NCBI RefSeq assembly: GCF_023707985.1
Contig: NZ_BRCF01000003.1
Span: forward strand, 186,001 to 250,000
Length of the DNA stretch: 64,000 nt
Reading direction: 5' to 3'
From: Sporosarcina sp. NCCP-2716
GTDB taxonomy: Bacteria; Bacillota; Bacilli; Bacillales_A; Planococcaceae
Below the pieces are notes generated by a model. The model did no database searches. It worked only from the letters and a program-made list of their open reading frames with translations, and was not told the origin of the DNA. Made by a program: the position numbers and the translations under genes. Position 1 is the first letter of the stretch; every line of letters begins with the position of its first letter. This document shows, piece after piece, positions 1 through 64,000 of the stretch.

Positions 1-1559
1 CGACGAAAGCGGTGCGCGGAAAGATCTTCGACCGTCACGGCCACCCGATCGCAATGAACGGGACGGGCTTCGAAGCCGGGATCGTACCTGGTAAGTTCAC
101 GGATGCCGCGCGGAAAGCAGATGTCGCAAAGTTGCTGAACGTCAGCACCGAATACATCGACAAACAATTGAACCAGGCGTGGGTGCAGCCCGATTATTTC
201 GTGCCGATCGCGAACGTGGCGAAGACGAATGAAACCCTGCTCACCAAGCTCATCGAGATACCGGGACTGACCTATCAGGAGACGAGCATGAGGGAATACC
301 CGTATGGCGCCGCTCTCGCCCATCTCGCAGGCTATATCGGGCCGATAACGGCGGAGCTCCTGGAAAAGCATAAGGACGCCGGCTATACGGAATCCGATCT
401 GATCGGCCGGCAGGGGCTCGAAAAGATGCTCGAGGAACGGCTGCGCGGTGAAAATGGCGCAGGCATCTATCTGAAAGGTCCGGAAGCGGGCGCCACCCTG
501 CAGAAAGTGGTCGTCAGGGACGCAGTCGACGGTGAGAACATCACGCTGACGATCGATGCCGAACTGCAGAAGCAGGCATTCGACGCGATGCGCGGCGAAC
601 CGGGAGCGGCGGCTGCAGTCGATCCGATGACCGGAGAAACACTCGCCCTCGTCAGTTCGCCGAGCTTCGACCCGGCGGAATTCATGCTCGGCATAAGCGG
701 GGACCGCTACAAACAGCTGTCGGAGGATCCGAAGCAGCCGCTGTTCAACCGGTTCGCGGCTTCGTATGCACCAGGTTCATCCATCAAGCCGATCACCGCA
801 GCGATCGGTCTGGAAGCGGGCACGCTCGATCCGGCCAAAGGGCTGCCGATCAACGGAAAGACCTGGCAGAAAGACAGTTCTTGGGGCGCCTACCGTGTGA
901 CCCGTGTCCACCCGGAAGCCCCGAATCCGATCGATCTGAACAAAGCGCTCATCTATTCGGATAACATCTATTTCGCTCAGCAGGCGCTCGCACTTGGGAA
1001 GGAGAAGTTCATCACCGGCTTGGAAAGCTTCGGATTCGGTGAAGAGATTCCGTTTGCGCTGAATCTGTCCCCTTCACAGATTTCGAACGACGGCAAACTT
1101 GCTTCCGCAGGCCAGCTCGCAGATACGTCGTTCGGCCAGGGGCAGATGCTCACGAACATTCTGCATCTCGCAGCAATGTATGAACCGATCGTGACGAACG
1201 GGATCATGTACAAGCCGACACTGTTCGAAGAGGAGAAGACGCAGCAGGTGTGGAAACAGGATCTGCTCAGCAAGGAACACGTGGACATTTTGAAGACGGA
1301 CTTGCGCAATGTCGTATTGGATGGATTCGCCCAGAAAGCGAATTTGCCGGATATCCCGATCGCCGGCAAGACCGGCACGGCGGAACTCAAAAAATCCGGG
1401 GAGGAAAGCGGCCAGGAAAACGGCTACTTCGTCAGTTACAGGACCGATCATCCGGACTTCCTCCTCGCGATGATGATCGAACACGTCGAGGACAACAACG
1501 GCAGCGGCTATGTGGCCGAGCTTTCGTCAGCTGTGTACAACGCCTATTATAAGAAATGA
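1..1559 (+). CDS. Class B penicillin-binding protein (PBP3/MecA-like transpeptidase), 5'-truncated by the window
   Basis: The reading frame is open to the left edge, so the N-terminus, including any membrane anchor, lies outside the window. What remains is the PBP dimerisation region followed by a transpeptidase domain that cross-links peptidoglycan on the outer face of the membrane. Counting from the GTG at position 12, the three active-site motifs are SSIK (about residue 256, after APG), SDN (about 316) and KTG (about 453, KTGTAE). The linker region before them resembles Bacillus PbpC and staphylococcal MecA. The order and spacing of motifs make the family call secure. Whether it is a low-affinity, beta-lactam-resistant type cannot be judged from this fragment. 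It stands alone and ends just before a strong terminator. Confidence 0.9.
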   Translation, partial: TKAVRGKIFDRHGHPIAMNGTGFEAGIVPGKFTDAARKADVAKLLNVSTEYIDKQLNQAWVQPDYFVPIANVAKTNETLLTKLIEIPGLTYQETSMREYPYGAALAHLAGYIGPITAELLEKHKDAGYTESDLIGRQGLEKMLEERLRGENGAGIYLKGPEAGATLQKVVVRDAVDGENITLTIDAELQKQAFDAMRGEPGAAAAVDPMTGETLALVSSPSFDPAEFMLGISGDRYKQLSEDPKQPLFNRFAASYAPGSSIKPITAAIGLEAGTLDPAKGLPINGKTWQKDSSWGAYRVTRVHPEAPNPIDLNKALIYSDNIYFAQQALALGKEKFITGLESFGFGEEIPFALNLSPSQISNDGKLASAGQLADTSFGQGQMLTNILHLAAMYEPIVTNGIMYKPTLFEEEKTQQVWKQDLLSKEHVDILKTDLRNVVLDGFAQKANLPDIPIAGKTGTAELKKSGEESGQENGYFVSYRTDHPDFLLAMMIEHVEDNNGSGYVAELSSAVYNAYYKK

Positions 1560-1561
1560 AA

Positions 1562-1605
1562 GAAGCGCCTGTGCCTCATTTAGAGGGACAGGCGCTTCCG
1601 TTTTT
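1562..1605. terminator. Rho-independent terminator after the PBP gene
   Basis: An 11-bp perfect stem (GAAGCGCCTGT at 1562-1572 with ACAGGCGCTTC at 1588-1598) is followed by a T run at 1601-1605. It starts three bases after the PBP stop codon and lies between converging genes, so it may also serve the opposite strand. Confidence 0.85.
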
Positions 1606-1613
1606 AATTCTGT

Positions 1614-1991
1614 TTACGGATTGCGATAGTCGTATGTCTCCTTAGGGACGCGCAATTCTACGGCATTTATGCGGACAGTATCCGGTGCTAGCCATTCCGT
1701 TTCGGCAGACTCCCCTTTTGCCCAGTAGATGATCTTGCTCCTATTCGGCTTTTCGGAGTCCGTCAACTCGCCCGACAGCATGAACGGTACAGTGGCCCCG
1801 CCGTTATTTCTGTAGACCGTCAGTGTATATCGATCATCCGGCGACTTGCTTTCAAGAATCCTCTCCTCCGTCGGCACGCGCTGCAGATCGAAGAACAGCC
1901 AATAGACCGCGAAAGCTGCCAGCCCCGCACAAACGAGCAAATAGCAGATGACAGCTGTCCAGACTGGATGTTTTTTTGGAAATGAAACCAT
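1614..1991 (-). CDS. DUF5412-type small membrane-anchored protein
   Basis: 125 residues. One strong hydrophobic segment lies at about residues 9-33 (TAVICYLLVCAGLAAFAVYW), followed by an extracytoplasmic domain. The pattern ESKSPDD-RYTLTVYRNNGGATV, GELTD, IIYWAKG and DTVRINAVELRVP matches what I recall of the DUF5412 family of Bacillales, whose function is unknown. An AAGGAG sits very close to the ATG. It is convergent with the PBP gene and shows no operon partner. The family call is from memory of the pattern, not a search. Confidence 0.7.
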   Translation of the reverse strand: MVSFPKKHPVWTAVICYLLVCAGLAAFAVYWLFFDLQRVPTEERILESKSPDDRYTLTVYRNNGGATVPFMLSGELTDSEKPNRSKIIYWAKGESAETEWLAPDTVRINAVELRVPKETYDYRNP

Positions 1992-2093
1992 GATCTCCTT
2001 CCTCGCTTTTTTTTACTGACTAGTATGACGACAGACGGCCTTCCAAGTTCCCCTCCGCCGGATGAATGATCATGTTCTGCTTTAATCATCTCA

Positions 2094-2900
2094 CTACTGA
2101 CTTATAACTGGCCTTGTTCGAGGCCGGGTTGCTCTAAACCATTGTAAACAAAGTATGAAGATAATAACAATGTCGATGACATCTCCGCCATAATACATGA
2201 GCATGCCTCCAAGTCGGCCTTGTTCTGCAGGCACTCCATCAGGCGGGTTCGCGTAAATGTATTTTGACAGAATTCCATGTCCGGCTAAGGCGATAACAAA
2301 CACGATGGCTCGGTATAGAAAAGGGGTTCGGTGAGGATTCGGATCAATATAGATCATTGACACTGTAAATAAATAGCCAGCTAAAAAGACATGAAAATGC
2401 ACGAGCAGATGCACAAGGACACTCTTGTTCATAAGCGCGTATAGATCGGTAGTGTATAATAACCAAAGCCCTCCTATGTTAAGAAAGGACGCAACTGCCG
2501 GATTGGTCAGCAATTGTGATGGCCGGCTCCTTAGAAGCTTTGAGACCCCTCTCGCACGAGGAACACTCAAAGTTCTCAATAAAAGAGTCATCGGCGCAGC
2601 CAGTGCCATAAGCAATGGCGCAAGCATCCCCAGAAATAAATGACCGAGCATGTGAGCTGCGAAGTCTGCATGTGCACGCTCAGCCACCGGACCTGCAACT
2701 GCGATAATTGCGAAAAGAATTCCGAAAATCCAGCAGACAGTACGATACAACGGCCATGCTTTGTGTCGTCTGCTGGAAACCACTGCCGCAATGAGATACA
2801 CAAATAAGGCCAACACAAACGGAAGGGCCAAGAGCAGCTGGGGCATTGTTCCAACTAGGTGAGTCCCATCGGTATGCAGAACATGGTTATTGCCGTTCAT
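2094..2900 (-). CDS. ctaG: Cytochrome c oxidase assembly factor CtaG-like membrane protein (caa3_CtaG family)
   Basis: About 268 residues with seven or so hydrophobic segments and the family's conserved histidines (HMLGHLFLGMLAPLLMALAAP; HLLVHFHVFLAGYLF; HGILSKYIYANPP). CtaG proteins help assemble the CuA/caa3 oxidase in the membrane in Bacillus. The chosen ATG at 2900 has AAGGA about seven bases upstream. An alternative ATG at 2909 lies directly against that site and is less likely. The gene overlaps the end of the upstream DUF2243 gene, so the two are probably translated together. By eye, G+C looks lower in this gene pair than in the flanking genes. No oxidase subunit genes are nearby, so the oxidase link rests on family knowledge. 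Confidence 0.82.
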   Translation of the reverse strand: MNGNNHVLHTDGTHLVGTMPQLLLALPFVLALFVYLIAAVVSSRRHKAWPLYRTVCWIFGILFAIIAVAGPVAERAHADFAAHMLGHLFLGMLAPLLMALAAPMTLLLRTLSVPRARGVSKLLRSRPSQLLTNPAVASFLNIGGLWLLYTTDLYALMNKSVLVHLLVHFHVFLAGYLFTVSMIYIDPNPHRTPFLYRAIVFVIALAGHGILSKYIYANPPDGVPAEQGRLGGMLMYYGGDVIDIVIIFILCLQWFRATRPRTRPVISQ

Positions 2901-3387
2901 GTGAGTCATCCTTATCCGGTTGTTGTCTGTTTCTTGTCTTAAAAATAAGGCTGAGGCCGATGATTATCAGTAAAACAGCTAGTATGTTCCAGATCAGGTC
3001 ATAGATGATGACATTCTCTACATACCGAATCTGGTGGATCCGCATCAGTTTATGCTGGATTGTACCATCATATAATTGAAATCCTCCGGTACCGACCAAC
3101 ACCCCTCCCCACCATCTCGTGATCCGCAATGCATTACGTCGCCGAAGATCGGCGAACATGAACAGTCCTCCAATTGTAGCAAACCAACTGAAAGCGTGAA
3201 AAAGACCATCTGAGATAAGTCCGACCTCGGTCGTCGATTTGTCGTAAAAATGATGCCAGCGAAGTAATTGATGGAACACAGTCTCATCTACAAATGCAGC
3301 AATGCCAAGGCCGAACAAGAAGCCTGACCATAGATTTCGGCTTGAGTGAATAGATTGACCTGTATTTTCACGACCGTCTCTAACCAT
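2887..3387 (-). CDS. DUF2243 membrane protein
   Basis: 166 residues with four predicted membrane segments. The sequence FVDETVFHQLLRWHHFYD near residues 33-50, DGLFHAFSW and GGFQLYDGTIQHKLMRIHQIRY are hallmarks of the DUF2243 family, with many histidines that could bind metal. AAAGGAG precedes the ATG by eight bases. It overlaps the ctaG-like gene, a pairing I believe is recurrent in Bacillales and which suggests a role in respiratory or copper-related membrane assembly. That role is inference. The upstream 170 bases contain only the terminator of the next gene and AT-rich sequence. Confidence 0.8.
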   Translation of the reverse strand: MVRDGRENTGQSIHSSRNLWSGFLFGLGIAAFVDETVFHQLLRWHHFYDKSTTEVGLISDGLFHAFSWFATIGGLFMFADLRRRNALRITRWWGGVLVGTGGFQLYDGTIQHKLMRIHQIRYVENVIIYDLIWNILAVLLIIIGLSLIFKTRNRQQPDKDDSHERQ

Positions 3388-3490
3388 TTTTCTTCTCCTT
3401 TTAAACTGCAGAAGTGAATAAGTTTAGTATATCCTTCTATCAACTCACTTAAACAGCAGTTATTTAAGGCCGGGTGATAAATGTATCCAT

Positions 3491-3538
3491 TAAATTAAAA
3501 ACCCGCTGTTCCCCTTCTTACGGGAGAAACAGCGGGTT
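3491..3538 (-). terminator. Terminator downstream of the LLM oxidoreductase gene
   Basis: Inverted repeat AACCCGCTGTT (3500-3510) and AACAGCGGGTT (3528-3538). Read on the minus strand, the stem is followed by a T-rich tract. It lies about 20 bases after the stop codon at 3560. Confidence 0.85.
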
Positions 3539-3559
3539 CGCTTTATGGTTACAGATGTT

Positions 3560-4573
3560 TTAGTCCATCAATTCTGCGATGATTTCAAACGAGCGCAGGC
3601 GGTCTTCCTGGAAGAATACCGGCGAGCTGAGGATGAACTCGTTCGCTTTGGTTTGGTTCAGGAAGGCTTCCAGGTCCCGTTTGACGGTTTCCTTACTGCC
3701 GACGATTGTTGCCGGCGACTCGAGCATGGCCGCTGCAGACGCCTGTTCGGACGGGGTCCAGAACGATTTCGGGTCTTTCAATGGCGGTTTGAACTGCGTA
3801 GGTCTGCCGATACCTAGGCTCAGGAACTGCTGCTGGAGCGACGTCGCCAAGTACAGCGCTTTTTCGTCCGTTTCGGCGGCGATGATGCTGACACCGAGCA
3901 TAGCGTACGGAGCCTGCAAGTGTTTCGACGGCTTGAAGTTCTGATGGTACAGCTGCATCGCCTGCATGACGTATGCCGGCGCGAAATGGCTCGCAAATGA
4001 AAACGGCAGTCCGAGCTGAGCTGCGAGCTGGGCACTGAAGCCTGACGAACCGAGCAGCCAGATCGGAATGTCCTGTCCCTCCCCCGGGAATGCCCGGACA
4101 CGCGCATTCGGCTGCGGATCAAAATACGAGCGGAGTTCCTCCACTTGCTGCGGGAAATCTTCGCCGGTGCTCTGCAGCGTACGGCGCAGCGCGTATGCTG
4201 TCGCCTGATCGCTGCCCGGCGCCCGGCCGAGGCCGAGATCGATCCGGCCCGGATAGAGGGCGTCGAGCGTGCCGAATTGCTCTGCAATGACGAGCGGCGC
4301 GTGGTTCGGCAGCATGACGCCGCCGGAGCCGATCCTCATGCGTTCCGTCTTGCCAGCGATATGGCCGATCAGCACGGATGTCGCGGAACTGCCGACGCCC
4401 GGCATGTTGTGGTGCTCCGCGAGCCAGTAGCGGTTGTACCCGAGCTTTTCGGTATGCTGGGCGAGCTCCACGCTATTTTGAAATGTTTCTGTCGGGCTGC
4501 CACCTTCGTTGATCGGTGCGAGGTCGAGCACGGACAGCGGGATGCCGTTGAATGTTTTGGATGTTGACGTCAA
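3560..4573 (-). CDS. LLM class flavin-dependent oxidoreductase (luciferase-like monooxygenase)
   Basis: 337 residues from a TTG start at 4573, which has GAGGAG eight bases upstream. A GTG at 4582 abuts the ribosome site and is less likely. Family signatures include [75 protein letters not shown] and [26 protein letters not shown], which are typical of the bacterial-luciferase superfamily group that includes Bacillus YhbW/YvbT. Such enzymes use reduced FMN and oxygen, and the substrate cannot be read from sequence. It is monocistronic, with its own terminator, and its upstream region runs into the 41-bp repeat array. Confidence 0.88.
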
Positions 4574-4695
4574 TGAAACCACTCCTCATCGCCCGTTTCG
4601 GTAAAGTTGAAACGAACTTACTTTTGGTAACCTAACGTCAATTTACTATAGTTTTGGGTGGGAATCAAATGAGAAGATCTGGCTCGTTGGCATGG

Positions 4696-4930
4696 GCTTG
4701 AGCGTTTTGTGTGGCTGCTTGAGCGTTTGGGCGCGGGCTTGAGCGTTACGCGTGGCTGCTTGAGCGTTTGGGCGCGGGCTTGAGCATTTCGTGTGGCTGC
4801 TTGAGCGTTTGGGCGCGGGCTTGAGCATTTTGTGTGGCTGCTTGAGCGTTTGGGCGTAGGCTTGAGCGTTTCGTGTGGCTGCTTGAGAGTTTGGGCGCGG
4901 GCTTGAGCGTTACGCGTGGCTGCTTGAGCG
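4696..4930. repeat. Short tandem array of GCTTGAGCG boxes (41-bp composite period)
   Basis: Twelve copies of GCTTGAGCG or one-base variants start at 4696, 4717, 4737, 4758, 4778, 4799, 4819, 4840, 4860, 4881, 4901 and 4922. Spacing alternates strictly between 21 and 20 bases, so the real unit is a 41-bp pair: one spacer reads like TTTGGGCGCGG and the other like TTACGCGTGGCT. Because 41 is not a multiple of three, the array is not coding repeat. It fills the gap between a monocistronic oxidoreductase promoter and the next array. No gene is supported in 4574-5087. Confidence 0.9.
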
Positions 4931-4955
4931 CCGGAGACCTTTCCCTACTGGAATG

Positions 4956-5090
4956 GAGCGCATAGCTGCAGGAAATGAGCGGTTACACACAACAATCGAA
5001 CGGTTAGCCAGCCGAATTGAGCGGTTAAACCCTGGTATCGAGCGGTTATCTGCATGAATTGATCGGTTAGACGCCGTAATTGATCGGTTA
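4956..5090. repeat. 21-bp tandem array of GAGCGGTTA boxes running into a stop codon
   Basis: Seven boxes start at 4956, 4977, 4998, 5019, 5040, 5061 and 5082, exactly 21 bases apart. Consensus is (T/A)TTGAGCGGTTA with variable bases between; the first box is degenerate (GAGCGCATA) and the last two read GATCGGTTA. The last box supplies the TAA stop (minus strand, 5090-5088) of the dehydrogenase gene that ends here. The array directly follows the 41-bp array and shares the core TTGAGCG with it. Confidence 0.9.
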
Positions 5091-6176
5091 GCCGCCGTCT
5101 GCCTGCACCGCATTCGACTGCAGCAGCTCGACGAAGCGATCTCCTGTTTCACCGGTCGTCGCGGTGCCGCCGAGATCTGCTGTCACGCTGCCCCGCTCCT
5201 GCAAGATCGTCTCGATCGTCCGCAGCACGGTTCCACCCCATTCGGGTTCATCGAAAAAGTCTAGCATCTGGCTGACGGACCAGATGGCTGCGAGCGGATT
5301 GGCGATCCCTTTTCCGGCGATGTCCGGCGCAGAGCCGTGAACCGGTTCGAACATTGACGGATACTCGCGCTCCGGATTGATGTTGGCACCTGCTGCGAGT
5401 CCCATGCCGCCTGCGATGGCGGCCCCGATATCGGTCAGGATGTCCCCGAACAGATTGGACGTGACGACGATCTCAAACCGCTCCGGCTCCGTGACGAAGT
5501 ACAGGCTCGCGGCATCGACCAAATAGGAATACGTCCGGACATCGGGGTATTCCTTGCCGACTTCTTCGAAGACTTCATCCCAGAACACCATCGAGTAATT
5601 CAGCGCGTTTGCTTTGCTTACGCTCGTCAGCGTCCGCTTCGACCGGCGTGCTTCCTCGTACGCGTACCGGATGATCCGCTCCGTCCCTTTGCGGGAGAAC
5701 ACGCCGGTCTGGAGAACGACTTCTTCTGGCTTACCTTTGAACAGCCGGTCGCCCGCCCCAGCGTACTCCCCTTCGCTATTTTCGCGGATGACGAGGAAGT
5801 CGATGTCCTCCCGGCTCTTCCACTTCAGCGGTGTCAGTTCAGGATCGAGCAGAGTGACAGGCCGCAGATTCACGTATTGGTCGAACTCTTTGCGGATCGT
5901 CAGCAGCAAGTCCCAGAGCGAAATGTGATCCGGCACTCCTGGGTAGCCGACCGCGCCGAGGTAGATGGCGTCGAATGCCTTTAACTGCTCAATACCGTCT
6001 TCCGCCATCATCCTGCCATGCTCCAAATAGTATTCACAGCCCCACGGAAATTCAGTGAATGAAAACGACAGTCCCGGATCCATCCGTTCGATTGCCTTCA
6101 GCACTTTCACCCCTTCCGCTACGACTTCGGGGCCGATGCCGTCGCCTGGGATGACTGCAATATTGAATGTTTTCAT
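5088..6176 (-). CDS. Tartrate/D-malate dehydrogenase-like decarboxylating dehydrogenase (isocitrate/isopropylmalate DH family)
   Basis: 362 residues from the ATG at 6176. A TTG at 6179 merely precedes it. The NAD-binding start IAVIPGDGIGPEVVAEG, the substrate segment LLLTIRKEFDQYVNLRPVTLL, the ENSEGEYAG motif and SNLFGDILTDIGAAIAGGMGLAAGANINPE identify a beta-decarboxylating dehydrogenase. The LW-DLLLTIRKEFDQYVN form is that of the tartrate/D-malate branch (TtuC, Bacillus YcsA/DmlA) rather than LeuB or Icd. The start overlaps the preceding stop as TGATG, so translation is coupled to the 2-hydroxyacid dehydrogenase. It is the last gene of the sixteen-gene minus-strand run, and its stop codon lies inside a 21-bp repeat array. 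Confidence 0.85.
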   Translation of the reverse strand: MKTFNIAVIPGDGIGPEVVAEGVKVLKAIERMDPGLSFSFTEFPWGCEYYLEHGRMMAEDGIEQLKAFDAIYLGAVGYPGVPDHISLWDLLLTIRKEFDQYVNLRPVTLLDPELTPLKWKSREDIDFLVIRENSEGEYAGAGDRLFKGKPEEVVLQTGVFSRKGTERIIRYAYEEARRSKRTLTSVSKANALNYSMVFWDEVFEEVGKEYPDVRTYSYLVDAASLYFVTEPERFEIVVTSNLFGDILTDIGAAIAGGMGLAAGANINPEREYPSMFEPVHGSAPDIAGKGIANPLAAIWSVSQMLDFFDEPEWGGTVLRTIETILQERGSVTADLGGTATTGETGDRFVELLQSNAVQADGG

Positions 6177-7180
6177 CAAATCCCCCTTGTTTTACCGGCC
6201 GCGAGCTGCCGGGCATTCGCGATGACGTCCAGCAGTTCTCCGCGTATCGCTTTCACGAGGTTTTCGGCGATCGTCACGGACGTCTCCCTCGCCGCTTCCA
6301 GGCTGATTCCGCCGACGTGAGGGGTCAGCGTCATATTCGCAGCTGAGAAAAACGGGTGATCGGCTGCTGGCGGTTCATCCGCATACACGTCCACCGCAGC
6401 ATGTCTCAGCTTACCGAGGTTCAGCGCGTCCGTCAGTTCGCTTTCCCGGATGACGCCGCCGCGCGACGTGTTCACGAGCACGGCTTCCGGTTTCATGAGT
6501 GTAAACAATTCCTTCCCGATAATTCCCTCGGTCGCTTCTGTGAGCGGGATATGAAGACTTACGGCATCACTCCTGCGGAACACTTCCTCCATCGACAACG
6601 TCAGCTCGACGCCGAGCGAGTCTGCGCGCGCCTGCCGTTCGTCCGAAATCGACCGGACGTATGCGAGGACGTTCATCCCGAAACCGGCGGATGCCATAGT
6701 CGCCAGTTTCTGCGCGATCGATCCGAAGCCGATGAGGCCGAGCGTCTTGTACTGCAGTTCCCGCGTAAAATTCCCGTCGCGGGATAAAAAGTTCCCCCGC
6801 TTCATCTCCATGTCGAACGCGGCAATGTTTTTCATGGCGGCAAGCAGGAGCGCTGCAGCATGCTCGGCGGTCGCAGTACTGTTCAGCTTCGGGGCATGGA
6901 GCACTTTGATCCCTTTTTCCGTAGCATACCCGACATCGATATTGTCGAGCCCGATGCCTGCGCCCGATATGGCTGACACCGTCCGGCAGTGATCCAGCAA
7001 CTGACGCGTGATCCGCGCCGGTGCCCGCAGGATGATTCCGTCGACGTGGTACTGTTTCAAGTAGTCGACGATCGCCGGTTCATCGAATTGGTCAAAGCGC
7101 TTCACAGTGGCAAGTTCAGCCAGCGTCCGTTCGCCGTCGGGGTGGTACATCGGCAGGATCTGTATGATATGCGGCTTCAC
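6176..7180 (-). CDS. D-2-hydroxyacid dehydrogenase (phosphoglycerate dehydrogenase-like)
   Basis: 334 residues from a GTG at 7180, which has AAAGGGG seven bases upstream. Longer ATG starts inside the preceding intergenic region lack such a site. Family features in order: substrate-domain IRAPARITRQLLDHC, SGAGIGLDNIDV, the NAD-binding GLIGFGSIAQKLA around residue 145, the catalytic Arg in LVNTSRGGVI, a Glu in DVYADEPP and the catalytic His in LTPHVGGIS. It reduces a 2-oxoacid or oxidises a D-2-hydroxyacid with NAD(H). Its partner downstream is a decarboxylating dehydrogenase of the tartrate/malate branch, so both may act on a hydroxylated dicarboxylate. That is inference from position only. 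Confidence 0.85.
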   Translation of the reverse strand: MKPHIIQILPMYHPDGERTLAELATVKRFDQFDEPAIVDYLKQYHVDGIILRAPARITRQLLDHCRTVSAISGAGIGLDNIDVGYATEKGIKVLHAPKLNSTATAEHAAALLLAAMKNIAAFDMEMKRGNFLSRDGNFTRELQYKTLGLIGFGSIAQKLATMASAGFGMNVLAYVRSISDERQARADSLGVELTLSMEEVFRRSDAVSLHIPLTEATEGIIGKELFTLMKPEAVLVNTSRGGVIRESELTDALNLGKLRHAAVDVYADEPPAADHPFFSAANMTLTPHVGGISLEAARETSVTIAENLVKAIRGELLDVIANARQLAAGKTRGI

Positions 7181-7215
7181 AGAGCAGCCCCTTTCAGGTT
7201 TATTAAATGAACCTG

Positions 7216-8403
7216 TCATTGCAGATTCTCGACGATCGTCGTGATTCCCTGGCCGCCGCCGATGCACAGCGTGACGAGTCCGAACTGCTCATTGCGCCGT
7301 TTCAGCTCCGCCAGCAGTTTCGTCATGAGGACCGCCCCCGTCGCACCGATCGGATGACCGAGAGCGATCGCTCCGCCGTTGACGTTCACTCGGTCGATAT
7401 CCATCCCGGTCCCCCAGATGACGGCGAGCGCCTGGGCGGCGAATGCTTCGTTCAGTTCGATGAGCCCGATATCTTTCATGGTCAGTCCGGCTAATTTCAG
7501 TGCTTTCTCGGTAGATGTGACTGGTCCGATGCCCATCACTTCCGGGGAGACGCCGCTCACCGCCTGCGAAACGATCCGTGCTTTCGGAAGGATGCCGTAT
7601 TCGTGCAGTTTGTCTCCCGACATCATGAGGACCGCAGCGGCCCCGTCGTTCCGGCCGCTCGCGTTTCCTGCTGTGACGGTCCCGTCAGTTTTGAAAACAG
7701 TCCTGAGTCCCGCGAGCTGTTCGAGTGTCGTCGTCCGCGGGTGTTCATCCGAATCGAAGACCGAGCTCGATTTACGGCCCTTCACTTCGTACGGCACGAT
7801 TTCGTCCGCGAATTTCCCTTCCCGGATCGCCTGCTCCGCGAGACGCTGGCTCCTGAGCGCGAACTCGTCCTGTTCGCCTCGTGTAATACCATACTTCTCC
7901 GCCAAGTTTTCCGCTGTCATTCCCATCGTCAGCTCTCCGTATACTTCTGACGGCTGTGAGCGAGGCTGGCTTTCCGTGTTCGGGTCGAGCAGCAGGCCGT
8001 TCCCTGCACCGAAGCCGTACCGCGCATCGCGGATGTAATACGGTGCCGTGCTCATGCTTTCGGCGCCTCCCGCGATGATGACATCCGACAGCCCGAGCCG
8101 GATCTGCTGGTCTGCGTTGTTGACGGCCTGCAGTCCGGAGCCGCATTGGCGGTGGACCGTGTAACCGGGCACGGTCACCGGCAGACCGGCACGCAATGAC
8201 GCGAGCCGGGCGAGGTTCGATGTATCCGCGCTCTGTTTCGCCTGTCCGAGAATGACTTCATCCACAGAGATTTCCGGATTAGTACGCACCATCACTTCCC
8301 GGATCACTTTTTCCGCCAGATGGTCGACGGGGACATTTTTCAGCGAACCGCCCATCCGGCCGACCGCAGTCCGTACAGCCCCAACGATATAACTGTTCCG
8401 CAC
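7216..8403 (-). CDS. Acetyl-CoA C-acetyltransferase (thiolase)
   Basis: 395 residues, normal thiolase length. The acylated cysteine is in VHRQCGSGLQAVNNA (about residue 90), followed by NEAFAAQ, the histidine motif NGGAIALGHPIGATG and the second cysteine in CIGGGQGI. The start is a GTG at 8403, with AAGGGG upstream and the acyl-CoA dehydrogenase stop only three bases away. The enzyme splits acetoacetyl-CoA (or makes it) and closes the run of beta-oxidation genes to its right (upstream in transcription). Homologues include Bacillus MmgA/YhfS and E. coli AtoB; exact orthology is not resolved here. Confidence 0.93.
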   Translation of the reverse strand: MRNSYIVGAVRTAVGRMGGSLKNVPVDHLAEKVIREVMVRTNPEISVDEVILGQAKQSADTSNLARLASLRAGLPVTVPGYTVHRQCGSGLQAVNNADQQIRLGLSDVIIAGGAESMSTAPYYIRDARYGFGAGNGLLLDPNTESQPRSQPSEVYGELTMGMTAENLAEKYGITRGEQDEFALRSQRLAEQAIREGKFADEIVPYEVKGRKSSSVFDSDEHPRTTTLEQLAGLRTVFKTDGTVTAGNASGRNDGAAAVLMMSGDKLHEYGILPKARIVSQAVSGVSPEVMGIGPVTSTEKALKLAGLTMKDIGLIELNEAFAAQALAVIWGTGMDIDRVNVNGGAIALGHPIGATGAVLMTKLLAELKRRNEQFGLVTLCIGGGQGITTIVENLQ

Positions 8404-8406
8404 TCC

Positions 8407-9567
8407 TTACAGCCCCTTCTGCGCATAGTCGCGTTTCAGTTCGCCAGCAATGATATTACGCTGGATTTCGGATGTGCCTTCGTAAATCTTGGTGATCCGG
8501 GCGTCGCGGTAGTAGCGTTCGATCGGATAGTCCTTCATGTAGCCGATGCCGCCGTGAATCTGGAGGGCGAGATCGGCGACGCTGTTATACACTTCTGATG
8601 CGTACAGTTTCGCGATCGCCGCTTCCTTCACGACACGCATCTTCTGATCGGACATCCAGGCGACACGGTAGGTCAGCGAGCGCAGCACTTCGATCTGCAT
8701 GCTGATGTCCGCGAGCATATGCTGGACCGCCTGCATGTCGACGATTTTCTGGCCGAACTGCTCTCGTTCGTGCGCGTAGTCGAGCGAGTGCTCGAGCAGC
8801 CGTACACATGACCCTAGATTGCGTGCCGCGAGCCCCGCCCGTCCGTTCGCGAGGATCTTCAGGGCATTGACGTAACCATTCCCCTCTTCGCCGAGGACGT
8901 TTTCCGTCGGGACTTCCATATTGTCGAAGAAAAGTTCAGCGGAATGCGATCCTCTCAAGCCCATCTTCCGTTCGACGGCCCCGACCGTGAAGCCCGGCGT
9001 ATCCTTTTCGACGATGAATGACGTAATGCCGCGCGCGCCTTTTTCCCGGTCCGTCACCGCCATGACGGTGAATACATGGGCATCGACCGCGTTCGTTATA
9101 TAATGCTTCGAACCGTTCAGCACGTAGCGGTCGCCGTGCCTGACCGCTGTCGTCTTCAAATTCGCAGCATTCGAGCCCGCACTCGGCTCGGTCAGCGCAA
9201 ACGCCCCGATCCATTCTCCTGTCGCCATCTTCGGCAAATATTTCTCCTTCTGTTCCTCGGTGCCGAGGTCGACGATGCCGACCGAGCCGATGCCTGTATG
9301 GGCACCGATCAGCGTCGTATAGCCGTTATGGGTCTTTCCGAGTTCTTCGTAGATCGCACATTTGCCGACCATGTCGAGACCGAGACCGCCATATTGCTCG
9401 GGGATGCCGAGCCCGAACAGCCCCATATCTTTCGACAGGCTGACGATCCTGTCGGGGATCCGGTCGTCCTCCTCGATGTCCATAGCAGAAGGTTCGACTT
9501 GTTCCCGCACGAATTTCCGTACACTCTCCCGAAGGAATTGGATATCATCTGTAAAATTGAAGTCCAT
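8407..9567 (-). CDS. Acyl-CoA dehydrogenase (short/medium-chain type)
   Basis: 386 residues from the ATG at 9567 (AGGAG eight bases upstream; an in-frame GTG lies at 9573). It carries the FAD/substrate signatures [19 protein letters not shown] and YITNA, the C-terminal [23 protein letters not shown], and the catalytic glutamate in [13 protein letters not shown] near residue 370. It introduces the 2,3-double bond in acyl-CoA, passing electrons to ETF. It resembles butyryl-CoA or MmgC-type enzymes. A glutaryl-CoA role is possible given the cluster, but I see no residue that proves it. Confidence 0.92.
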
Positions 9568-9581
9568 GACCACGTCTCCTT

Positions 9582-10388
9582 TTACCGATTGTTGAATTCC
9601 GCTGCCCGCTTTTCGATGAAAGCAAGCGTGCCTTCTTTTTTATCGTCCGTCCCGAAAGCGACTGCCTGGGACAGTTTTTCGATCCATTGGGCGGTCCCGC
9701 TGTCGATGTCGAATCCTTTGTGCACGGCGGCTTTCGCCAGCTGCACGGCGACCGGGCCCTTTTTCAGGACGGCGGAGGAAATCTGACCAAGTGTTTCATC
9801 GAGTCCATCTTCATCCGTCAAATATGTGACGAGGCCGATCCGCTCCGCTTCTTTGCCATTGATGAGCCTGCCCGTCAAAATCATATCAAGCGCCTGCCCT
9901 TTTCCGATGATCCTCGAAAGACGCTGCGTGCCGCCTGCCCCCGGGATGATCCCTAAATTCAGTTCAGGCAGGCCGAACACCGCCTGTTCCGTCGCCGCGC
10001 GGATGTCGCAGGCGAGTGCCAATTCGCAGCCGCCGCCGAGCGCATAGCCTTCCACCGCGGCCACCGTCACTTTTGAGGAGTTTTCAATCAGGGAATACAG
10101 CCCCTGCATGCCGGGCGCAAGCGCCGCAAGCGCCTCCCGGTCGTGCAGCTGCCGGATGTCGGCGCCGGAAGCGAATGAACGGCCGCCCGCTCCACGGAAG
10201 ATGATGACACGCACTTCGCCGTCCTGTTCAGCCAGTTGTACCGCTTCGCCGATTTCCCGGAGCATATCAGCATCGAGCGCGTTCCGTTTTTCCGGCCGGT
10301 TCAATGTGATCCGCATCACGCCCTGTCCGTTCACGGCGGTAATATTTTTGAAATCCGAAATGACGGTCCCTCCCTTACGAGTAATCAT
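9582..10388 (-). CDS. Enoyl-CoA hydratase/isomerase family protein (crotonase)
   Basis: 268 residues. The oxyanion-hole segment [11 protein letters not shown] and the core [44 protein letters not shown] contain both catalytic glutamates of true hydratases (GGCELAL and GLPELNLG). It hydrates enoyl-CoA to 3-hydroxyacyl-CoA, fitting between the acyl-CoA dehydrogenase and 3-hydroxyacyl-CoA dehydrogenase encoded on either side. The ATG at 10388 overlaps the end of the preceding gene by 14 bases and has AGAGGG five bases upstream. No better internal start is visible, although a GGGAGGG lies further in. Confidence 0.92.
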
Positions 10389-11220
10389 AGAACCCTCTTC
10401 CGCTCTTCCTGCCGAGCCGTCCTGCTTTTACGTACTTCATGAGCAGCGGACACGGCCGGTATTTCTCGCCGAGCGTCTTGTGCAAATACTCCATATTGCG
10501 AAGCCTTGTGTCGAGACCGACCAAATCCGCGAGCTCCAAGGGACCCATCGGATGGTTGAGTCCGAGCTTCATCGCCCGGTCGATGTCTTCGGCAGACGCG
10601 ACCCCTTCCATCAGCAGGTTCATCGCCTCGTTGCCGATGAGGCAGTTCATGCGTGACGTCACAAAGCCCGGGAATTCATTCACCTCGATCGGCTGTTTCC
10701 CGAGTGACTTGGCAATATCCTTCACGGCGGCTACTGTTTCGTCTGATGTTTCCAATCCACGGACAATCTCGACCAGCTTCATCTTATGGACAGGGTTGAA
10801 AAAGTGCATGGCCAAAATTTTATCCGGCCGGGACGTCTGTGCGCCGATTTCTGTCGGACTCATCGTGGACGTATTCGTCGCGAGGATTGTCTCCGGTCTG
10901 CAAATACGGTCGAGCTGGCGGAAGACGCCGATTTTCAGCTCGATATCCTCGAGCACCGCTTCGATGACGAGGTCGGCTCCGGAAGCCGCATCGCTCAAAT
11001 CAGCTTCATGCGTCAAATTACGTTTTGCAGTTTCATAGGAATCGGCATCCAGGAACCCGCCCTGGACGCTTTTGTCAAGCAGCAGCTCTATAGCTCCGCG
11101 TGCATTCTGCAACACCGCTTCATGCACATCATTCAAGACGACCCGGTATCCGGCCACGGCGCATGCATACGCAATCCCCTTCCCCATGACACCTGAGCCG
11201 ACGACAGTGATCTGTTTCAC
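10375..11220 (-). CDS. 3-hydroxyacyl-CoA (3-hydroxybutyryl-CoA) dehydrogenase
   Basis: 281 residues. The N-terminal dinucleotide fold [20 protein letters not shown], the catalytic His region [16 protein letters not shown], and the C-terminal domain [19 protein letters not shown] and [19 protein letters not shown] are diagnostic of the Hbd/PaaH/MmgB family. It oxidises 3-hydroxybutyryl-CoA to acetoacetyl-CoA with NAD(P). It overlaps both the CoA-transferase B gene upstream (ATGA-type, 11217-11220) and the hydratase gene downstream, so it sits in the middle of a translationally coupled block. Confidence 0.93.
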
Positions 11221-11894
11221 TCCGCAGCCTCCTCTTGTTTGTCCGGTTCTCTCAATCCGACCTGGAACGGCGCTCCGGTGATCTCCTGCAATTCATCGAG
11301 AGGAAGATCGGATAATTGTTCGACGAGGTACATCGAGCCTTCTTCAAACCGGAATACTGCATGCTCCGTCACGACTAGATCCGCTTTCCGGATGCCGCTC
11401 GTCGGATAGGTCAGTTCCTCCACCAGTTTCGGTTCTCCGTGTTTCGATGAATGCAGCGTCGCGACGATGATTTTGTTGGCTCCGGCGACGAGATCCATCG
11501 CGCCTCCGACACCGAGGATCGTCGCACCAGGCACTGCCCAGTTCGCAATCTCGCCTGTCCGGTCGACCTGCAGCGCACCGAGCACCGCCACATCGATGTG
11601 ACCGCCGCGGATCATCGCGAACGAAGCCGAGCTGTCGAACAGCGAAGCGCCGGTCTCCATCGTGATCGGATCCTTGCTTGCGCTGATCAGGTCCATGTTC
11701 ACCTGTCCGGGCGGCGGGGTCGGACCCATGCCGAGCAGCCCGTTTTCCGACTGCAGCACGAGTTGTTTATCATCCAGGTAATCCGGGATGAGGGTCGGGA
11801 TCCCTACGCCGAGATTGACGGTCTGTCCGCTTTCGAGCTCCTGGACGATCCGTTTTGCGATCGTGATGCGTCTATTCTCGTTCAACGAACACAC
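11217..11894 (-). CDS. scoB: 3-oxoacid CoA-transferase subunit B
   Basis: 225 residues. Contains [14 protein letters not shown], the catalytic glutamate in [39 protein letters not shown] and [10 protein letters not shown], as in ScoB/AtoA/PcaJ. With subunit A it moves CoA between succinyl-CoA or acetyl-CoA and acetoacetate or another short acid. The start is a GTG at 11894 inside the end of scoA, with AAGGCAGG upstream. The 23-base overlap with scoA is usual for this pair. Confidence 0.92.
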
Positions 11895-12558
11895 CTGCCT
11901 TTTTCACGTAGCGGCTCAGGACGACATAATCGACGTAGACGTGCGGCGTGACGATGTGTGCCGGAGCAAGCTCCCCTGTCCCGACGATTTCATCCACCTC
12001 GGCGATGACGACTTTGCCGGCGGTTGCCATGACAGGATTGAAGTTGCGCCCGGTATGATCGTAGACGAGATTGCCGAGCCGGTCCGCTTTGTGGGCTTTG
12101 ATAAGCGAGACGTCGGCTTTGATCGCTTTTTCGAACAAGTACCGCTCCCCGTCGATCTCCCGTTCCTCTTTCCCATCAGCGAGTTTCGTGCCGGCCGCAG
12201 TCTTCGTATAAAATCCACCGATGCCCGCACCGCCGCAGCGGACAGCTTCCGCGAGCGTCCCCTGAGGCACCAGCTCGATCTCCAGTTCCCCGTCGGCCCA
12301 TGCCTTGACGGCGTCGCGGTTCGTCGTGAAATACGAACCGACCGCTTTTTTCAGTTTCTTGCCTTCCAGCAGGATGCCGAGACCTTTCCCGGGCTCTCCT
12401 AAGTTATTGCTGACGACCGTCAACCCGGTCAGGGACGAAGCCGCCAGCCCATCGATCAGTGTCAGCGGCGTTCCGGACATACCGAATCCTCCGACGAGCA
12501 CCGTATCGCCGTTTTTGATGAATTTCACAAACTCATAGGCGTCCAGCAGTTTCTGCAA
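11872..12558 (-). CDS. scoA: 3-oxoacid CoA-transferase subunit A
   Basis: 228 residues from a TTG at 12558, chosen because AGGAGGGGG sits seven bases before it and family members begin about here. An ATG 36 bases upstream would add 12 residues and has no such site. The family motif NGDTVLVGGFGMSGTPLTLIDGL is at residues 17-38, with NNLGEPGKGLGILLEGKKLKK and FNPVMATAGKVVIAEVDEIV later. It forms the CoA-transferase with scoB. The segment just upstream also separates the ABC transporter genes from the beta-oxidation block. Confidence 0.92.
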   Translation of the reverse strand: MQKLLDAYEFVKFIKNGDTVLVGGFGMSGTPLTLIDGLAASSLTGLTVVSNNLGEPGKGLGILLEGKKLKKAVGSYFTTNRDAVKAWADGELEIELVPQGTLAEAVRCGGAGIGGFYTKTAAGTKLADGKEEREIDGERYLFEKAIKADVSLIKAHKADRLGNLVYDHTGRNFNPVMATAGKVVIAEVDEIVGTGELAPAHIVTPHVYVDYVVLSRYVKKAGVFVERE

Positions 12559-12602
12559 ATGGCCCCCTCCTTCCATACTTCCAGTTCCAGACACTCAGTA
12601 AC

Positions 12603-13352
12603 TCACTTCGTGGATGACAGGAACCGCTTCGTTCTCTCATGCTGGGGATGATCGAAGACCTGTTCAGGTTTCCCCTGCTCGACGATCACTCCGCCATCCA
12701 TGAAGATCACCCGGTCTGCCACATCCTTCGCGAAGCCCATTTCATGGGTGACGATAATCATCGTCATCCCTTCGAGTGCAAGCTCTTTGATCACCTGGAG
12801 GACTTCGCGGACAAGTTCAGGGTCAAGGGCAGAGGTCGGTTCGTCGTAAAGCATGACAGTAGGATCCAGCGATAATGCTCTCGCGATCGCCACGCGCTGC
12901 TGCTGTCCGCCCGACAACTGCGCAGGATAATGGTCTTTGCGATCACCGAGCCCGACTTTCTCCAGCAGGGATCCGGCTGCTTCCCGTGCCTCGGCAGCCG
13001 GAAGGTTCCTGATCGTCAGCGGACCTTCCATCACGTTCTCCAGCGCCGTCTTATGCGGAAAGAGGTTGAATGATTGAAAGACGAAACCGGTTTTCTTCCG
13101 CATTTCCCGTATTTCCTTTTTCTGCTCACGCGTCACCCTGCCATTTATGCGGATGACGTGCGGCCCGATCCGGATGTCCCCTTCGTCAGGGGTCTCGAGG
13201 TTCGTCAGGCAGCGGAGGAATGTCGATTTCCCAGAACCGCTCGGCCCCATGATGACGACCACTTCGCTTTTTTCCACGTCGAGATCGATGCCGCACAATA
13301 CCGGGCTGCTGCCGAACTGCTTCCTTACATTTTTGACTTCAACGATTTTCAT
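12603..13352 (-). CDS. Amino-acid ABC transporter ATP-binding protein
   Basis: 249 residues with Walker [11 protein letters not shown]-loop, signature [15 protein letters not shown], Walker [13 protein letters not shown] and the switch histidine in [17 protein letters not shown]. The HEMGFA sequence and length are those of the polar amino-acid uptake family (GlnQ/TcyC type). It lies 36 bases downstream of the permease gene, and the substrate-binding protein is encoded just beyond the lysine-6-dehydrogenase-like gene, so all three transporter parts are present. Confidence 0.93.
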
Positions 13353-13388
13353 TGGGAAACACCGCCTTCCTAAGTTTTGAAGTAGGTG

Positions 13389-14045
13389 CTACTGGGCCAG
13401 GTGTTTGGACGAATGCCGCTCGAAACGGTCCAGCAGCTGGGTGAAACAAGTGATAAGGATCCAATAGATGGCTGCGGCAATCAGATAGATGGTCAGCGGC
13501 TCGAACGTCTTAGCGATGATCAGGCTGGACATCTGCAGCAATTCCGTGACGGTGATCACCGAGACGAGTGAAGTGTCTTTTATCAATACGATGAATGAGT
13601 TGGACAGTGTCGGGATTGCGATCCGCAAGCTTTGCGGCAGGATGATCCGGCGCATCGCCTGCCCGTACGTCATCCCCATCGAGATCGCTGCTTCCGTCTG
13701 CCCTTTGTCGACCGCGAGGATGGATGCCCGGAACGATTCGGACAAGTAGGCACCTGCATTCAGACTCAGCGCCATGATCCCTGAAGAAATCGGATCGAGG
13801 GAGATGCCGATCTGCGGCAGTCCGTAGTAGATGACGAATATTTGCACGAGCAGCGGTGTCCCCCGTATGACGGAAATATAGACGCTTGCAATCTGATGCA
13901 GCACCGGCAGCCTGCCGATGCGTATCAGCGCTGTGAAAAACCCGATCACAAGCGCGATGATGACGGAGATGCAGCTTAAAAAGAGCGTCATGGCTGAAGC
14001 TTTCAGCAGTGCAGGAACAGAGTCGATGATCATTGTGAATTCCAC
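13389..14045 (-). CDS. Amino-acid ABC transporter permease
   Basis: 218 residues, a full-length His/Gln-type permease with about five membrane segments and the EAA loop EAAISMGMTYGQAMRRIILPQSLRIAIP that docks the ATPase. VIRGTPLLVQIFVIYYGLPQ and LNAGAYLSESFRASI are standard family sequences. The start is a GTG at 14045, with GGGAG seven bases upstream. A single permease gene suggests a homodimeric channel. Confidence 0.93.
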   Translation of the reverse strand: MEFTMIIDSVPALLKASAMTLFLSCISVIIALVIGFFTALIRIGRLPVLHQIASVYISVIRGTPLLVQIFVIYYGLPQIGISLDPISSGIMALSLNAGAYLSESFRASILAVDKGQTEAAISMGMTYGQAMRRIILPQSLRIAIPTLSNSFIVLIKDTSLVSVITVTELLQMSSLIIAKTFEPLTIYLIAAAIYWILITCFTQLLDRFERHSSKHLAQ

Positions 14046-14104
14046 GAGCTCACTCCCTTTCCATCAGGATCAGCAAATTGTACACAACGAAATTCGGATT
14101 ATAT

Positions 14105-15265
14105 TCAGCTGTCGCATTCGGTAGTTGCTGTGTAATTGATGGCAATGCCGAGCTCTCGCAGCTCTTCGAGAAACGGATCGAACCGTTCGCCGGTGATGAG
14201 CGTCTCGATCGGCACGACGCCGGCTGTATCGATCTTTCTCTCCGCAAGCCATTTTGCGGCGAGCGCCGCAGGCAATGCAGTCGTTTTCGCCATCGAAGTG
14301 ATGTTCCGGCGATGGTCGTACAGGTCGACCATTTCCCATGTATGCGTCTGCCTGAGTCCGTCCTTCATTCCGGTCACTTCGACTCTGACGACGGTAATAT
14401 CCTCGGCTGTTCCGCCTTTCAGCTGCGGCTCGAGGATCGCCCCGGCCAGCTGGCGCGGTATAACGGTATCCCCGTTGACACTGACAGGCAGATCATCCAG
14501 GAAGCCGAGCTCACTTAAGACCTTCATCTTGGCCCAGTGTCCCGGATAGCGGACAGTTTTTTCGGTCAAGTTCTTCACTTTGTCCTTCAATGTATACGCA
14601 GTGCTGTGTGAGTCCGTCAAAACGGCCTCACAAGCGCCGACAGGGGAAGGAAATGTTATCGTCTCAAGTTCCGAGAGTGCCGGAAACTCAACGATTTCAT
14701 GGTCCCTTACAGCGACAGCCGGTTTGGTATAAAGGCCTAAAACGCTCTCCAGACGGAACACGACCTGATACCAGAGCGGCGGAAGCGGCTTTTCCGGCAG
14801 TCCGCCGCAGATCATGACGGCATGTTCCGCTTCATCGAGCAGCTCGATCCCCCGGGCGGCCAGGAAGTTGGTAAGTCCAGGAGCGACCCCGCAGCCGGGA
14901 ATAAGCGTCACGCCTGCCGCTTCGGCATCGGAGTGGAGTTCCGCTTTCCCCTTGAAATCCGACCCGACCAAATCCACTAGATGACACCGCGCTGCGATGG
15001 CAGCTTCCATGGCTGTTGCGGTGAGTGAGTGAGGCAGGCATCCTACTGCCACATCCGCCCCCTCGAGAACCGATCTTATGTCCTCTGCCGTAGAAAACAC
15101 TGCAGTTCTTCCGCTCACTTTTGAATTTCCCGCCTTATCCAGGCAGCGTTCTATCATCTCCTGACTAATATCTACCGCTGTCACAGACGTGATGCATTCG
15201 AAATCAGCCAATTCTTTAACAACCGCTGTGCCAATCATGCCAGCACCTAAAACGACAGCCCGCAT
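14105..15265 (-). CDS. Saccharopine dehydrogenase family protein, lysine-6-dehydrogenase-like
   Basis: 386 residues from the ATG at 15265, which has GGGAGAG before it. N-terminal NAD-binding fold MRAVVLGAGMIGTAVVKEL, then GADVAVGCLPHSLTATAMEAAI, HLVDLVGSDF and IPGCGVAPGLTNFLAARG, a core I associate with L-lysine 6-dehydrogenases, followed by the long C-terminal saccharopine-dehydrogenase-type domain. Such enzymes oxidatively deaminate lysine's 6-amino group to give piperideine-6-carboxylate. The gene is embedded inside an amino-acid ABC transporter operon (binding protein upstream, permease downstream), which supports an amino-acid substrate. The substrate itself is inferred; opine or other dehydrogenase roles remain possible. 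Confidence 0.78.
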   Translation of the reverse strand: MRAVVLGAGMIGTAVVKELADFECITSVTAVDISQEMIERCLDKAGNSKVSGRTAVFSTAEDIRSVLEGADVAVGCLPHSLTATAMEAAIAARCHLVDLVGSDFKGKAELHSDAEAAGVTLIPGCGVAPGLTNFLAARGIELLDEAEHAVMICGGLPEKPLPPLWYQVVFRLESVLGLYTKPAVAVRDHEIVEFPALSELETITFPSPVGACEAVLTDSHSTAYTLKDKVKNLTEKTVRYPGHWAKMKVLSELGFLDDLPVSVNGDTVIPRQLAGAILEPQLKGGTAEDITVVRVEVTGMKDGLRQTHTWEMVDLYDHRRNITSMAKTTALPAALAAKWLAERKIDTAGVVPIETLITGERFDPFLEELRELGIAINYTATTECDS

Positions 15266-15345
15266 ACCGTTCTCTCCCATCCGGGGTATAGAGTGAGTGA
15301 CCCGGAGCACCCAGTGCTTTCTGAACGGGATGCCCAGGTCCCTTG

Positions 15346-16170
15346 TTAAAATTCAAGCGGATCCGCACCGAACCATTTTTTATAGATTTCCTTGTACGTA
15401 CCGTCTTCCTTCATATCTGCCAGCGCGTCATTCACTTGTTTCACGAAGTCTTCATTGCCTTTGTTGACCGCCATGCCAATATTGTCTTTGTTCAGAATGT
15501 CGCTGGCGATCTTGATGGGCAGATCATTTTCCTTGATGTTGTAATTCATCAGCAGCTGGTCGTTGATGATCACGTCGAGCCGTTTGTTCGTCAGGTCCTG
15601 GATGTAGTCGCTCACGGCCTTGTAAAGTTTGACGTCCGCCCCTTCGACGGTGTTGGCCACTTCTTCGAAGGTCGTACCGCCGCCCACGCCGACTTTCTTC
15701 CCTTTGATGTCTGCGAGCTCGCGGATGTCATCGGTCTCTTTCCGTGTGATGAGAACCGAACCTGTCACGACATAGGGATCCGTGAAGTCAACGCTTTTCT
15801 TGCGCTCTTCGGTGACGGTCATCTGGCCGATGATGATGTCGAACTTATCCGCCTTCAGACCGCCGATCAGGCCATCCCATTTCGTTGCGATGAATTCCGC
15901 TTCTACGCCGAGCCTTTTCGCGATCTCATTTGAGATATCGACGTCGAATCCGTGGAATTGGTCCTTCTCATCCAGGAAGTTGAACGGCGGATACGTGCCT
16001 TCGAAGGCGACGCGCAGCTTTTTCGATTTCTGTACACGTTCTGCAACACCGGCTTTGGCGGACTCCCCGCCGCCAGCTGATGATGTTCCGTCTTTGCTCT
16101 TCCCGCCGCATCCGACCAATAGGACAGCAGCAGCGGCGGCTATCAATGAAAACCTCAGCAATCTTTTCAA
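15346..16170 (-). CDS. Amino-acid ABC transporter substrate-binding lipoprotein
   Basis: 274 residues. An N-terminal lipoprotein signal ends in a VLLVGCGG lipobox (Cys about residue 21), so the mature protein is tethered outside the membrane. The rest is a family 3 solute-binding protein: LRVAFEGTYPPFNFLDEKDQFHGFDVDISNEIAKRLG, then WDGLIGGLKADKFDIIIGQMTVTEERKKSVDFTDPYV and KVGVGGGTTFEEV. The start is TTG at 16170, with GGGAGGG six bases away. It delivers an amino acid to the permease and ATPase encoded downstream. Confidence 0.92.
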   Translation of the reverse strand: MKRLLRFSLIAAAAAVLLVGCGGKSKDGTSSAGGGESAKAGVAERVQKSKKLRVAFEGTYPPFNFLDEKDQFHGFDVDISNEIAKRLGVEAEFIATKWDGLIGGLKADKFDIIIGQMTVTEERKKSVDFTDPYVVTGSVLITRKETDDIRELADIKGKKVGVGGGTTFEEVANTVEGADVKLYKAVSDYIQDLTNKRLDVIINDQLLMNYNIKENDLPIKIASDILNKDNIGMAVNKGNEDFVKQVNDALADMKEDGTYKEIYKKWFGADPLEF

Positions 16171-16185
16171 TGGAATCCCTCCCTG

Positions 16186-17670
16186 TCAGTCTGTTTTCGG
16201 CAGCGGATCTTCGGTTGTCGCTGTACTCGCATCTGCGTCTTTCTCGGGTTTATCCGGGAACAGCAGACTGAAGACGATACCGAATGCCGCGGCGATGAAG
16301 AATGTCGTGAACCGCGATGTTGCGATGGCATCGAGCGGTGTGGAAATCCAGATGACCGTGCTGACGAAGCCGGAGACGATTGTCGCGATCACGCCGATTC
16401 CGGAGTACCGCTTCCAGATGAACGTCAGGATCACAGCCGGCGACAGCGTACAGCCGACGCCCGCCCACGCCCAGCTCACAACGAGGAAGACGAGCGACTT
16501 GGACGTCAGCGCGATCACGAGTCCGACAATCCCTGCGCCGACGATCGCGAGACGGGAGATCATGACGAGTTTCTTTTCTGTCAGATTAAGGCCCATCGCT
16601 CTCCGGATGATGTCTTCACTGACCGAACTCGTGATGACGAGGAGCTGCGAATCCGCCGTCGAAATGATCGCAGCCAGTATCCCTGCAAGCAGGATGCCGG
16701 CAATCCAAGGCGGCATGAGGTCGAGGATCATGAACGGCAGGATCATTTCGACATCAGCAAACACCTGCCCCTGATAGAGTGTGAGTGCTGTGATCCCGAT
16801 CATGAAAGCGCCGCTGTAGGCGAGCACTGTCCAGCCGATCGCGACGAAGCTTCCTTGTTTCGCTTCCTTTTTACTGCGCAGTGCCATGAAGCGGGCACTG
16901 AGCTGCGGCTGACCTCCGAGGAACCCGAAGAACCAGGCGAAGTTGTTGAACAGCAGCAGTCCGAGTGCAAATCCGATGGCGCCGCCCGTCCATGAATCCA
17001 TGGAAGGACCGGCCGCAGTCAGTGCCGCACTGATAGACAGATCGGCCGCTGAAATGTGCACGAGTGCCACAATCGGAAGGACAACTAGTGTGATGAGCAT
17101 CATGATCGCCTGGATCATATCCGTCCAGACGACTGTCACGAACCCGCCGACGTAGGCAAGGATGACAACGACGAGCACGCTCATCACCGCACCGATATGC
17201 GTCGGAATGTTGAAGACTGCGAACAGCGTCTTCCCGGCTCCTGCAATCTGGGCGCCGAAGTAGAACATCATGAAGCTGAAAATGAGAATGGTAGAAAGCC
17301 AGAGGATCGGTTTGCCGTGGCGGCCGAAACGTGCTGCCAAGTAACCGGGAAGTGTGAGGGCGCCTGTAGCTTCGGCCTCACTCATGAACTTCTTCGCGAG
17401 GAACAGCCAGGAAAAGACGATACCGGATGCGATACCGACTGCCACCCATACGCCGGACAGACCGGTCGCAAAGACAAAGCCGGTGTAACCGAGCAGGAGC
17501 CAGGCAGATTCCCCGGTCGCCCGTTCGGAAAACGCGAGCGCCCAGCCCGGAAGCTGCTTGCCGCCGAGCAGGAAATCGGCGTGGCTTTTGGAACGGCGGC
17601 TGACAAGATAGCCGACAACGAGCATGATCACGAGATACAGGACGAATTCCACCATGATAACCGTATGCAT
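16186..17670 (-). CDS. Sodium:solute symporter, PutP-like
   Basis: 494 residues, about 13 membrane segments. SHADFLLGGKQLPGWALAFSERATGESAWLLLGYTG and the GLSGVWVAVGIASG region resemble the proline/pantothenate symporters (SSS family). The ATG at 17670 has AAGGAG nine bases upstream; an ATG at 17679 touches the ribosome site and is unlikely. It is flanked by an ABC transporter binding protein and an FAD amino-acid oxidase, so the cluster has two independent uptake routes. Proline, another imino acid or a related amine is the plausible cargo. Confidence 0.87.
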   Translation of the reverse strand: MHTVIMVEFVLYLVIMLVVGYLVSRRSKSHADFLLGGKQLPGWALAFSERATGESAWLLLGYTGFVFATGLSGVWVAVGIASGIVFSWLFLAKKFMSEAEATGALTLPGYLAARFGRHGKPILWLSTILIFSFMMFYFGAQIAGAGKTLFAVFNIPTHIGAVMSVLVVVILAYVGGFVTVVWTDMIQAIMMLITLVVLPIVALVHISAADLSISAALTAAGPSMDSWTGGAIGFALGLLLFNNFAWFFGFLGGQPQLSARFMALRSKKEAKQGSFVAIGWTVLAYSGAFMIGITALTLYQGQVFADVEMILPFMILDLMPPWIAGILLAGILAAIISTADSQLLVITSSVSEDIIRRAMGLNLTEKKLVMISRLAIVGAGIVGLVIALTSKSLVFLVVSWAWAGVGCTLSPAVILTFIWKRYSGIGVIATIVSGFVSTVIWISTPLDAIATSRFTTFFIAAAFGIVFSLLFPDKPEKDADASTATTEDPLPKTD

Positions 17671-17718
17671 TTCACTCATCTCCTTCAGTGATCTGATTTG
17701 GTGATGCTCTTACTTCCG

Positions 17719-18879
17719 TTACACGATAGCGTCTTCCAGGACTAAATCATTGTCTGCAAACCGGCTGACACGCAGCGGCGACAAGTCGAGCGTTTCGTAT
17801 TTCCCTTTATAGATCAGCTCCGCAAGTCCGAGCCCGACGCCCGGTGCCTGCTGCATCCCGTGTCCGCTGAAACCGATGGCGACATAGTAACCGCCGCGGA
17901 GCGGATGTTCGCCGATGATGGCGTTCTGGTCCGCGGTATTGTGGTCGTACAGACCTGCCCAGCCGGTCTCCAGTTTCAGCTGTTCGAAGTTCGGCACGCG
18001 GTGTGCGAGGGTCGGCCAGAGGTCCTCGAACGCTGACCGCTTCCAGCTGAAATCGATGCCCGGCTTCACATCATCCGAGAAACCGGCGACCACTTTCTCC
18101 ATTTCATGGCGGAAGTACACGCCGGTCGGATCGATTGTAAGCGGTAACATCTTCTCAAGTTTCTTTGCCGTATCGAAGACATACATCTGCCGTTTCAGCG
18201 GGACGACCGGCAGCGGAACACCGAGCTGTTCGCTTAACGCAGCTCCCCAAGCCCCTGCGCAGTTCACGACGACAGGTGCTGCGTGAACTGAGCCGTCCGC
18301 GAGCTGAACCCCCGTCATCCGGCCGCTTTCCGACAGCAGCTGCACCACTTCGGCGGTCTCGTACACGACACCGAGCCTCTGCGCCTGCCTGCGGTATCCC
18401 TGCATGACCGAATACGGATCGAGGTAGCCGTCCTCCTTGCAGAACAGGCCGCCCGCGAGATCCCCTGTTTCGAGTTCCGGTATGAGTCCCTTCAACTCGC
18501 TTTGCGAAAGGAGTTCCGACGGCACACCGAGCGATTGCTGCAGAGCGAGCTGTTTTTCGTACGCCGGCATCATCCGTTCCGTCGCAAGGAACAGATAGCC
18601 GGGCTGTTTGAAGTCGATCTCCGCTTTCTCTCCATCAAGCGCCATATCTTCTGCGAAAGTTTTATAGATGCCGAGACTATAGCGGCTCAAGGTGATATTG
18701 ACTGCCGTCGAGTACAGCTGGCGGAATCCGCCGGCACTCCTGGCAGTCGATGAATACTCGTACGTCGGGTCTTTTTCGAACACGGTGATCGAGCCGTTGA
18801 AGCCGAGCTTGCGCAGCGAGTAGGCTGTGCTCGATCCCATGACCCCTCCGCCGACGATGATAATGTCTGATTTATTCAC
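17719..18879 (-). CDS. FAD-dependent amino-acid oxidoreductase (DadA/sarcosine-oxidase family)
   Basis: 386 residues. The FAD-binding start is DIIIVGGGVMGSSTAYSLRKLG, with STARSAGGFRQLYST shortly after. The C-terminal region DHNTADQNAIIGEHPLRGGYYVAIGFSGHGMQQAPGVGLGLAEL closes the flavin site. The GTG at 18879 has AAAGGAG eight bases upstream. Family members oxidise secondary or D-amino acids (sarcosine, glycine, pipecolate, D-amino acids). Position next to an ornithine-cyclodeaminase-like imine reductase and a PutP-like symporter favours a cyclic or N-substituted amino acid, which is inference. Confidence 0.87.
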   Translation of the reverse strand: MNKSDIIIVGGGVMGSSTAYSLRKLGFNGSITVFEKDPTYEYSSTARSAGGFRQLYSTAVNITLSRYSLGIYKTFAEDMALDGEKAEIDFKQPGYLFLATERMMPAYEKQLALQQSLGVPSELLSQSELKGLIPELETGDLAGGLFCKEDGYLDPYSVMQGYRRQAQRLGVVYETAEVVQLLSESGRMTGVQLADGSVHAAPVVVNCAGAWGAALSEQLGVPLPVVPLKRQMYVFDTAKKLEKMLPLTIDPTGVYFRHEMEKVVAGFSDDVKPGIDFSWKRSAFEDLWPTLAHRVPNFEQLKLETGWAGLYDHNTADQNAIIGEHPLRGGYYVAIGFSGHGMQQAPGVGLGLAELIYKGKYETLDLSPLRVSRFADNDLVLEDAIV

Positions 18880-18922
18880 AGGCGGTTCTCCTTTCCGAGT
18901 TGACGGCTGCGGTTCAATAATT

Positions 18923-19858
18923 TTACGTGAGATCGATGGCAGTCCCTATGCCGGCAGCCAGCGCTTTGTCATATAAATGCTTGGCGACGACGACGTCCGC
19001 GATGGCCAGGCCGACCGACTTGAAGACGGTGATTTCCTCTTCCGACTCACGCCCTGACAGCCGTCCGCTGATGATTAACCCCAGTTCGCCGTGCAGGTCA
19101 TCTGGCGAAAAATGGCCGTCGCGTATCGGAATGCAGAGATCCCCTGCCTCCGCAAGCGCCGCTTCGGCACATTCGACAACGACTTTCGAAGCTGAGCGGA
19201 TGGCGGAAGACGGGAGCTCCTGCATGTCCGGCCTGAACGAACCGACCGCATTCACGTGCGTCCCGTGCTTCAGAAGAGCGGTGAACACCGGTTCCAGGGA
19301 AGACGTCGCCGTCACAAGGATGTCCGACGCCTTGACGACCGTGCCGGGATTCGTACAGATGACGACGCGCTTGCCGGTTTCCGCTGCGATCTTCTCCGCG
19401 AAACGGGCAGCTTTTCCAGCGGTCCGGTTGAACAAATAGACGGTTTCGATGTCACGGACGGCGAACACCGCGGCGCACAGTCCGTCCGCCTGCTCACCCG
19501 TCCCGATGATGCCAAGTGTCTTCGCGTCACGTCTGGCCAGGTGATCCGTCGCAACACCCGACAGCGCACCGGTCCTCAGTTTTGTCAAATAGGAACCTTC
19601 CAGCAAAGCGAGCGGTTCCCCGGTCTCCATATCGGCCAGACAGACGACACCCTGGATGACTTTCTTTCCGCGGCCTGCATTCGACGGCACAACGGTGACG
19701 TATTTCAGTCCCATCGCACCGAGGAGTGGCGCGGCAGACGGCATGACGATGCTTGAATTCCCTTCACCGAACGGCAGCACGGTCCGGATAGGCGTGTCCG
19801 TCTGACGCGCGGAATATTGCTCCAGCGCTTCCTCGATGCAGATGAGGATCTCTTTCAT
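18923..19858 (-). CDS. Ornithine cyclodeaminase/mu-crystallin family protein
   Basis: 311 residues. The substrate-binding segment EGSYLTKLRTGALSGVATDHLARRDAKTLGIIGTGEQADG holds the conserved Lys-Leu-Arg-Thr-Gly motif and then the NAD(P)-binding GTG motif; HVNAVGSFRPDMQELP follows. Members are ornithine cyclodeaminases, alanine dehydrogenases or ketimine reductases acting on piperideine/pyrroline-2-carboxylate. I cannot separate these by sequence alone. It sits between the FAD oxidase and aminotransferase genes in the long amino-acid cluster. Confidence 0.88.
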   Translation of the reverse strand: MKEILICIEEALEQYSARQTDTPIRTVLPFGEGNSSIVMPSAAPLLGAMGLKYVTVVPSNAGRGKKVIQGVVCLADMETGEPLALLEGSYLTKLRTGALSGVATDHLARRDAKTLGIIGTGEQADGLCAAVFAVRDIETVYLFNRTAGKAARFAEKIAAETGKRVVICTNPGTVVKASDILVTATSSLEPVFTALLKHGTHVNAVGSFRPDMQELPSSAIRSASKVVVECAEAALAEAGDLCIPIRDGHFSPDDLHGELGLIISGRLSGRESEEEITVFKSVGLAIADVVVAKHLYDKALAAGIGTAIDLT

Positions 19859-19993
19859 GTCGACGAGTTCTTCCTGATCAGCAGCGGATAGGAAAATGAT
19901 TGGCGGTACCTCCTCTGATTGTCTTTTGGGTGATGAAAGACCATGTCAGCCCAGCCTGACGCATGATCAACGTGCTGTCCGCCCGATTTCATC

Positions 19994-21160
19994 TCAAAAC
20001 CGGATCGTGTCGCGAATACGCTGCACAGCTTCCAGCAGCCGCTCTGTCGGCACAGAGACCGAAATGCGGAAATACCCTTCACCGGCGGGGCCGAACGCAC
20101 TTCCCGGCGTCACAATGACGCCTGCCTTGCTGAGCACTTCCTCGGTGAATGCAGCGGACGTGAACGGCTCCGGCACGCGTGCCCAGATGAAGAAGCTGCC
20201 GCGCGGCGGTTCCGTCCGGATGCCGACAGATGCGAGCCCGTCCGCCACTGCCTTCAGCCGTTCACCGTAGATCCGGTTATTTGCCGAGACACAGTGCTGA
20301 TCCGCTTCCAGCGCATAAGCCGCCGCTTTTTGGACCGGTGTGAATTGACCGGTATCCGTATTACTCTTCAGGACGGCGAGCGCCTTCAGCATGTCGCGGT
20401 TGCCGACTGCGTAGCCGATCCGCATCCCCGTCATGCTGTACGTTTTCGAGAACGAACCGAATTCGACGGCAATGGACTTGGCCCCTTCCGCCTGCAGGAT
20501 GCTCGGTGCTGAATAGCCGTCGAACGTAACCCGGTTATAAGCGGAGTCATGGGCGACGGGAATACCGTGCAGTTTCGCGAATGCCACCGCCCGCTCAAAG
20601 AATGCAGGATCGACGGTAGCGGCTGTTGGATTGCCCGGATAATTTAAGAACATGAGCTTCGCCCGGCGAAGCACCTTTTCCGGAATCGCTCCGAAATCCG
20701 GTTCAAAATTATTCTCCTCGCGCAGCGGCATGCCCGCATATTCACCGTTCGCTAGAAGGACCGCCATCCGGTATACCGGGTAGCTCGGGTCCGGGATGAG
20801 TACTGTATCCCCGGGGTCAATGAGCGCAGGGACGAGATGGGCGATCCCCTCTTTTGAGCCGATTAGTGCGAGCACCTCGGTCTCAGGATCCAGTTCGACC
20901 CCGTACTGCTGACCGTAGAATCGTGCGACCGCTTCCCGGAACTCTGCACACCCGGCGAATTCGGGATAATTGAAATTTTTCGGATCAGCCAGCTCCTCTG
21001 TCAGTCTGCGGACGATATGCTCAGGTGTAGGCAAATCGGGGTCCCCAATGCCGAGGTCGATAACGTCGATACCCGCTGCAACCATTGCCGCCTTCTTTTT
21101 CTGGATTTGTGCAAACAAATACGGAGGGATTTGTCCCACCCGTTCAGACGCGACTTTCAA
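19994..21160 (-). CDS. Pyridoxal-phosphate aminotransferase, LL-diaminopimelate aminotransferase-like
   Basis: 388 residues from a TTG at 21160. Family members begin at the same motif, here LKVASERVGQIPPYLFAQIQ, and AGGCAGGTGG precedes the TTG. A longer frame reaching 21349 would run through the terminator of the upstream gene, so it is rejected. Class I fold motifs: IDLGIGDPDLPTPEHIV, NYPEFAGCAEFREAVARFY, LNYPGNPTAATVDPAFFE, and the PLP lysine in FGSFSKTYSMTGMRIGY. It is the first gene of the sixteen-gene run. The catabolic surroundings argue for a degradative role rather than lysine biosynthesis. Confidence 0.87.
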   Translation of the reverse strand: MKVASERVGQIPPYLFAQIQKKKAAMVAAGIDVIDLGIGDPDLPTPEHIVRRLTEELADPKNFNYPEFAGCAEFREAVARFYGQQYGVELDPETEVLALIGSKEGIAHLVPALIDPGDTVLIPDPSYPVYRMAVLLANGEYAGMPLREENNFEPDFGAIPEKVLRRAKLMFLNYPGNPTAATVDPAFFERAVAFAKLHGIPVAHDSAYNRVTFDGYSAPSILQAEGAKSIAVEFGSFSKTYSMTGMRIGYAVGNRDMLKALAVLKSNTDTGQFTPVQKAAAYALEADQHCVSANNRIYGERLKAVADGLASVGIRTEPPRGSFFIWARVPEPFTSAAFTEEVLSKAGVIVTPGSAFGPAGEGYFRISVSVPTERLLEAVQRIRDTIRF

Positions 21161-21282
21161 GCGACCACCTGCCTTCTTGAATTTCTTGTCCCTGGCCAGT
21201 TCACTAGCCATTCTATGTGCGGCTCGTCCTGAAAAGTAGTCATTTTGAAAACTTCGGGCAGATGACAGTCCGTCTCCAGAAA

Positions 21283-21326
21283 ACACAAAAAACCCCTTTG
21301 TCCCGCGTAGCCGAGACAAAGGGGTT
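21283..21326 (-). terminator. Terminator of the DUF1284 gene
   Basis: A perfect 12-bp stem, AACCCCTTTGTC (21291-21302) with GACAAAGGGGTT (21315-21326). On the minus strand it is followed by TTTTTT. It marks the boundary upstream of the amino-acid cluster, so the cluster's promoter should lie between 21161 and 21290. Confidence 0.9.
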
Positions 21327-21383
21327 GACGCTTCTGACAGATTGGGCAAACCATGCTGCGTCCGCCTGCACCTGTCTTCCTAT

Positions 21384-21833
21384 TCATTTCAATAAGCGTG
21401 CATTCACAGAGGGGTCCGCACCTAGCGGTAAAAGACCTTTCGCTTCGATGGTTCTTTGGACACCTTCTTCACAAACTCCATATTCCCGCCACGAGCACGT
21501 TTCACAAATGACCGCAATATCGTCCGGCTTGACCTGCAGCCTTATGCGCCGCTCGACTTCACGCCAGGGCAAGACGTCACTATATGTCAGGCCGAGCCGT
21601 TTCAAGATTTCTTTATCCCTCACATAGATCCCAGTCTCTTCACAATGATATGGCTGGTCATCGGGAAATTTGGCACAGAGATGATCCGGTCCTTTGACAA
21701 CTTGGATGAGGGTATCCGGCTTATTCCGCAATGCTTCATGGACAGCTGTCATCGTAGCCGCGTACTCTTCCGAATACCCGACGCCTCGGTAGCCGAGCAG
21801 GCAAAAGAGATGATGCCCCCGCAATTTGATCAT
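21384..21833 (-). CDS. DUF1284 domain-containing protein
   Basis: 149 residues from the ATG at 21833 (AGGCGGA upstream). It opens with IKLRGHHLFCLLGYRGVGYSEEY and has cysteines at CAKFPDDQPYHCEE, CETCSWREYGVCEEG, a pattern of paired Cys and His that could bind metal or an iron-sulfur cluster. This matches the DUF1284 family, whose function is unknown to me. It is flanked on both sides by terminators and so is monocistronic. Confidence 0.82.
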   Translation of the reverse strand: MIKLRGHHLFCLLGYRGVGYSEEYAATMTAVHEALRNKPDTLIQVVKGPDHLCAKFPDDQPYHCEETGIYVRDKEILKRLGLTYSDVLPWREVERRIRLQVKPDDIAVICETCSWREYGVCEEGVQRTIEAKGLLPLGADPSVNARLLK

Positions 21834-21930
21834 GTGGATTCCGCCTTTTCTTTTATTAGACACAGTCAGCAAGATACCGTTTCGTATTGTACCAAAGTTT
21901 TCTGAAGTATTCATCTGTTTGTATTCCATA

Positions 21931-21972
21931 GAAAAAAGAGAGGCAAGCACTTGGGCTCCCTCTCTCTTTTGT
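21931..21972 (-). terminator. Terminator of the peptide transporter gene
   Basis: AAAAGAGAG on the left pairs with CTCTCTTTT on the right around a CAAGCACTTGGG loop region. Read on the minus strand it ends in a T run. It lies about 30 bases beyond the transporter stop codon. Confidence 0.75.
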
Positions 21973-21999
21973 TACCGTTGCTCTTGAAGTGCAACCGGT

Positions 22000-23490
22000 T
22001 TATTTAATCCCTTTCATGGAACGCTGGATAATCGGTGAAATGATGAACAGCACGACGCCGAGAGCGATGGCAGCACCGCCGATTGACCCAAAGTAAATGA
22101 CTTCCGTGTCAGCGGAATACAATTTGACTAACTGTGCATTTAGCGCTTGAGCTGCTGCGTTGGACAAAAACCACAAACTCATCGTCTGTGCCGAAAATGC
22201 AGCAGGTGCGAGTTTCGTCGTAGCGGACAACCCGACCGGTGACAGGCACAATTCGCCGACAGCCACGAAGAAGATGCTGAGTACGAGCCATAGCGGATTG
22301 ACCAGTGCGTCCGCGTCTCCAAAGATGCCCGGCAGCAGGATGACAATGAACGATGCTCCTGCAAACAGCAGGCCGAACGAAAACTTCTGTGGAATATTCG
22401 GCTGGCGATCGCCGAGTTTCACCCACAGCATCGCAAACAGCGGAGCCAGAATGATGACGAACATCGGCCAGAACGACTGGAACCATGCAGGCGACAGTTC
22501 AATCCCCATGAAATTCAGATCTGTCCGAGTGTCCGCATACAAAGCCAAAATCGTAGACCCTTGTTCCGCAATGACCCAGAACAGGACAGAAGCGACGAAC
22601 AGCGGGATGTACGCAAGCAGCCTGGACTGCTCCACCATATTCGTTTTTGGACTGCGATACATCACGATGAAGTATATCGTCGGAATCAGGAATGCCAGAA
22701 TCCCGATAAGATTGACGAACGAATCGAATGTCAACCAGCCGAGTGGGATGCCGATCGCCACAAGAGCAGCAATCACAATAGCTGACAAAGTAAAGATAAC
22801 AGTGACACGTTTCTTTTCTTCTGCTTTCAGCGGGTTGGCAACGAACGTACCAGCCTCGCCCAGATTTTTCTTTTTCGTAGCCATGAAGACGACGAGACCT
22901 AAGAACATCCCGACAGCCGCTACACCGAATCCGAGGTGGAAACTCGACTTCATCAGCTCTCCTGCAATCAGCGGGGAGATGAATGCCCCGAGGTTGATGC
23001 CCATATAGAAGATACTGAACCCGGCATCACGACGGTTATCATTGGCAGGATAAAGTTCGCCGACAACACTAGATGCGTTCGGTTTCAGCAAGCCTGTCCC
23101 GAGAACGATAAGCACCATCGACACGAAGAACATTGCAATATTGCCTGGAATCGCAAGCGCAATATGACCGAACATGATGAGCACGCCGCCGTAAAACACG
23201 GCTTTTGACGTCCCGAGCACACGGTCCGCAAGCCATCCGCCGATAATTCCTGACATATAGACGAGTGATCCGTAGATCGACATGATCGACAGCGCGACGG
23301 TCTTATCAAGCCCCAGCCCGCCTTTTGACACTTCGTAATACATATAGAAAACGAGGATCGCGCGCATGCCATAATAACTGAAGCGCTCCCAGAATTCCGT
23401 GAAGAACAAAGTGAATAATCCTTTCGGGTGACCAAAGAACCCTGTCTGCGGAACCGTCTCCGCAATTTCGCGTTTTGTTGGATTTGTCAT
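22000..23490 (-). CDS. dtpT: Proton-dependent di-/tripeptide transporter (POT family)
   Basis: 496 residues with about 14 membrane segments. The POT signature FTEFWERFSYYGMRAILVFYMY is near residues 30-51, followed by GIIGGWLADRVLGTSKAVFYGG and the second signature FSIFYMGINLGAFISPLIAG. It imports small peptides with protons in the plasma membrane. It has its own terminator. A near-consensus cre site 34 bases upstream of the start suggests CcpA control. The 250-base region upstream is shared with the divergent short-chain fatty acid transporter gene. Confidence 0.93.
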   Translation of the reverse strand: MTNPTKREIAETVPQTGFFGHPKGLFTLFFTEFWERFSYYGMRAILVFYMYYEVSKGGLGLDKTVALSIMSIYGSLVYMSGIIGGWLADRVLGTSKAVFYGGVLIMFGHIALAIPGNIAMFFVSMVLIVLGTGLLKPNASSVVGELYPANDNRRDAGFSIFYMGINLGAFISPLIAGELMKSSFHLGFGVAAVGMFLGLVVFMATKKKNLGEAGTFVANPLKAEEKKRVTVIFTLSAIVIAALVAIGIPLGWLTFDSFVNLIGILAFLIPTIYFIVMYRSPKTNMVEQSRLLAYIPLFVASVLFWVIAEQGSTILALYADTRTDLNFMGIELSPAWFQSFWPMFVIILAPLFAMLWVKLGDRQPNIPQKFSFGLLFAGASFIVILLPGIFGDADALVNPLWLVLSIFFVAVGELCLSPVGLSATTKLAPAAFSAQTMSLWFLSNAAAQALNAQLVKLYSADTEVIYFGSIGGAAIALGVVLFIISPIIQRSMKGIK

Positions 23491-23523
23491 AATGTTTCCC
23501 CCTTACAATACTTGAATTATATA

Positions 23524-23537
23524 TGTAAGCGCTTTAT
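23524..23537. promoter_or_regulatory. Candidate CcpA catabolite-response element (cre)
   Basis: TGTAAGCGCTTTAT differs from the cre consensus TGWAARCGYTWNCW at one place (A for C near the end). It lies in the intergenic region between divergent transporter genes, close to the peptide transporter start, a position compatible with repression of that gene when glucose is available. This is a motif match only. Confidence 0.55.
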
Positions 23538-23740
23538 ATTGCTATAGTAATATTTAGTAATGAATAATGTTTTACAATAGTGATTATTACCAATCATAAG
23601 ATATTTAGTTCTATCTCTCAACAGAGATTATACTTTTGACTTACAGAAGACTTATCTCATTATCTGAAAAACATATTTTCTTCAGAATACTAATATGGTA
23701 GGGTGAGATAGGTTCTAGAATCAACAAGGGGGAATGTATC

Positions 23741-25054
23741 TTGCGCGTTTTAACGAGATGGTCGAACACCATCATGGAGCGGTATTTGCCGGATCCGTAC
23801 ATATTTGTGGCACTCTTAACGCTCGTCGTCTTTGCACTTGGCTTAGGACTCACTGAATCCAGTGCACTCGACATGGCCGTCTACTGGGGCGACGGCTTTT
23901 GGGGCTTATTAGCTTTCACAATGCAGATGGTCATTGTTTTAGTAGCCGGACATGTGCTGGCTAGCAGCCCACTGTTTAAAAAAGGGCTGAGTCAACTCGC
24001 CGGGCTTGCTAAAACACCAGGCTCAGCAATTATTCTGGTAACGGTTATTTCATTGATCGCTTGCTGGATCAACTGGGGTTTCGGATTGGTGATCGGAGCA
24101 TTATTCGCAAAGGAAATTGCAAAGAAAGTGACGACGGTCGATTACCGTCTTCTGATTGCGAGTGCGTATTCAGGGTTCATCGTGTGGCATGGCGGTCTCG
24201 GAGGATCGATTCCGCTGTCAATCGCGACGAAGGATCATCCATATGCTGATATGATGGGTGTCGTACCGACATCTGAAACGATCTTCTCCCTGTACAACCT
24301 TGTGATTGTCGGTGTCATCTTTGTCAGTCTGCCGATTTTAAACAGGTTCATGATGCCGAAAGCAGAGGATACCGTCACTGTAGATCCTGCATTGCTTGAG
24401 GATGAAATTGCAGCAGAGGAAGTTTCCGAGCAGACACCTGCTGCCCGGCTTGAAAACAGCTGGATCCTCTCCATGCTGATCGGATTGCTCGGTGTTGTCT
24501 ATCTCGTCCACCATTTTGGGGTGAACGGTTTCGATTTGAATTTAAATATCGTTAATCTGATCTTCTTCATTCTTGGCATTATTTTCCACGGGACGCCGAA
24601 GCGGTTTCTTGCTGCGGTTGCTAATGCCGTGAAAACTGCAGGTGGCATTATCATTCAATTTCCGTTTTACGCAGGAATTATGGGGATGATGGTGACATCT
24701 GGGCTTGCGGGCGTCATCTCGGAAGGGTTTGTCAATATTTCAACTGCAGCAACCTTTCCCCTTTTCACGTTCTATGCTGCTGGAATCGTAAATTTCTTTA
24801 TTCCTTCCGGAGGCGGTCAGTGGGCTGTTCAGGCACCGATCATGCTCGACGCCGCCCAGTCCCTCGGCGTCAGCTACTCGAAGACCGCCATGGCCATCGC
24901 GTGGGGCGACGCCTGGACGAATATGATCCAGCCGTTCTGGGCACTGCCGGCTCTCGCAATTGCCGGATTACATGCAAAGGATATTATGGGATACTGTGTC
25001 TTTGTTCTAGTGTTGAGCGGAATCGTTGTAAGCCTGGGACTGTATTTCTTATAA
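23741..25054 (+). CDS. Short-chain fatty acid transporter (AtoE family)
   Basis: 437 residues with about ten membrane segments. RWSNTIMERYLPDPYIFVALLTLVVFALGLG, the repeated WNWGFGLVIGALFAKEIA-like helices, AYSGFIVWHGGLGGSIPLSIAT and FIPSGGGQWAVQAPIMLDAAQSLGVS are typical of AtoE/short-chain fatty acid importers. The start is TTG at 23741 with AGGGGG eight bases before. It could feed acetoacetate or butyrate to the CoA transferase and beta-oxidation enzymes encoded around 7-12 kb. The stretch about 24836-24955 is visibly richer in G+C-ending codons than the rest of the gene. Confidence 0.88.
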   Translation: MRVLTRWSNTIMERYLPDPYIFVALLTLVVFALGLGLTESSALDMAVYWGDGFWGLLAFTMQMVIVLVAGHVLASSPLFKKGLSQLAGLAKTPGSAIILVTVISLIACWINWGFGLVIGALFAKEIAKKVTTVDYRLLIASAYSGFIVWHGGLGGSIPLSIATKDHPYADMMGVVPTSETIFSLYNLVIVGVIFVSLPILNRFMMPKAEDTVTVDPALLEDEIAAEEVSEQTPAARLENSWILSMLIGLLGVVYLVHHFGVNGFDLNLNIVNLIFFILGIIFHGTPKRFLAAVANAVKTAGGIIIQFPFYAGIMGMMVTSGLAGVISEGFVNISTAATFPLFTFYAAGIVNFFIPSGGGQWAVQAPIMLDAAQSLGVSYSKTAMAIAWGDAWTNMIQPFWALPALAIAGLHAKDIMGYCVFVLVLSGIVVSLGLYFL

Positions 25055-25092
25055 CAAAAGCCGGCTGTTTCCCACTGCAGCCGGCTTTTGTT
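25054..25092 (+). terminator. Terminator after the fatty acid transporter gene
   Basis: ACAAAAGCCGGCTG pairs with CAGCCGGCTTTTGT around a ten-base loop. It overlaps the last base of the stop codon and ends in a T tract. Confidence 0.9.
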
Positions 25093-25197
25093 ATTTGCTG
25101 ATATAGGTTTTGGGAAGGTTGTTCAAGGAAGGCCATGACATTGTTCTTCTGCCTTCGGGCACTCCACTCTTCACTCTCATGCCGTCTTCAAAATCTG

Positions 25198-26139
25198 TTA
25201 CAGATCAGGGTCATTCATGAAATTCACACTGAAGTGATGGCTGTCCTCATAGACAGCGAACGAGTAGCCCTGCTGTTTGAGGTATTGGATGATCTCCGGC
25301 AATTCATCGAGTGTCTGCTGTTTTTCATGCATCAGGATAACTTCCGTGTCGTTTTTAAGCTGATTGACAATATTGCGTTTGATCTGCGCCGGATTGTCAC
25401 GAAGTTCCCAGTCATGCGAATCGATCGTCCAATCCCACACTTTCAGACCCTCATCTGCAATCTGACTGCGGATCGCCGAATCTTTCAGGCCGGGCGCAGA
25501 GCCGTATGGCGGGCGCACCAGATGCGGTTCGGTACCTGTCAGCTGACGGATCAGCTGCAGCGTCGCCATCATTTCCGGTACGAACTTCTGATCGGTGTAG
25601 AGTTTCCTGTAATTATGCGTCATACTGTGCGCACCGATATAATGGCCTGCTTCAGCTGCCCGGCGGACACTGTCCTGCAGCTGCGGTTTCTGCAGATTGA
25701 CCCCCTGCATGAAAAAAGTCGCTTTCACGTCATATGTATGGAGGACCTCGACGATTTCATCGGTCCAGCGGCTCGGCCCGTCGTCGAACGTCAGGTATAC
25801 CGTTTTTCGGGGCGTCTGACCTGTGGTATCAACCGTGGCCTCATTCGTTCCGTCTTTTTGATTCCCTTCCCGCTCTCCGGTTTCTTCCGGTGCTCCTTCA
25901 TCTCTATCTTCAACTTCTATTGGAGCGTCAGCAGATGACGGCTTTTTTGTGTCTGGCTGTTCTTGAATTGCACTTTCCTGCTGACCGCCTGTCTTTTCAA
26001 CAGCGACCCCTGCTGGGGAGGGCTTGGCGGAATTCACATTCGCAGCGAAGAACGTGCCCGCGATAAGCAGGAGGATGAGGAGGGCCGCATATGGCTTTTT
26101 CAGTTTCCTTCTCCTTTTTTTCTCTGTGGAAAGCTGCAT
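25198..26139 (-). CDS. Membrane-anchored polysaccharide (peptidoglycan) deacetylase
   Basis: 313 residues. A basic N-terminus and one membrane helix (residues about 19-36, AALLILLLIAGTFFAA) are followed by an acidic, low-complexity linker, then a NodB deacetylase domain: YLTFDDGPSRW (Asp pair near residue 118), GHYIGAHSMTHNYRKLY (metal His pair), VRPPYGSAPG and WDWTIDSHDWE. It removes acetyl groups from cell-wall glycan outside the membrane. It follows sigV-rsiV, the position that pgdA occupies in Enterococcus, so it is the likely effector of lysozyme resistance. A hairpin lies between it and rsiV. Confidence 0.9.
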   Translation of the reverse strand: MQLSTEKKRRRKLKKPYAALLILLLIAGTFFAANVNSAKPSPAGVAVEKTGGQQESAIQEQPDTKKPSSADAPIEVEDRDEGAPEETGEREGNQKDGTNEATVDTTGQTPRKTVYLTFDDGPSRWTDEIVEVLHTYDVKATFFMQGVNLQKPQLQDSVRRAAEAGHYIGAHSMTHNYRKLYTDQKFVPEMMATLQLIRQLTGTEPHLVRPPYGSAPGLKDSAIRSQIADEGLKVWDWTIDSHDWELRDNPAQIKRNIVNQLKNDTEVILMHEKQQTLDELPEIIQYLKQQGYSFAVYEDSHHFSVNFMNDPDL

Positions 26140-26173
26140 GATCCACTTTACTTCCTTTCATCTATCAAAATGC

Positions 26174-26208
26174 CCGGCAGTCAGCATCTGTGATTCTCTG
26201 ACTGCCGG
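26174..26208 (-). terminator. Hairpin between rsiV and the deacetylase gene (possible partial terminator)
   Basis: A perfect 11-bp stem, CCGGCAGTCAG (26174-26184) and CTGACTGCCGG (26198-26208). On the minus strand it is followed only by GCATTTT, a weak T tract. It could reduce readthrough to the deacetylase gene or protect the mRNA. Confidence 0.5.
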
Positions 26209-26217
26209 TTGGACCGG

Positions 26218-27090
26218 TCAGCGGATATAGGAGTCGCCAACCAGCTGGTCTTTCAGAATTTCGCTCGGAATTTCGAATGTCACCACTCCCATATATCCGG
26301 GCGCCACTTCGTATTCATCAAATGACAGGACGAGCTTATGATCGGCTGTAATATAGAATTCCTGATCACGGTCAATCTGGCGGAAGTCCGCTGTGTCGTC
26401 TCCATCTATGAAGTAGACCAGACTGTCATCATGTGCCATTTGCCGCATCATTTCAGCTTTCAGATAATCACTGATGACAGCGACGTAGCCGGCATCTTTG
26501 AACAGACTCGGAAGCGTCAGCAGAATACCGTTCTCCTTGTCGATGGTGTCATAATGCATCATCGTTGCTGCTGAAGCGGCCGTAACCTCTTCGTACCGCC
26601 CGATGGACAGCAGCTGATCCGTGTCAGTCAGGACTTCATAGCCGGTGTCGATACCTGCATGGCCTCCCCCCGCTTTCTCCAACAAGCCTGTTTCCTCTTT
26701 GAATTTTTCATAGAGGGCTTTGTTTTCGGCCAAGTACTGCTCATTCAGCGAGTTTTGAAGGTCCGTATTGGTGAGCCCTTGAATTTCAGGTGTCTTCAAA
26801 TCTGCATGGTACGTAGTTTCCTCGAGTGTGAAGCGTTCACCTGTCAGCACTTGAACAATTGACCCAAGAACCGGTATGTTGTCGAATGTGCGGGCAAATC
26901 CAGGACTGACATTGACACTTCCGACAAACAATGCAGCGGCTGCCGCAGCGCTGATTGTCCATCTTTTCAACGGCTGGCGTCTGCCCGGCCGTTTTTTCGC
27001 GCGGCCGACGGATTGTTTCACCCTTTCTTCCAACTCTGCAGGAATTTCTATTTCCTTATATTTATTTTTTAATTCTTCTAGACTTTTCAT
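26218..27090 (-). CDS. rsiV: Anti-sigma-V factor RsiV-like (DUF3298 family)
   Basis: 290 residues: an N-terminal cytoplasmic helix-rich part (1-43), one membrane helix (about 44-62, WTISAAAAAALFVGSV), then an extracytoplasmic region with a DUF4179-like piece and a C-terminal DUF3298 domain (LFKDAGYVAVISDYLKAEM, FYITADHKLVLSFDEYEVAPGYMGVVTFEIPSE). In B. subtilis, RsiV binds lysozyme and is then cleaved, releasing SigV. The start overlaps the sigV stop as ATGA, so the pair is translationally coupled. Confidence 0.87.
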   Translation of the reverse strand: MKSLEELKNKYKEIEIPAELEERVKQSVGRAKKRPGRRQPLKRWTISAAAAAALFVGSVNVSPGFARTFDNIPVLGSIVQVLTGERFTLEETTYHADLKTPEIQGLTNTDLQNSLNEQYLAENKALYEKFKEETGLLEKAGGGHAGIDTGYEVLTDTDQLLSIGRYEEVTAASAATMMHYDTIDKENGILLTLPSLFKDAGYVAVISDYLKAEMMRQMAHDDSLVYFIDGDDTADFRQIDRDQEFYITADHKLVLSFDEYEVAPGYMGVVTFEIPSEILKDQLVGDSYIR

Positions 27091-27584
27091 TGATTGCTCT
27101 CCTCTCCGATTTCCAGACGCAGTTTTTTCAGAACCCGATAGAGCCGGGCTTTGGTCGTGCTTAATTTCTCCTCCAGAACTTGAGCGATTTCGCTTATTTT
27201 CATATCTTCGAAATACCGCAGAATAATGAGGATCCGTTCTTCGGCAGGCAGCTGTTCGACCGCTGCCGCTAAGTCGAGGTCCCTGCCATGCTGCACCGTT
27301 TCCGGCAAATGATGCTGGATGACCTCCTCCCCCGCTGCAATCATTCGTCCGTTCTTGCGCAGAAAGTCGATCGACGTATTGATGAGGATCCGGTAGTACC
27401 AGGTTTTCAAGTAACGGTCATCCTGCAGCCGTCCTGCAGATTGCAGCGCTTTTACGATCGCCTCCTGTAATACATCCAGCGCGTCTTCTTTGTTTTTCAC
27501 GTAACTGTAGGCGAGCCGGTAATGGGCTTCCCTATTTTCGATAATATAAGTTTCCACTTGCTGATATACGGTTTGTTTGGTCAT
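27087..27584 (-). CDS. sigV: ECF RNA polymerase sigma factor, SigV-like
   Basis: 165 residues. Region 2 contains HYRLAYSYVKNKEDALDVLQEAIVKAL and TWYYRILINTSIDFLRKN, and region 4 contains LPAEERILIILRYFEDMKISEIAQVLEEKLSTTKARLYRVLKKL. Length and the downstream DUF3298 anti-sigma gene point to SigV. GGTGGAAC precedes the ATG. An ECF-type promoter 55 bases upstream suggests self-activation. The gene order sigV, rsiV, deacetylase mirrors lysozyme-response operons of Bacillus and Enterococcus. Confidence 0.88.
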   Translation of the reverse strand: MTKQTVYQQVETYIIENREAHYRLAYSYVKNKEDALDVLQEAIVKALQSAGRLQDDRYLKTWYYRILINTSIDFLRKNGRMIAAGEEVIQHHLPETVQHGRDLDLAAAVEQLPAEERILIILRYFEDMKISEIAQVLEEKLSTTKARLYRVLKKLRLEIGEESNQ

Positions 27585-27638
27585 GACAACTGTTCCACCT
27601 TCTATAGTTTAAGCAGTTCGCGAATCTGTCTTACTTAT

Positions 27639-27669
27639 TAGACGGCTGACGGCAGAAAAAAGTTAAGGC
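27639..27669 (-). promoter_or_regulatory. Candidate ECF sigma factor promoter for sigV-rsiV
   Basis: On the minus strand a TTAACTTTTT element is followed 16 bases after its AAC by CGTCTA, matching the general ECF pattern (AAC ... CGTC). It lies about 55 bases upstream of the sigV ATG, the position expected for an autoregulated promoter. An inverted repeat GGCATCC/GGATGCC (27667-27694) abuts its upstream side. Confidence 0.65.
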
Positions 27670-27775
27670 ATCCTAAAATAAATATCCGGATGCCTGATTT
27701 TCCTGGATGTTTTTAAAAGGAGTTATCTGAAAAGCGTAGAAACTAAAGGAGAAGAGAAAGGGAGGAAATCTAGAA

Positions 27776-29836
27776 ATGATGAAACCACCAATCGCAAAAA
27801 AAATCCCGCACGCTCACGAACTGCATGGCGACGTGCGGCAGGATGACTACTATTGGCTGAATGAGAAAGAAAATCCCGAGGTCATTGCGTACTTGGAAGC
27901 GGAGAATGCGTACTTCAAGGAAGTGATGGAACCGCTGCAGGAGCAGACGGATGAACTCTATGAAGCAATGGTCGCCCGTGTGCCGGAGACGGAAGTCGAT
28001 GTGCCGGTTCAGCACGGTCCCTACTTCTATTATTCCCGTCAGGAAAAGGACAAGCAGTATCCGATCTATGCGCGCAAGAAAGCCGCAGATCGCAGCGGTC
28101 TTGACAGTGCTCCTGAAGAGATCACACTCGACTTGAATGAGCTCGCTGAAGGCAGCGACTATTTGAGTGTGACGGCCCAGAAACTGAGTGATAACCAGCA
28201 GCTGCTCGCCTATTTGGAAAACCGGGATGGCACGGATCGGTACACGGTCTTTGTAAAAGATCTGGAAACCGGCGAGCTGCTTCCGGACAGAATCAACGAC
28301 GTGTTCATCTACGGCAGTCTTGAATGGAGCCGGTCCGGCGAGTACCTGTTCTATACGACGGTCGATGAGCAGCAGCGGCCGTCCAAACTGTGGCGCCACA
28401 AACTCGGCAGCACGGAATCAGACCAGCTTCTCTACGAGGAGAAAGAAGAGACATTCAGCCTCTACATCAGCAAAACGCTGAGCGAGCGGTTCATCAGCGT
28501 CTATGTCTCTTCGAAAACGACGAGCGAGATCCGGCTTATCGATGCGGACGAGCCGCTTTCCGAGCTGTGGCTCATCGACGCGCGCCGGGAAGGGATCGAG
28601 TATGACGTCGAGCATTCGGGAGAAGACCTTCTCATCCTGACGAACGAAAATGCGCAAAACTTCCAGCTGCTGCGGGCGCCGCTCGATAACTTGGATGCGA
28701 AGGAAGAAGTCGTCCCGTATGATGAAACAAAGTACTTGCAGGGCATCTATCCGTTCCGCGACCGCCTGCTCGTAGCCGGCCGGGAAGACGGGCTGACGCA
28801 AATCTGGACGATTGAAGGCGGGGCGCTGGAACGGCTGACCTGGGATGAACCGATCTACACGGTGGGCGTCCTGTCCGGTCAGAGCCAGGACGCAAACGAA
28901 ATCCTGGTCAGTTTCGAGTCGTGCATCACGCCGGAGACGACGTTCAGCTTCGAACCGAAGTCACTCGATCGAACGCTCCTGCAAGTCTCACCTGTCAGCG
29001 GCGACTATGATCGCTCCCACTTCAGCCAGAAGCATGTGTTCGCGACGGCGGAAGACGGAACGAAGATTCCGGTCCTCCTCGTATTCAAAAACGGTGCGCT
29101 CGATGACGGGCCGGCCCCGCTGCTGTTGAATGCGTACGGATCATACGGCGCGAACAGTGACCCGTATTTCAGTCCGTACCGCCTGCCTGTGCTGGAACGC
29201 GGGGTCGTATACGCTGTGGCGCAAGTGCGCGGCGGTTCGGAAATGGGCCGACACTGGTATGACAATGGAAAAATGGAGCACAAACGTAATACGTTCACCG
29301 ATTTCATCGCTGCGGCAGATTATCTGATCGCTGAAGGCTATACGACGACTGGTCAGCTCGCTGCACGCGGCGGCAGTGCGGGCGGCCTGCTGATGGGCGC
29401 TGTTGCGAACATGGCCGGCGACCGGTTCAAAGTTATTGTTCCGGAAGTGCCGTTCGTAGATGTCCTGACCACGATGCTCGATACGTCGATCCCGCTGACG
29501 ACGCTCGAGTGGGATGAATGGGGTGACCCGCGTCAGGCAGAAAGCTATTTCTACATGAAGTCCTACAGCCCGTATGACAATGTGGAAGCGAAAGACTACC
29601 CGCATCTGTACATCACGACCGGCTTGAACGATCCGCGCGTCGGCTATTTCGAACCGGCCAAGTGGGTCGCCCGGCTGCGCGAGCTGAAAACCGACACTAA
29701 CACGCTCGTCATGAAAACCAACATGGGTGCCGGCCACTTTGGTGAATCCGGACGGCTGAACCAGCTCAAGGAAGTCGCTACCCTCTACTCGTTCGTACTG
29801 GATAAAATCAACGCGAATTCGGGTGTGAAAGCGTAA
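27776..29836 (+). CDS. Oligopeptidase B-like serine peptidase (S9 prolyl oligopeptidase family)
   Basis: 686 residues, the usual length for PtrB. N-terminal HGDVRQDDYYWLNEKENPEVIAYLEAEN begins a beta-propeller region. The C-terminal alpha/beta-hydrolase carries the nucleophile in ARGGSAGGLLMG (Ser about 533), VPFVDVLTTMLD, the Asp in TTGLNDPRVGYFEPAKW (about 618) and the His in NMGAGHFGESGR (about 653). It cleaves short peptides after basic residues, probably in the cytoplasm, as no signal peptide is seen. AGGGAGG precedes the ATG. It is a single-gene unit with a terminator. Confidence 0.92.
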   Translation: MMKPPIAKKIPHAHELHGDVRQDDYYWLNEKENPEVIAYLEAENAYFKEVMEPLQEQTDELYEAMVARVPETEVDVPVQHGPYFYYSRQEKDKQYPIYARKKAADRSGLDSAPEEITLDLNELAEGSDYLSVTAQKLSDNQQLLAYLENRDGTDRYTVFVKDLETGELLPDRINDVFIYGSLEWSRSGEYLFYTTVDEQQRPSKLWRHKLGSTESDQLLYEEKEETFSLYISKTLSERFISVYVSSKTTSEIRLIDADEPLSELWLIDARREGIEYDVEHSGEDLLILTNENAQNFQLLRAPLDNLDAKEEVVPYDETKYLQGIYPFRDRLLVAGREDGLTQIWTIEGGALERLTWDEPIYTVGVLSGQSQDANEILVSFESCITPETTFSFEPKSLDRTLLQVSPVSGDYDRSHFSQKHVFATAEDGTKIPVLLVFKNGALDDGPAPLLLNAYGSYGANSDPYFSPYRLPVLERGVVYAVAQVRGGSEMGRHWYDNGKMEHKRNTFTDFIAAADYLIAEGYTTTGQLAARGGSAGGLLMGAVANMAGDRFKVIVPEVPFVDVLTTMLDTSIPLTTLEWDEWGDPRQAESYFYMKSYSPYDNVEAKDYPHLYITTGLNDPRVGYFEPAKWVARLRELKTDTNTLVMKTNMGAGHFGESGRLNQLKEVATLYSFVLDKINANSGVKA

Positions 29837-29862
29837 GATTCCGAGCGCGGCCACACATCCAA

Positions 29863-29897
29863 CAGGCAGAGTCCCAACCGGAACTCTGCCTGTTTTC
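29863..29897 (+). terminator. Terminator after the oligopeptidase gene
   Basis: CAGGCAGAGT (29863-29872) pairs with ACTCTGCCTG (29883-29892), followed by TTTT. It overlaps the end of the converging thrS gene. Confidence 0.8.
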
Positions 29898-31095
29898 ATT
29901 CATCTGCAGCGAGCAGCCTGACCGCGTCCTCTATCGTCATCTGGCCTAGGTCGCCGTCTTGCCGTTTCCGTACAGATAACGTGCGGTCCTTCACTTCCTG
30001 ATCACCGATCACCCACGCAAACGGGACTTTCCGTTTAGCGGAATCCCTCACTCGGTAACCGAATTTCTCTGCACGGTCATCCACTTCCGCGCGGTACCCC
30101 TTCTCCATCAGCAGGCTTTTCAATTCATAGGCGAAGTCGTTATGAACACTTGCAATCGGCAGGATGCGGATCTGCTCCGGAGCGAGCCAAAGCGGCAAGG
30201 CCCCTTCGTAATGCTCAATCAGGATGGCCAAGAACCGCTCGATCGATCCGAAGATCGCACGATGGATAATGATTGGGTGATGCAGTGCGTTGTCTTCCGC
30301 GATGTATTGGCAATTGAATTTTTCCGGCATCTGGAAATCGAGCTGGACCGTTCCGCACTGCCAGCTCCTGCCGAGCGAATCGAGGATATGGAAATCGATC
30401 TTCGGCCCGTAGAATGCACCGTCGCCTTCGTTCACTGTATACGCCATCCCCCGTTGCTGAAGTACTTGTTCGAGCGACTCTTCCGCTCGGTCCCACTTTT
30501 CAATCTGGCCCATGAACTGCTCCGGACGTGTCGATAATTCGACTTCATACTCGAAACCGAAATGGCTGTACATGTCATGGATCAGATCGAGCACATGACC
30601 GATTTCCGAAGCGATCTGGTCTTCCCGGACGAATAAGTGGGCATCGTCTTGTGTGAATGCCCGGACTCTCAGCAATCCGTTCAGTGATCCCGATAACTCA
30701 TGGCGATGTACCAGGCCCAACTCTGCGTATCGGATCGGCAGTTCCCGGTAACTGCGCCGTTTGTGATTAAAGATCAGCATCGCCCCCGGGCAGTTCATCG
30801 GTTTCAGCGCGTATTCCTGATTGTCGACTTGTGAGAAATACATATTTTCGTGGTAATGATCCCAGTGCCCCGATGTCTCCCAAAGTTCCTGCTTCATCAT
30901 GACGGGTGTCTTGATTTCCTGATATCCTGCTTTCCGGTGGGCATCCCGCCAATAGTGTTCGAGCGCATTCCGGACGATCATGCCGTTCGGCAAATAGAAT
31001 GGCATACCCGGTGCTTCGTCGGATGCCATCACCAATTCGAGTTCCTGACTGAGCTGACGGTGATTCTTCACTTCTTCATTTACTTGACTGGACAT
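29896..31095 (-). CDS. thrS: Threonyl-tRNA synthetase, catalytic-core form lacking TGS and editing domains
   Basis: 399 residues from the ATG at 31095, which has GGAGG nine bases upstream. Normal bacterial ThrRS is about 640 residues. This protein starts at the class II catalytic domain (MPFYLPNGMIVRNALEHYWR) and has no room for the TGS or N2 editing domains, because the T-box terminator lies immediately upstream. Zinc and substrate ligands are intact: Cys102 (MNCPGAM), His153 (DDAHLFV) and His278 (IIHRAIFG), with spacings close to those of E. coli 334/385/511. The class II motif 2 arginine lies in RVRAFTQDD, and the anticodon-binding domain (PEQIRILPI onward) is present. It should charge tRNA-Thr but cannot clear seryl-tRNA-Thr by itself. 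It may be a second, inducible copy. Confidence 0.92.
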   Translation of the reverse strand: MSSQVNEEVKNHRQLSQELELVMASDEAPGMPFYLPNGMIVRNALEHYWRDAHRKAGYQEIKTPVMMKQELWETSGHWDHYHENMYFSQVDNQEYALKPMNCPGAMLIFNHKRRSYRELPIRYAELGLVHRHELSGSLNGLLRVRAFTQDDAHLFVREDQIASEIGHVLDLIHDMYSHFGFEYEVELSTRPEQFMGQIEKWDRAEESLEQVLQQRGMAYTVNEGDGAFYGPKIDFHILDSLGRSWQCGTVQLDFQMPEKFNCQYIAEDNALHHPIIIHRAIFGSIERFLAILIEHYEGALPLWLAPEQIRILPIASVHNDFAYELKSLLMEKGYRAEVDDRAEKFGYRVRDSAKRKVPFAWVIGDQEVKDRTLSVRKRQDGDLGQMTIEDAVRLLAADE

Positions 31096-31119
31096 AAGTA
31101 GTCGCCTCCATTTTTTATA

Positions 31120-31370
31120 TAAAAAAACCGCACTCCTCCCCGGAAAGGGACGAATGCGGTCGTGGTACCACCCTAGTTTTACAGACGCCAAAACCAGGCA
31201 TCTGCACTTCATAACGATAACGGTCTCCCGGACAGGGTTTCATGCGGCTGCATGGTTCCCCCTGCCAGCTTCCAGGCGGTAATAAAATTCATAGATCTGC
31301 GGGGCTCTCAGCCAATGGCCCCGTTCTCTGTCCAGATCATTTGAAATAAATCATGTCCTGTTCCAAGCTG
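31120..31370 (-). promoter_or_regulatory. T-box leader, proximal copy (threonine)
   Basis: On the minus strand, the T-box AGGGTGGTACCACG (complement of 31161-31174) is followed by a GC-rich terminator hairpin (ACCGCATTCGT ... AGTGCGGT) and a T run at 31121-31127, directly before thrS. Stem I begins near 31365, with the GGACAGAGA motif. The candidate specifier codon is ACC (31280-31278) followed by G, which would read threonine. Uncharged tRNA-Thr would favour the antiterminator and thrS expression. Confidence 0.92.
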
Positions 31371-31383
31371 TTTTCCTATGCAA

Positions 31384-31640
31384 TTAAAAAAACCGCACTC
31401 CTCCCTGTAAAGGGACGAATGCGGTCGTGGTGCCACCCAAGTTCCGCACGCCGGGATTCCGGCATGCGCTTAGACTGATAACGGTCTCCCGAACGTGATT
31501 TCGTGCATGGCTGCAGTTCCTCACGTTTGCTCAAAGGTGGTAAATCATCCGGTTCCGTGCAGGGTTTTCAGCCGGCGGCCCTGCTCTCTGTCAGCGGAAA
31601 TTCTAAATGATTCATGTCCTTATCCTGGCAGTTTTATAAG
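31384..31640 (-). promoter_or_regulatory. T-box leader, distal copy (threonine)
   Basis: A second complete T-box: minus-strand TGGGTGGCACCACG (complement of 31426-31439), its own terminator and T run near 31386-31392, the same GACAGAGAG stem I motif, and a candidate ACC specifier (31541-31539) followed by A. Aligned with the proximal copy, the ACC and the CCT after it are conserved while flanking bases differ, which supports the specifier assignment. The two must be passed in series before thrS is transcribed. Confidence 0.9.
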
Positions 31641-31659
31641 TGTCTAGCTTTGTTTATGG

Positions 31660-31688
31660 ATTATAGTGATAATATTCCGCAAAGTCAA
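31660..31688 (-). promoter_or_regulatory. Sigma-A promoter of the T-box/thrS transcript
   Basis: Minus-strand TTGACT, 17-base spacer, TATAAT. It sits just upstream of the distal T-box stem I, about 20 bases past the stop codon of the preceding operon, with no terminator in between. Confidence 0.85.
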
Positions 31689-31708
31689 GGACAAGTTAGA
31701 AATACTAC

Positions 31709-34700
31709 TCATTCATCTTCGAACGTCTTCTGCAATATATAATACGACTGCTTCAAACGCTCTTCGTACTGCGGCTGGTCCCAGTTGTCCCATGTGTACC
31801 GTTTCTGGCTGCCGACTTTCGTGCCATTGCGTTCCGGGAAGCTGTCGAGAACACTGCCATCACGGCCGACGATCAACGCGCCGATACCGATGTCATCGAT
31901 TTTCACGCTGGCCCGGTCACCGTCCTTGGCAAGATTGCCGATGAATTCCTTCTGACTCGGATCCCTCGACTGGATGAGGAGCCACGGGATTCTGAGTTCC
32001 AGCCGGCCGTCACGGATGGCGAAATCGGTCAGGGAATCATAATCATCTGCTTCCGGGTTGCCGTTCCCTTCCTTCAGCTTGCCTGTCTCATAAGATGAAT
32101 ATGGAATCGTCCGGTTTTCATTCGGGATCAGGTATGGTTTGTTCAGCGCATACTCGATCGGGATGAATTTCCCGGAGTCGTTTTTGCGCTCCACGTCTTC
32201 AATGAGCCCCAGTTCCTTCCCGTACAAGTAATGGTAGTAGTCATAATACGGATCGATCAGCAGCCGGGCATCTTTGCCGTCCAGCTTGGCGGTAAACTCG
32301 AGTCCGTCACTGAATTCAGCACCTGTTATGCCGTCGATCGTTGAATTGCCCTGTCCCGGCACCGTGTCGAGCGTGATGACCGGATAAGCGCCGTCCTTCA
32401 AGCCGTCCATGTCGAGCCGGACGTACAGATAGCGTTCGTCGTGGTCGACACACAGTTTGTTCATGTTGCCACTGTCCTTTTCATAGAGCGGTTTAGCTTC
32501 CCAGTCATCCGTCTCGCCATCGACTTTAATTTTAAGACGGTCGAAGCTGAGCAGACCGAACTGCTGCTCATTTGTCTGGGCGTTGGACCAGAACGGTCGG
32601 CGGTTCGGATCATCGTAATCCATCGTGTTCCACGTCCGCTTGAACCATTCATCCTGCCACGTGAACACGAGTCCGCCCATCATCCCTTCGTGCAGGATAT
32701 CTTCGTACAGACGGGTCAGGACGTCACCCTGCTGTTTCTCGGACATGAAGCCCTGGTTCCAGCCGAACGGATTCTCGTGCGTCTTGCCTCGGGAGGCCGG
32801 GATGCCGAACTCCGCGATCAGCACCGGGAGCCGGTGAGCGGCGTGCAGGTCCTTCAGATAAGCGGCGTAGTTGTTCTTATCGCCGCGGAAATCAATGAAT
32901 TCCCGGTATCTCTTTTCATAGTTCAGGAAATCGGGATAGTACGGATACACGTGATACGACGCGAACTGGCCCGCTTTCTCCATCTCCCCTTTGACATAGA
33001 TCTTGTTCGGATCGACCGACACGAGGTCTTTGGAATCCGAAGAGTCTGCCGGGTGATCCAGAAGGTCCGTCGTCACCCAGTTAGTGAAGCTCATCGGACG
33101 GATGGCACGGTAGTTCTCGACTTCGTGCTTTACGAGGTAATCCATCTGTTCAGCGAGCCAATATTCGAACGGCTCCGCCTGTTCCGTCTTGAAATAGGTG
33201 CCGTCATATTCTCCGATGCCGGTATGCTTTTCGTTCGTCCCTTCCACCATTAACGGATACCATTCGACGCCGATCATCCAGGCGCTCACCCACCTCGAAA
33301 TATCCGCGTCGTACACACCGGACGCATGCCCGGGACGCTCCTCCACATCCGCGTTGCCGTGGACAACGTCGACGAGACGGGTCATTTCGTCACGGAAGTC
33401 CTGAAGATTGCCCTTCTCGAAAGCGTCCAGTGATTCCACTAATTTCTCTTCGTTGATCCACACACCATGCATGACATGGATCGGCTGGTCATGTGATTCG
33501 TTGTACGACTTCAGTGCCCGGTAGAATGCTGGCGGATGGAGCGTATAGACACGGATCGTGTTGGCGTTCATATCCCCGATCGCTTCGAACCAGCGGTAAT
33601 ATTCGCCTTCGGTGATGGCCGCTTCACCCGGGAAGACGCCGGGTTTCCCCATACCGATATTGACACCTTTCACGGTGATCGGCTTCCAGTTGCCGTTGTC
33701 GAGCACTTCCATCTTATCGCCCGAGATGCGTGCCTGCAGATCAAGGTCGCCTGCCGGGGCGGCGGCTTCCTGTTTCTCTTCCTGCTTGCCGAAACCGCCA
33801 AGCGCACCGGCCATCATCGGGACATATGCCGACCAGTAGAACGACTGGTCCGAGAAAGCGTACAGCCCTTTGTACAGTTGCGGCAGCCCTTCCATCTGGT
33901 ACACTTTCGGCACGGACGGCACGTCGTTATAATCGCCTGCGAAATAAAGGCTCTCCGCTGCACCTTCGATTTTCTGAACGACGGCGGCAAACTCGGAAGG
34001 GATCCCTTCCTCGGCAAGCAGCCGTCTGCCGTCCTCAGTGAGCGACCAGTCATAGTCGGCCAGCACTTCTGCACCGGGCCGCGGCGTGATGATATCGAAC
34101 CAATACGAATAATCGTGGGATCCTTGCGTTTTCAGACGTCTTTCCCCTTGTTTCGTGAGCGTCATCTGAACACTGCCTTCCTTGACGTGCTTGCCGTCTT
34201 CGAGGACGAGGTACGAACCGTCGAGATCATTGACAAGGAGGAACCCGCCTCCTGAATACATCCATTCCTTGCTGTGCTCATCCACGATCCACTGCGGGAT
34301 TTCCTTGTTTTTATTAACGTCAAGTTCTTCGAAATAGCGTGCCGTCCAGCCCTGCCATTCAACGCCGAGATGCTTCGTCACCTGTTTCCGGACCTCATCG
34401 GTTGTTGGCGAAGCGAACGTATTATACTCGGCAATGAGCAGGGATGGTTCTTTCGCTGAAGTGCGTTTTTCAATGGCATTCCATTCCGCTTCGCTCAGCC
34501 CGCCATAGATTGCCGCGGATCTTGCACCGCTCCGATCGCTATCATCTTTTGACACGTCATCTTCGAACACGCCATATGTGTCGGCGATGTAGATGACATC
34601 GGTTCCTTCATAGCTTTCAGGCAGCGGGCGCACGTCCGGCTTGCCCTTCCCTTTTTCCGGCGGGATAACGCCGTAATAGTCGTGTTTTTCGCGATACGGT

Positions 34701-34894
34701 TTACCGTCAGCCGTCTTCACTTTCAAATAATTGAGCAGCCACGTCATGCCGAGATGCTCCCGGTATGTGTCGTCCGACACCGTCTTGTCGATGACTGCAA
34801 TGGACAGTTCCTTTTCCGGTTTCACCGTCCAAATGACAAATGGCAGCAGAAGAAGGAGCAGCAGTACTGCTGCGATAATATACAATTTTTTCAT
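31709..34894 (-). CDS. Membrane-anchored multidomain glycoside-hydrolase-like protein
   Basis: 1061 residues from the ATG at 34894, which overlaps the glycosyltransferase stop as ATGA and has AAAGGAG upstream. One N-terminal membrane helix (about residues 6-25) places the rest outside the cell. Residues about 30-380 form a region I do not recognise. From about 405, VKGVNIGMGKPGVFPGE and NANTIRVYTLHPPAFYRAL look like the start of a clan-A TIM barrel (GH2/GH5-like). IGVEWYP (about 540) and LIAEFGIPASRG (about 695) are candidate acid/base and nucleophile glutamates. The C-terminal part (about 810 on, VDGETDDWEAKPLYEK, YLYVRLDMDGLKDG) resembles a CBM9/DOMON-type sugar-binding domain. It is the last gene of the exopolysaccharide-like operon and may trim or process the polymer. 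Confidence 0.8.
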   Translation of the reverse strand: MKKLYIIAAVLLLLLLLPFVIWTVKPEKELSIAVIDKTVSDDTYREHLGMTWLLNYLKVKTADGKPYREKHDYYGVIPPEKGKGKPDVRPLPESYEGTDVIYIADTYGVFEDDVSKDDSDRSGARSAAIYGGLSEAEWNAIEKRTSAKEPSLLIAEYNTFASPTTDEVRKQVTKHLGVEWQGWTARYFEELDVNKNKEIPQWIVDEHSKEWMYSGGGFLLVNDLDGSYLVLEDGKHVKEGSVQMTLTKQGERRLKTQGSHDYSYWFDIITPRPGAEVLADYDWSLTEDGRRLLAEEGIPSEFAAVVQKIEGAAESLYFAGDYNDVPSVPKVYQMEGLPQLYKGLYAFSDQSFYWSAYVPMMAGALGGFGKQEEKQEAAAPAGDLDLQARISGDKMEVLDNGNWKPITVKGVNIGMGKPGVFPGEAAITEGEYYRWFEAIGDMNANTIRVYTLHPPAFYRALKSYNESHDQPIHVMHGVWINEEKLVESLDAFEKGNLQDFRDEMTRLVDVVHGNADVEERPGHASGVYDADISRWVSAWMIGVEWYPLMVEGTNEKHTGIGEYDGTYFKTEQAEPFEYWLAEQMDYLVKHEVENYRAIRPMSFTNWVTTDLLDHPADSSDSKDLVSVDPNKIYVKGEMEKAGQFASYHVYPYYPDFLNYEKRYREFIDFRGDKNNYAAYLKDLHAAHRLPVLIAEFGIPASRGKTHENPFGWNQGFMSEKQQGDVLTRLYEDILHEGMMGGLVFTWQDEWFKRTWNTMDYDDPNRRPFWSNAQTNEQQFGLLSFDRLKIKVDGETDDWEAKPLYEKDSGNMNKLCVDHDERYLYVRLDMDGLKDGAYPVITLDTVPGQGNSTIDGITGAEFSDGLEFTAKLDGKDARLLIDPYYDYYHYLYGKELGLIEDVERKNDSGKFIPIEYALNKPYLIPNENRTIPYSSYETGKLKEGNGNPEADDYDSLTDFAIRDGRLELRIPWLLIQSRDPSQKEFIGNLAKDGDRASVKIDDIGIGALIVGRDGSVLDSFPERNGTKVGSQKRYTWDNWDQPQYEERLKQSYYILQKTFEDE

Positions 34895-36315
34895 TTGCCC
34901 GCTCCTTTCGTTCCGGTAGCGCCGACCCGCTCCATATCGCCCCACGAGGAAATGCGGAATAGTGAGCGGATCAGGCCTTCTACACGCCAGATGAGGGTCA
35001 GCGGACGGTACCAGACAACTTCAGTCAGCGTCAGCGCCATCATCCGGAAGACATCGCGGATTTTCGGAAATGTGCCGAGACTCCAGGACTCGAGCAATAC
35101 GGCTCCCATTGAAAACACGGTGCCATACAGGACGAGCAGCAGCATGAGCGCAACCGAGTATTCATAATAGATACCGCCCATGAAGAAAGCAGCGATGACA
35201 TAGACATAACCGGCCAGTTCAATAATGGGTCCGAGACATTCGATCAGCCAGAAGTAAGGGACGGAGATCATGCCGACCGCGCCGTATTTCGGGTTGAACG
35301 CCATCTTCCGGTGCGCCCACAGACTCTCAAGGAGCCCCTGATGCCAGCGGCGGCGCTGTTTGCGGAGCACCGACATCGTCTGCGGAGCTTCTGTCCAGCA
35401 GACGGGGTCCGCTACAAACTCGATACGTCCGCCGAGCTTCTCCTCCTTCAGCAGCCGCTGGAGTTTGACGACCATTTCCATATCTTCGCCGATTGTCGTC
35501 GTGTTGTAACCACCTGCCCGGATGACCGGTTTTTTCGAGAATACGCTGAATGCGCCGGAGATGATAAGGACGAGGTTATATCTGCTCAGGGCAATCCGGC
35601 CCATGAGGAATGCGCGCAAATACTCGACGATCTGCATGACGACGAATGGCCGGCCGGACAGTTTGACGGACGAGACGGCCCCATACTCGACATCCATACC
35701 ATTGACGATACGGACGTTCCCGCCTGCAGCTATCACTTTGCCGTCCGACATGATAATCGGTTTCATGACCCGCAGCAGCGATTTTTCATCCAAAATCGAA
35801 TCCCCGTCGATCGTGCAGAAATACGAGTACTTCGCGAAGTTGATGCCGACATTGAGGGCATCGCCTTTCCCGCCGTTCTCCTTCCGGATGAGCCAGAGAT
35901 TCGGGTGGATCCTCGACCGGTAGATCTCTTTCACTGCTTTTGTTGCAAGCTGCAGATCAGCAGGTTTATCAGCCTTCTCCATATCGAACTGGCTGATGAC
36001 AACATCGGCCGTGCCGTCTTTGGATCCGTCGTCGATGACGAGCAGTTCCGTCTGCGGATAGTCGAGATTGAGCAGGGAGTGGACGGTTGCGATGACGCCG
36101 GTCTCTTCATTGTAAGCCGGCACGAGGATCGAGACAGGTTTTGACAGGAATGCGTCTACAAACCGCTCATCGAGTTCCCTGCGGTCCAGGCTCCTTTCCT
36201 TGCGGAGTGTCCAGAATGCAAGGACGAACATGATCGAGTACGACAAAATGACCGCCGCAATATACACGAAGATGACGACCGTGAATGCCTGCATGGCTAT
36301 ATGGATAATTTTCAT
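34891..36315 (-). CDS. Processive family 2 glycosyltransferase (PgaC/IcaA/BcsA-like)
   Basis: 474 residues. One N-terminal membrane helix (about 12-36), a cytoplasmic GT2 domain and about four C-terminal helices. Active-site elements are intact: ILVPAYNEE, Asp95-Asp96-Gly, Asp170-Gly-Asp172 (TIDGDS), Gly-Glu-Asp278 and the processivity motif Gln320-Arg-Arg-Arg-Trp324. These mark synthases that extend and export beta-linked polymers through the membrane. The ATG overlaps the stop of the HEAT-repeat gene as ATGA, and its own stop overlaps the next start. Which sugar is polymerised is not evident; poly-N-acetylglucosamine- or cellulose-like products are possibilities. Confidence 0.88.
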   Translation of the reverse strand: MKIIHIAMQAFTVVIFVYIAAVILSYSIMFVLAFWTLRKERSLDRRELDERFVDAFLSKPVSILVPAYNEETGVIATVHSLLNLDYPQTELLVIDDGSKDGTADVVISQFDMEKADKPADLQLATKAVKEIYRSRIHPNLWLIRKENGGKGDALNVGINFAKYSYFCTIDGDSILDEKSLLRVMKPIIMSDGKVIAAGGNVRIVNGMDVEYGAVSSVKLSGRPFVVMQIVEYLRAFLMGRIALSRYNLVLIISGAFSVFSKKPVIRAGGYNTTTIGEDMEMVVKLQRLLKEEKLGGRIEFVADPVCWTEAPQTMSVLRKQRRRWHQGLLESLWAHRKMAFNPKYGAVGMISVPYFWLIECLGPIIELAGYVYVIAAFFMGGIYYEYSVALMLLLVLYGTVFSMGAVLLESWSLGTFPKIRDVFRMMALTLTEVVWYRPLTLIWRVEGLIRSLFRISSWGDMERVGATGTKGAGK

Positions 36316-37364
36316 CGGTGATCCCCCCTTTCCCGCTCTGCCTCTTCTGTCTGCGGCGCGGTTTTGGATTCAGCGGCTGCCGCGGACTGGGCCTGCACTG
36401 TTTCTATCGATTCGGCTGGTATTCCGCTATACTGCCTAGCCTCTTCCCGCACGAGGAACATGCTGTCCTCCGTAAAATACGGTAGGAACCGGAGCACTGT
36501 ATCGTGCGGCATCCATTTCAGCATCCTGACAGCCTGGTAGCGTTCCTGCCAGACATCCGACCTGGCAGCCGCTTCGTATAGTTCGGGTGGCGGCACGATG
36601 GCAAGTGAGTTGAACGCACGCAACACGCGGATCCGCAGCTCGCTGTCCGGACTGCTGATCAGCCGCTCCAGCAAGTCTTTTCTCGTGACGTCCGCCTTCA
36701 TCCCGATCACATCGATGAGCGCGTACCGGACGGAAGGTTCCAATTCATCTGCAAGGCGGATCGTCTCTTCAAAAAGCTTATCGGGCATGGTGAAGAGGAG
36801 TTCCTTCGCATTGTTGGAAGAAAGCGAGGCCAGATCCGCCAGATGCTCCTGAAGGAACGTCTCCGGCCTGAATTTCATGGCAATGAGCAGCAGCAAGAAA
36901 GACTCCTCTTCGCTGACACGCCGCTTTGCCATTTTGCGGCATTCCGGAAGAAGACTGTCTACGCCGAAATCATGGATGCGGTACAGCGCATTCATGCGCT
37001 TGCCCCAGTTGCGCCCTCTCAGCTTACGCCGGTAGAATCCGGCAAGGTGGCGGTTTGAGAAACCGCTGATCCTCTCCTCGATGCCGTCTCCCTTGACGTT
37101 ATGGACGAGCGTGCGTAACAGCTCTTCTACGGCTGCTAGTTCAGCTTCATTCTTCGGGATGAGCGTTTCTTCGCTGGTAGTCCCCTTGCGCAGATACTCA
37201 TACCAAGATGTCCGGTTTGTCTCCAAATATGCGGAGGCCTGTAATGCGCGCCGGTTTTCACGATGCCGGGCGATCACCATATAGACACTGAATACGAACA
37301 GAGCGGCAATGAGACCGGCGATCAGGATGGCAATCGACTCAATCGGCACGGCGGTCATGACCAT
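36312..37364 (-). CDS. Membrane-anchored HEAT-repeat protein
   Basis: 350 residues. One N-terminal transmembrane helix (about 7-32, ESIAILIAGLIAALFVFSVYM), a charged linker, then helical repeats from about residue 110 to 320 (RMNALYRIHDFGVDSLLP, SVRYALIDVIGMKADVTRKDLLERL, ELRIRVLRAFNSLAIVPPPELYEAA, WQERYQAVRMLKWMPHDTVLRFL), each two-helix unit fitting the HEAT/armadillo pattern. The C-terminus is polar. No enzyme motif is seen, so it is probably a cytoplasmic-side scaffold for the synthase. The start overlaps the regulator gene: ATG at 37364, or 37358, which would give an ATGA overlap. It ends as ATGA with the glycosyltransferase gene. Confidence 0.82.
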   Translation of the reverse strand: MVMTAVPIESIAILIAGLIAALFVFSVYMVIARHRENRRALQASAYLETNRTSWYEYLRKGTTSEETLIPKNEAELAAVEELLRTLVHNVKGDGIEERISGFSNRHLAGFYRRKLRGRNWGKRMNALYRIHDFGVDSLLPECRKMAKRRVSEEESFLLLLIAMKFRPETFLQEHLADLASLSSNNAKELLFTMPDKLFEETIRLADELEPSVRYALIDVIGMKADVTRKDLLERLISSPDSELRIRVLRAFNSLAIVPPPELYEAAARSDVWQERYQAVRMLKWMPHDTVLRFLPYFTEDSMFLVREEARQYSGIPAESIETVQAQSAAAAESKTAPQTEEAERERGDHR

Positions 37365-38233
37365 AACCCCGCCAAAAGCCGCTGGATCTGCGCTTCAAAA
37401 AGCCTCAGGTTGAACGGTTTCACCAAATAACCGTCCGTTCCGCTTTCATAGGCATAGATCATATCCTCTTCGGAATTACGCCGTGTCATCATGAGTACCG
37501 TGAATTTCTCTTCATTCGGCATCTCCCTCAGCTCATGCAGGACGTCAAGCCCGTTCTTCTTCGGCAGCACATCACTCATGACGACCAGATGAGGATGATA
37601 GGAATCCGTCCATCCAGACCGCATGAGTGCCAGGCCGTCTTCGAACGTACGGATCTGCAGGTCGACACCCGGGACGGTGATCCGTGATATGGACATTTCC
37701 AACAGGTCACGGAACAGGCGGTCCCCGTCCAGGATGCTGACTTTCACTTCCACGACAGGGCGCTCGAGCGGTGATTCAGCCATCGCCACCTGGATGCCAT
37801 ATCGTCCGCCATCCGGATTCCCTTCTTTGTCCATCACCGATCTGCAGATGGCAAGTGCCCGGTCCGCAGTAAGGTCAGGGTGGTAAACTTCGAGGACAGC
37901 TGCCTGGAAGGAACCTTCCGCTGTGTCCGGTGCGAAACACGGACAGCTGTTCTGCACCCGCTTCAAGAACCCGGCCGCTTCTTCCTGGCCGCTGTGAGGC
38001 AGCAGGAGGCCTATCTCTTCGGAGAAATCCGTCTTGAACAGAACATCCTTCTCCCGGACGATCTCTCTCAGTTTCTCGTTCACCTGCAGTGCCACGTCAC
38101 TCCGGCCGGTCTCTTCCCGCAGCAAAACGAGCGACATCGTCCTGCGGTCGCGCAGCACATTCGCTCTCAGTAAGTTGAACACATAGTCGAAAAACCCGCC
38201 TTCCAGCACTTCAGAAAACTCGGTGTCAGCCAT
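37355..38233 (-). CDS. Degenerate GGDEF-like domain fused to a response-regulator receiver domain
   Basis: 292 residues from the ATG at 38233, which has AGGGGGT ten bases upstream; a longer start at 38329 is possible. Residues about 15-155 look like a GGDEF fold in which the signature is lost: KTDFSEEIGLLLPHSG, with SEEI (71-74) where GGDEF would be. Residues about 160-290 are a receiver domain with acidic pocket Asp169/Asp171, phospho-acceptor Asp221 (VVMSDVLP), Thr250 and Lys272 (LVKPF). No DNA-binding output domain is present, so control is probably by protein contact or by nucleotide binding to the degenerate domain. It is the first gene of the four-gene operon. Confidence 0.8.
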   Translation of the reverse strand: MADTEFSEVLEGGFFDYVFNLLRANVLRDRRTMSLVLLREETGRSDVALQVNEKLREIVREKDVLFKTDFSEEIGLLLPHSGQEEAAGFLKRVQNSCPCFAPDTAEGSFQAAVLEVYHPDLTADRALAICRSVMDKEGNPDGGRYGIQVAMAESPLERPVVEVKVSILDGDRLFRDLLEMSISRITVPGVDLQIRTFEDGLALMRSGWTDSYHPHLVVMSDVLPKKNGLDVLHELREMPNEEKFTVLMMTRRNSEEDMIYAYESGTDGYLVKPFNLRLFEAQIQRLLAGLWS

Positions 38234-38387
38234 TCCTATAACCCCCTGGTCAATATTCCGATGAACGATTTCAAATGTTATCACCCTATACCCTATTTCT
38301 CGGAAACTATAGAATATCAGTATATTCATTTCCTTTCTATCCTGATTTCCGTCCCGGTTGTGTCCATTCCGAGTCGGAAATAGTACG

Positions 38388-38424
38388 CAAAAAAGCCGCC
38401 CATCCGATTAGCAGATGAGCAGCT
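38388..38424 (-). terminator. Terminator of the EamA transporter gene
   Basis: AGCCGCCCATC (38394-38404) pairs with GATGAGCAGCT (38414-38424), with two G-U pairs when read on the minus strand, and is followed there by a T run. It separates the transporter from the exopolysaccharide-like operon, which must therefore start within 38234-38390. Confidence 0.85.
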
Positions 38425-38432
38425 TCGTGACG

Positions 38433-39350
38433 TTATGACTGTATAACTTGTTCATGAGGCAAAAGTTTCCGCCTCTGCCAGGCGACAAGCACAGCGGAAA
38501 ACAGCACAAGAGCGATGCCCGCCGACTGCCAGATGTCCAGCCGGTCGCCGAGTAGCAGAACGCCTGCAAGCACTGCGACAATCGGCTCGATTGTTGAGAG
38601 GATCGACGCCTTCCCCGCTTCCAGATGTGCGAGGCCTGAGGTATACAAATTATAGGCAGCAACTGTCGATACGAGCGACAGCAGCAGTGCGGCCACCCAC
38701 ACGTCCCGATGCTGGAATCGCCCGACATCTGCGAACAGTCCGCTCGTCGGCACCGTGAACAGGCACATGTAGAAAAACGTATACGTTGTGATCGTCAGTG
38801 CGGAATAGCGCTGCGTGACCGGTTTCGTGAACATCGTGTACAGCGCGTAACAGAACCCCGACAAGATGCCGAGCGCAAGCGTCACGCCGCTGACGCTCCC
38901 CGCGCCGGACGGCAGCAGGCCGACGACGAGTCCGCAGCCTGCTATCGCACAGAGCAACGCCAGTCCTTTCCTGGCGGTAAGCGGTTCCTTGAAGAACACC
39001 CGGGACAGCAGTGTCACGAACAGCGGTCCTGTATAGAGAAGTGTTACGGCAAGTGAAAGGCTTGAGCGCGCAAACACTTCGAAATAAAAGTAATTGAACA
39101 GTGCAAGGCTGAAGACTCCGGCGCATGCAAAGAAAATCTGGTCCTTCCACCGTGTGCGCAGCTGGTCTCTGAAAAACACGACCATGAACAGCGCAAGCAA
39201 TCCAAAACTGATGATCGCCCGGATGGCGACTACATCCCACGCGGAAAACCCGCGGTCATACAGCGGGGCGATGAACAGGCCGATCAGCCCCCAGCAGACG
39301 GCCCCTCCGATCGTCACTGCATAGATGCGCATACCCGATTGTGTTTTCAT
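38433..39350 (-). CDS. EamA/RhaT family transporter (drug/metabolite transporter superfamily)
   Basis: 305 residues from the ATG at 39350 (GGGAGAGGAC upstream). The frame continues upstream to 39692, but that part overlaps the MFS gene and lacks family similarity. About ten membrane helices form two EamA repeats: AVTIGGAVCWGLIGLFIAPLYDRGFSAWDVVAIRAIISFG near the start, and YALYTMFTKPVTQRYSALTITTYTF then LEAGKASILSTIEPIVAVLAGVLLLGDRL in the second half. The substrate (metabolite or drug export) is unknown. Confidence 0.9.
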   Translation of the reverse strand: MKTQSGMRIYAVTIGGAVCWGLIGLFIAPLYDRGFSAWDVVAIRAIISFGLLALFMVVFFRDQLRTRWKDQIFFACAGVFSLALFNYFYFEVFARSSLSLAVTLLYTGPLFVTLLSRVFFKEPLTARKGLALLCAIAGCGLVVGLLPSGAGSVSGVTLALGILSGFCYALYTMFTKPVTQRYSALTITTYTFFYMCLFTVPTSGLFADVGRFQHRDVWVAALLLSLVSTVAAYNLYTSGLAHLEAGKASILSTIEPIVAVLAGVLLLGDRLDIWQSAGIALVLFSAVLVAWQRRKLLPHEQVIQS

Positions 39351-39540
39351 GTCCTCTCCCCCAACTTCCGACTGATATAATAGATGAATGCTCCTATAAG
39401 TATACGACATACCGGGAAGGGGCGGCATATGATTTCCACACAATTCTGTTTGATGCAGATTGGCCGCTGCTGGTGTACACTGAATAGTACGTATTTTGCT
39501 GGACAGGTATTTCATCAGAGTAACAGGAAGGAGCACTATT

Positions 39541-40911
39541 GTGGAGAAAGTGACAAAGCAGAAGCCGGTTGTGGCTGCGCTGCTCATAGCGACATTCCTG
39601 ACGGCCATCGAAGGGACGATCGTCAGTACAGCGATGCCGAAGATCGTGGAGGATCTCGGCGGCAGCCATCTATATACATGGGTCATCTCCATCTACTTGC
39701 TGGCGCTCGTCATCTCGACGCCTATTTTCGGGAAGCTGGCGGATCTGTACGGCCGCAAGCCGATGTTTACGATTGGCGCGATTATTTTCTTGGTCGGCTC
39801 CGTCCTGTCGGGTACTTCCATGACGATGCAGCATCTGATCATCTGCCGAGCCATCCAGGGACTCGGTGCCGGTGCGCTTGCGACGATTCCGTTCACGATC
39901 ATCGGCGACGTCTTCGAATTCAAGATGCGGGCGAAGATGCAGGGGCTGATCAGCAGCGTGTGGGGCATCGCCGGCATCGTCGGCCCGCTCGCGGGAGGCG
40001 TCATCGTCGACCAGATCACCTGGCACTGGATCTTCTACCTGAACCTGCCGTTCGGCATCGCAGCACTCGTCCTGTTATGGACGTCGCTACATGAGACGGT
40101 CGAAAAGAAGAAGCATACGATAGACTATGCGGGTATTTTGACGTTTGCCCTCACAATGACGGCCTTCTTGTTCGCCTTGAACCAAGTGAAGGAGACGGGG
40201 AATCTGTCCCCCGGTCTGATCGGCCGGTTCACAGCCGCTGCGGCCGGGCTCGCACTGTTTTTCTGGATCGAAGCGAAAAGCAAGGAGCCGATGCTTCCGC
40301 TGTCGCTGTTCAAAAATCCGTTCATCGCGATTTCGAACGGGGCCGGGTTCCTGCTCGGGTTCATCCTCGTGACGGTGACCTTCTACATACCGCTCTGGGT
40401 CCAGGGGGTGACCGGGCTGAACGCGACGTCTTCAGGGATCGCCATGCTGCCGATGTCCGTCACATGGCCGATCGCCTCGATGCTGTCCGGGCGCTGGATG
40501 AGCAGGCGGCCGATTTCCCAAATCACGATGCTCGGGGTCGGCATCATCATCGCCGCGACTCTCAGTTTTACGTTTTTCGATGAACAGACGACCATTCCGC
40601 GGATCATGGTCAACACAGCGGTCGCCGGACTCGGATTCGGGCTGACGTTCACCGCTTTCACGGTCGCCGTCCAGTCGTCCGTCGGATGGAATGTCCGAGG
40701 TGCCGCAATGGGCTCCCACAATCTGCTGAAAAGTCTCGGACAAGTCATCGGCATCTCCGTTTCCGGCCTGCTGCTGTCAGAACAGCTCCAGGGTCCCGCG
40801 CTGCAGCACAGCCTGCACGGCGTCTATATCCTTGTCTCCGTTCTCGCAGTTTGTGCATTCGGCGTGACGGCGTTCCTGCTGAAGCAGAATGAAACCTTTT
40901 CGAAGGAATGA
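39541..40911 (+). CDS. MFS multidrug efflux transporter (DHA2/EmrB-QacA type)
   Basis: 456 residues from a GTG at 39541 with AAGGAG seven bases upstream. The frame extends to 39496 without a ribosome site. Helix 1 has LLIATFLTAIEGTIVSTAMPKIVEDLGG; motif A is GKLADLYGRKPMF; and GLGAGALATIPFTIIGDVF and GIAGIVGPLAGGVIVD (motif C-like) follow, as in proton-linked drug exporters of the 14-helix group. No regulator gene lies beside it. A bidirectional terminator follows. Confidence 0.9.
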   Translation: MEKVTKQKPVVAALLIATFLTAIEGTIVSTAMPKIVEDLGGSHLYTWVISIYLLALVISTPIFGKLADLYGRKPMFTIGAIIFLVGSVLSGTSMTMQHLIICRAIQGLGAGALATIPFTIIGDVFEFKMRAKMQGLISSVWGIAGIVGPLAGGVIVDQITWHWIFYLNLPFGIAALVLLWTSLHETVEKKKHTIDYAGILTFALTMTAFLFALNQVKETGNLSPGLIGRFTAAAAGLALFFWIEAKSKEPMLPLSLFKNPFIAISNGAGFLLGFILVTVTFYIPLWVQGVTGLNATSSGIAMLPMSVTWPIASMLSGRWMSRRPISQITMLGVGIIIAATLSFTFFDEQTTIPRIMVNTAVAGLGFGLTFTAFTVAVQSSVGWNVRGAAMGSHNLLKSLGQVIGISVSGLLLSEQLQGPALQHSLHGVYILVSVLAVCAFGVTAFLLKQNETFSKE

Positions 40912-40923
40912 ATTAATGGCACA

Positions 40924-40958
40924 CAAAAAGGCCGGGGACTGGTATCCCCGGCCTTTTG
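40924..40958. terminator. Bidirectional terminator between the MFS and clpE genes
   Basis: AAAAAGGCCGGGGA on the left pairs with TCCCCGGCCTTTT on the right, giving T runs on both strands between the converging genes. Confidence 0.92.
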
Positions 40959-40971
40959 CCGTTTCCGTTCA

Positions 40972-43095
40972 TCACACACGGGTGACTGTTATACCGTCAG
41001 CGTCCATGCCGACACGGACGGCTTCCACTTCGTCTTCTTCCAGAAGAAGATCGGTCAATTGATCTTCGATTTTATCCTGGATGACGCGGCGGAGCGGACG
41101 TGCCCCGAACCGTTTGTCGTATCCGAGTGAAACGAGTGCCTGTTTAGCCTCATCTGTGATTTCGATCTCGATGTGGTGTTCCTCGATTGCTTCTTGCAGA
41201 TCGGCCAGCATCAGGTCGACGATTTCGAGCAGATTCTCTTCGCTCAGTTCGTTGAATGGCACGATAGCGTCGAACCGGTTCAGGAATTCAGGCTTGAAAT
41301 AGTCGCCGAGCATGTCAAGCGTCACAACGGACTCATGCTCTGTCTTGTTGAAACCGACACCTGATTTCTTCGCCATGCCTGTTCCCGCATTGCTCGTCAT
41401 GATGATGACGGTGTCTTTGAAGCTGACAGTCCGTCCATGCGAGTCGGTGAGCCGTCCGTCTTCCATGATCTGGAGGAACATGTTCTGCACGTCAGGGTGA
41501 GCCTTCTCGATTTCGTCCAGCAGCACGATCGAATACGGATTGCGGCGGATCTGTTCGGTCAGCTGCCCCGCTTCTTCGTGGCCGACATATCCAGGAGGCG
41601 AACCGATCAGTTTGGACACCGCATGTTTCTCCATGTACTCGCTCATGTCGAGACGGATGAAGGCATCACGCGTACCGAACAGTTCTTCAGCCAGCACTTT
41701 CGTCAATTCCGTCTTCCCGACGCCTGTCGGTCCGACGAACAGGAACGAACCGATCGGCCGTTCTTTCGATTTCAGTCCGGCACGGCTGCGGCGGATCGCT
41801 TTAGCGATCTTGTCGACCGCTTCCGTCTGCCCGACCACTTTGCTGCCGAGACTGCCGGCAAGGCCTTTCATCTTCGCCTGTTCAGCTGCCTGAAGTTTCG
41901 TGACAGGAATCCCCGTCTTCTCTTCGACAATCCGCTCGATGTCAGCTACCGTCACGACGATTTCCGGCTTGCTGCCTGCGTTTGACGCAGCGGCGAGTTT
42001 CTCCTGCAGGCTCATTTCTTCCGTGCGCAGGGCAGCGGCAGTTTCATAATCTTCCTGCTCAGCAGCCTGTCCTTTCAGGAAAACCACTTCCTCCAGCCGG
42101 GCAGTGAGCGCCGCCGTATCGGCCGGCTCATGCTCAAGATTCAGCCGGGCGCCGACTTCGTCCATCAGGTCAATCGCTTTATCCGGCAGATAGCGGTCTT
42201 GGATGTACCGCTCGGACAACGTGACGAAAGCTTGGATTGCTTCACTTGGATAGCTCACTTCATGGAACTGTTCATAACGGTCTTTGATGCCGTTAAGGAT
42301 TTTGACAGCGTCTTCGGAAGACGGCTCCTTGACTAGAATCGGCTGGAATCGCCGTTCAAGTGCGGCATCCTTCTCGATTTGGCGGTATTCCTTCAAGGTA
42401 GTCGCACCGATAAGCTGCATCGCTCCGCGGGCAAGTGCCGGTTTTAGAATATTTCCGGCGTCCATCTTCGAACCTTCCGAAGTACCTGCGCCGACGAGCA
42501 GGTGTATTTCATCGACAAACAGCAGGACATCTTCGCGCGATTCCAGCTCGCCGATCAGTTCTTTCATCCGCTCTTCGAACTGGCCGCGGATCCCTGTGTT
42601 GCTGACGAGGGATGCGACGTCAAGTACATACACTTGTTTGTTCAGCAGTTTTGCCGGTACGTCCCCTTCGTGGATCTTGCGCGCAAGCCCTTCAGCGATC
42701 GCCGTTTTCCCGACCCCCGGCTCCCCGATGAGGACAGGATTGTTTTTGTTGCGGCGGTTCAATGTTTCGATGACACGTTTCAGTTCCTGATCACGTCCGA
42801 TGACCGGATCGATCTCTCCGTTTTTCGCTTCATCGGATAAGTTACGTCCAAGTTCATCCAGCAGACCGGGCTGCTGCTGTTCCGGCTCCCGCACTTGCGT
42901 ATGCGCCTGTTTTCCGCCGTTCGCCTGGAAAAAGCCGCCTGCATTATTCGCAAATGACGGCATGCTTCCCGCAGTCATCTGCCCTCTCAGTTCCCGGAAA
43001 CACGACTGGCACAAATTCATCTGAGCAGCCTGATTGTTCACTTGCAGGCGCAGGCTCATCGTTGCTTCGTTCTGTCCGCAATGTTGACATTTCAT
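40972..43095 (-). CDS. clpE: ATP-dependent Clp protease ATP-binding subunit ClpE
   Basis: 707 residues. The N-terminal zinc finger MKCQHCGQNEA ... LCQSCFREL identifies ClpE among Clp ATPases. The first AAA domain has Walker A GEPGVGKTAIAEG and Walker B LLFVDEIH; a UVR-like middle region EEVVFLKGQAAEQEDYETAAALRTEE follows; the second AAA domain has GPTGVGKTELTKVLAEELFG and IVLLDEIEKAHPDVQN. ClpE unfolds damaged proteins for ClpP under heat stress. Three CtsR-box-like repeats and two promoters lie upstream, so it is a class III heat-shock gene. Confidence 0.95.
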   Translation of the reverse strand: MKCQHCGQNEATMSLRLQVNNQAAQMNLCQSCFRELRGQMTAGSMPSFANNAGGFFQANGGKQAHTQVREPEQQQPGLLDELGRNLSDEAKNGEIDPVIGRDQELKRVIETLNRRNKNNPVLIGEPGVGKTAIAEGLARKIHEGDVPAKLLNKQVYVLDVASLVSNTGIRGQFEERMKELIGELESREDVLLFVDEIHLLVGAGTSEGSKMDAGNILKPALARGAMQLIGATTLKEYRQIEKDAALERRFQPILVKEPSSEDAVKILNGIKDRYEQFHEVSYPSEAIQAFVTLSERYIQDRYLPDKAIDLMDEVGARLNLEHEPADTAALTARLEEVVFLKGQAAEQEDYETAAALRTEEMSLQEKLAAASNAGSKPEIVVTVADIERIVEEKTGIPVTKLQAAEQAKMKGLAGSLGSKVVGQTEAVDKIAKAIRRSRAGLKSKERPIGSFLFVGPTGVGKTELTKVLAEELFGTRDAFIRLDMSEYMEKHAVSKLIGSPPGYVGHEEAGQLTEQIRRNPYSIVLLDEIEKAHPDVQNMFLQIMEDGRLTDSHGRTVSFKDTVIIMTSNAGTGMAKKSGVGFNKTEHESVVTLDMLGDYFKPEFLNRFDAIVPFNELSEENLLEIVDLMLADLQEAIEEHHIEIEITDEAKQALVSLGYDKRFGARPLRRVIQDKIEDQLTDLLLEEDEVEAVRVGMDADGITVTRV

Positions 43096-43134
43096 AAGTT
43101 GGTTCCTCCTTTATATAGTTCATCGGTTTTATTA

Positions 43135-43156
43135 TTGACTTTAACTATCTTTGACC
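43135..43156 (-). promoter_or_regulatory. CtsR box-like repeat, promoter-distal to clpE start
   Basis: Minus strand GGTCAAA-GAT-AGTTAAA followed by GTCAA, close to the CtsR direct repeat RGTCAAANANRGTCAAA. It lies about 40-60 bases upstream of the clpE ATG, downstream of both promoters, where bound CtsR would block elongation or initiation. Confidence 0.65.
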
Positions 43157-43165
43157 TTTAACTTC

Positions 43166-43194
43166 AGTATACGCTGATCTTCTTTGACTTTCAA
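43166..43194 (-). promoter_or_regulatory. clpE promoter P1 with an embedded CtsR box
   Basis: Minus strand TTGAAA, 17-base spacer, TATACT. The spacer contains AGTCAAA-GAA-GATCAGC, a CtsR heptad repeat with a diverged second half. Repressor binding would cover the promoter. Confidence 0.75.
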
Positions 43195-43243
43195 GAAGTC
43201 TGCTCGTATGGCGGGGATGTCTGACCTTCCCTCACCTATACTT

Positions 43244-43272
43244 ATTATATACTGACCTACTTTGACTTTCAA
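43244..43272 (-). promoter_or_regulatory. clpE promoter P2 with an embedded CtsR box
   Basis: Minus strand TTGAAA, 17-base spacer, perfect TATAAT. The spacer again carries AGTCAAA-GTA-GGTCAGT. P1 and P2 share about 20 bases around the box, so the pair looks like a tandem duplication 78 bases apart. Confidence 0.8.
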
Positions 43273-43320
43273 GAAAGATGCTTGCGTTTTCTGAAGACGG
43301 GAGACTGAAAACAATGTCTT

Positions 43321-43349
43321 TTGCGCTGCTCCCCGACTGTTCTTATAAT
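43321..43349 (+). promoter_or_regulatory. Promoter of lrgAB
   Basis: TTGCGC, 17-base spacer, TATAAT on the plus strand, about 50 bases before the lrgA start. The weak -35 element suggests that an activator may be needed. Confidence 0.65.
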
Positions 43350-43400
43350 AAAGGAAGCGTTCCGTTTATGCAGTATGTCAACAAGGAAAGGATTTTTATC

Positions 43401-43784
43401 ATGATATATGTCGTTCGGCTTCTTCAAATAGCACTTCTATATTTATTTTATCTGATCGGCGGCTGGCTGCAGGAGGCGCTCCATCTGCCATTGTCCGGAA
43501 GCATTGTCGGCCTGCTGCTCATGCTGACGGCTTTGTGGACAGGTGTCCTGAAGCTGTCGTGGGTCGAACTCGGCGCACATTCGATGCTGTCCGTTCTGCC
43601 GATCTTCTTCATACCTGCGACGGTTGCCGTCATGAAATACGGCCACTTTTTCGCCGGTAAAGGGAGCCTGCTCATCCCCATCACGATCGCGAGCACCGTG
43701 CTGACGATGGCTGCAGCCAGTGCCGCGAGTGTCGCTGCTGCGAAGCGCAACGACAGGCGGAAGGAGGAATCGGAATGCAGCTGA
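43401..43784 (+). CDS. lrgA: CidA/LrgA family holin-like protein
   Basis: 127 residues from the ATG at 43401 (AAAGGA eight bases upstream); the open frame extends further 5' without a ribosome site. Four hydrophobic helices with the family pattern LYLFYLIGGWLQEALHLPLSGSIVGLLLMLTALW and LPIFFIPATVAVMKYG. The charged C-terminus is typical. These proteins act with LrgB/CidB in membrane permeability, autolysis control and, in Bacillus, pyruvate uptake. It overlaps the lrgB start by ten bases. No lytSR-type two-component genes are adjacent. Confidence 0.88.
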   Translation: MIYVVRLLQIALLYLFYLIGGWLQEALHLPLSGSIVGLLLMLTALWTGVLKLSWVELGAHSMLSVLPIFFIPATVAVMKYGHFFAGKGSLLIPITIASTVLTMAAASAASVAAAKRNDRRKEESECS

Positions 43785-44464
43785 TAGGATTGGCACTGCT
43801 GTTCATCGTCCTGACGGTGGCTGTGTACTTTGCGATGGACGTGCTGTACGTGCGTTTCCATTACCCCTTTTTCGTGCCGATCATTACGACGACGGTGCTC
43901 CTGATCGTTCTTCTGGTTACGTTTAATATCCCTTACGAAACGTATATGATCGGTGGGCAGTGGATCGACAAACTGCTCGGGCCGGCGGTGGTGTCGCTCG
44001 CTATCCCGCTGTACAAACAGCGCGGGCTGCTGCGTCGTCATGCATTTCCGATCGCCGCTGGTGTGCTCGCCGGCGGAGTGACCGGCATGGTGAGCGGTGT
44101 GCTGTTCGCGAGACTTGCCGGTTTCCCGAAGGAACTGGTGCTCTCGCTGCTGCCGAAATCGATCACCACGCCGATCGCCATGCAGATTGCCGGCCAAGTC
44201 GGCGGCGTCCCGGCGCTCGCCGCCGTCTTCGTCATCATCGCCGGCATATCCGGCGTCCTGATCAGCAACTTCCTGCTCCGGGCACTCCGCCTCGACAGCC
44301 CTCTCGGCCGCGGCATCGGCCTCGGCGCTGCGACACACGCGATCGGGACATCGAAAGCGATCGAGCACGGCGAACAGGAAGCCTTACTCAGTTCAGTGGC
44401 GATGACGCTGTCTGCGATTGTCGGTTCGCTGCTCGGCCCGGTCGTCGCGTGGCTTTTTTACTGA
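43775..44464 (+). CDS. lrgB: LrgB/CidB family membrane protein
   Basis: 229 residues, about six membrane helices. YMIGGQWIDKLLGPAVVSLAIPLYKQR, LLPKSITTPIAMQIAGQVGGVPALAAVFVIIAGISG and GAATHAIGTSKAIEHGEQEALLSSVAM are the core family sequences. GGAAGGAGG precedes the ATG inside the end of lrgA. It works with the upstream LrgA-like protein. The 52-bp tandem array begins about 35 bases after its stop codon. Confidence 0.92.
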   Translation: MQLIGLALLFIVLTVAVYFAMDVLYVRFHYPFFVPIITTTVLLIVLLVTFNIPYETYMIGGQWIDKLLGPAVVSLAIPLYKQRGLLRRHAFPIAAGVLAGGVTGMVSGVLFARLAGFPKELVLSLLPKSITTPIAMQIAGQVGGVPALAAVFVIIAGISGVLISNFLLRALRLDSPLGRGIGLGAATHAIGTSKAIEHGEQEALLSSVAMTLSAIVGSLLGPVVAWLFY

Positions 44465-44498
44465 TAAGGCGTGCCGATGTGGAGCAGGAAGCGGATTA

Positions 44499-45028
44499 AG
44501 GCGGTTGTGCCAGGCTAATTTGACTGCAGCAAGCGGTTTTACGGCTGCGCGGGCAGTTAAGCGATGCTTATATGACCGTTGCGCACGATTTCCTGGCTGG
44601 ACGGGCAGTTAAGACACCTTTATTTGACCGTTGCGCACGATTTACCGGCTGTTCGGGCAGTTAAGACACCTTTATTTGACCCTTACGCACGATTTCCTGG
44701 CTGTACGGGCAGTTAAGGCACCTTTATTTGACCGCTAGACACGATTTCGCGGCTGGACGGGCAGTTAAGGCACCTTTATCTGACCGATAGATGCGGTTTC
44801 CCTGCTGGACGGGCAGTTAAGTCACCTTTATCTGACCGTTGCGCATGATCTCCCGGCCGCATGGGCAGTTAAGTCACCTTTATTTGACCGTTGCGCACGA
44901 TTTACCGGCTGTTCGGGCAGTTAAGACACCTTTTCTTGACCCTTACGCACGATTTTCTGGCTGCTCGGGCAGTTAAGACACCTTTATTTGACAGCTAAAC
45001 ACGATTTCCATGCCGCACGGGCAGTTAA
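44499..45028. repeat. Exact 52-bp tandem repeat array
   Basis: GGGCAGTTAA occurs ten times at exactly 52-base intervals: 44551, 44603, 44655, 44707, 44759, 44811, 44863, 44915, 44967 and 45019. Each unit continues AAGACACCTTTATTTGACCG then TTGCGCACGATTTCCTGGCT with modest variation. A degenerate unit before the first (from about 44499) keeps TGAC in phase but has its TTAAG displaced by nine bases. 52 is not a multiple of three, and stop codons occur in all frames read, so it is non-coding. It occupies most of the 670-base gap between lrgB and the M42 peptidase gene. Confidence 0.95.
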
Positions 45029-45073
45029 GCGCATGTAATCCAGTCGAAAAGAAAATAATTTCGGCATTCGAAG

Positions 45074-45102
45074 TTGTGCGACAACAGAGAACGCGCTAGA
45101 CT
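45074..45102 (+). promoter_or_regulatory. Candidate promoter of the M42 peptidase gene
   Basis: TTGTGC, 17-base spacer, TAGACT, about 33 bases before the start codon and just after the repeat array. Confidence 0.5.
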
Positions 45103-45134
45103 GGAAGAGGAGTAATCATAGGAGGCGAACACTC

Positions 45135-46190
45135 ATGACCTATCAGCCCGACACAGCAAAAACGAAAGAACTCATCCGGCAGCTCGTCTCGATTCCGAGC
45201 CCGTCCGGATTCACAGATGACGTGATCTCGTTCGTAGAAGACTATCTGAAACCAAGCAATGCAGAGATGAGACGTAACCGGAAAGGCGGCCTGATCGTGA
45301 CGCTGCCCGGCGAAAATCCAGACAAGCACCGGATGCTGACAGCTCATGTCGACACGCTCGGCGCGATGGTGAAGGAAGTGAAATCGAACGGCCGGCTGCG
45401 TCTCGACCTCATCGGCGGCTATCATTTCAATTCGATTGAAGGCGAATATTGTACGATCCATACGGCGTCCGGCGAAACGTTCACCGGCACGATCCTTATG
45501 CACCAGACCTCCGTCCACGTCTACCGCAATGCCGGGACGGCTGACCGCAACCAGGTCAACATGGAAGTGCGGATTGACGCGAAAGCTAAAAATGCAGATG
45601 ACGTACGGGCGCTCGGTATCGAAGTCGGCGATTTCGTATCGCTCGACCCGCGTGTGGAGCTGTGCGACAACGGATTCATCAAATCCCGCCACCTCGATGA
45701 CAAAGCGAGCGTAGCGATTTTGCTGCAGCTTATCGGAGAGATCCAGGCAGAAAAGATAACCTTGCCGTACACGACCCATTTCCTCATCTCGAACAACGAG
45801 GAGATCGGCTATGGCGGCAACTCGAACATCCCACCGGAGACGGTCGAATACTTGGCAGTCGATATGGGGGCGATGGGCGACGGTCAGTCCACTGATGAAT
45901 TCACGGTCTCTATCTGTGTGAAGGACGCGAGCGGCCCGTATCACCTCGGTTTGCGGAATGCTTTGGTCCAGCTTTCGAAAGAGCACAGCATCCCGTACCA
46001 GCTCGATATTTATCCGTATTACGGATCGGACGCTTCTGCGGCGATAAAAGCCGGACATGATATCGTCCACGGCCTGATCGGCCCGGGAATCGACTCGTCG
46101 CATGCATTTGAGCGGACACACGAGGATTCCTTGAAATGCACGCTTCAGCTGCTGTATCATTACGTACAATCAAATATGGTAGAGATTTAA
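45135..46190 (+). CDS. M42 family metallo-aminopeptidase
   Basis: 351 residues. Binuclear zinc ligands are recognisable in order: LTAHVDTLG (His and Asp), SRHLDDKASVA (bridging Asp), SNNEEIGYGGNSN (catalytic Glu pair), AVDMGAMG (Asp) and the C-terminal His in SSHAFERTHEDS. Members are cytoplasmic tetrahedral aminopeptidases (FrvX/YsdC/CelM type) that trim peptides. The ATG has AGGAGG nine bases upstream. It converges with arsB; a short palindromic element between them can terminate both. Confidence 0.92.
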   Translation: MTYQPDTAKTKELIRQLVSIPSPSGFTDDVISFVEDYLKPSNAEMRRNRKGGLIVTLPGENPDKHRMLTAHVDTLGAMVKEVKSNGRLRLDLIGGYHFNSIEGEYCTIHTASGETFTGTILMHQTSVHVYRNAGTADRNQVNMEVRIDAKAKNADDVRALGIEVGDFVSLDPRVELCDNGFIKSRHLDDKASVAILLQLIGEIQAEKITLPYTTHFLISNNEEIGYGGNSNIPPETVEYLAVDMGAMGDGQSTDEFTVSICVKDASGPYHLGLRNALVQLSKEHSIPYQLDIYPYYGSDASAAIKAGHDIVHGLIGPGIDSSHAFERTHEDSLKCTLQLLYHYVQSNMVEI

Positions 46191-46197
46191 AAAAACA

Positions 46198-46242
46198 GTG
46201 CCTGTGCAGCAAACATTTACGATTGTTTGCTGCACAGGCACC
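46198..46242. repeat. GGTGCCTGTGC palindromic element, one-unit form (45 bp)
   Basis: 18-base perfect arms (GTGCCTGTGCAGCAAACA and its complement) around an 8-base loop. One 18-bp core unit, AACATTTACGATTGTTTG. A-rich before and T-rich after, so it probably acts as a bidirectional terminator between the M42 and arsB genes. Confidence 0.92.
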
Positions 46243-46247
46243 TTCTT

Positions 46248-47528
46248 TTATAACACCAAATATAGGCCGACAAGGGTAACGAAGAGGATCGGGAGAGTCA
46301 AGACTATTCCGGTCTTGAAATACGTGCCCCATGAGATCCGGATCCCTTTCTGATTCAGTACATGCAGCCAGACGAGTGTAGCAAGGGAGCCGATCGGCGT
46401 AATCTTCGGACCGAGATCGGAGCCGATGACGTTGGCGTAAATGAGGGCGTCGCGCATCGTTCCGGTCGTCCCCGTCTCGGCAATTGCAAGAGCATTCACC
46501 ATGACTGTTGGCAAGTTATTCATAACCGACGACAGCAGAGCGGCAAGGAACCCCATGGAGACCGTAGCCAAAAACAATCCCTGGCCAGCCGTCCATTCAA
46601 TAACAGCTGCCAGGCCTTCCGTTAGGCCGGCGTTCCCCAGCCCGTAGACGACAACATACATCCCGACAGAGAAAAACACAATACTCCACGGGGCGCTCTT
46701 AACAATCTCTGCCGTCCCGACTGAAGGGCTTCTCCGCGCTATCGCTAAAAACAACAGAGCGATGGCACCGGCAATAAACGAAACCGGAACAGCAGTCCAT
46801 TCACTCGTGAAATAACCGAGCACCAATACGATCAGTACACCCCAGGACAGCTTGAACAGCTTTCGATCCTTAATAGCCGTCTCTGGCTCAACCAGCTTGT
46901 CAACATCATATGTTTGCGGGATGGATTTCCGAAAATAGAGCAGCAGCACCGACACGGTAGCGGCCAGCGAGAATAGATTCGGTATGATCATATGTACAGC
47001 ATATTCAACAAATCCGATACCGAAGAAATCGGCGGAAACGATATTGACTAAGTTGCTGATGACAAACGGCAGACTTGTCGTATCCGCGATGAATCCGCTT
47101 GCCATGATGAACGGGAAAATCATCACTTCCGAGAACTTTAAATTCCGCACCATCGCGAGGACAATCGGCGTAAGAATCAGCGCAGCCCCGTCGTTTGCAA
47201 ACAATGCCGCCACGACGGCACCGAGCAGGCTGACATAGACGAACATCCTGCGGCCGCTCCCTTTTGCCAGCCGCGCCATATGAAGTGCAGCCCATTCGAA
47301 TAAGCCGATTTCATCCAGAACGAGGGAAATGAGGATGATGGCAACGAAAGTGATCGTAGCATTCCAGGTGATGCCGATCACGGCAGTGACATCTCCCCAA
47401 TCGACCACCCCTGCCAGCAGCGCAATCAGCGCTCCGATACAGGCCGACCACCCTATATTCAGCCCTTTCGGCTGCCATATGACGAAAAGCAGCGTAACAA
47501 TAAAAATACAACTAGCGATGACCAGCAT
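46248..47528 (-). CDS. arsB: Arsenite efflux pump ArsB-type (ArsB/NhaD permease)
   Basis: 426 residues with about 12 helices. [55 protein letters not shown] and the C-terminal [28 protein letters not shown] are very close to classical ArsB proteins of Bacillus and Staphylococcus. It exports arsenite or antimonite driven by proton gradient. AAGGAGG precedes the ATG. Unusually, no arsR or arsC is adjacent; a SulP transporter gene lies 55 bases upstream on the same strand and may share its transcript. Confidence 0.88.
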
Positions 47529-47583
47529 GCAGTCGCCTCCTTCCCTTGTTTCAGCGTGTACAGTTCTACGGTCGCTTTTTCAC

Positions 47584-49023
47584 TCACTCTGCGGTGACCG
47601 TCAGACTCTTCATCAGTTGTTCGCTCGGTAAATCGAGTCCTCTGACCGTCACGTTATTGCTGTGCGATTTAAAGTTCAGGACAGCTTTATCAACTGCTCC
47701 TACCGCCGAATCGTCCCAAATGCGGGAACTGGAAAAATCGAGGATCACCTCTTTGCCGCTGATTGTAAAGTCCAGAACTGACAAGAAACGATCCGCAGAA
47801 GCAAAAAACAGCTGCCCGTCCACTTCAAACAAATGCGCGTTGCCTTCCATCCCCTGCCTAACGTCGATTTTTGATATTTTGGCGGCGAAAAAGATTGCAC
47901 TCAGAATTACCCCGGCAATCACGCCTTTCGACAGATCATGTGTCCATACGACAATAATGACTGTAATCAGCATGACTGCGGCATCCGATCTTGGTGCTTT
48001 CCTTAGGTAAGAGAACGACGCCCAATCGAAGGTACCGATGCATACCATGATCATGATGCCTGCCAGCACCGCCATTGGAATCCGGACAACCACGTCGCCG
48101 AGAACAATGATCAGAAACATGAGGAACAATCCAGCTGTCAGCGTCGACAATCTGCCGCGTCCGCCGGATCTGACGTTGATAACGGACTGGCCGATCATCG
48201 CACAGCCAGCCATACCCCCGAAGAATCCAGTGACGATATTGGCAATCCCCTGTCCTCTCGCCTCTCTATTTTTATCGCTCCCGGTATCCGTCATATCATC
48301 TACAATAGATGAAGTCAGCAGCGTTTCGAGCAGACCGACTACCGCCATGGCGAGTGAATAAGGAAAGACGATAACGAGCGTTTCAAACGTAAAAGGCACA
48401 CGGGGAATGAAAAATTCGGGGAATGAACGTGTTATCTTCCCCATATCTCCGACCGTGCGCAAATCGAAGTTTGCGAAAAGAGCGATTGCTGTCAGCGCGA
48501 CAATTGCAATCAGCGGTGCAGGTATCGTCTTCACGTACCGCGGCACAATGAAAACAATAAGCAGTGTGACTGCGGCGAATATGTATGTTTCAGCGGAAGC
48601 CCCTAAAAAGTGCGGCATCTGTGCCATGAATATGAGGATCGCCAAAGCGTTGACAAATCCCATCATAACAGCCCTCGGGACGAATTTCATTACTCTTGCT
48701 ATTTTGCACACACCGAACACGATTTGGATAACGCCGGTCAACAGCGTCGCTGCCAATAAGTAATCGTGACCGTATTCGCGCACTAGCGGCACCATCAGCA
48801 GAGCCATCGCTCCGGTAGCGGCAGATATCATTCCCGGCCTGCCGCCAACAATAGCGATAGTTACCGCTATACAGAACGATGCGTACAGACCCACCATAGG
48901 ATCGACACCCGCAATGATCGAAAATGCGATCGCTTCCGGGATAAGGGCGAGCGCCACTACTATTCCTGCCAAAAGGTCTCCCCGTATATTGGAAAACCAC
49001 TCTTGTTTCAATTCATTTTTCAA
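47584..49023 (-). CDS. SulP family anion transporter with STAS domain
   Basis: 479 residues. The membrane part opens with [42 protein letters not shown], typical of SulP proteins (sulfate or bicarbonate transporters). [38 protein letters not shown] carries the second signature. The C-terminal STAS domain is short (about residues 390-479, [17 protein letters not shown]). The start is a TTG at 49023 with GAGGAG upstream. The substrate is uncertain; sulfate and bicarbonate are both possible. Confidence 0.9.
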
Positions 49024-49114
49024 GTGAAATTACTCCTCTGCCTTTCAAATTTCAGAAATCTCTTCATCCTGAAAACCGGCTCATGCCAGAATAGAATTAT
49101 CTTATCATTTTATG

Positions 49115-49178
49115 GGTGCCTGTGCGCAACACAAACGTGAATGTTTAAACATTCACGTTTGTTTGCTGCACAGGCACC
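49115..49178. repeat. GGTGCCTGTGC palindromic element, two-unit form (64 bp)
   Basis: Arms GGTGCCTGTGC and GCACAGGCACC around the perfectly palindromic centre GTGAATGTTTAAACATTCAC. It lies between divergent genes (SulP and LysE), so it cannot be serving only as a terminator. Confidence 0.92.
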
Positions 49179-49252
49179 GTTCTTCGGTTCTCATATCCTC
49201 CCCACCGTGTGAATAAAATCATATGTGAGTATGTGAACTGAGGATTGTGGCC

Positions 49253-49882
49253 ATGAATACATTGCTTCTCTATTTCGTCTTGGGCGTTTCGTTAGCGGCG
49301 CCCGTCGGTCCTGTGAAGACCGTTTTACTGAACACCGGCATTAAAAACGGCTTTTTCCATGCTTGGTTTTTCAGCCTCGGGTCGATTGCCACCGATGTGC
49401 TGTACATGGGTGCGGTGTATTTCGGAATCGGGAAATTCATCCACTCCCCGCTCCTTCAGATTATTCTATGGTCTTTCGGCTGTTTTGTCCTGCTGTATAC
49501 CGGCATTGAAAACCTGCTGAAATTGAACCGTGCCGGTCTTGACCCGAAAGCGGTAAAACGGGATCGGCTGCGGAAGTCGATCATTTCCGGCTTCTTCATG
49601 TCCATGTTCAACCCGATCACGATTCTGTTCTGGCTCGGGATTTATGGATCCATGCTCGCAAGGACGGCCGGAATGGCATCAGGCACGCAAATCCTGCTGA
49701 ACAGCTTCGCCATTCTTGCGGGCATCATGGTGGTGGATTTCATCCTGTCATTCCTGTCGAACGGCGCCCGCCGGTTATTGTCTGCGCCGCTCCTGACGTT
49801 CGTGTCCCTCCTTTCCTCCTTTTCAATGATCGGTTTCGGCCTCTATTTCGGCCTCCAGGCATACCAAGCGTTATTCTCATGA
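49253..49882 (+). CDS. LysE family amino-acid exporter
   Basis: About 209 residues with six helices. LLYFVLGVSLAAPVGPVKTVLLNTGIKNGFFHAWFFSLGSIATDVLYM is the LysE/RhtB N-terminal repeat (PVGP motif), and ISGFFMSMFNPITILFWLGIYGSML is the second (NP motif). It exports amino acids or related metabolites. The ATG at 49253 is chosen because GAGG lies about nine bases upstream; a GTG at 49247 is too close to it. The following MFS gene starts 119 bases later. Confidence 0.9.
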   Translation: MNTLLLYFVLGVSLAAPVGPVKTVLLNTGIKNGFFHAWFFSLGSIATDVLYMGAVYFGIGKFIHSPLLQIILWSFGCFVLLYTGIENLLKLNRAGLDPKAVKRDRLRKSIISGFFMSMFNPITILFWLGIYGSMLARTAGMASGTQILLNSFAILAGIMVVDFILSFLSNGARRLLSAPLLTFVSLLSSFSMIGFGLYFGLQAYQALFS

Positions 49883-50001
49883 ACCACTGCGTTTTCTCCC
49901 CGTTTTCGGGCGTCTTGGATAGTTTGAACGAAAGCGATACATACTCCGCCCGACTTTGGGGATCCTACCCTCACTACGTATATAAACAGTTGAGGTGTGG
50001 C

Positions 50002-51234
50002 ATGAAGAATAATACAAATCAAGTAAGTGTCTGGTGCATCGTCAGCTTGGCTTCCATCCCGCTTGTCATGACACTCGGGAACTCCATGCTCATCCCGGTA
50101 CTGCCAATTTTGGAGGACAAAGTCGGGATCACGTCGTTCCAGTCCAGTATGATCATCACCAGCTACTCGGTCGCGGCAATTATCCTCATCCCAATCGCCG
50201 GGTATTTGTCCGATCGGTTCGGCCGCAAAATGGTGATACTGCCAAGTTTGGTTCTCGCACTGATCGGCGGGCTCGTCGCGGGATTCGCTTCCTGGAAAAT
50301 GGATGACCCGTACACCGTCATCATTATCGGCCGAATCCTACAGGGGATCGGTGCTGCCGGCGCGATGCCGATTGTGCTGCCGCTTGTCGGTGATCTCTCT
50401 CATGATGACGAGGAAAAGACGAGTTCGACTCTTGGGATTATCGAAACGTCGAACACATTCGGCAAAGTGCTGAGCCCGATACTCGGATCGCTTTTCGCTG
50501 CGGCACTTTGGTTCCTCCCCTTCTTTTCCATATCAGCGCTTAGTCTCATTTCCATCATGCTCATCTTCTTCTGTGTAAAGGTGCCGAAAGAGAAGGACGA
50601 GCCGATCACATTCAAGGAATTCCTCAGCAGTACGAAAGAAGTGTTCAAAAGCGAAGGCAAATGGCTGTACACTGTCTTCCTGAACGGAGTCCTCGTTATG
50701 CTGATCCTGTTCAGCATGCTCTTTTTCCTGTCGGAGAATCTCGAGAAAGTGCATCACATCAAAGGCATCAAAAAAGGATTCGTCCTGGCGATTCCGCTGC
50801 TGCTGCTCTGCATTGCTTCGTTCATATCCGGCAGATCCATTAAAGGAAATATCAAGACCATCAAGACGCTCATGGTCGCGTCCCTCATCATGATGTCCGC
50901 CAGCGTTGTCTTCGTCGGGTTCACAAGCAAGAAGCTTTTCCTGCTGCTGGCAGTCACCAGTCTCGTCAGTATCGCGATCGGCGCTATGCTTCCTGCGCTT
51001 GACGCGATCATCACGGACAATATCGAGAAATCGCTCCGCGGCACGGTGTCTTCCTTCTACAGTTCCGCCCGGTTTATCGGGGTCGCTGCAGGTCCGCCGG
51101 TCATGTCACTCGTCATGAAGAACATGCTGAATGTCAGTTATATTACTGCCGGCGTTCTCGGGCTCATCCTCCTGTTCGTCGTCTGGAAATTCATCAAGAC
51201 AGAGGATATCAAAAGACCTGAAGAAAGCACTTAA
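50002..51234 (+). CDS. MFS drug efflux transporter (12-helix type)
   Basis: 410 residues from the ATG at 50002 with GAGGTG upstream. The open frame extends back to the LysE stop but without family similarity. Helix 1 has SLASIPLVMTLGNSMLIPVLPILEDKVGIT; motif A is GYLSDRFGRKMVILPS; GIGAAGAMPIVLPLVGDL and GIIETSNTFGKVLSPILGSLFA follow. It resembles Bacillus multidrug exporters of the DHA1 group. The ligand is unknown. Confidence 0.88.
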   Translation: MKNNTNQVSVWCIVSLASIPLVMTLGNSMLIPVLPILEDKVGITSFQSSMIITSYSVAAIILIPIAGYLSDRFGRKMVILPSLVLALIGGLVAGFASWKMDDPYTVIIIGRILQGIGAAGAMPIVLPLVGDLSHDDEEKTSSTLGIIETSNTFGKVLSPILGSLFAAALWFLPFFSISALSLISIMLIFFCVKVPKEKDEPITFKEFLSSTKEVFKSEGKWLYTVFLNGVLVMLILFSMLFFLSENLEKVHHIKGIKKGFVLAIPLLLLCIASFISGRSIKGNIKTIKTLMVASLIMMSASVVFVGFTSKKLFLLLAVTSLVSIAIGAMLPALDAIITDNIEKSLRGTVSSFYSSARFIGVAAGPPVMSLVMKNMLNVSYITAGVLGLILLFVVWKFIKTEDIKRPEEST

Positions 51235-51328
51235 CATCCGATTGACGGCGTTCTGCTTGCAAACACAAAGAAGACCAAGCATCCATCTGCCGGGTCTATC
51301 CGTATGTACATGTCCGTAAGCATGATGG

Positions 51329-51613
51329 TCACTTCGACTTCAAACTGAAAATGATCAGCACGATACCGGCAAACAAGCAGATGATCCGTGTCAATGAGAT
51401 TTTTTCCGTCAGTCCACTCAGCGCAAGTCCGGTCGTCACCACGAGTATCACAGGACCTACCAGCGCAAGCATGCTGTTAATATAAAATGCTTTTTCCAAA
51501 TCATTGAACTTGTACATCAATGCAGCCGCCGAAATTTCAATGCTCCCCGACAAAACACGCAGCATAATGATCAGCAGCAGTGCCCGTTCGATCACAATCA
51601 CCACATCCCTCAT
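51329..51613 (-). CDS. YqhV/DUF2619 family small membrane protein
   Basis: 94 residues from the ATG at 51613; the ribosome site is weak, and a GTG slightly downstream is an alternative. Three hydrophobic helices with IERALLLIIMLRVLSGSIEISAAALMYKFNDLEKAFYINSMLALVGPVILV and LALSGLTEKISLTRIICLFAGIVLI, which match my recollection of Bacillus YqhV (function unknown). Length agrees with that family. It ends before a gene-free 95-base gap. Confidence 0.75.
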   Translation of the reverse strand: MRDVVIVIERALLLIIMLRVLSGSIEISAAALMYKFNDLEKAFYINSMLALVGPVILVVTTGLALSGLTEKISLTRIICLFAGIVLIIFSLKSK

Positions 51614-51660
51614 CGTCTTCACAGCCACTATATGCGAGACGCTGGGGAAATATTTAAAAC

Positions 51661-51724
51661 GGTGCCTGTGCAGCAAACAATCGTGAATGTTTAAACATTC
51701 GCGATTGTTTCGCACACAGGCACC
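51661..51724. repeat. GGTGCCTGTGC palindromic element, two-unit form (64 bp)
   Basis: Arms around AACAATCGTGAATGTTTA and AACATTCGCGATTGTTTC. It starts four bases after the pmbA stop codon (minus strand) and lies upstream of yqhV. Confidence 0.93.
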
Positions 51725-51728
51725 TTAT

Positions 51729-53075
51729 TCACTCTACGGTAACGGACAGACTGCTCACTTTCAGGGAGGGGGAACCGCAGCCACCCGGTACGAATTTCAA
51801 ATCGGAACCGACTGTGTCAATCGACTTCAAAAAGTCGAAGAAGTTCCCGGCGATCGTCATCTGCTTCACCGGTACGGAAATTTTGCCGTCCTGAATGAAA
51901 AACCCGGAAGCGGCCAGCGAGAATTCACCTGAAATCGGATTTGTGCCAGAGTGAAGGCCAGACAGTCCTGTCACCAGGATCCCTTCCGGCACCCCGGCGA
52001 TCATCTCCATTTCGGTCTTTACGCCTGGCGCGACGTACAAACTGTGAGGGGAGACGGTCAATGTCCCTTTGTACGATGCCTTGCTCCCGTGTCCCGTCGA
52101 ATTCATACCTTCTTTCTTCGCCGTTTTCCGGTTGTGCAGCAGCGTTTCCAGCACGCCGCCTGCGATGAGGACGGTCTCACGGGTGGCCACCCCTTCGCCG
52201 TCGAACGTGCCGCCGAACAGGGAATCCTTGTGGAACGGGTCGTCGATCAGCGTGACGTGCTCAGCGCCGATCACGTCGCCTACTTTCCCGTTCAGCAGCG
52301 ACTGCCCTTTTTGCGCTTCTTCGGCGGAGAAGATCGGGGTGAATGCCGCGAGCAGGGAAGCGGCGGCATCGTGCCGCAGGATGACCGGATACTGTTTGGA
52401 CGGCACGGTCGTCTCACCGAGCTGTGCCAAGGCTTCTTCCGCCGCCTCTTTCGCAATCGCATCGGCATCGAGAGATTGGAAATCACGCGTCAGGCGGACA
52501 GAGGCACCTGTTTTCATCTCCTCCCCGTCTTTTGCGACTGCGGAGACGAAGACGATCAGCCCGTTTGACCGATCATGCAGTGAAAGGCCCTTCGAATTGG
52601 TCAGCGCCTTTTCGCTCGAAAAGTCTTGGAGGACACAATAATTCAGCGCCAAGATTCTCGGATCATAGTCCCTCGTTTTCTGTTCGACCTCTTTCAGGAA
52701 ATCAATCTTGTCAGGGATCGGAACCGAATCCAGCGCCTCATTATAGGAAGAATGCTCGATATAACGATCGCTGCCTGCGAAAATGTCCGCTCCATCATCT
52801 TCGTCGAGCACTTCCGCGTTGGCTTTCGCGCTGTCGATCAAAAACGGGATTGAGTCATCCTCGATCTTTTCGGTGTACGCATAACCCATCTTGCCATCAT
52901 ACAGTCCGCGCAGGCCGACGCCGCCTTCTTCGGACGTCTCGTAACTGTCTATTTCACCTTCGAACACCATCACTTGGAACGAAGAGGACTTCTCAAAATA
53001 CACTTCGGCTTCGTCAAATCCTGCATTCCGTGCGCTGTGCAGCAACTTTTCCTGAAACTGCTGGATCTCCATCAT
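51729..53075 (-). CDS. pmbA: TldE/PmbA family metalloprotease-associated protein
   Basis: 448 residues. The N-terminal half has EVYFEKSSSFQVMVFEGEIDSYETSEEGGVGLRGLYDGKMGYAYTE, and the C-terminal half FGGTFDGEGVATRETVLIAGGVLETLLHNRKTAKKEG and GLSGLHSGTNPISGEFSLAASGFFIQDGKI, typical of the TldE/PmbA subunit, which lacks the metal motif. It partners TldD to form a peptide-degrading complex known for microcin maturation and antitoxin turnover. The ATG overlaps the tldD stop as ATGA. Confidence 0.92.
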   Translation of the reverse strand: MMEIQQFQEKLLHSARNAGFDEAEVYFEKSSSFQVMVFEGEIDSYETSEEGGVGLRGLYDGKMGYAYTEKIEDDSIPFLIDSAKANAEVLDEDDGADIFAGSDRYIEHSSYNEALDSVPIPDKIDFLKEVEQKTRDYDPRILALNYCVLQDFSSEKALTNSKGLSLHDRSNGLIVFVSAVAKDGEEMKTGASVRLTRDFQSLDADAIAKEAAEEALAQLGETTVPSKQYPVILRHDAAASLLAAFTPIFSAEEAQKGQSLLNGKVGDVIGAEHVTLIDDPFHKDSLFGGTFDGEGVATRETVLIAGGVLETLLHNRKTAKKEGMNSTGHGSKASYKGTLTVSPHSLYVAPGVKTEMEMIAGVPEGILVTGLSGLHSGTNPISGEFSLAASGFFIQDGKISVPVKQMTIAGNFFDFLKSIDTVGSDLKFVPGGCGSPSLKVSSLSVTVE

Positions 53076-54463
53076 GACTCCCCCTTTGTCCCGCCGACGG
53101 TAATTTCACTGACACGCAGCATCGGCTGACCGACGTTGACATGCAGGCTTCCGCTGACCGATCCGCACATTCCCGCTCCATGGGCCAGATTATTGCCGAC
53201 CATGTCGACTTTCTGCAATGTCTTCGCACCGTTCCCGATAAGCGTCGCCCCGCGCACTGGATGGGCGATCTTGCCATCCTTCACGACGTATGCTTCCTCC
53301 ACCGCGAAATTATAGTCGCCAGTTGCCGGGTTCACTTGCCCGCCGCCCATATACTTCGCATAGATGCCGTTCTCCGTCGCTGCGATGATCTCCTCGGGCG
53401 TCGAGCGGCCGGGTGCAATGTACGTATTTGTCATCCGGGACGTCGGATTGAAACGGTACGATTCCCGACGAGACGATCCTGTCGCCTCGACATTCATCCG
53501 CCGGGCATTGAATTTATCGATCAGATAGCCTTTCAAAATTCCATTCTCGATCAGCACATTCTTTCGTGTCTTTTCGCCTTCGTCGTCGATAGTGAGCGAA
53601 CCCCATTCGTTCGGTAATGTCCCATCATCGATATACGTAACGATGTCAGGTGCTACTTTCTCACCGATGCGATTGGCGAACACGGAGTTGTTCTTCGCCA
53701 CCGAGGTCGCTTCTAGCCCATGACCGCATGCTTCGTGGAAGATCACGCCGCCAAACTCGTTGTCGATAATGACCGGAAACTTGCCGCTCGGGCAAGGTGC
53801 AGCGCCAAGCTTCGTCACCGCGATACGCGCAGCCTCGCCTGCATAATGATTCAAGTCCAGATTCTCGATGAATTCAAAACCGGCATGCGCTCCGGGACCA
53901 TAGAAACCGCTCTGCATCTCGTTTCCTTCTGCAGCCGTAGCCTGGATCACCAAACGCGAATGCACGCGCTGGTCTTCCGCAAGTGTCCCTTCCGAATTGG
54001 CGATTAGCACATTCTGAACTTCGTCCAAATAACGGATCCCCGCCTGCTGGATACGTGTGTCATAGGACCGGACAATCTCGTTCGCTTTCTTCATCACCGC
54101 CGCCTTGCGTGCATGCTCAACTGAATTCGGCAGCTGGGTAATCGTATGGATCGGTGTGAGCAATTCCCGCTTGAGCGGCTGGAGGATTCCGCTGCCGCCC
54201 CCCTTGATCGCAAGCGCTGCCCGTTTCGCCGCTGCGATCAGCGACGCCTCACTGAAATCTGACGTATACGTATAGACGCACTGCAAGCCGGAGAAAATCC
54301 GGATGCCGATCCCGAAATCACGTCCGGACATGCTCTTTTCGATCTTGCTGCTCTGCAGCTCTATCGAATTGACAAATTTGTCTTCCACAAACACTTCTGA
54401 AAAATCTCCGCCTGTCGACAGCGCGGCTTCCAGCACTTTCTCGATCGTCGATTGCTTCAACAT
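53072..54463 (-). CDS. tldD: TldD family metalloprotease subunit
   Basis: 463 residues with the zinc motif HEACGH (about residue 241) inside IIDNEFGGVIFHEACGHGLEATSVAKNNSVF. GRDFGIGIRIFSGLQCVYTYTSDFSEASL is near the N-terminus and GSSRRESYRFNPTSRMTNTYIAPG near the C-terminus. It is the catalytic half of the TldD/TldE pair and is first in this two-gene operon. AAGGGGGA precedes the ATG. No bacteriocin precursor is seen nearby, so a housekeeping protein-turnover role is as likely as peptide maturation. Confidence 0.93.
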   Translation of the reverse strand: MLKQSTIEKVLEAALSTGGDFSEVFVEDKFVNSIELQSSKIEKSMSGRDFGIGIRIFSGLQCVYTYTSDFSEASLIAAAKRAALAIKGGGSGILQPLKRELLTPIHTITQLPNSVEHARKAAVMKKANEIVRSYDTRIQQAGIRYLDEVQNVLIANSEGTLAEDQRVHSRLVIQATAAEGNEMQSGFYGPGAHAGFEFIENLDLNHYAGEAARIAVTKLGAAPCPSGKFPVIIDNEFGGVIFHEACGHGLEATSVAKNNSVFANRIGEKVAPDIVTYIDDGTLPNEWGSLTIDDEGEKTRKNVLIENGILKGYLIDKFNARRMNVEATGSSRRESYRFNPTSRMTNTYIAPGRSTPEEIIAATENGIYAKYMGGGQVNPATGDYNFAVEEAYVVKDGKIAHPVRGATLIGNGAKTLQKVDMVGNNLAHGAGMCGSVSGSLHVNVGQPMLRVSEITVGGTKGES

Positions 54464-54613
54464 GTCACCATCCCCCTTCAGTTGGATTATACCGAAAATT
54501 CATGTTACTGGAAAGACTTGCCTCGCTCACCCGCTCAGGAAACTCCCTGTTCTGCACAGCTTCCGTCTTTCCGATATACTGAGGAAAACTACGTACACAC
54601 CGGAGGTCTTACT

Positions 54614-54910
54614 ATGGAATTTAAAAATCTCGACGAACAGATCATCCAAAAATTTAAAGACGACGAAACGCTGATGATCCGGCTGTTCGCCCAGTGGTGT
54701 TCCAATCATGAGCTGGATGCGCAGGCCCTTTACCAGCGCGCCTATCCCGGCCAGCCGGCGAACGCCGCCCTCCAGAATGTGCTCGAAGAAGATGAGGGCA
54801 TGGACGAATTGTTCATCGATAACGAAACGATGCTCGACGTCCTGCAGCTGTTCGGCAACGATGACTTAGCATTCGCAGTCGCAGACGAAATCGCCCGTCT
54901 GCGCAAGTGA
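54614..54910 (+). CDS. Conserved-looking small acidic protein, function unknown
   Basis: 98 residues from the ATG at 54614, which has GGAGG seven bases upstream. It is strongly acidic and helical: FKNLDEQIIQKFKDDETLMIRLFAQWCSNHELD, then DELFIDNETMLDVLQLFGNDDLAFAVADEIARLRK. No signal, membrane segment or catalytic motif is visible. I do not recognise the family. Good start context and coding character support a real gene. It is divergent from tldD and followed by a three-unit palindromic element. Confidence 0.75.
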   Translation: MEFKNLDEQIIQKFKDDETLMIRLFAQWCSNHELDAQALYQRAYPGQPANAALQNVLEEDEGMDELFIDNETMLDVLQLFGNDDLAFAVADEIARLRK

Positions 54911-54923
54911 AATCCGGAATACC

Positions 54924-55005
54924 GGTACCTGTGCAACAAACAATCATGACTAAGTGAACAATCGTGAATGTTTAAACATTCATGATTGTTTCACGCACAG
55001 GCACC
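54924..55005. repeat. GGTGCCTGTGC palindromic element, three-unit form (82 bp)
   Basis: Between the arms lie three 18-bp units: AACAATCATGACTAAGTG, AACAATCGTGAATGTTTA and AACATTCATGATTGTTTC. The left arm carries GGTACC instead of GGTGCC. It begins 13 bases after a plus-strand stop codon. Confidence 0.9.
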
Positions 55006-55083
55006 CGTCAAAAAAAGTGTGTAATCGGAAGGACGAAGGGGAAAATACGTTATAGATATCTCAACGACAGGAGGCTGAATCTC

Positions 55084-55833
55084 ATGAAACGACATGCAGC
55101 ATTGGCTGCTGTCCTCCTCGCAGGAAGTCTGTCCGCATGCTCTTCTGCAACGGAAGGCAATCCGGATCAGGGCAGCGCTAACGGAAAACCGGCGATTGAG
55201 AACGCACCCGGCAGTGAAGAGAACAGCAACACGGCTGGTTCAGCGGACAGCGGTTCTTCCGGGACCGGCACCGAAGGACAGCAGCCGGGCGATTCATCCG
55301 CCTCCGGATCACAGGGAAACGAGGAGTCGGACGGATCCTCCGGTAACGGGGAGTCAACAGATGCCAATACAGACAGCACAGATGTCGATCAGGAGCAAAA
55401 ACAAATGGCCATCGACGCGCTGAACGGACTTGTCGCTGATGCAAAAAAAGGGAAAGTCTACCGCCTGTCCGACAAATTCTATGTCGGCAAGACGACGCAG
55501 ACCGATGTCTACAACGAAATCGGACAGCCGGAACGCCAGGATACGTTCGACCGTTATACCGGCTCGATGGGGCAGGCTTCCTACGATTTGCGTTACGATA
55601 AAAACGGATTGCTCACGGAAGCACGCTACCTCGGTACGAACGTCGAGCGCCAGACGAACCTCGGCGGGATCACAAGCGAAGACATCGTCAAACAGCTCGG
55701 ACAGCCCGGAACGAAGCGCCCCCTGCCTGAGATGAAGCAGGTGAGCTTCATCTACGACATCGGCAATTTCCAACTCCAGTTTGTCCTGAACGATAAAGAC
55801 ACGACCGATCACGTGAATCTGTTATTGCGTTAA
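55084..55833 (+). CDS. Lipoprotein with a DUF4309 (YjgB-like) domain
   Basis: 249 residues from the ATG at 55084 (AGGAGG nine bases upstream). A lipoprotein signal ends at LSAC (Cys about residue 19). Residues about 20-105 are low-complexity, rich in Gly, Ser, Glu, Asp and Thr, and act as a spacer. The C-terminal domain (about 120-249) has KFYVGKTTQTDVYNEIGQPERQD, ASYDLRYDKNGLLTEARYLG and EDIVKQLGQPG, the repeated pattern of DUF4309 proteins such as B. subtilis YjgB. It is anchored outside the membrane; its role is unknown. Confidence 0.82.
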   Translation: MKRHAALAAVLLAGSLSACSSATEGNPDQGSANGKPAIENAPGSEENSNTAGSADSGSSGTGTEGQQPGDSSASGSQGNEESDGSSGNGESTDANTDSTDVDQEQKQMAIDALNGLVADAKKGKVYRLSDKFYVGKTTQTDVYNEIGQPERQDTFDRYTGSMGQASYDLRYDKNGLLTEARYLGTNVERQTNLGGITSEDIVKQLGQPGTKRPLPEMKQVSFIYDIGNFQLQFVLNDKDTTDHVNLLLR

Positions 55834-55838
55834 AAAAA

Positions 55839-55902
55839 GGTGCCTGTGCAGCAAACAATCATGAATGTTTAAACATTCATGATTGTTTCACGCACAGGCA
55901 CC
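55839..55902. repeat. GGTGCCTGTGC palindromic element, two-unit form (64 bp)
   Basis: Units AACAATCATGAATGTTTA and AACATTCATGATTGTTTC between complete arms. It sits between converging stop codons, five bases after the lipoprotein gene, preceded by an A run, so it may terminate both transcripts. Confidence 0.93.
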
Positions 55903-55919
55903 CTATTCATGCAGTCTTC

Positions 55920-57530
55920 CTATTTCCGCTGTTTGCGTTCGGCAAATGCGTAATCCCCTTCATGCACAGTCAGGGATCCCTTTTCCATCCAGGCGGTCCT
56001 CGTAAACAGCTTCTGGAGGAAATAGCGATCATGGCTCACCGCGATGATCGTCCCTCCGAAGCGTTCGAGTGTCTCCTCCAATACCTCCCTGCTTTCGATG
56101 TCGAGGTGGTTCGTCGGTTCATCCAGGACGAGCAGGTTCAAGTCCTGCTGCATGAGCTGGGCGAGCCGGAGCCGCATCTTCTCCCCGCCACTCAAATCCT
56201 TCACTTTCTTAAACACATCATATCCGTAAAACAAAAACTGGGCGAGGACGTGACGCGCGTCGAATTCCGTCATAGACACATCTTCCCGGAAAGCATCGAT
56301 CAGCCGCTGCTCCCCGTCAAGCGTGTCGAACTGTTGGGCAAGATAACCAATTTTCACATTTGACCCAACATGTACCCGTCCGTTCGAAGGCATCAGCTGC
56401 CCAAGGATCAGTTTCAGCAACGTCGATTTACCGGTGCCGTTCGCCCCGACAATCGCAAGCCGATCCTGCCAATGGACTGAAAACGTACAGTTCTCCAAAG
56501 TCGGCGCGGCTGCGGATGAAAACCGATGGGCGGCATGTTCGAAACGGACGACTTCCTTCCCGCTCCTGTCTGCCGCCTCGAGCCTAAGTCGCATCGCACC
56601 GTCGGATTTCGGTTTTTTCACGAGTTCCATTCGGGCAAGCATCTTCTCCATCGACTTCGCCTTTCGGTACAGGTCGGGATTCGGCGGTGACGCCTCATTT
56701 GCCCATTGCCGGAGACGGCGGATCGCTTCCTTGATCTTCTTGACCTTCTTCTGCTGTTCCTTGTATTCCGAAAACTGCTGGGCAATCCGGGCTTCCCGGT
56801 TCTCTAGGAATGCATCGTAATTTCCATGGCTCACCCAGCACTCACCGTCCTCGAGTTCGATTACTTTACCAACCGTCCGGTTCATGAATTCCCGGTCATG
56901 AGAGATGAGAATGACGGTACCTGAAAATTGCTGTAAATGCTGTTCCAGCCATTCAATCGCTGTAATGTCCAAGTGGTTCGTCGGTTCGTCCAGCAGCAGG
57001 ATGTCCGGCTGCTGCAGCAAAATACGGCCGAGTATCACTTTCGTCTTTTCCCCGCCGCTCAAGGAGTCAAATGGCTGCGAGAGGAAGCGTGTAATCCCGA
57101 GTCCGTTCGCGATGCTTGCAAGACGGGACTCGATTTCGTACCCGCCGCGCTCCATGAACATTTCCTGAAGCTCCCCGTATTGCATGAGAATCCGCTCTGT
57201 GACTTCCGCCGACATCCTGATCTCCAGTTCTTTCATCAGACGTTCTGTCACTAACAGATCGCTGAACGCCTCGAGCAGCACTTCTTTCACGCTCGATTCC
57301 GGATACGATGGAATCTGATGCAGCAATCCGACCGTGCTGTCTTTCGTGCGGATGATGCGGCCGCTGTCGGGTGTTTCCTCTTCCGCAAGAAGCCGCAGCA
57401 ATGTCGTCTTGCCGCAGCCGTTCCGTCCGACTAACGCTGCATGCTCGCCCGCTTTGACTTCCATTGTCAAGTTTTCGAATAGTATTGTTCCGCCAAGTGT
57501 TTTGGCGATGGTTTCCGCTTTGATCTGCAT
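55920..57530 (-). CDS. ABC-F family ribosome-associated ATPase
   Basis: 536 residues from the ATG at 57530 (AGGAGG upstream). Two ABC domains in one chain with no membrane segment: first Walker A GRNGCGKTTLL, signature LSGGEKTKV and DEPTNHLD; a charged interdomain linker (about 235-325, KKVKKIKEAIRRLRQWANEASPPNPDLYRKAKSMEKML); then second Walker A GANGTGKSTLL, signature LSGGEKMRL and DEPTNHLD. ABC-F proteins enter the ribosomal E site and relieve stalling or antibiotic binding. Size and the leader peptide plus attenuator upstream recall the Vml/Vga/Lsa resistance group, but a housekeeping function cannot be excluded. Confidence 0.9.
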   Translation of the reverse strand: MQIKAETIAKTLGGTILFENLTMEVKAGEHAALVGRNGCGKTTLLRLLAEEETPDSGRIIRTKDSTVGLLHQIPSYPESSVKEVLLEAFSDLLVTERLMKELEIRMSAEVTERILMQYGELQEMFMERGGYEIESRLASIANGLGITRFLSQPFDSLSGGEKTKVILGRILLQQPDILLLDEPTNHLDITAIEWLEQHLQQFSGTVILISHDREFMNRTVGKVIELEDGECWVSHGNYDAFLENREARIAQQFSEYKEQQKKVKKIKEAIRRLRQWANEASPPNPDLYRKAKSMEKMLARMELVKKPKSDGAMRLRLEAADRSGKEVVRFEHAAHRFSSAAAPTLENCTFSVHWQDRLAIVGANGTGKSTLLKLILGQLMPSNGRVHVGSNVKIGYLAQQFDTLDGEQRLIDAFREDVSMTEFDARHVLAQFLFYGYDVFKKVKDLSGGEKMRLRLAQLMQQDLNLLVLDEPTNHLDIESREVLEETLERFGGTIIAVSHDRYFLQKLFTRTAWMEKGSLTVHEGDYAFAERKQRK

Positions 57531-57567
57531 AGTAGTGCCTCCTGGTGAGCGCACTGAAAAACGGCAA

Positions 57568-57600
57568 ACAAAAAAGACCGCCTGAAAACAGACAGTCCCT
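57568..57600 (-). terminator. Attenuator-type terminator in the ABC-F leader
   Basis: On the minus strand GACTGTCTG-TTTT-CAGGCGGTC (57597-57576) forms a nine-pair stem with G-U pairs and is followed by TTTTTTG, about 40 bases before the ABC-F start codon. A terminator inside the leader implies conditional readthrough. Confidence 0.7.
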
Positions 57601-57617
57601 CCGTGGAAAGAATGGCG

Positions 57618-57758
57618 TTAATCAGCTGCGCAACGATTTTTTGGTTTTCTAAAAATGGACAGACGTATCCCGTCGGCCAAAAAATCGTAAGTAATGACAC
57701 GTGCATAATACATGGACGTATCCAGTTGTACACCTGTCTGCGCTGCTGCTTTTTCCAT
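57618..57758 (-). CDS. Putative 46-residue leader peptide of the ABC-F gene
   Basis: ATG at 57758 with a strong GGAGGTG six bases upstream, ending in TAA at 57620-57618, about 20 bases before the attenuator hairpin. The peptide starts MEKAAAQTGVQLDTSMYYAR and ends in a basic stretch, IFRKPKNRCAAD. Translation of a short ORF ahead of a terminator is the usual arrangement for antibiotic-induced ABC-F genes, where a stalled ribosome prevents the terminator forming. I found no other function. A short standalone protein is the alternative. Confidence 0.6.
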   Translation of the reverse strand: MEKAAAQTGVQLDTSMYYARVITYDFLADGIRLSIFRKPKNRCAAD

Positions 57759-57805
57759 CCTTCCCACCTCCGTTCAACTAAGTTACCGATAGTATATCAT
57801 ATCGA

Positions 57806-57864
57806 CGTTGACTGTGCACCAAACAATTTCATTTGTGTAAACATTCACGATTATCTTCGTACAA
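57806..57864. repeat. Degenerate GGTGCCTGTGC-type element
   Basis: GACTGTGCACCAAACAATTTC followed by GTGTAAACATTCACGATTATC recalls the two-unit element but both arms are decayed. It lies just beyond the stop codon of the 100-residue gene at 57871, where intact copies also occur. Confidence 0.55.
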
Positions 57865-57870
57865 GCTTCG

Positions 57871-58173
57871 TCAAACAAGACGGAATCGCTGCGCCTGCTC
57901 TTCAAGATCGGCATCCAGCAAAGCCTGCAGTTCAACTTTGCCGAACAAGTCGAAATGCGGGAAGTCTTCCTTGTAGTCGATCCACTCGGGCTTCAGCCCA
58001 TAGTTCCTGCCCCACGCCTTCAGCTTGTCCACATCGCTGCAGCCAGCTTTTGTTACGGTTTTGCAACCGGGGAACCGGTCGTCCAGCCAATAATGCGTGA
58101 GAAAAGCGATCTCTCCCGCTGCCACTCGCTGTTTCCAAGCCTTCAATTCTTTCCGATCAATCCCGAACGCCAT
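57871..58173 (-). CDS. Conserved hypothetical protein, YneQ-like
   Basis: 100 residues: MAFGIDRKELKAWKQRVAAG, then EIAFLTHYWLDDRFPGCKTVTKAGCSDVDKLKAWGRNYGLKPEWID and DFPHFDLFGKVELQALL. The pattern with His-Tyr-Trp and two cysteines resembles B. subtilis YneQ as I remember it; function unknown. It has no membrane segment or signal. It is monocistronic, and a decayed palindromic element follows it. Confidence 0.72.
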   Translation of the reverse strand: MAFGIDRKELKAWKQRVAAGEIAFLTHYWLDDRFPGCKTVTKAGCSDVDKLKAWGRNYGLKPEWIDYKEDFPHFDLFGKVELQALLDADLEEQAQRFRLV

Positions 58174-58292
58174 CAGTCAGTGACTTCCAATCGGTTTTTT
58201 CCAGTTTGCATGTTTCCTTCACCTCTGCAGAACAGTATACCTTATCTGAATTGAGTACAATACTATACTCGTACCACAGATTGCATTCCACC

Positions 58293-58336
58293 AAAAAAGG
58301 ACCACCCCGGCGATGTGCCGTTGGGCAGTCCTTTTG
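58293..58336 (-). terminator. Terminator of the sstT gene
   Basis: AAAGGAC pairs with GTCCTTT around an inner CCC/GGG stem. Minus-strand reading ends in TTTTTT. It starts about 13 bases beyond the sstT stop codon. Confidence 0.8.
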
Positions 58337-58348
58337 CTGTTTAAACCG

Positions 58349-59590
58349 TTACGATTTCACTGCAGCGGCTTTACCGACTTTGCTTTCCTTGTATTCTTTA
58401 GAATACTCAGCTGCCGCTGTGAACAGGACGTCTGTCGAAGAGTTGAGTGCTGTTTCGCAAGAATCCTGGACGACGCCGATGATGAAACCGACTGCGACAA
58501 CCTGCATGGCGATGTCGTTCGGGACACCGAACAGACTGCACGCAAGCGGAATCAGCAGGAGCGATCCGCCAGCGACGCCTGACGCGCCTGCTGCCGATAC
58601 GGCTGCGACGACTGAGAGCAGGAGTGCTGTCAGGAAGTCGACCTGGATGCCGAGCGTATGCACTGCAGACAGTGTCAGGACAGCGATTGTAACAGCTGCG
58701 CCCGCCATGTTGATGGTCGCGCCGAGCGGGATTGAAACTGCGTACGTGTCTTCATCGAGACCGAGTTCTTCACAGAGTTTCATGTTGACCGGGATGTTTG
58801 CAGCCGAACTCCGCGTGAAGAATGCTGTCAGACCGCTGTCCCGCAGCACGCGGAAGACGAGCGGGTACGGATTGCGGCGGATGTATACGTAGACGATCAG
58901 CGGGTTCACCACGAGTGCGATGAACAGCATACAGCCGACCAGTACGAGCAGCAATTTACCGTAGTCGAGAAGCGCCGAAATCCCTGTTGTCGCGACCGCA
59001 TCGAAGACGAGGCCCATGATGCCGATCGGTGCCAGGCTGATGACCCATTGAACGACTTTCGTAATGGCGTCCGACACATTGCCGAGAACGTCCTTCGTCG
59101 TCTGGCTGGCACTTTTCAATGCGAGACCGAGCACGACCGCCCACAAGAGAATGCCAAGGTAGTTCGCACTGAGCAACGCTTCCACCGGGTTCGAGACCAG
59201 GTTGAACAGAAGCTTCTGCAGCACCTCGACGATCCCTTCAGGCGGCTCGAGACCTTCCGCCCCTGCCGTCAGTTTCAGTGTGATCGGGAAGACGAAGCTC
59301 ACTGCGACTGCCACCACTCCTGCGAGCAGTGTGCCGATCCCATACAGTGAAAGGACCGTCTTCATATTCGTTTTCGTGCCGCGCTTATGGGAAGCAAGCG
59401 CATACATAACTAAGAATAAGACCAGAACCGGTGCAACCGCCTTCAGCGCACCGACGAACAGCGAACCGAAAATCGTGACCCAGGCTGCCGCTTTCGGCAG
59501 TGCCAATGCCAGCACCACACCTGCCACGATACCGAGAATAATGCGTTTCACCAAACTGATGCTGTTCCACTTCCTGAACACTTGTGCCAT
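58349..59590 (-). CDS. sstT: Sodium-coupled serine/threonine transporter
   Basis: 413 residues from the ATG at 59590 with AAGGGGGG upstream; the frame extends further 5' without similarity. Length equals that of E. coli SstT. Dicarboxylate/amino-acid:cation symporter motifs: [44 protein letters not shown] (the serine-rich loop and NMAG), [25 protein letters not shown] and [24 protein letters not shown]. It imports serine and threonine with sodium. Monocistronic. Confidence 0.93.
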
Positions 59591-59731
59591 CCGAGTTCCC
59601 CCCTTGATAACTATATGAATGAAAACTTGTCCACCATGCCACGGTCTGTCGTGTACAGGTTTGATATAGTGTACCAACGTTTTTCGAATTGGACAATAGT
59701 TTTTTTCTTTCAGTTTATTCCATTGAAAACA

Positions 59732-59795
59732 GGTGCCTGTGCGCCAAACAATCGTGTTTGTTTCAACAATCACGACTATTCACCGTACATGCTCC
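59732..59795. repeat. GGTGCCTGTGC palindromic element, two-unit form with decayed right arm
   Basis: A complete left arm and units AACAATCGTGTTTGTTTC and AACAATCACGACTATTCA, but the right arm reads CCGTACATGCTCC. Its length is still 64 bases. It lies four bases beyond the stop codon of the lipoprotein gene at 59800. Confidence 0.85.
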
Positions 59796-59799
59796 CGAT

Positions 59800-60978
59800 T
59801 CAGCGGTCTTCGATCTCCATTTCTGTCTCATCATACAGCGTCAACACCCAGATTCCCCGCCCTGCATCATAGCGTGTATTGCGGATCTCCAGAAACCCTG
59901 AGGGGCCGGATACTTTGCTGTCAATAGCTTTTTTAACAGCTTGTGACTCGGAAAGAACTGCGCCGAGCGGCTTGTAATCGGGCAGAATTCCGACGAACTT
60001 CGCTTCCCCCTGTGCCGGATAGGACTCAGCTATGCTGCCGGTATTTTCCACTTTCACCCGGCTCCCGACAGACAGTAGTTCCGCTTCTGGAAATGAATAG
60101 TAGACCGCACCTTCCGTACCGCCCGAAACGAAGAATTCATCTGCAGAGACACTCATGACGAATCCACCTTCTTCGACGGGTGTCTCCGTAACAGCATTGT
60201 CCGGTTTCATGACAGCCGACTGTCCGGGTTCCGCGACCATGCGGCCATTCTGTTCAAACTTCAGACTGTATTGCGGAAACTGCTTCTTCAGTTCCCCCAC
60301 CTGACTGTCTTTCAAGAAATCATGTGAGACGGTGATCTCCCCGGAAATCGTATTGGCCGATACGGCAGACGACCCGCGTTCTTGCCTAAGCGCATTTACC
60401 GCTTTCGCTACTTCATCCTGCTGCGCATATAATTCGCGCTGCGTGTGCGCACTGCGGAAAATATAGATCGGGCGGGCCAGCAGCTCACCGGCATCGACTT
60501 TCGGCTGGAGACGGTCGAGCACTTGCTGCACACGGTCATCGGGCTTTTTCACACCGATCCAGATGCCGGACTGAGCTGCCCCGGACGCCTGGTTTTCAAA
60601 AAACAAGACCCCTTCTTTCTCGAAACCATCATATCCGCCGTACACAGCCTCGACCGCTTCAATGGCAGCCGGCCCTTCGATCGCCTGAACGGCACTATCC
60701 GCAGCCAGCTCCTCGGACGGTTCACCGAGATACCCTTCCACATAGTCCGTCCTCGCCAGAATATCCTTCACAGCTTCGTTCCGCTTAGGAGAATCGGCAA
60801 CCGACTGCTTCAGCGCAGCGATGATCTCCCGCCCGCCAACCGTCTCTATCGTTTTCCAGCCCTCCTGTTCCGCCGCAGTTCCTCCATCAGCTGCCCCATC
60901 TTTGCCGGGGGCCGCCGTCCCGCAGCCGCCGACTGCAAATGCAAGAATTACAAGCGCTGCACCCACTAGTTTCTTCAC
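59800..60978 (-). CDS. Lipoprotein with a C-terminal DUF3221 (YobA-like) region
   Basis: 392 residues from a GTG at 60978 with GGGGGG nine bases upstream. The lipobox is FAVGGC (Cys about residue 19). The middle region (about 55-250) contains DNA-unrelated, periplasm-facing sequence such as YVEGYLGEPSEEL and GVLFFENQASGAAQSGIWIGV that I do not recognise. The segment at about 260-330, EGGFVMSVSADEFFVSGG then VGSRVKVENTGSIAESYPAQGEAKFVGI, fits the DUF3221/YobA fold. It is anchored outside the membrane; function unknown. It is divergent from the DUF3592-type gene. Confidence 0.78.
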   Translation of the reverse strand: MKKLVGAALVILAFAVGGCGTAAPGKDGAADGGTAAEQEGWKTIETVGGREIIAALKQSVADSPKRNEAVKDILARTDYVEGYLGEPSEELAADSAVQAIEGPAAIEAVEAVYGGYDGFEKEGVLFFENQASGAAQSGIWIGVKKPDDRVQQVLDRLQPKVDAGELLARPIYIFRSAHTQRELYAQQDEVAKAVNALRQERGSSAVSANTISGEITVSHDFLKDSQVGELKKQFPQYSLKFEQNGRMVAEPGQSAVMKPDNAVTETPVEEGGFVMSVSADEFFVSGGTEGAVYYSFPEAELLSVGSRVKVENTGSIAESYPAQGEAKFVGILPDYKPLGAVLSESQAVKKAIDSKVSGPSGFLEIRNTRYDAGRGIWVLTLYDETEMEIEDR

Positions 60979-61042
60979 GACCAACCGCCCCCCTCTGACA
61001 AGTTAGACGGAATAGACCGAAAAACGTTACAATGAAAAAAAC

Positions 61043-61124
61043 GGTGCCTGTGCGCCAAACAAACGAGTCTGTTCGAACAATCGAGTTTGTTCAAACAAAC
61101 ATGTTTGTTTGCTGCACAGGCACC
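61043..61124. repeat. GGTGCCTGTGC palindromic element, three-unit form (82 bp)
   Basis: Three clear tandem units between the arms: AACAAACGAGTCTGTTCG, AACAATCGAGTTTGTTCA and AACAAACATGTTTGTTTG. It is located between divergent start codons. Confidence 0.93.
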
Positions 61125-61144
61125 CAGATAGATCTGGAGTGTAC

Positions 61145-62098
61145 ATGATGGAAAAAATGAAGGAATTTGCCGGAATGGCGGCCGTCACGGTATTGTTCAG
61201 TCTCTTCACCTGGGCCCTCATTTCATCCTATTTAGAAGAATACCCTTTGCTTTCATATGAGTCTGCTACTGTGATGAGCGTTGAAAAGACCGGGGAGAAG
61301 GGGCTGTTCACCCCGCCTTCCTACTACGTACGCGTGACACTGCCGAATGGAAAAGAAGCCCCCTACATGAATCGCATATCCAAAAAGCAGGTCAGCGAAC
61401 TCAAACCAGGTGATCCGGTAAAAGGGTACTCATCCGGTCCTTCCGACTTCTCAACCATCCGGGACATCATTATTGACAGTGTATTTTACCTGATCGGTAT
61501 CTGTGTGCTCGGCTTCCTCGCTCTCTGCTGCTTGATCGCTACCTTTCTATCAATCCCGGGGCTTGAACGGATGGAACAAACGTCCGGCCGCAAACGGACT
61601 TTGAAAAAAAAGCGGAAGATGGGAAGAGAACAGCGGAAAGTGAGAAAAGTGCAAAGCGGCTGGGGAATCGCCGGTATCTTCGTCTTCGTGTTCCTCGCCA
61701 TCACCAGCCGGTTCCTCGTCAACCTGTCCCGTAAACTTCTGCCGTTCGGCAAGACGGAAACAGAGGCGCTTATCTACGACACGTATTCTCACGTCACGTA
61801 CCGAAAACATGAAGATTCCGCTTATGAATTCACCGTCGCCTTCCAAGACAGCGCCGGCCAGACAGTGAAGGCCGTCAAAAATGTCACAAGGCATACTTAT
61901 CAGCAGTACGGACTCGGCGACAAACTTCCGATATCCTACCGTGACGCGAATCCATACGATATATTCGTCCGGGGCACCACCGTACAGGACCTTTTGCAAG
62001 CGACTATCACTGCGGAATTCTTCCTGTACGCGGCACTTCTGGCGGTCAGTGCGTTTGTCGGCTGGGCATTCTTCGACAGCCGCCAGAAGAGAAAATAA
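61145..62098 (+). CDS. DUF3592-like membrane protein
   Basis: 317 residues from the ATG at 61145 (GGAG five bases upstream; the next ATG at 61148 is equally possible). Four helices: about 10-28, 118-142, 178-198 and 290-308. Two extracytoplasmic regions each look like the same fold: ESATVMSVEKTGEKGLFTPPSYYVRVTLPNGKEAPYMNRI and ALIYDTYSHVTYRKHEDSAYEFTVAFQDSAGQTVKAVKNV with GDKLPISYRDANPYDIFVRG, resembling DUF3592. A basic KKKRKMGREQRKVRK stretch lies between the halves. Function unknown. Confidence 0.72.
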   Translation: MMEKMKEFAGMAAVTVLFSLFTWALISSYLEEYPLLSYESATVMSVEKTGEKGLFTPPSYYVRVTLPNGKEAPYMNRISKKQVSELKPGDPVKGYSSGPSDFSTIRDIIIDSVFYLIGICVLGFLALCCLIATFLSIPGLERMEQTSGRKRTLKKKRKMGREQRKVRKVQSGWGIAGIFVFVFLAITSRFLVNLSRKLLPFGKTETEALIYDTYSHVTYRKHEDSAYEFTVAFQDSAGQTVKAVKNVTRHTYQQYGLGDKLPISYRDANPYDIFVRGTTVQDLLQATITAEFFLYAALLAVSAFVGWAFFDSRQKRK

Positions 62099-62105
62099 CT
62101 TGTAA

Positions 62106-62187
62106 GGTGCCTGCGCGTCAAACAAACGCGTTAGTTCCAACAATCAAGTTTATTCAAACAAACACGATTGTTTCCTGCACAGGTACC
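62106..62187. repeat. GGTGCCTGTGC palindromic element, three-unit form (82 bp)
   Basis: Units AACAAACGCGTTAGTTCC, AACAATCAAGTTTATTCA and AACAAACACGATTGTTTC. The left arm GGTGCCTGCGC and right arm GCACAGGTACC each carry one change. It begins seven bases after the DUF3592-like stop codon. Confidence 0.9.
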
Positions 62188-62262
62188 GTATTTTTCATTC
62201 TTTTCTCTCTTGTTTGCTTGCTTCCCGCACCGGGAATAGACTAGCAAAGCGAGGGATCTCCT

Positions 62263-64000
62263 ATGAAACCAACTAAGAAAAAACATACAGCACTTATCGC
62301 CGCCCTCCTATTGTGCGGGATGACCGGACTCCTGCCCTGCCAGCGTGCGGCAGCCGAGACAAACGGCACGATCAGCGTCGTCTCCTTCGACGGCTTAGGA
62401 TACCAGGATTCACAGCGCTACATAAAAAAAGGCCTCATGCCGAGCTTGAAACGGTTTCAGGATCAAGCGGCAGCCGCCACGAACTTCACGACTGTCACGC
62501 CATCGCTGACCGCACCGTCCCATGCAGCGATGGCTACCGGTGCGTCGCCTGCCCAAACCGGCATCGTCAGCAACCAGTTCCATACGACTGGCGATAAAGT
62601 CAAGACGGACACGAGCGGATTCTCGCAAACAGTCGGCGTCACCCCGATCTGGAAAGAAGCAGAGAACCAAGGAAAAATCACGGCCACCGTCGCATTTCCG
62701 GACTCAAATCCTGAAAATGCATCGGCTGCGACATACGCCGTCTATTCAGGCGGCACGTTAGCTGATTCGAAGCTGCACGACTTGAAATTCAGCGCTGTCA
62801 GCGACGAGCGGCTCGACCAGCTGCCGGACGGCTCGGAAAACGCGGAGGAAGCTGTGCTGACGCTGGACGTCAAAGACGCCCCTTCCCAGCAGCTGTTCAT
62901 CCTCAAAGCGGAAAACGAAGGCCCCCTCTTCTACTTATCCCAGAACCGTTCAACGATCGGCAAGGAACTGACAACGGACGGCTGGACGGCCGTCACGCTC
63001 GACCTGCCCTCTGAAGACAGCGTTGGTTTCTACGTCAAGCTAAAAGGGGATGCCGATAAAAAAGGGGATCTCCGGCTGTTCCAGGGAACGATCATGGGCA
63101 GCATCTACCAGGGTCCCGGCAGCTTCGCTGATGACATGCACGCCAAGTTCGGCTTCTACCCCGCTCCAGACGAAATGCGGGCGTTCAAAGCCGGCGAGAT
63201 CACCCGGGAGGAATACGAGCAGGCCGGCAAACGGTTCACGGATTGGATAACCGACGTCAGCCTGCACGTCAAAGACACCTATCACCCGGACCTGCTGTTC
63301 TATTACTACCCTGTCGTCGATACGGAATTGCATGAATTCCTGCTGAGGGACCCAGCGCAGCCCGGCTATTCGGACAACGTACAGAATTACGAGAAATACG
63401 TCAGCTGGGCGTTCGGCCAGGCAGACAACGCCATCGGCCGCATCACGGACGATCTGAAGGAAAACGACCACCTTCTGCTCATCTCCGACCATGGTCTCGA
63501 GCCGATCCATACACGGCTGTCGCCAAACCGCGAGCTCGAAAAAGCAGGACTTTTAGTGAAAGATGAAAACGGCAAAATCGATTCATCCAAAACAAAAGCA
63601 TACGCTGAAGCGAGCGGGACGATCGCACACGTATACGTCAACTTGAAAGGCCGTGAGAAAAAAGGGATCGTCGACCCGGCGGAGTATGAACAGGTGAAAC
63701 AGGAAATCGTCTCCGTCTTCAAAAACGGTGCCCGCTTCTCTCCCCGCTTTAGGGACCCGCGGAAAGTCAGCCATCCTATCGGCCGCTGGCTCACCGGAAA
63801 CTCGGACATAGCCTACCCTGCGTACCAGTACCCCACAGTTCCTTTTGATTCAGATGAACTCGAGCAGGAAACACCATACGAAAAAGTCTGGACGGCAGAT
63901 GACAGAGCATATGCCTCCATCTTCAACAACAACAGCGGTGACGTCTTCCTATCCGCCGCTTCCGGTTTCCTCATGGGGAAAGACGCAGAAATTGCGATGG
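62263..64000 (+). CDS. Secreted type I phosphodiesterase/alkaline phosphatase superfamily protein, 3'-truncated by the window
   Basis: The frame is open from the ATG at 62263 (GAGGG upstream) to the right edge, 579 residues so far with no stop. An N-terminal signal peptide ends around LLPCQRAAAE. Metal and catalytic features of the nucleotide pyrophosphatase/phosphodiesterase fold follow: SVVSFDGLGYQD (Asp), the nucleophile region VTPSLTAPSHAAMATG (Thr about residue 90), HDGL-type ISDHGLEPIHTR (metal Asp-His about 410) and, between them, YYYPVVDTELHEFLL. An inserted beta-rich region occupies about 165-290. It probably hydrolyses phosphodiester or phosphate ester bonds outside the cell. Confidence 0.85.
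   Translation, partial: MKPTKKKHTALIAALLLCGMTGLLPCQRAAAETNGTISVVSFDGLGYQDSQRYIKKGLMPSLKRFQDQAAAATNFTTVTPSLTAPSHAAMATGASPAQTGIVSNQFHTTGDKVKTDTSGFSQTVGVTPIWKEAENQGKITATVAFPDSNPENASAATYAVYSGGTLADSKLHDLKFSAVSDERLDQLPDGSENAEEAVLTLDVKDAPSQQLFILKAENEGPLFYLSQNRSTIGKELTTDGWTAVTLDLPSEDSVGFYVKLKGDADKKGDLRLFQGTIMGSIYQGPGSFADDMHAKFGFYPAPDEMRAFKAGEITREEYEQAGKRFTDWITDVSLHVKDTYHPDLLFYYYPVVDTELHEFLLRDPAQPGYSDNVQNYEKYVSWAFGQADNAIGRITDDLKENDHLLLISDHGLEPIHTRLSPNRELEKAGLLVKDENGKIDSSKTKAYAEASGTIAHVYVNLKGREKKGIVDPAEYEQVKQEIVSVFKNGARFSPRFRDPRKVSHPIGRWLTGNSDIAYPAYQYPTVPFDSDELEQETPYEKVWTADDRAYASIFNNNSGDVFLSAASGFLMGKDAEIAM

Follow-up and report, generated by a model that had tools for sequence, protein, structure and literature searches.

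A four-gene operon of Sporosarcina sp. NCCP-2716 probably specifies a c-di-GMP-gated machine for synthase-dependent exopolysaccharide production, in which the receptor is soluble and a HEAT protein serves as membrane adaptor. Within the window (the whole analyzed stretch of 64,000 nucleotides), four successive open reading frames (ORFs) are located on the minus strand between 38233 and 31709. The first (REG; 38233-37355, 292 aa) comprises a degenerate GGDEF half followed by a pseudo-receiver and is overlapped by the gene for a HEAT-repeat protein (37364-36312, 350 aa). These are followed by a GT2 synthase, a membrane protein (36315-34891, 474 aa), and a membrane-anchored GH protein (34894-31709, 1061 aa), with the most likely start given in each case. 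For REG, a longer ORF reaching 38329 (324 aa) is possible; its residues 1 to 39 were modeled with a pLDDT of about 40 to 50, and homologues are mostly about 270 to 315 aa in length. As described in the earlier note, stop and start codons overlap throughout the row. All three junctions can be read as ATGA, namely those between REG and HEAT (GGTTATGGTCATGACC; with the second of the two candidate HEAT starts), HEAT and GT2 (CCGATGAAA), and GT2 and GH (CAAATGAAA). Stop/start coupling exceeds chance, since in-frame starts overlapping the upstream stop (ATGA/GTGA) recurred among REG-found relatives at the REG/HEAT (59/70), HEAT/GT2 (24/64), and GT2/GH (44/54) junctions. A promoter scan revealed no consensus promoter before REG, and sites in the region were fewer than in shuffles.

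Judged by gene order, the four-gene unit is a conserved module across many Gram-positive bacteria. REG and HEAT were adjacent in all 70 REG-found loci, 50 of which displayed the complete order REG-HEAT-GT2-GH; an initial 79 loci included nine receiver-only matches from Bacteroidota or Sphingobacteriaceae (L169-L177), which were removed. Among 40 GH-found neighborhoods, chosen for diversity and not randomly, a HEAT-GT2 pair was present in 32 and absent from 8. REG was encoded within three genes of the pair in 28 of these 32, and a recognized REG was missing from the other four. The two sets have some genomes in common (e.g., those of L062 and L099, and of L065 and L124). Because the GHn profile also scores stand-alone GH proteins, fused proteins were counted only at >450 bits; in some Sporosarcina loci only the GH N module was present in the flank examined, and GH is thus not universal. 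Neither of the two outcomes named in the earlier note as speaking against its proposal was encountered: the genes are linked in relatives, and no published description of an operon with these four parts was found in the literature searched.

The module is distributed over numerous genera of Bacilli and also occurs in clostridial MAGs; one of its hosts is Enterococcus aquimarinus (L154). Enterococcus is a genus not known to sporulate, which argues against the operon serving spores (by a coat or adhesion polymer) rather than vegetative biofilm, a role that we consider very unlikely. In its favor, expression of yda is reported to raise spore adhesion in B. subtilis (PMC13274460). Relationships were inspected in a tree of 49 rows (32 GH-found HEAT-GT2 pairs, the window, and 16 hand-picked REG-found loci), built by a quick method with midpoint root, in which five long branches (including L092) are unsurely placed. 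In one branch, the cluster also encodes an NDP-sugar dehydrogenase and GlmS, a hint that the polymer of these relatives contains amino sugars or uronates.

The GGDEF half of REG is degenerate. Its Pfam match (12.3 bits) lies below the cut-off of 23.8, the GG(D/E)EF motif of active diguanylate cyclases is replaced by DFSEE, and at none of the five motif columns did any residue exceed 20 of 71 aligned REG sequences. The GG(D/E)EF motif was intact in 5 of the 92 loci that were classified, which included REG-found loci where a HEAT-GT2 pair was complete and adjacent. A profile of this half matched the GGDEF domain of DosC (E = 1.2e-10), in an alignment that also paired RxxD and the third Arg. When the REG model was searched with Foldseek, its GGDEF-EAL matches superposed poorly (rmsd 22), and the GGDEF assignment therefore rests on the sequence profile. 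In contrast to the lost catalytic motif, the I-site is intact: RxxD (38045..38056, minus strand; R60 and D63, equal to R92 and D95 of the 324-aa ORF) and the third Arg (37958..37960, minus strand; R92, equal to R124) were conserved in 71/71 sequences, and no other position was invariant in the 146 well-filled columns of this half. The I-site lies outside both scan patterns by which REG loci were found. The spacing of the triad (+3, +29) equals that of R363, D366, and R395 of Bacillus cereus PelD, which are required for c-di-GMP binding and biofilm formation (PMC7112168); likewise, YdaK requires its I-site Arg (PMC7064775). As a GGDEF homologue with a lost catalytic motif, an intact I-site, and zero hydrophobic segments in a hydropathy scan, REG is predicted to be a soluble c-di-GMP receptor.

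The genomic context points in the same direction. A same-strand GGDEF/EAL gene was detected by phmmer directly upstream of REG in 17/70 loci, compared to 23/753 among the other nonoperon genes there, and Pfam confirmed 11 of the 17 as GGDEF, EAL, or GGDEF-EAL (L102, L103, L105, L106, L107, L110, L111, L112, L115, L119, and L123). In 53/70 loci no c-di-GMP enzyme gene was directly upstream; in the window, the next upstream gene is a transporter-like ORF. The window genome contains 15 GGDEF and 8 EAL places, and GGDEF was present in 18/18 other host genomes searched. No c-di-GMP riboswitch was detected at the Rfam gathering score in the window or in the 7 relatives, of 70, that were scanned. With an invariant triad and enzyme genes adjoining in 17/70 loci, the link to c-di-GMP turned out stronger than originally claimed. 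It would not be universal, since the I-site is lost in some relatives: within the window's clade, RxxD was kept by 11 of the 12 GH-found members with an intact REG (excluding the truncated REG of L084), and the I-site was lost in L070 (an intact relative from this clade), L087, L071, and L073, as well as in L090, L091, L093, L094, and L096 of the NDP-sugar-dehydrogenase branch. Persistence of the operon in L070 and this branch despite loss of RxxD would fit a REG that does not bind c-di-GMP at all, its Arg/Asp triad holding the fold or another ligand and the protein acting as a scaffold. We regard this as unlikely, given that the three invariant columns share their spacing with the PelD residues shown to bind c-di-GMP, that c-di-GMP enzyme genes neighbor REG, and that all 18 host genomes searched encode GGDEF proteins.

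The receiver-like domain of REG (37391..37735, minus strand) is well recognized (47 bits versus a Pfam cut-off of 30.2), but lacks the phospho-acceptor Asp of a phosphorylatable receiver: this column is occupied by Ser220 (37574-37576), with Gly at the second acidic-pocket position. Across 71 REG sequences, the acceptor column contained N in 65, S in 3, and D in 3, a count biased by one of the two scan patterns, which required N/S before D; of the 12 intact GH-found members of the clade, 11 had N and one had D. It is hence highly improbable that the REG receiver of the window is phosphorylated by a kinase and thereby controls polymer synthesis, as had been proposed, even though its receiver fold is clear and active-site Lys304 and Thr282 (324-aa ORF) are retained. 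In 5/5 relatives with an intact REC-GGEEF-REC form, genes for a histidine kinase and a lone receiver were found beside the operon, whereas a kinase gene of >500 aa within 8 kb was present in just 12/91 loci without an intact cyclase, where kinase-core scores were 64 to 133 bits versus 245 to 491 bits in the five. Phospho-control is plausible only in these intact relatives.

We give about even chances to the idea that these operons represent an undescribed, widespread class of c-di-GMP-gated polymer synthases whose operon-borne, phospho-controlled cyclase became a c-di-GMP receptor, with the HEAT protein adapting either form to the synthase. The REG genes of extant genomes would then range from intact through half-decayed and receptor-like to I-site-less. 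The ancestral form would have been a REC-GGEEF-REC cyclase next to a kinase and the derived form a receptor with a dead receiver; this direction is suggested because regain of a catalytic site is implausible. In some lineages, a new cyclase or cyclase-phosphodiesterase gene might have been placed just upstream of REG. If true, a natural series from a messenger-making enzyme to a sensor of that messenger would exist at one locus, and the order of losses (phospho-site, catalysis, and I-site) would be readable and testable.

The GT2 protein (family matches of 76 and 73.8 bits in Pfam) carries the motif set of processive GT2 enzymes (DxD, [TG]ED, and QxxRW) as DGD (35800-35808), GED (35482-35490), and QRRRW (35344-35358), all on the minus strand. 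DGD, GED, and Q-R-x-R-W were invariant in 63/63 aligned GT2 sequences, and the intact Q-R-R-R-W motif noted earlier is borne out. The best-scoring curated models were TIGR03937 (PgaC/IcaA; 125.7 bits versus a cut-off of 422.3) and TIGR03111 (XrtG-associated GT2; 99.4 versus 363.95); cellulose synthase CelA (TIGR03030) scored 44 bits versus 699.1. With these scores far below cut-offs, predicted processivity rests on the motifs. The second-best model raises the alternative that GT2 is no exopolysaccharide synthase but a transferase making a glycolipid, wall polymer, or protein glycan that GH would trim, in a role perhaps like that of XrtG-associated enzymes, and a weak Firmicu-CTERM match of the window GH protein (15.9 bits) would agree with it. 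This seems quite unlikely, as PgaC/IcaA is the best model, Q-R-x-R-W and GED are invariant, exosortase is absent among the four proteins, and Firmicu-CTERM matched only 1/44 GH proteins (E = 0.01); the latter assignment was dropped.

The HEAT protein slightly exceeded the HEAT_2 cut-off (28.4 versus 27.7 bits, Pfam) and contained a single, N-terminal hydrophobic segment (37272-37328); a predicted role as an adaptor joining the soluble receptor to the synthase is favored over the replacement of a co-polymerase that the earlier note considered. Similarly, the hydropathy scan placed one hydrophobic segment near the N terminus of GH (34823-34879), whose N module extends to about residue 380 and is accompanied by a clan-GH-A-like barrel and a C-terminal beta-rich part (all on the minus strand). 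The barrel carboxylates E544 (33263-33265) and E695 (32810-32812) were invariant across 44 GH proteins. A Pfam search of the window protein returned zero matches, sequence searches for a solved relative yielded nothing credible, and GH113 matched 3/44 GH proteins (E = 0.0046 at best). Foldseek ranked GH157 first (E = 6.1e-10, 13% identity) and GH2 next, with TM-scores of 0.24 (query length) and 0.45 (target length) marking a remote match. Size and membrane anchoring of the predicted glycoside-hydrolase-like protein are as previously noted, and its barrel is suggested by remote fold similarity.

In the mechanism we prefer, the c-di-GMP-gated machine, GT2 would polymerize a nucleotide sugar and thread the chain across the membrane. 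REG, putatively a former diguanylate cyclase whose catalytic site is gone but whose product-inhibition site remains, would bind c-di-GMP in the cytoplasm, and the membrane-anchored HEAT protein would contact both partners, tethering REG to GT2 and relaying the switch, presumably as activation and not inhibition. The anchored GH protein may cut or rearrange the emerging chain at the outer face, and the pseudo-receiver, its phosphorylation lost, most likely provides a fixed docking surface. Of the compact polymer machine proposed in the earlier note, the GT2-based operon, the likely nucleotide receptor, and the GH-like enzyme are supported, with strongly conserved synteny; phospho-control is not supported for this protein.

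Few c-di-GMP-controlled polymer systems are known from Gram-positive bacteria (Pel and Yda/Pss). If the proposed function is true, the operon would represent a common new one, built from a soluble receptor, a HEAT adaptor, and an unclassified GH. The Pel operon of B. cereus ATCC 10987 likewise carries a degenerate GGDEF protein with an intact I-site triad; however, PelD contains a GAF domain in addition to a transmembrane region, whereas REG is soluble, fused to a pseudo-receiver, and encoded with HEAT and GT2. The Pel glycosyltransferase belongs to another family than the GT2 synthase. Bacillus ydaJKLMN, which Listeria pss resembles, also combines a degenerate GGDEF receptor with a putative synthase and needs the I-site of YdaK. 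Unlike REG, YdaK has 4 transmembrane segments, and the yda system is without the HEAT and receiver parts of the window operon. GH8, YdaL, and YdaN are parts of the yda system and not among the four genes here. Membership in Yda/Pss was rejected, REG having no hydrophobic segment and the other genes encoding HEAT, GT2, and an unmatched GH-like protein. The window's genome also carries a separate yda-like pair (L002). PgaCD/IcaAD poly-N-acetylglucosamine synthase provides the best model for GT2, but the score is far below its cut-off, no PgaD/IcaD or PgaB/IcaB matches were found among the four proteins, and this assignment was rejected. The XrtG-associated GT2 matches the window enzyme below cut-off and was rejected as well, with exosortase absent from the four. 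Finally, BcsAB cellulose synthase shares a GT2 with QxxRW and c-di-GMP control, the latter predicted here; assignment to BcsA was rejected on its low score and the absence of PilZ matches among the four proteins, which also gave no BcsB match.

The four overlapping open reading frames that the earlier note had read as an exopolysaccharide operon were present on the minus strand (38233-31709), with the overlaps it had described. At their likely starts they encode the degenerate GGDEF/receiver protein REG (292 aa, 38233-37355, minus strand), the membrane-anchored HEAT-repeat protein (HEAT, 350 aa), the processive-type synthase (GT2, 474 aa) and the anchored glycoside-hydrolase-like protein (GH, 1061 aa), and an ATGA reading is possible at all three junctions. 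Since GH is followed by a promoter-like site (31688-31660), two tandem T-box leaders and a compact threonyl-tRNA synthetase (ThrRS) gene, the transcription unit probably ends at GH. In this stretch of leaders and ThrRS (31150-31635 and 29896-31212, minus strand), the T-box leaders reached 80.7 and 70.1 bits, both under the gathering score of 93 (E values, 6.6e-18 and 3.5e-15). The compact ThrRS has class-II core and anticodon-binding domains only; a second ThrRS-like frame (693 aa, 42% identical) is located elsewhere in the window genome, a 3.05-Mb draft in 20 contigs.

Conserved synteny, which the earlier note had proposed as a check, was found. Scanning named genomes with a REG alignment retained 79 loci, from which 9 receiver-only matches were removed; REG and HEAT were adjacent in all 70 remaining (REG-found) loci, and 50 showed the order REG-HEAT-GT2-GH. 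The remaining 20 comprise, among others, loci cut by a contig end, loci with split genes and variants such as GHn-REG-HEAT-GT2, where GHn is the N module of GH. Other orders were GH-REG-HEAT-GT2 (locus L087) and GH-HEAT-GT2-REG (L091 and L093). Stop/start overlaps were kept at 59/70 REG/HEAT, 24/64 HEAT/GT2 and 44/54 GT2/GH junctions. Within the family, 74 of 151 genomes carried a GH relative, and in a draw from the class 80 of 299 did; both draws included the window's own genome and had some genomes in common. Among 40 GH-found neighborhoods chosen for diversity, 32 contained HEAT and GT2, with REG at most three genes away in 28 of these. By record title, hosts include Bhargavaea, Lysinibacillus, Psychrobacillus, Ureibacillus, Cytobacillus, Siminovitchia, Domibacillus, Paenibacillus, Enterococcus aquimarinus and Clostridiaceae MAGs. 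A record titled Arthrobacter (L101, NZ_JADHDX010000011.1) carries this Bacilli operon, and its title is probably wrong. In L068, where no REG was recognized, HEAT is preceded by a gene (4426-5301) for a 291-aa protein with, by eye, a signal peptide and a TIM-barrel look. An azaaromatic (yjdF) riboswitch (94.8 bits, L119 7690-7795, minus strand) lies near the Heyndrickxia sporothermodurans operon.

In REG, Pfam detected a receiver (47 bits), whereas GGDEF left no more than a trace (12.3 bits). When 34 sequences of the GGDEF half were made into a profile, it matched the DosC GGDEF structure (E value, 1.2e-10), aligning RxxD and the downstream Arg of the predicted I-site, the c-di-GMP-binding site. 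Both halves were folded in the predicted model (mean pLDDT, 87.1), for which Foldseek retrieved receivers and also GGDEF-EAL chains, the latter superposing poorly. Across 71 REG proteins the catalytic GGDEF motif is lost, the most frequent residue reaching at most 20/71 at each of its five columns. Exactly three of 146 well-filled GGDEF-half columns are invariant, namely R92, D95 and R124 of the 324-aa open reading frame (R60, D63 and R92 of the 292-aa protein), which would form the I-site triad. Next in conservation is R60 of the 324-aa frame (70/71), which may correspond to the secondary I-site Arg of PleD. Within the window's clade, 12 intact REG forms were reached through GH, and RxxD was present in 11 of them, Asp being absent in L070. 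The receiver phospho-acceptor position is Ser in the window REG; this column held N in 65, S in 3 and D in 3 of the 71 proteins, a count biased by one scan pattern that demanded N or S. The 12 GH-found forms all have N there except for one with D.

Intact REC-GGEEF-REC cyclases with RxxD and phospho-Asp were found in 5 of 92 classified loci (L074, L081, L082, L085 and L092; Pfam domains checked for L082). In all five, a stand-alone receiver and a histidine kinase are encoded on the same strand, no more than 5 kb from HEAT-GT2. Elsewhere, 12 of 91 loci had a kinase of >500 aa no more than 8 kb away, and these kinases scored lower. In a HEAT+GT2 tree of 49 rows, where Sporosarcina obsidiansis (L164) is nearest to the window (77% over HEAT+GT2), the short I-site-keeping REG forms fell into one 30-row branch (SH-aLRT, 99), which also includes L070 and the truncated L084. 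Four intact cyclases sit just outside this branch, and the fifth lies across the midpoint root on a long branch whose placement is uncertain. Half-decayed long forms occur in L071, L073, L095 and L097, and one branch has lost the I-site too (L090, L091, L093, L094 and L096). We read REG as a cyclase turned receptor that lost its phospho-relay as well, a direction that we infer.

The same-strand gene directly upstream of REG matched GGDEF or GGDEF-EAL queries in 17 of 70 loci, which are kin and therefore do not represent 17 events, compared with 23 of 753 other non-operon genes of the same loci. In six of these 17 loci the upstream gene overlaps REG, taken as its longest frame. By Pfam, the upstream product is a PAS-GGDEF or GGDEF protein in L102, L103, L106, L112, L115, L119 and L123, a 7TM-GGDEF-EAL protein in L105, L110 and L111, and an EAL protein without GGDEF in L107; the other six were assigned by phmmer alone. 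No GGDEF/EAL gene lies directly upstream of REG in the other 53 loci or in the window. The window genome has 15 GGDEF and 8 EAL places, and GGDEF proteins were present in all 18 further genomes searched (13 via REG-found loci, 5 from other branches), including Enterococcus aquimarinus. A second candidate c-di-GMP-linked synthase lies on contig C4 of the window genome (L002, 593-2766): the gene for a degenerate GGDEF protein (18.7 bits) with a hydrophobic N part overlaps a GT2 gene, opposite a GGDEF-EAL gene. This pair looks yda-like.

DGD, GED and Q-R-x-R-W were present in 63/63 GT2 proteins; PgaC/IcaA was the best-scoring model, though far under its cut-off, and Pfam gave no PilZ match in GT2. 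HEAT, with a single N-terminal hydrophobic segment and three invariant residues among 68 sequences, would serve as an adaptor. GH comprises a single N-terminal anchor, the N module and a hydrolase module, and each module also occurs alone (about 357 and 745 aa, respectively). Its predicted model (mean pLDDT, 84.6) was closest to GH157, then GH2 enzymes; E544 (GVEW) and E695 (AEFG), invariant in 44 GH proteins, are putative active-site carboxylates by motif. Some Sporosarcina loci have, within the flank examined, only the N module as a separate gene, which suggests that it may have its own role; this gene directly precedes REG in L151, L152 and L156, and one gene intervenes in L146 and L149.

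All five loci of the I-site-less branch have an NDP-sugar dehydrogenase gene after REG, followed in three by a GlmS gene. The L091 dehydrogenase resembled UDP-HexNAc dehydrogenase models more than those for UDP-glucose dehydrogenase, under the cut-offs of both. For that branch, these genes hint at precursors of the amino-sugar or uronate kind. No such precursor clue was seen beside the window operon. Downstream of the L063 operon (11654-18043), genes for an NDP-sugar dehydrogenase, a PdaB/NodB-like deacetylase, a NodC-like GT2 and a PgaB-like protein perhaps form a second polymer cluster. Dehydrogenase genes also lie near the operon in L121, L122, L125 (on the contig of L063), L129, L131, L133, L159 and L168.

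Titles and opening lines of abstracts yielded no published description of a HEAT-GT2-GGDEF/receiver operon, which does not prove absence from print, and the word HEAT is absent from the main text of a systematic survey of synthase-dependent operons (PMC7112194). Comparison cases are a Gram-positive GT2 with PilZ (PMC10374906) and YdaK (PMC7064775). In Bacillus cereus PelD, according to PMC7112168, c-di-GMP binding and biofilm require R363, D366 and R395, and these residues have the same spacing as the invariant trio of REG.
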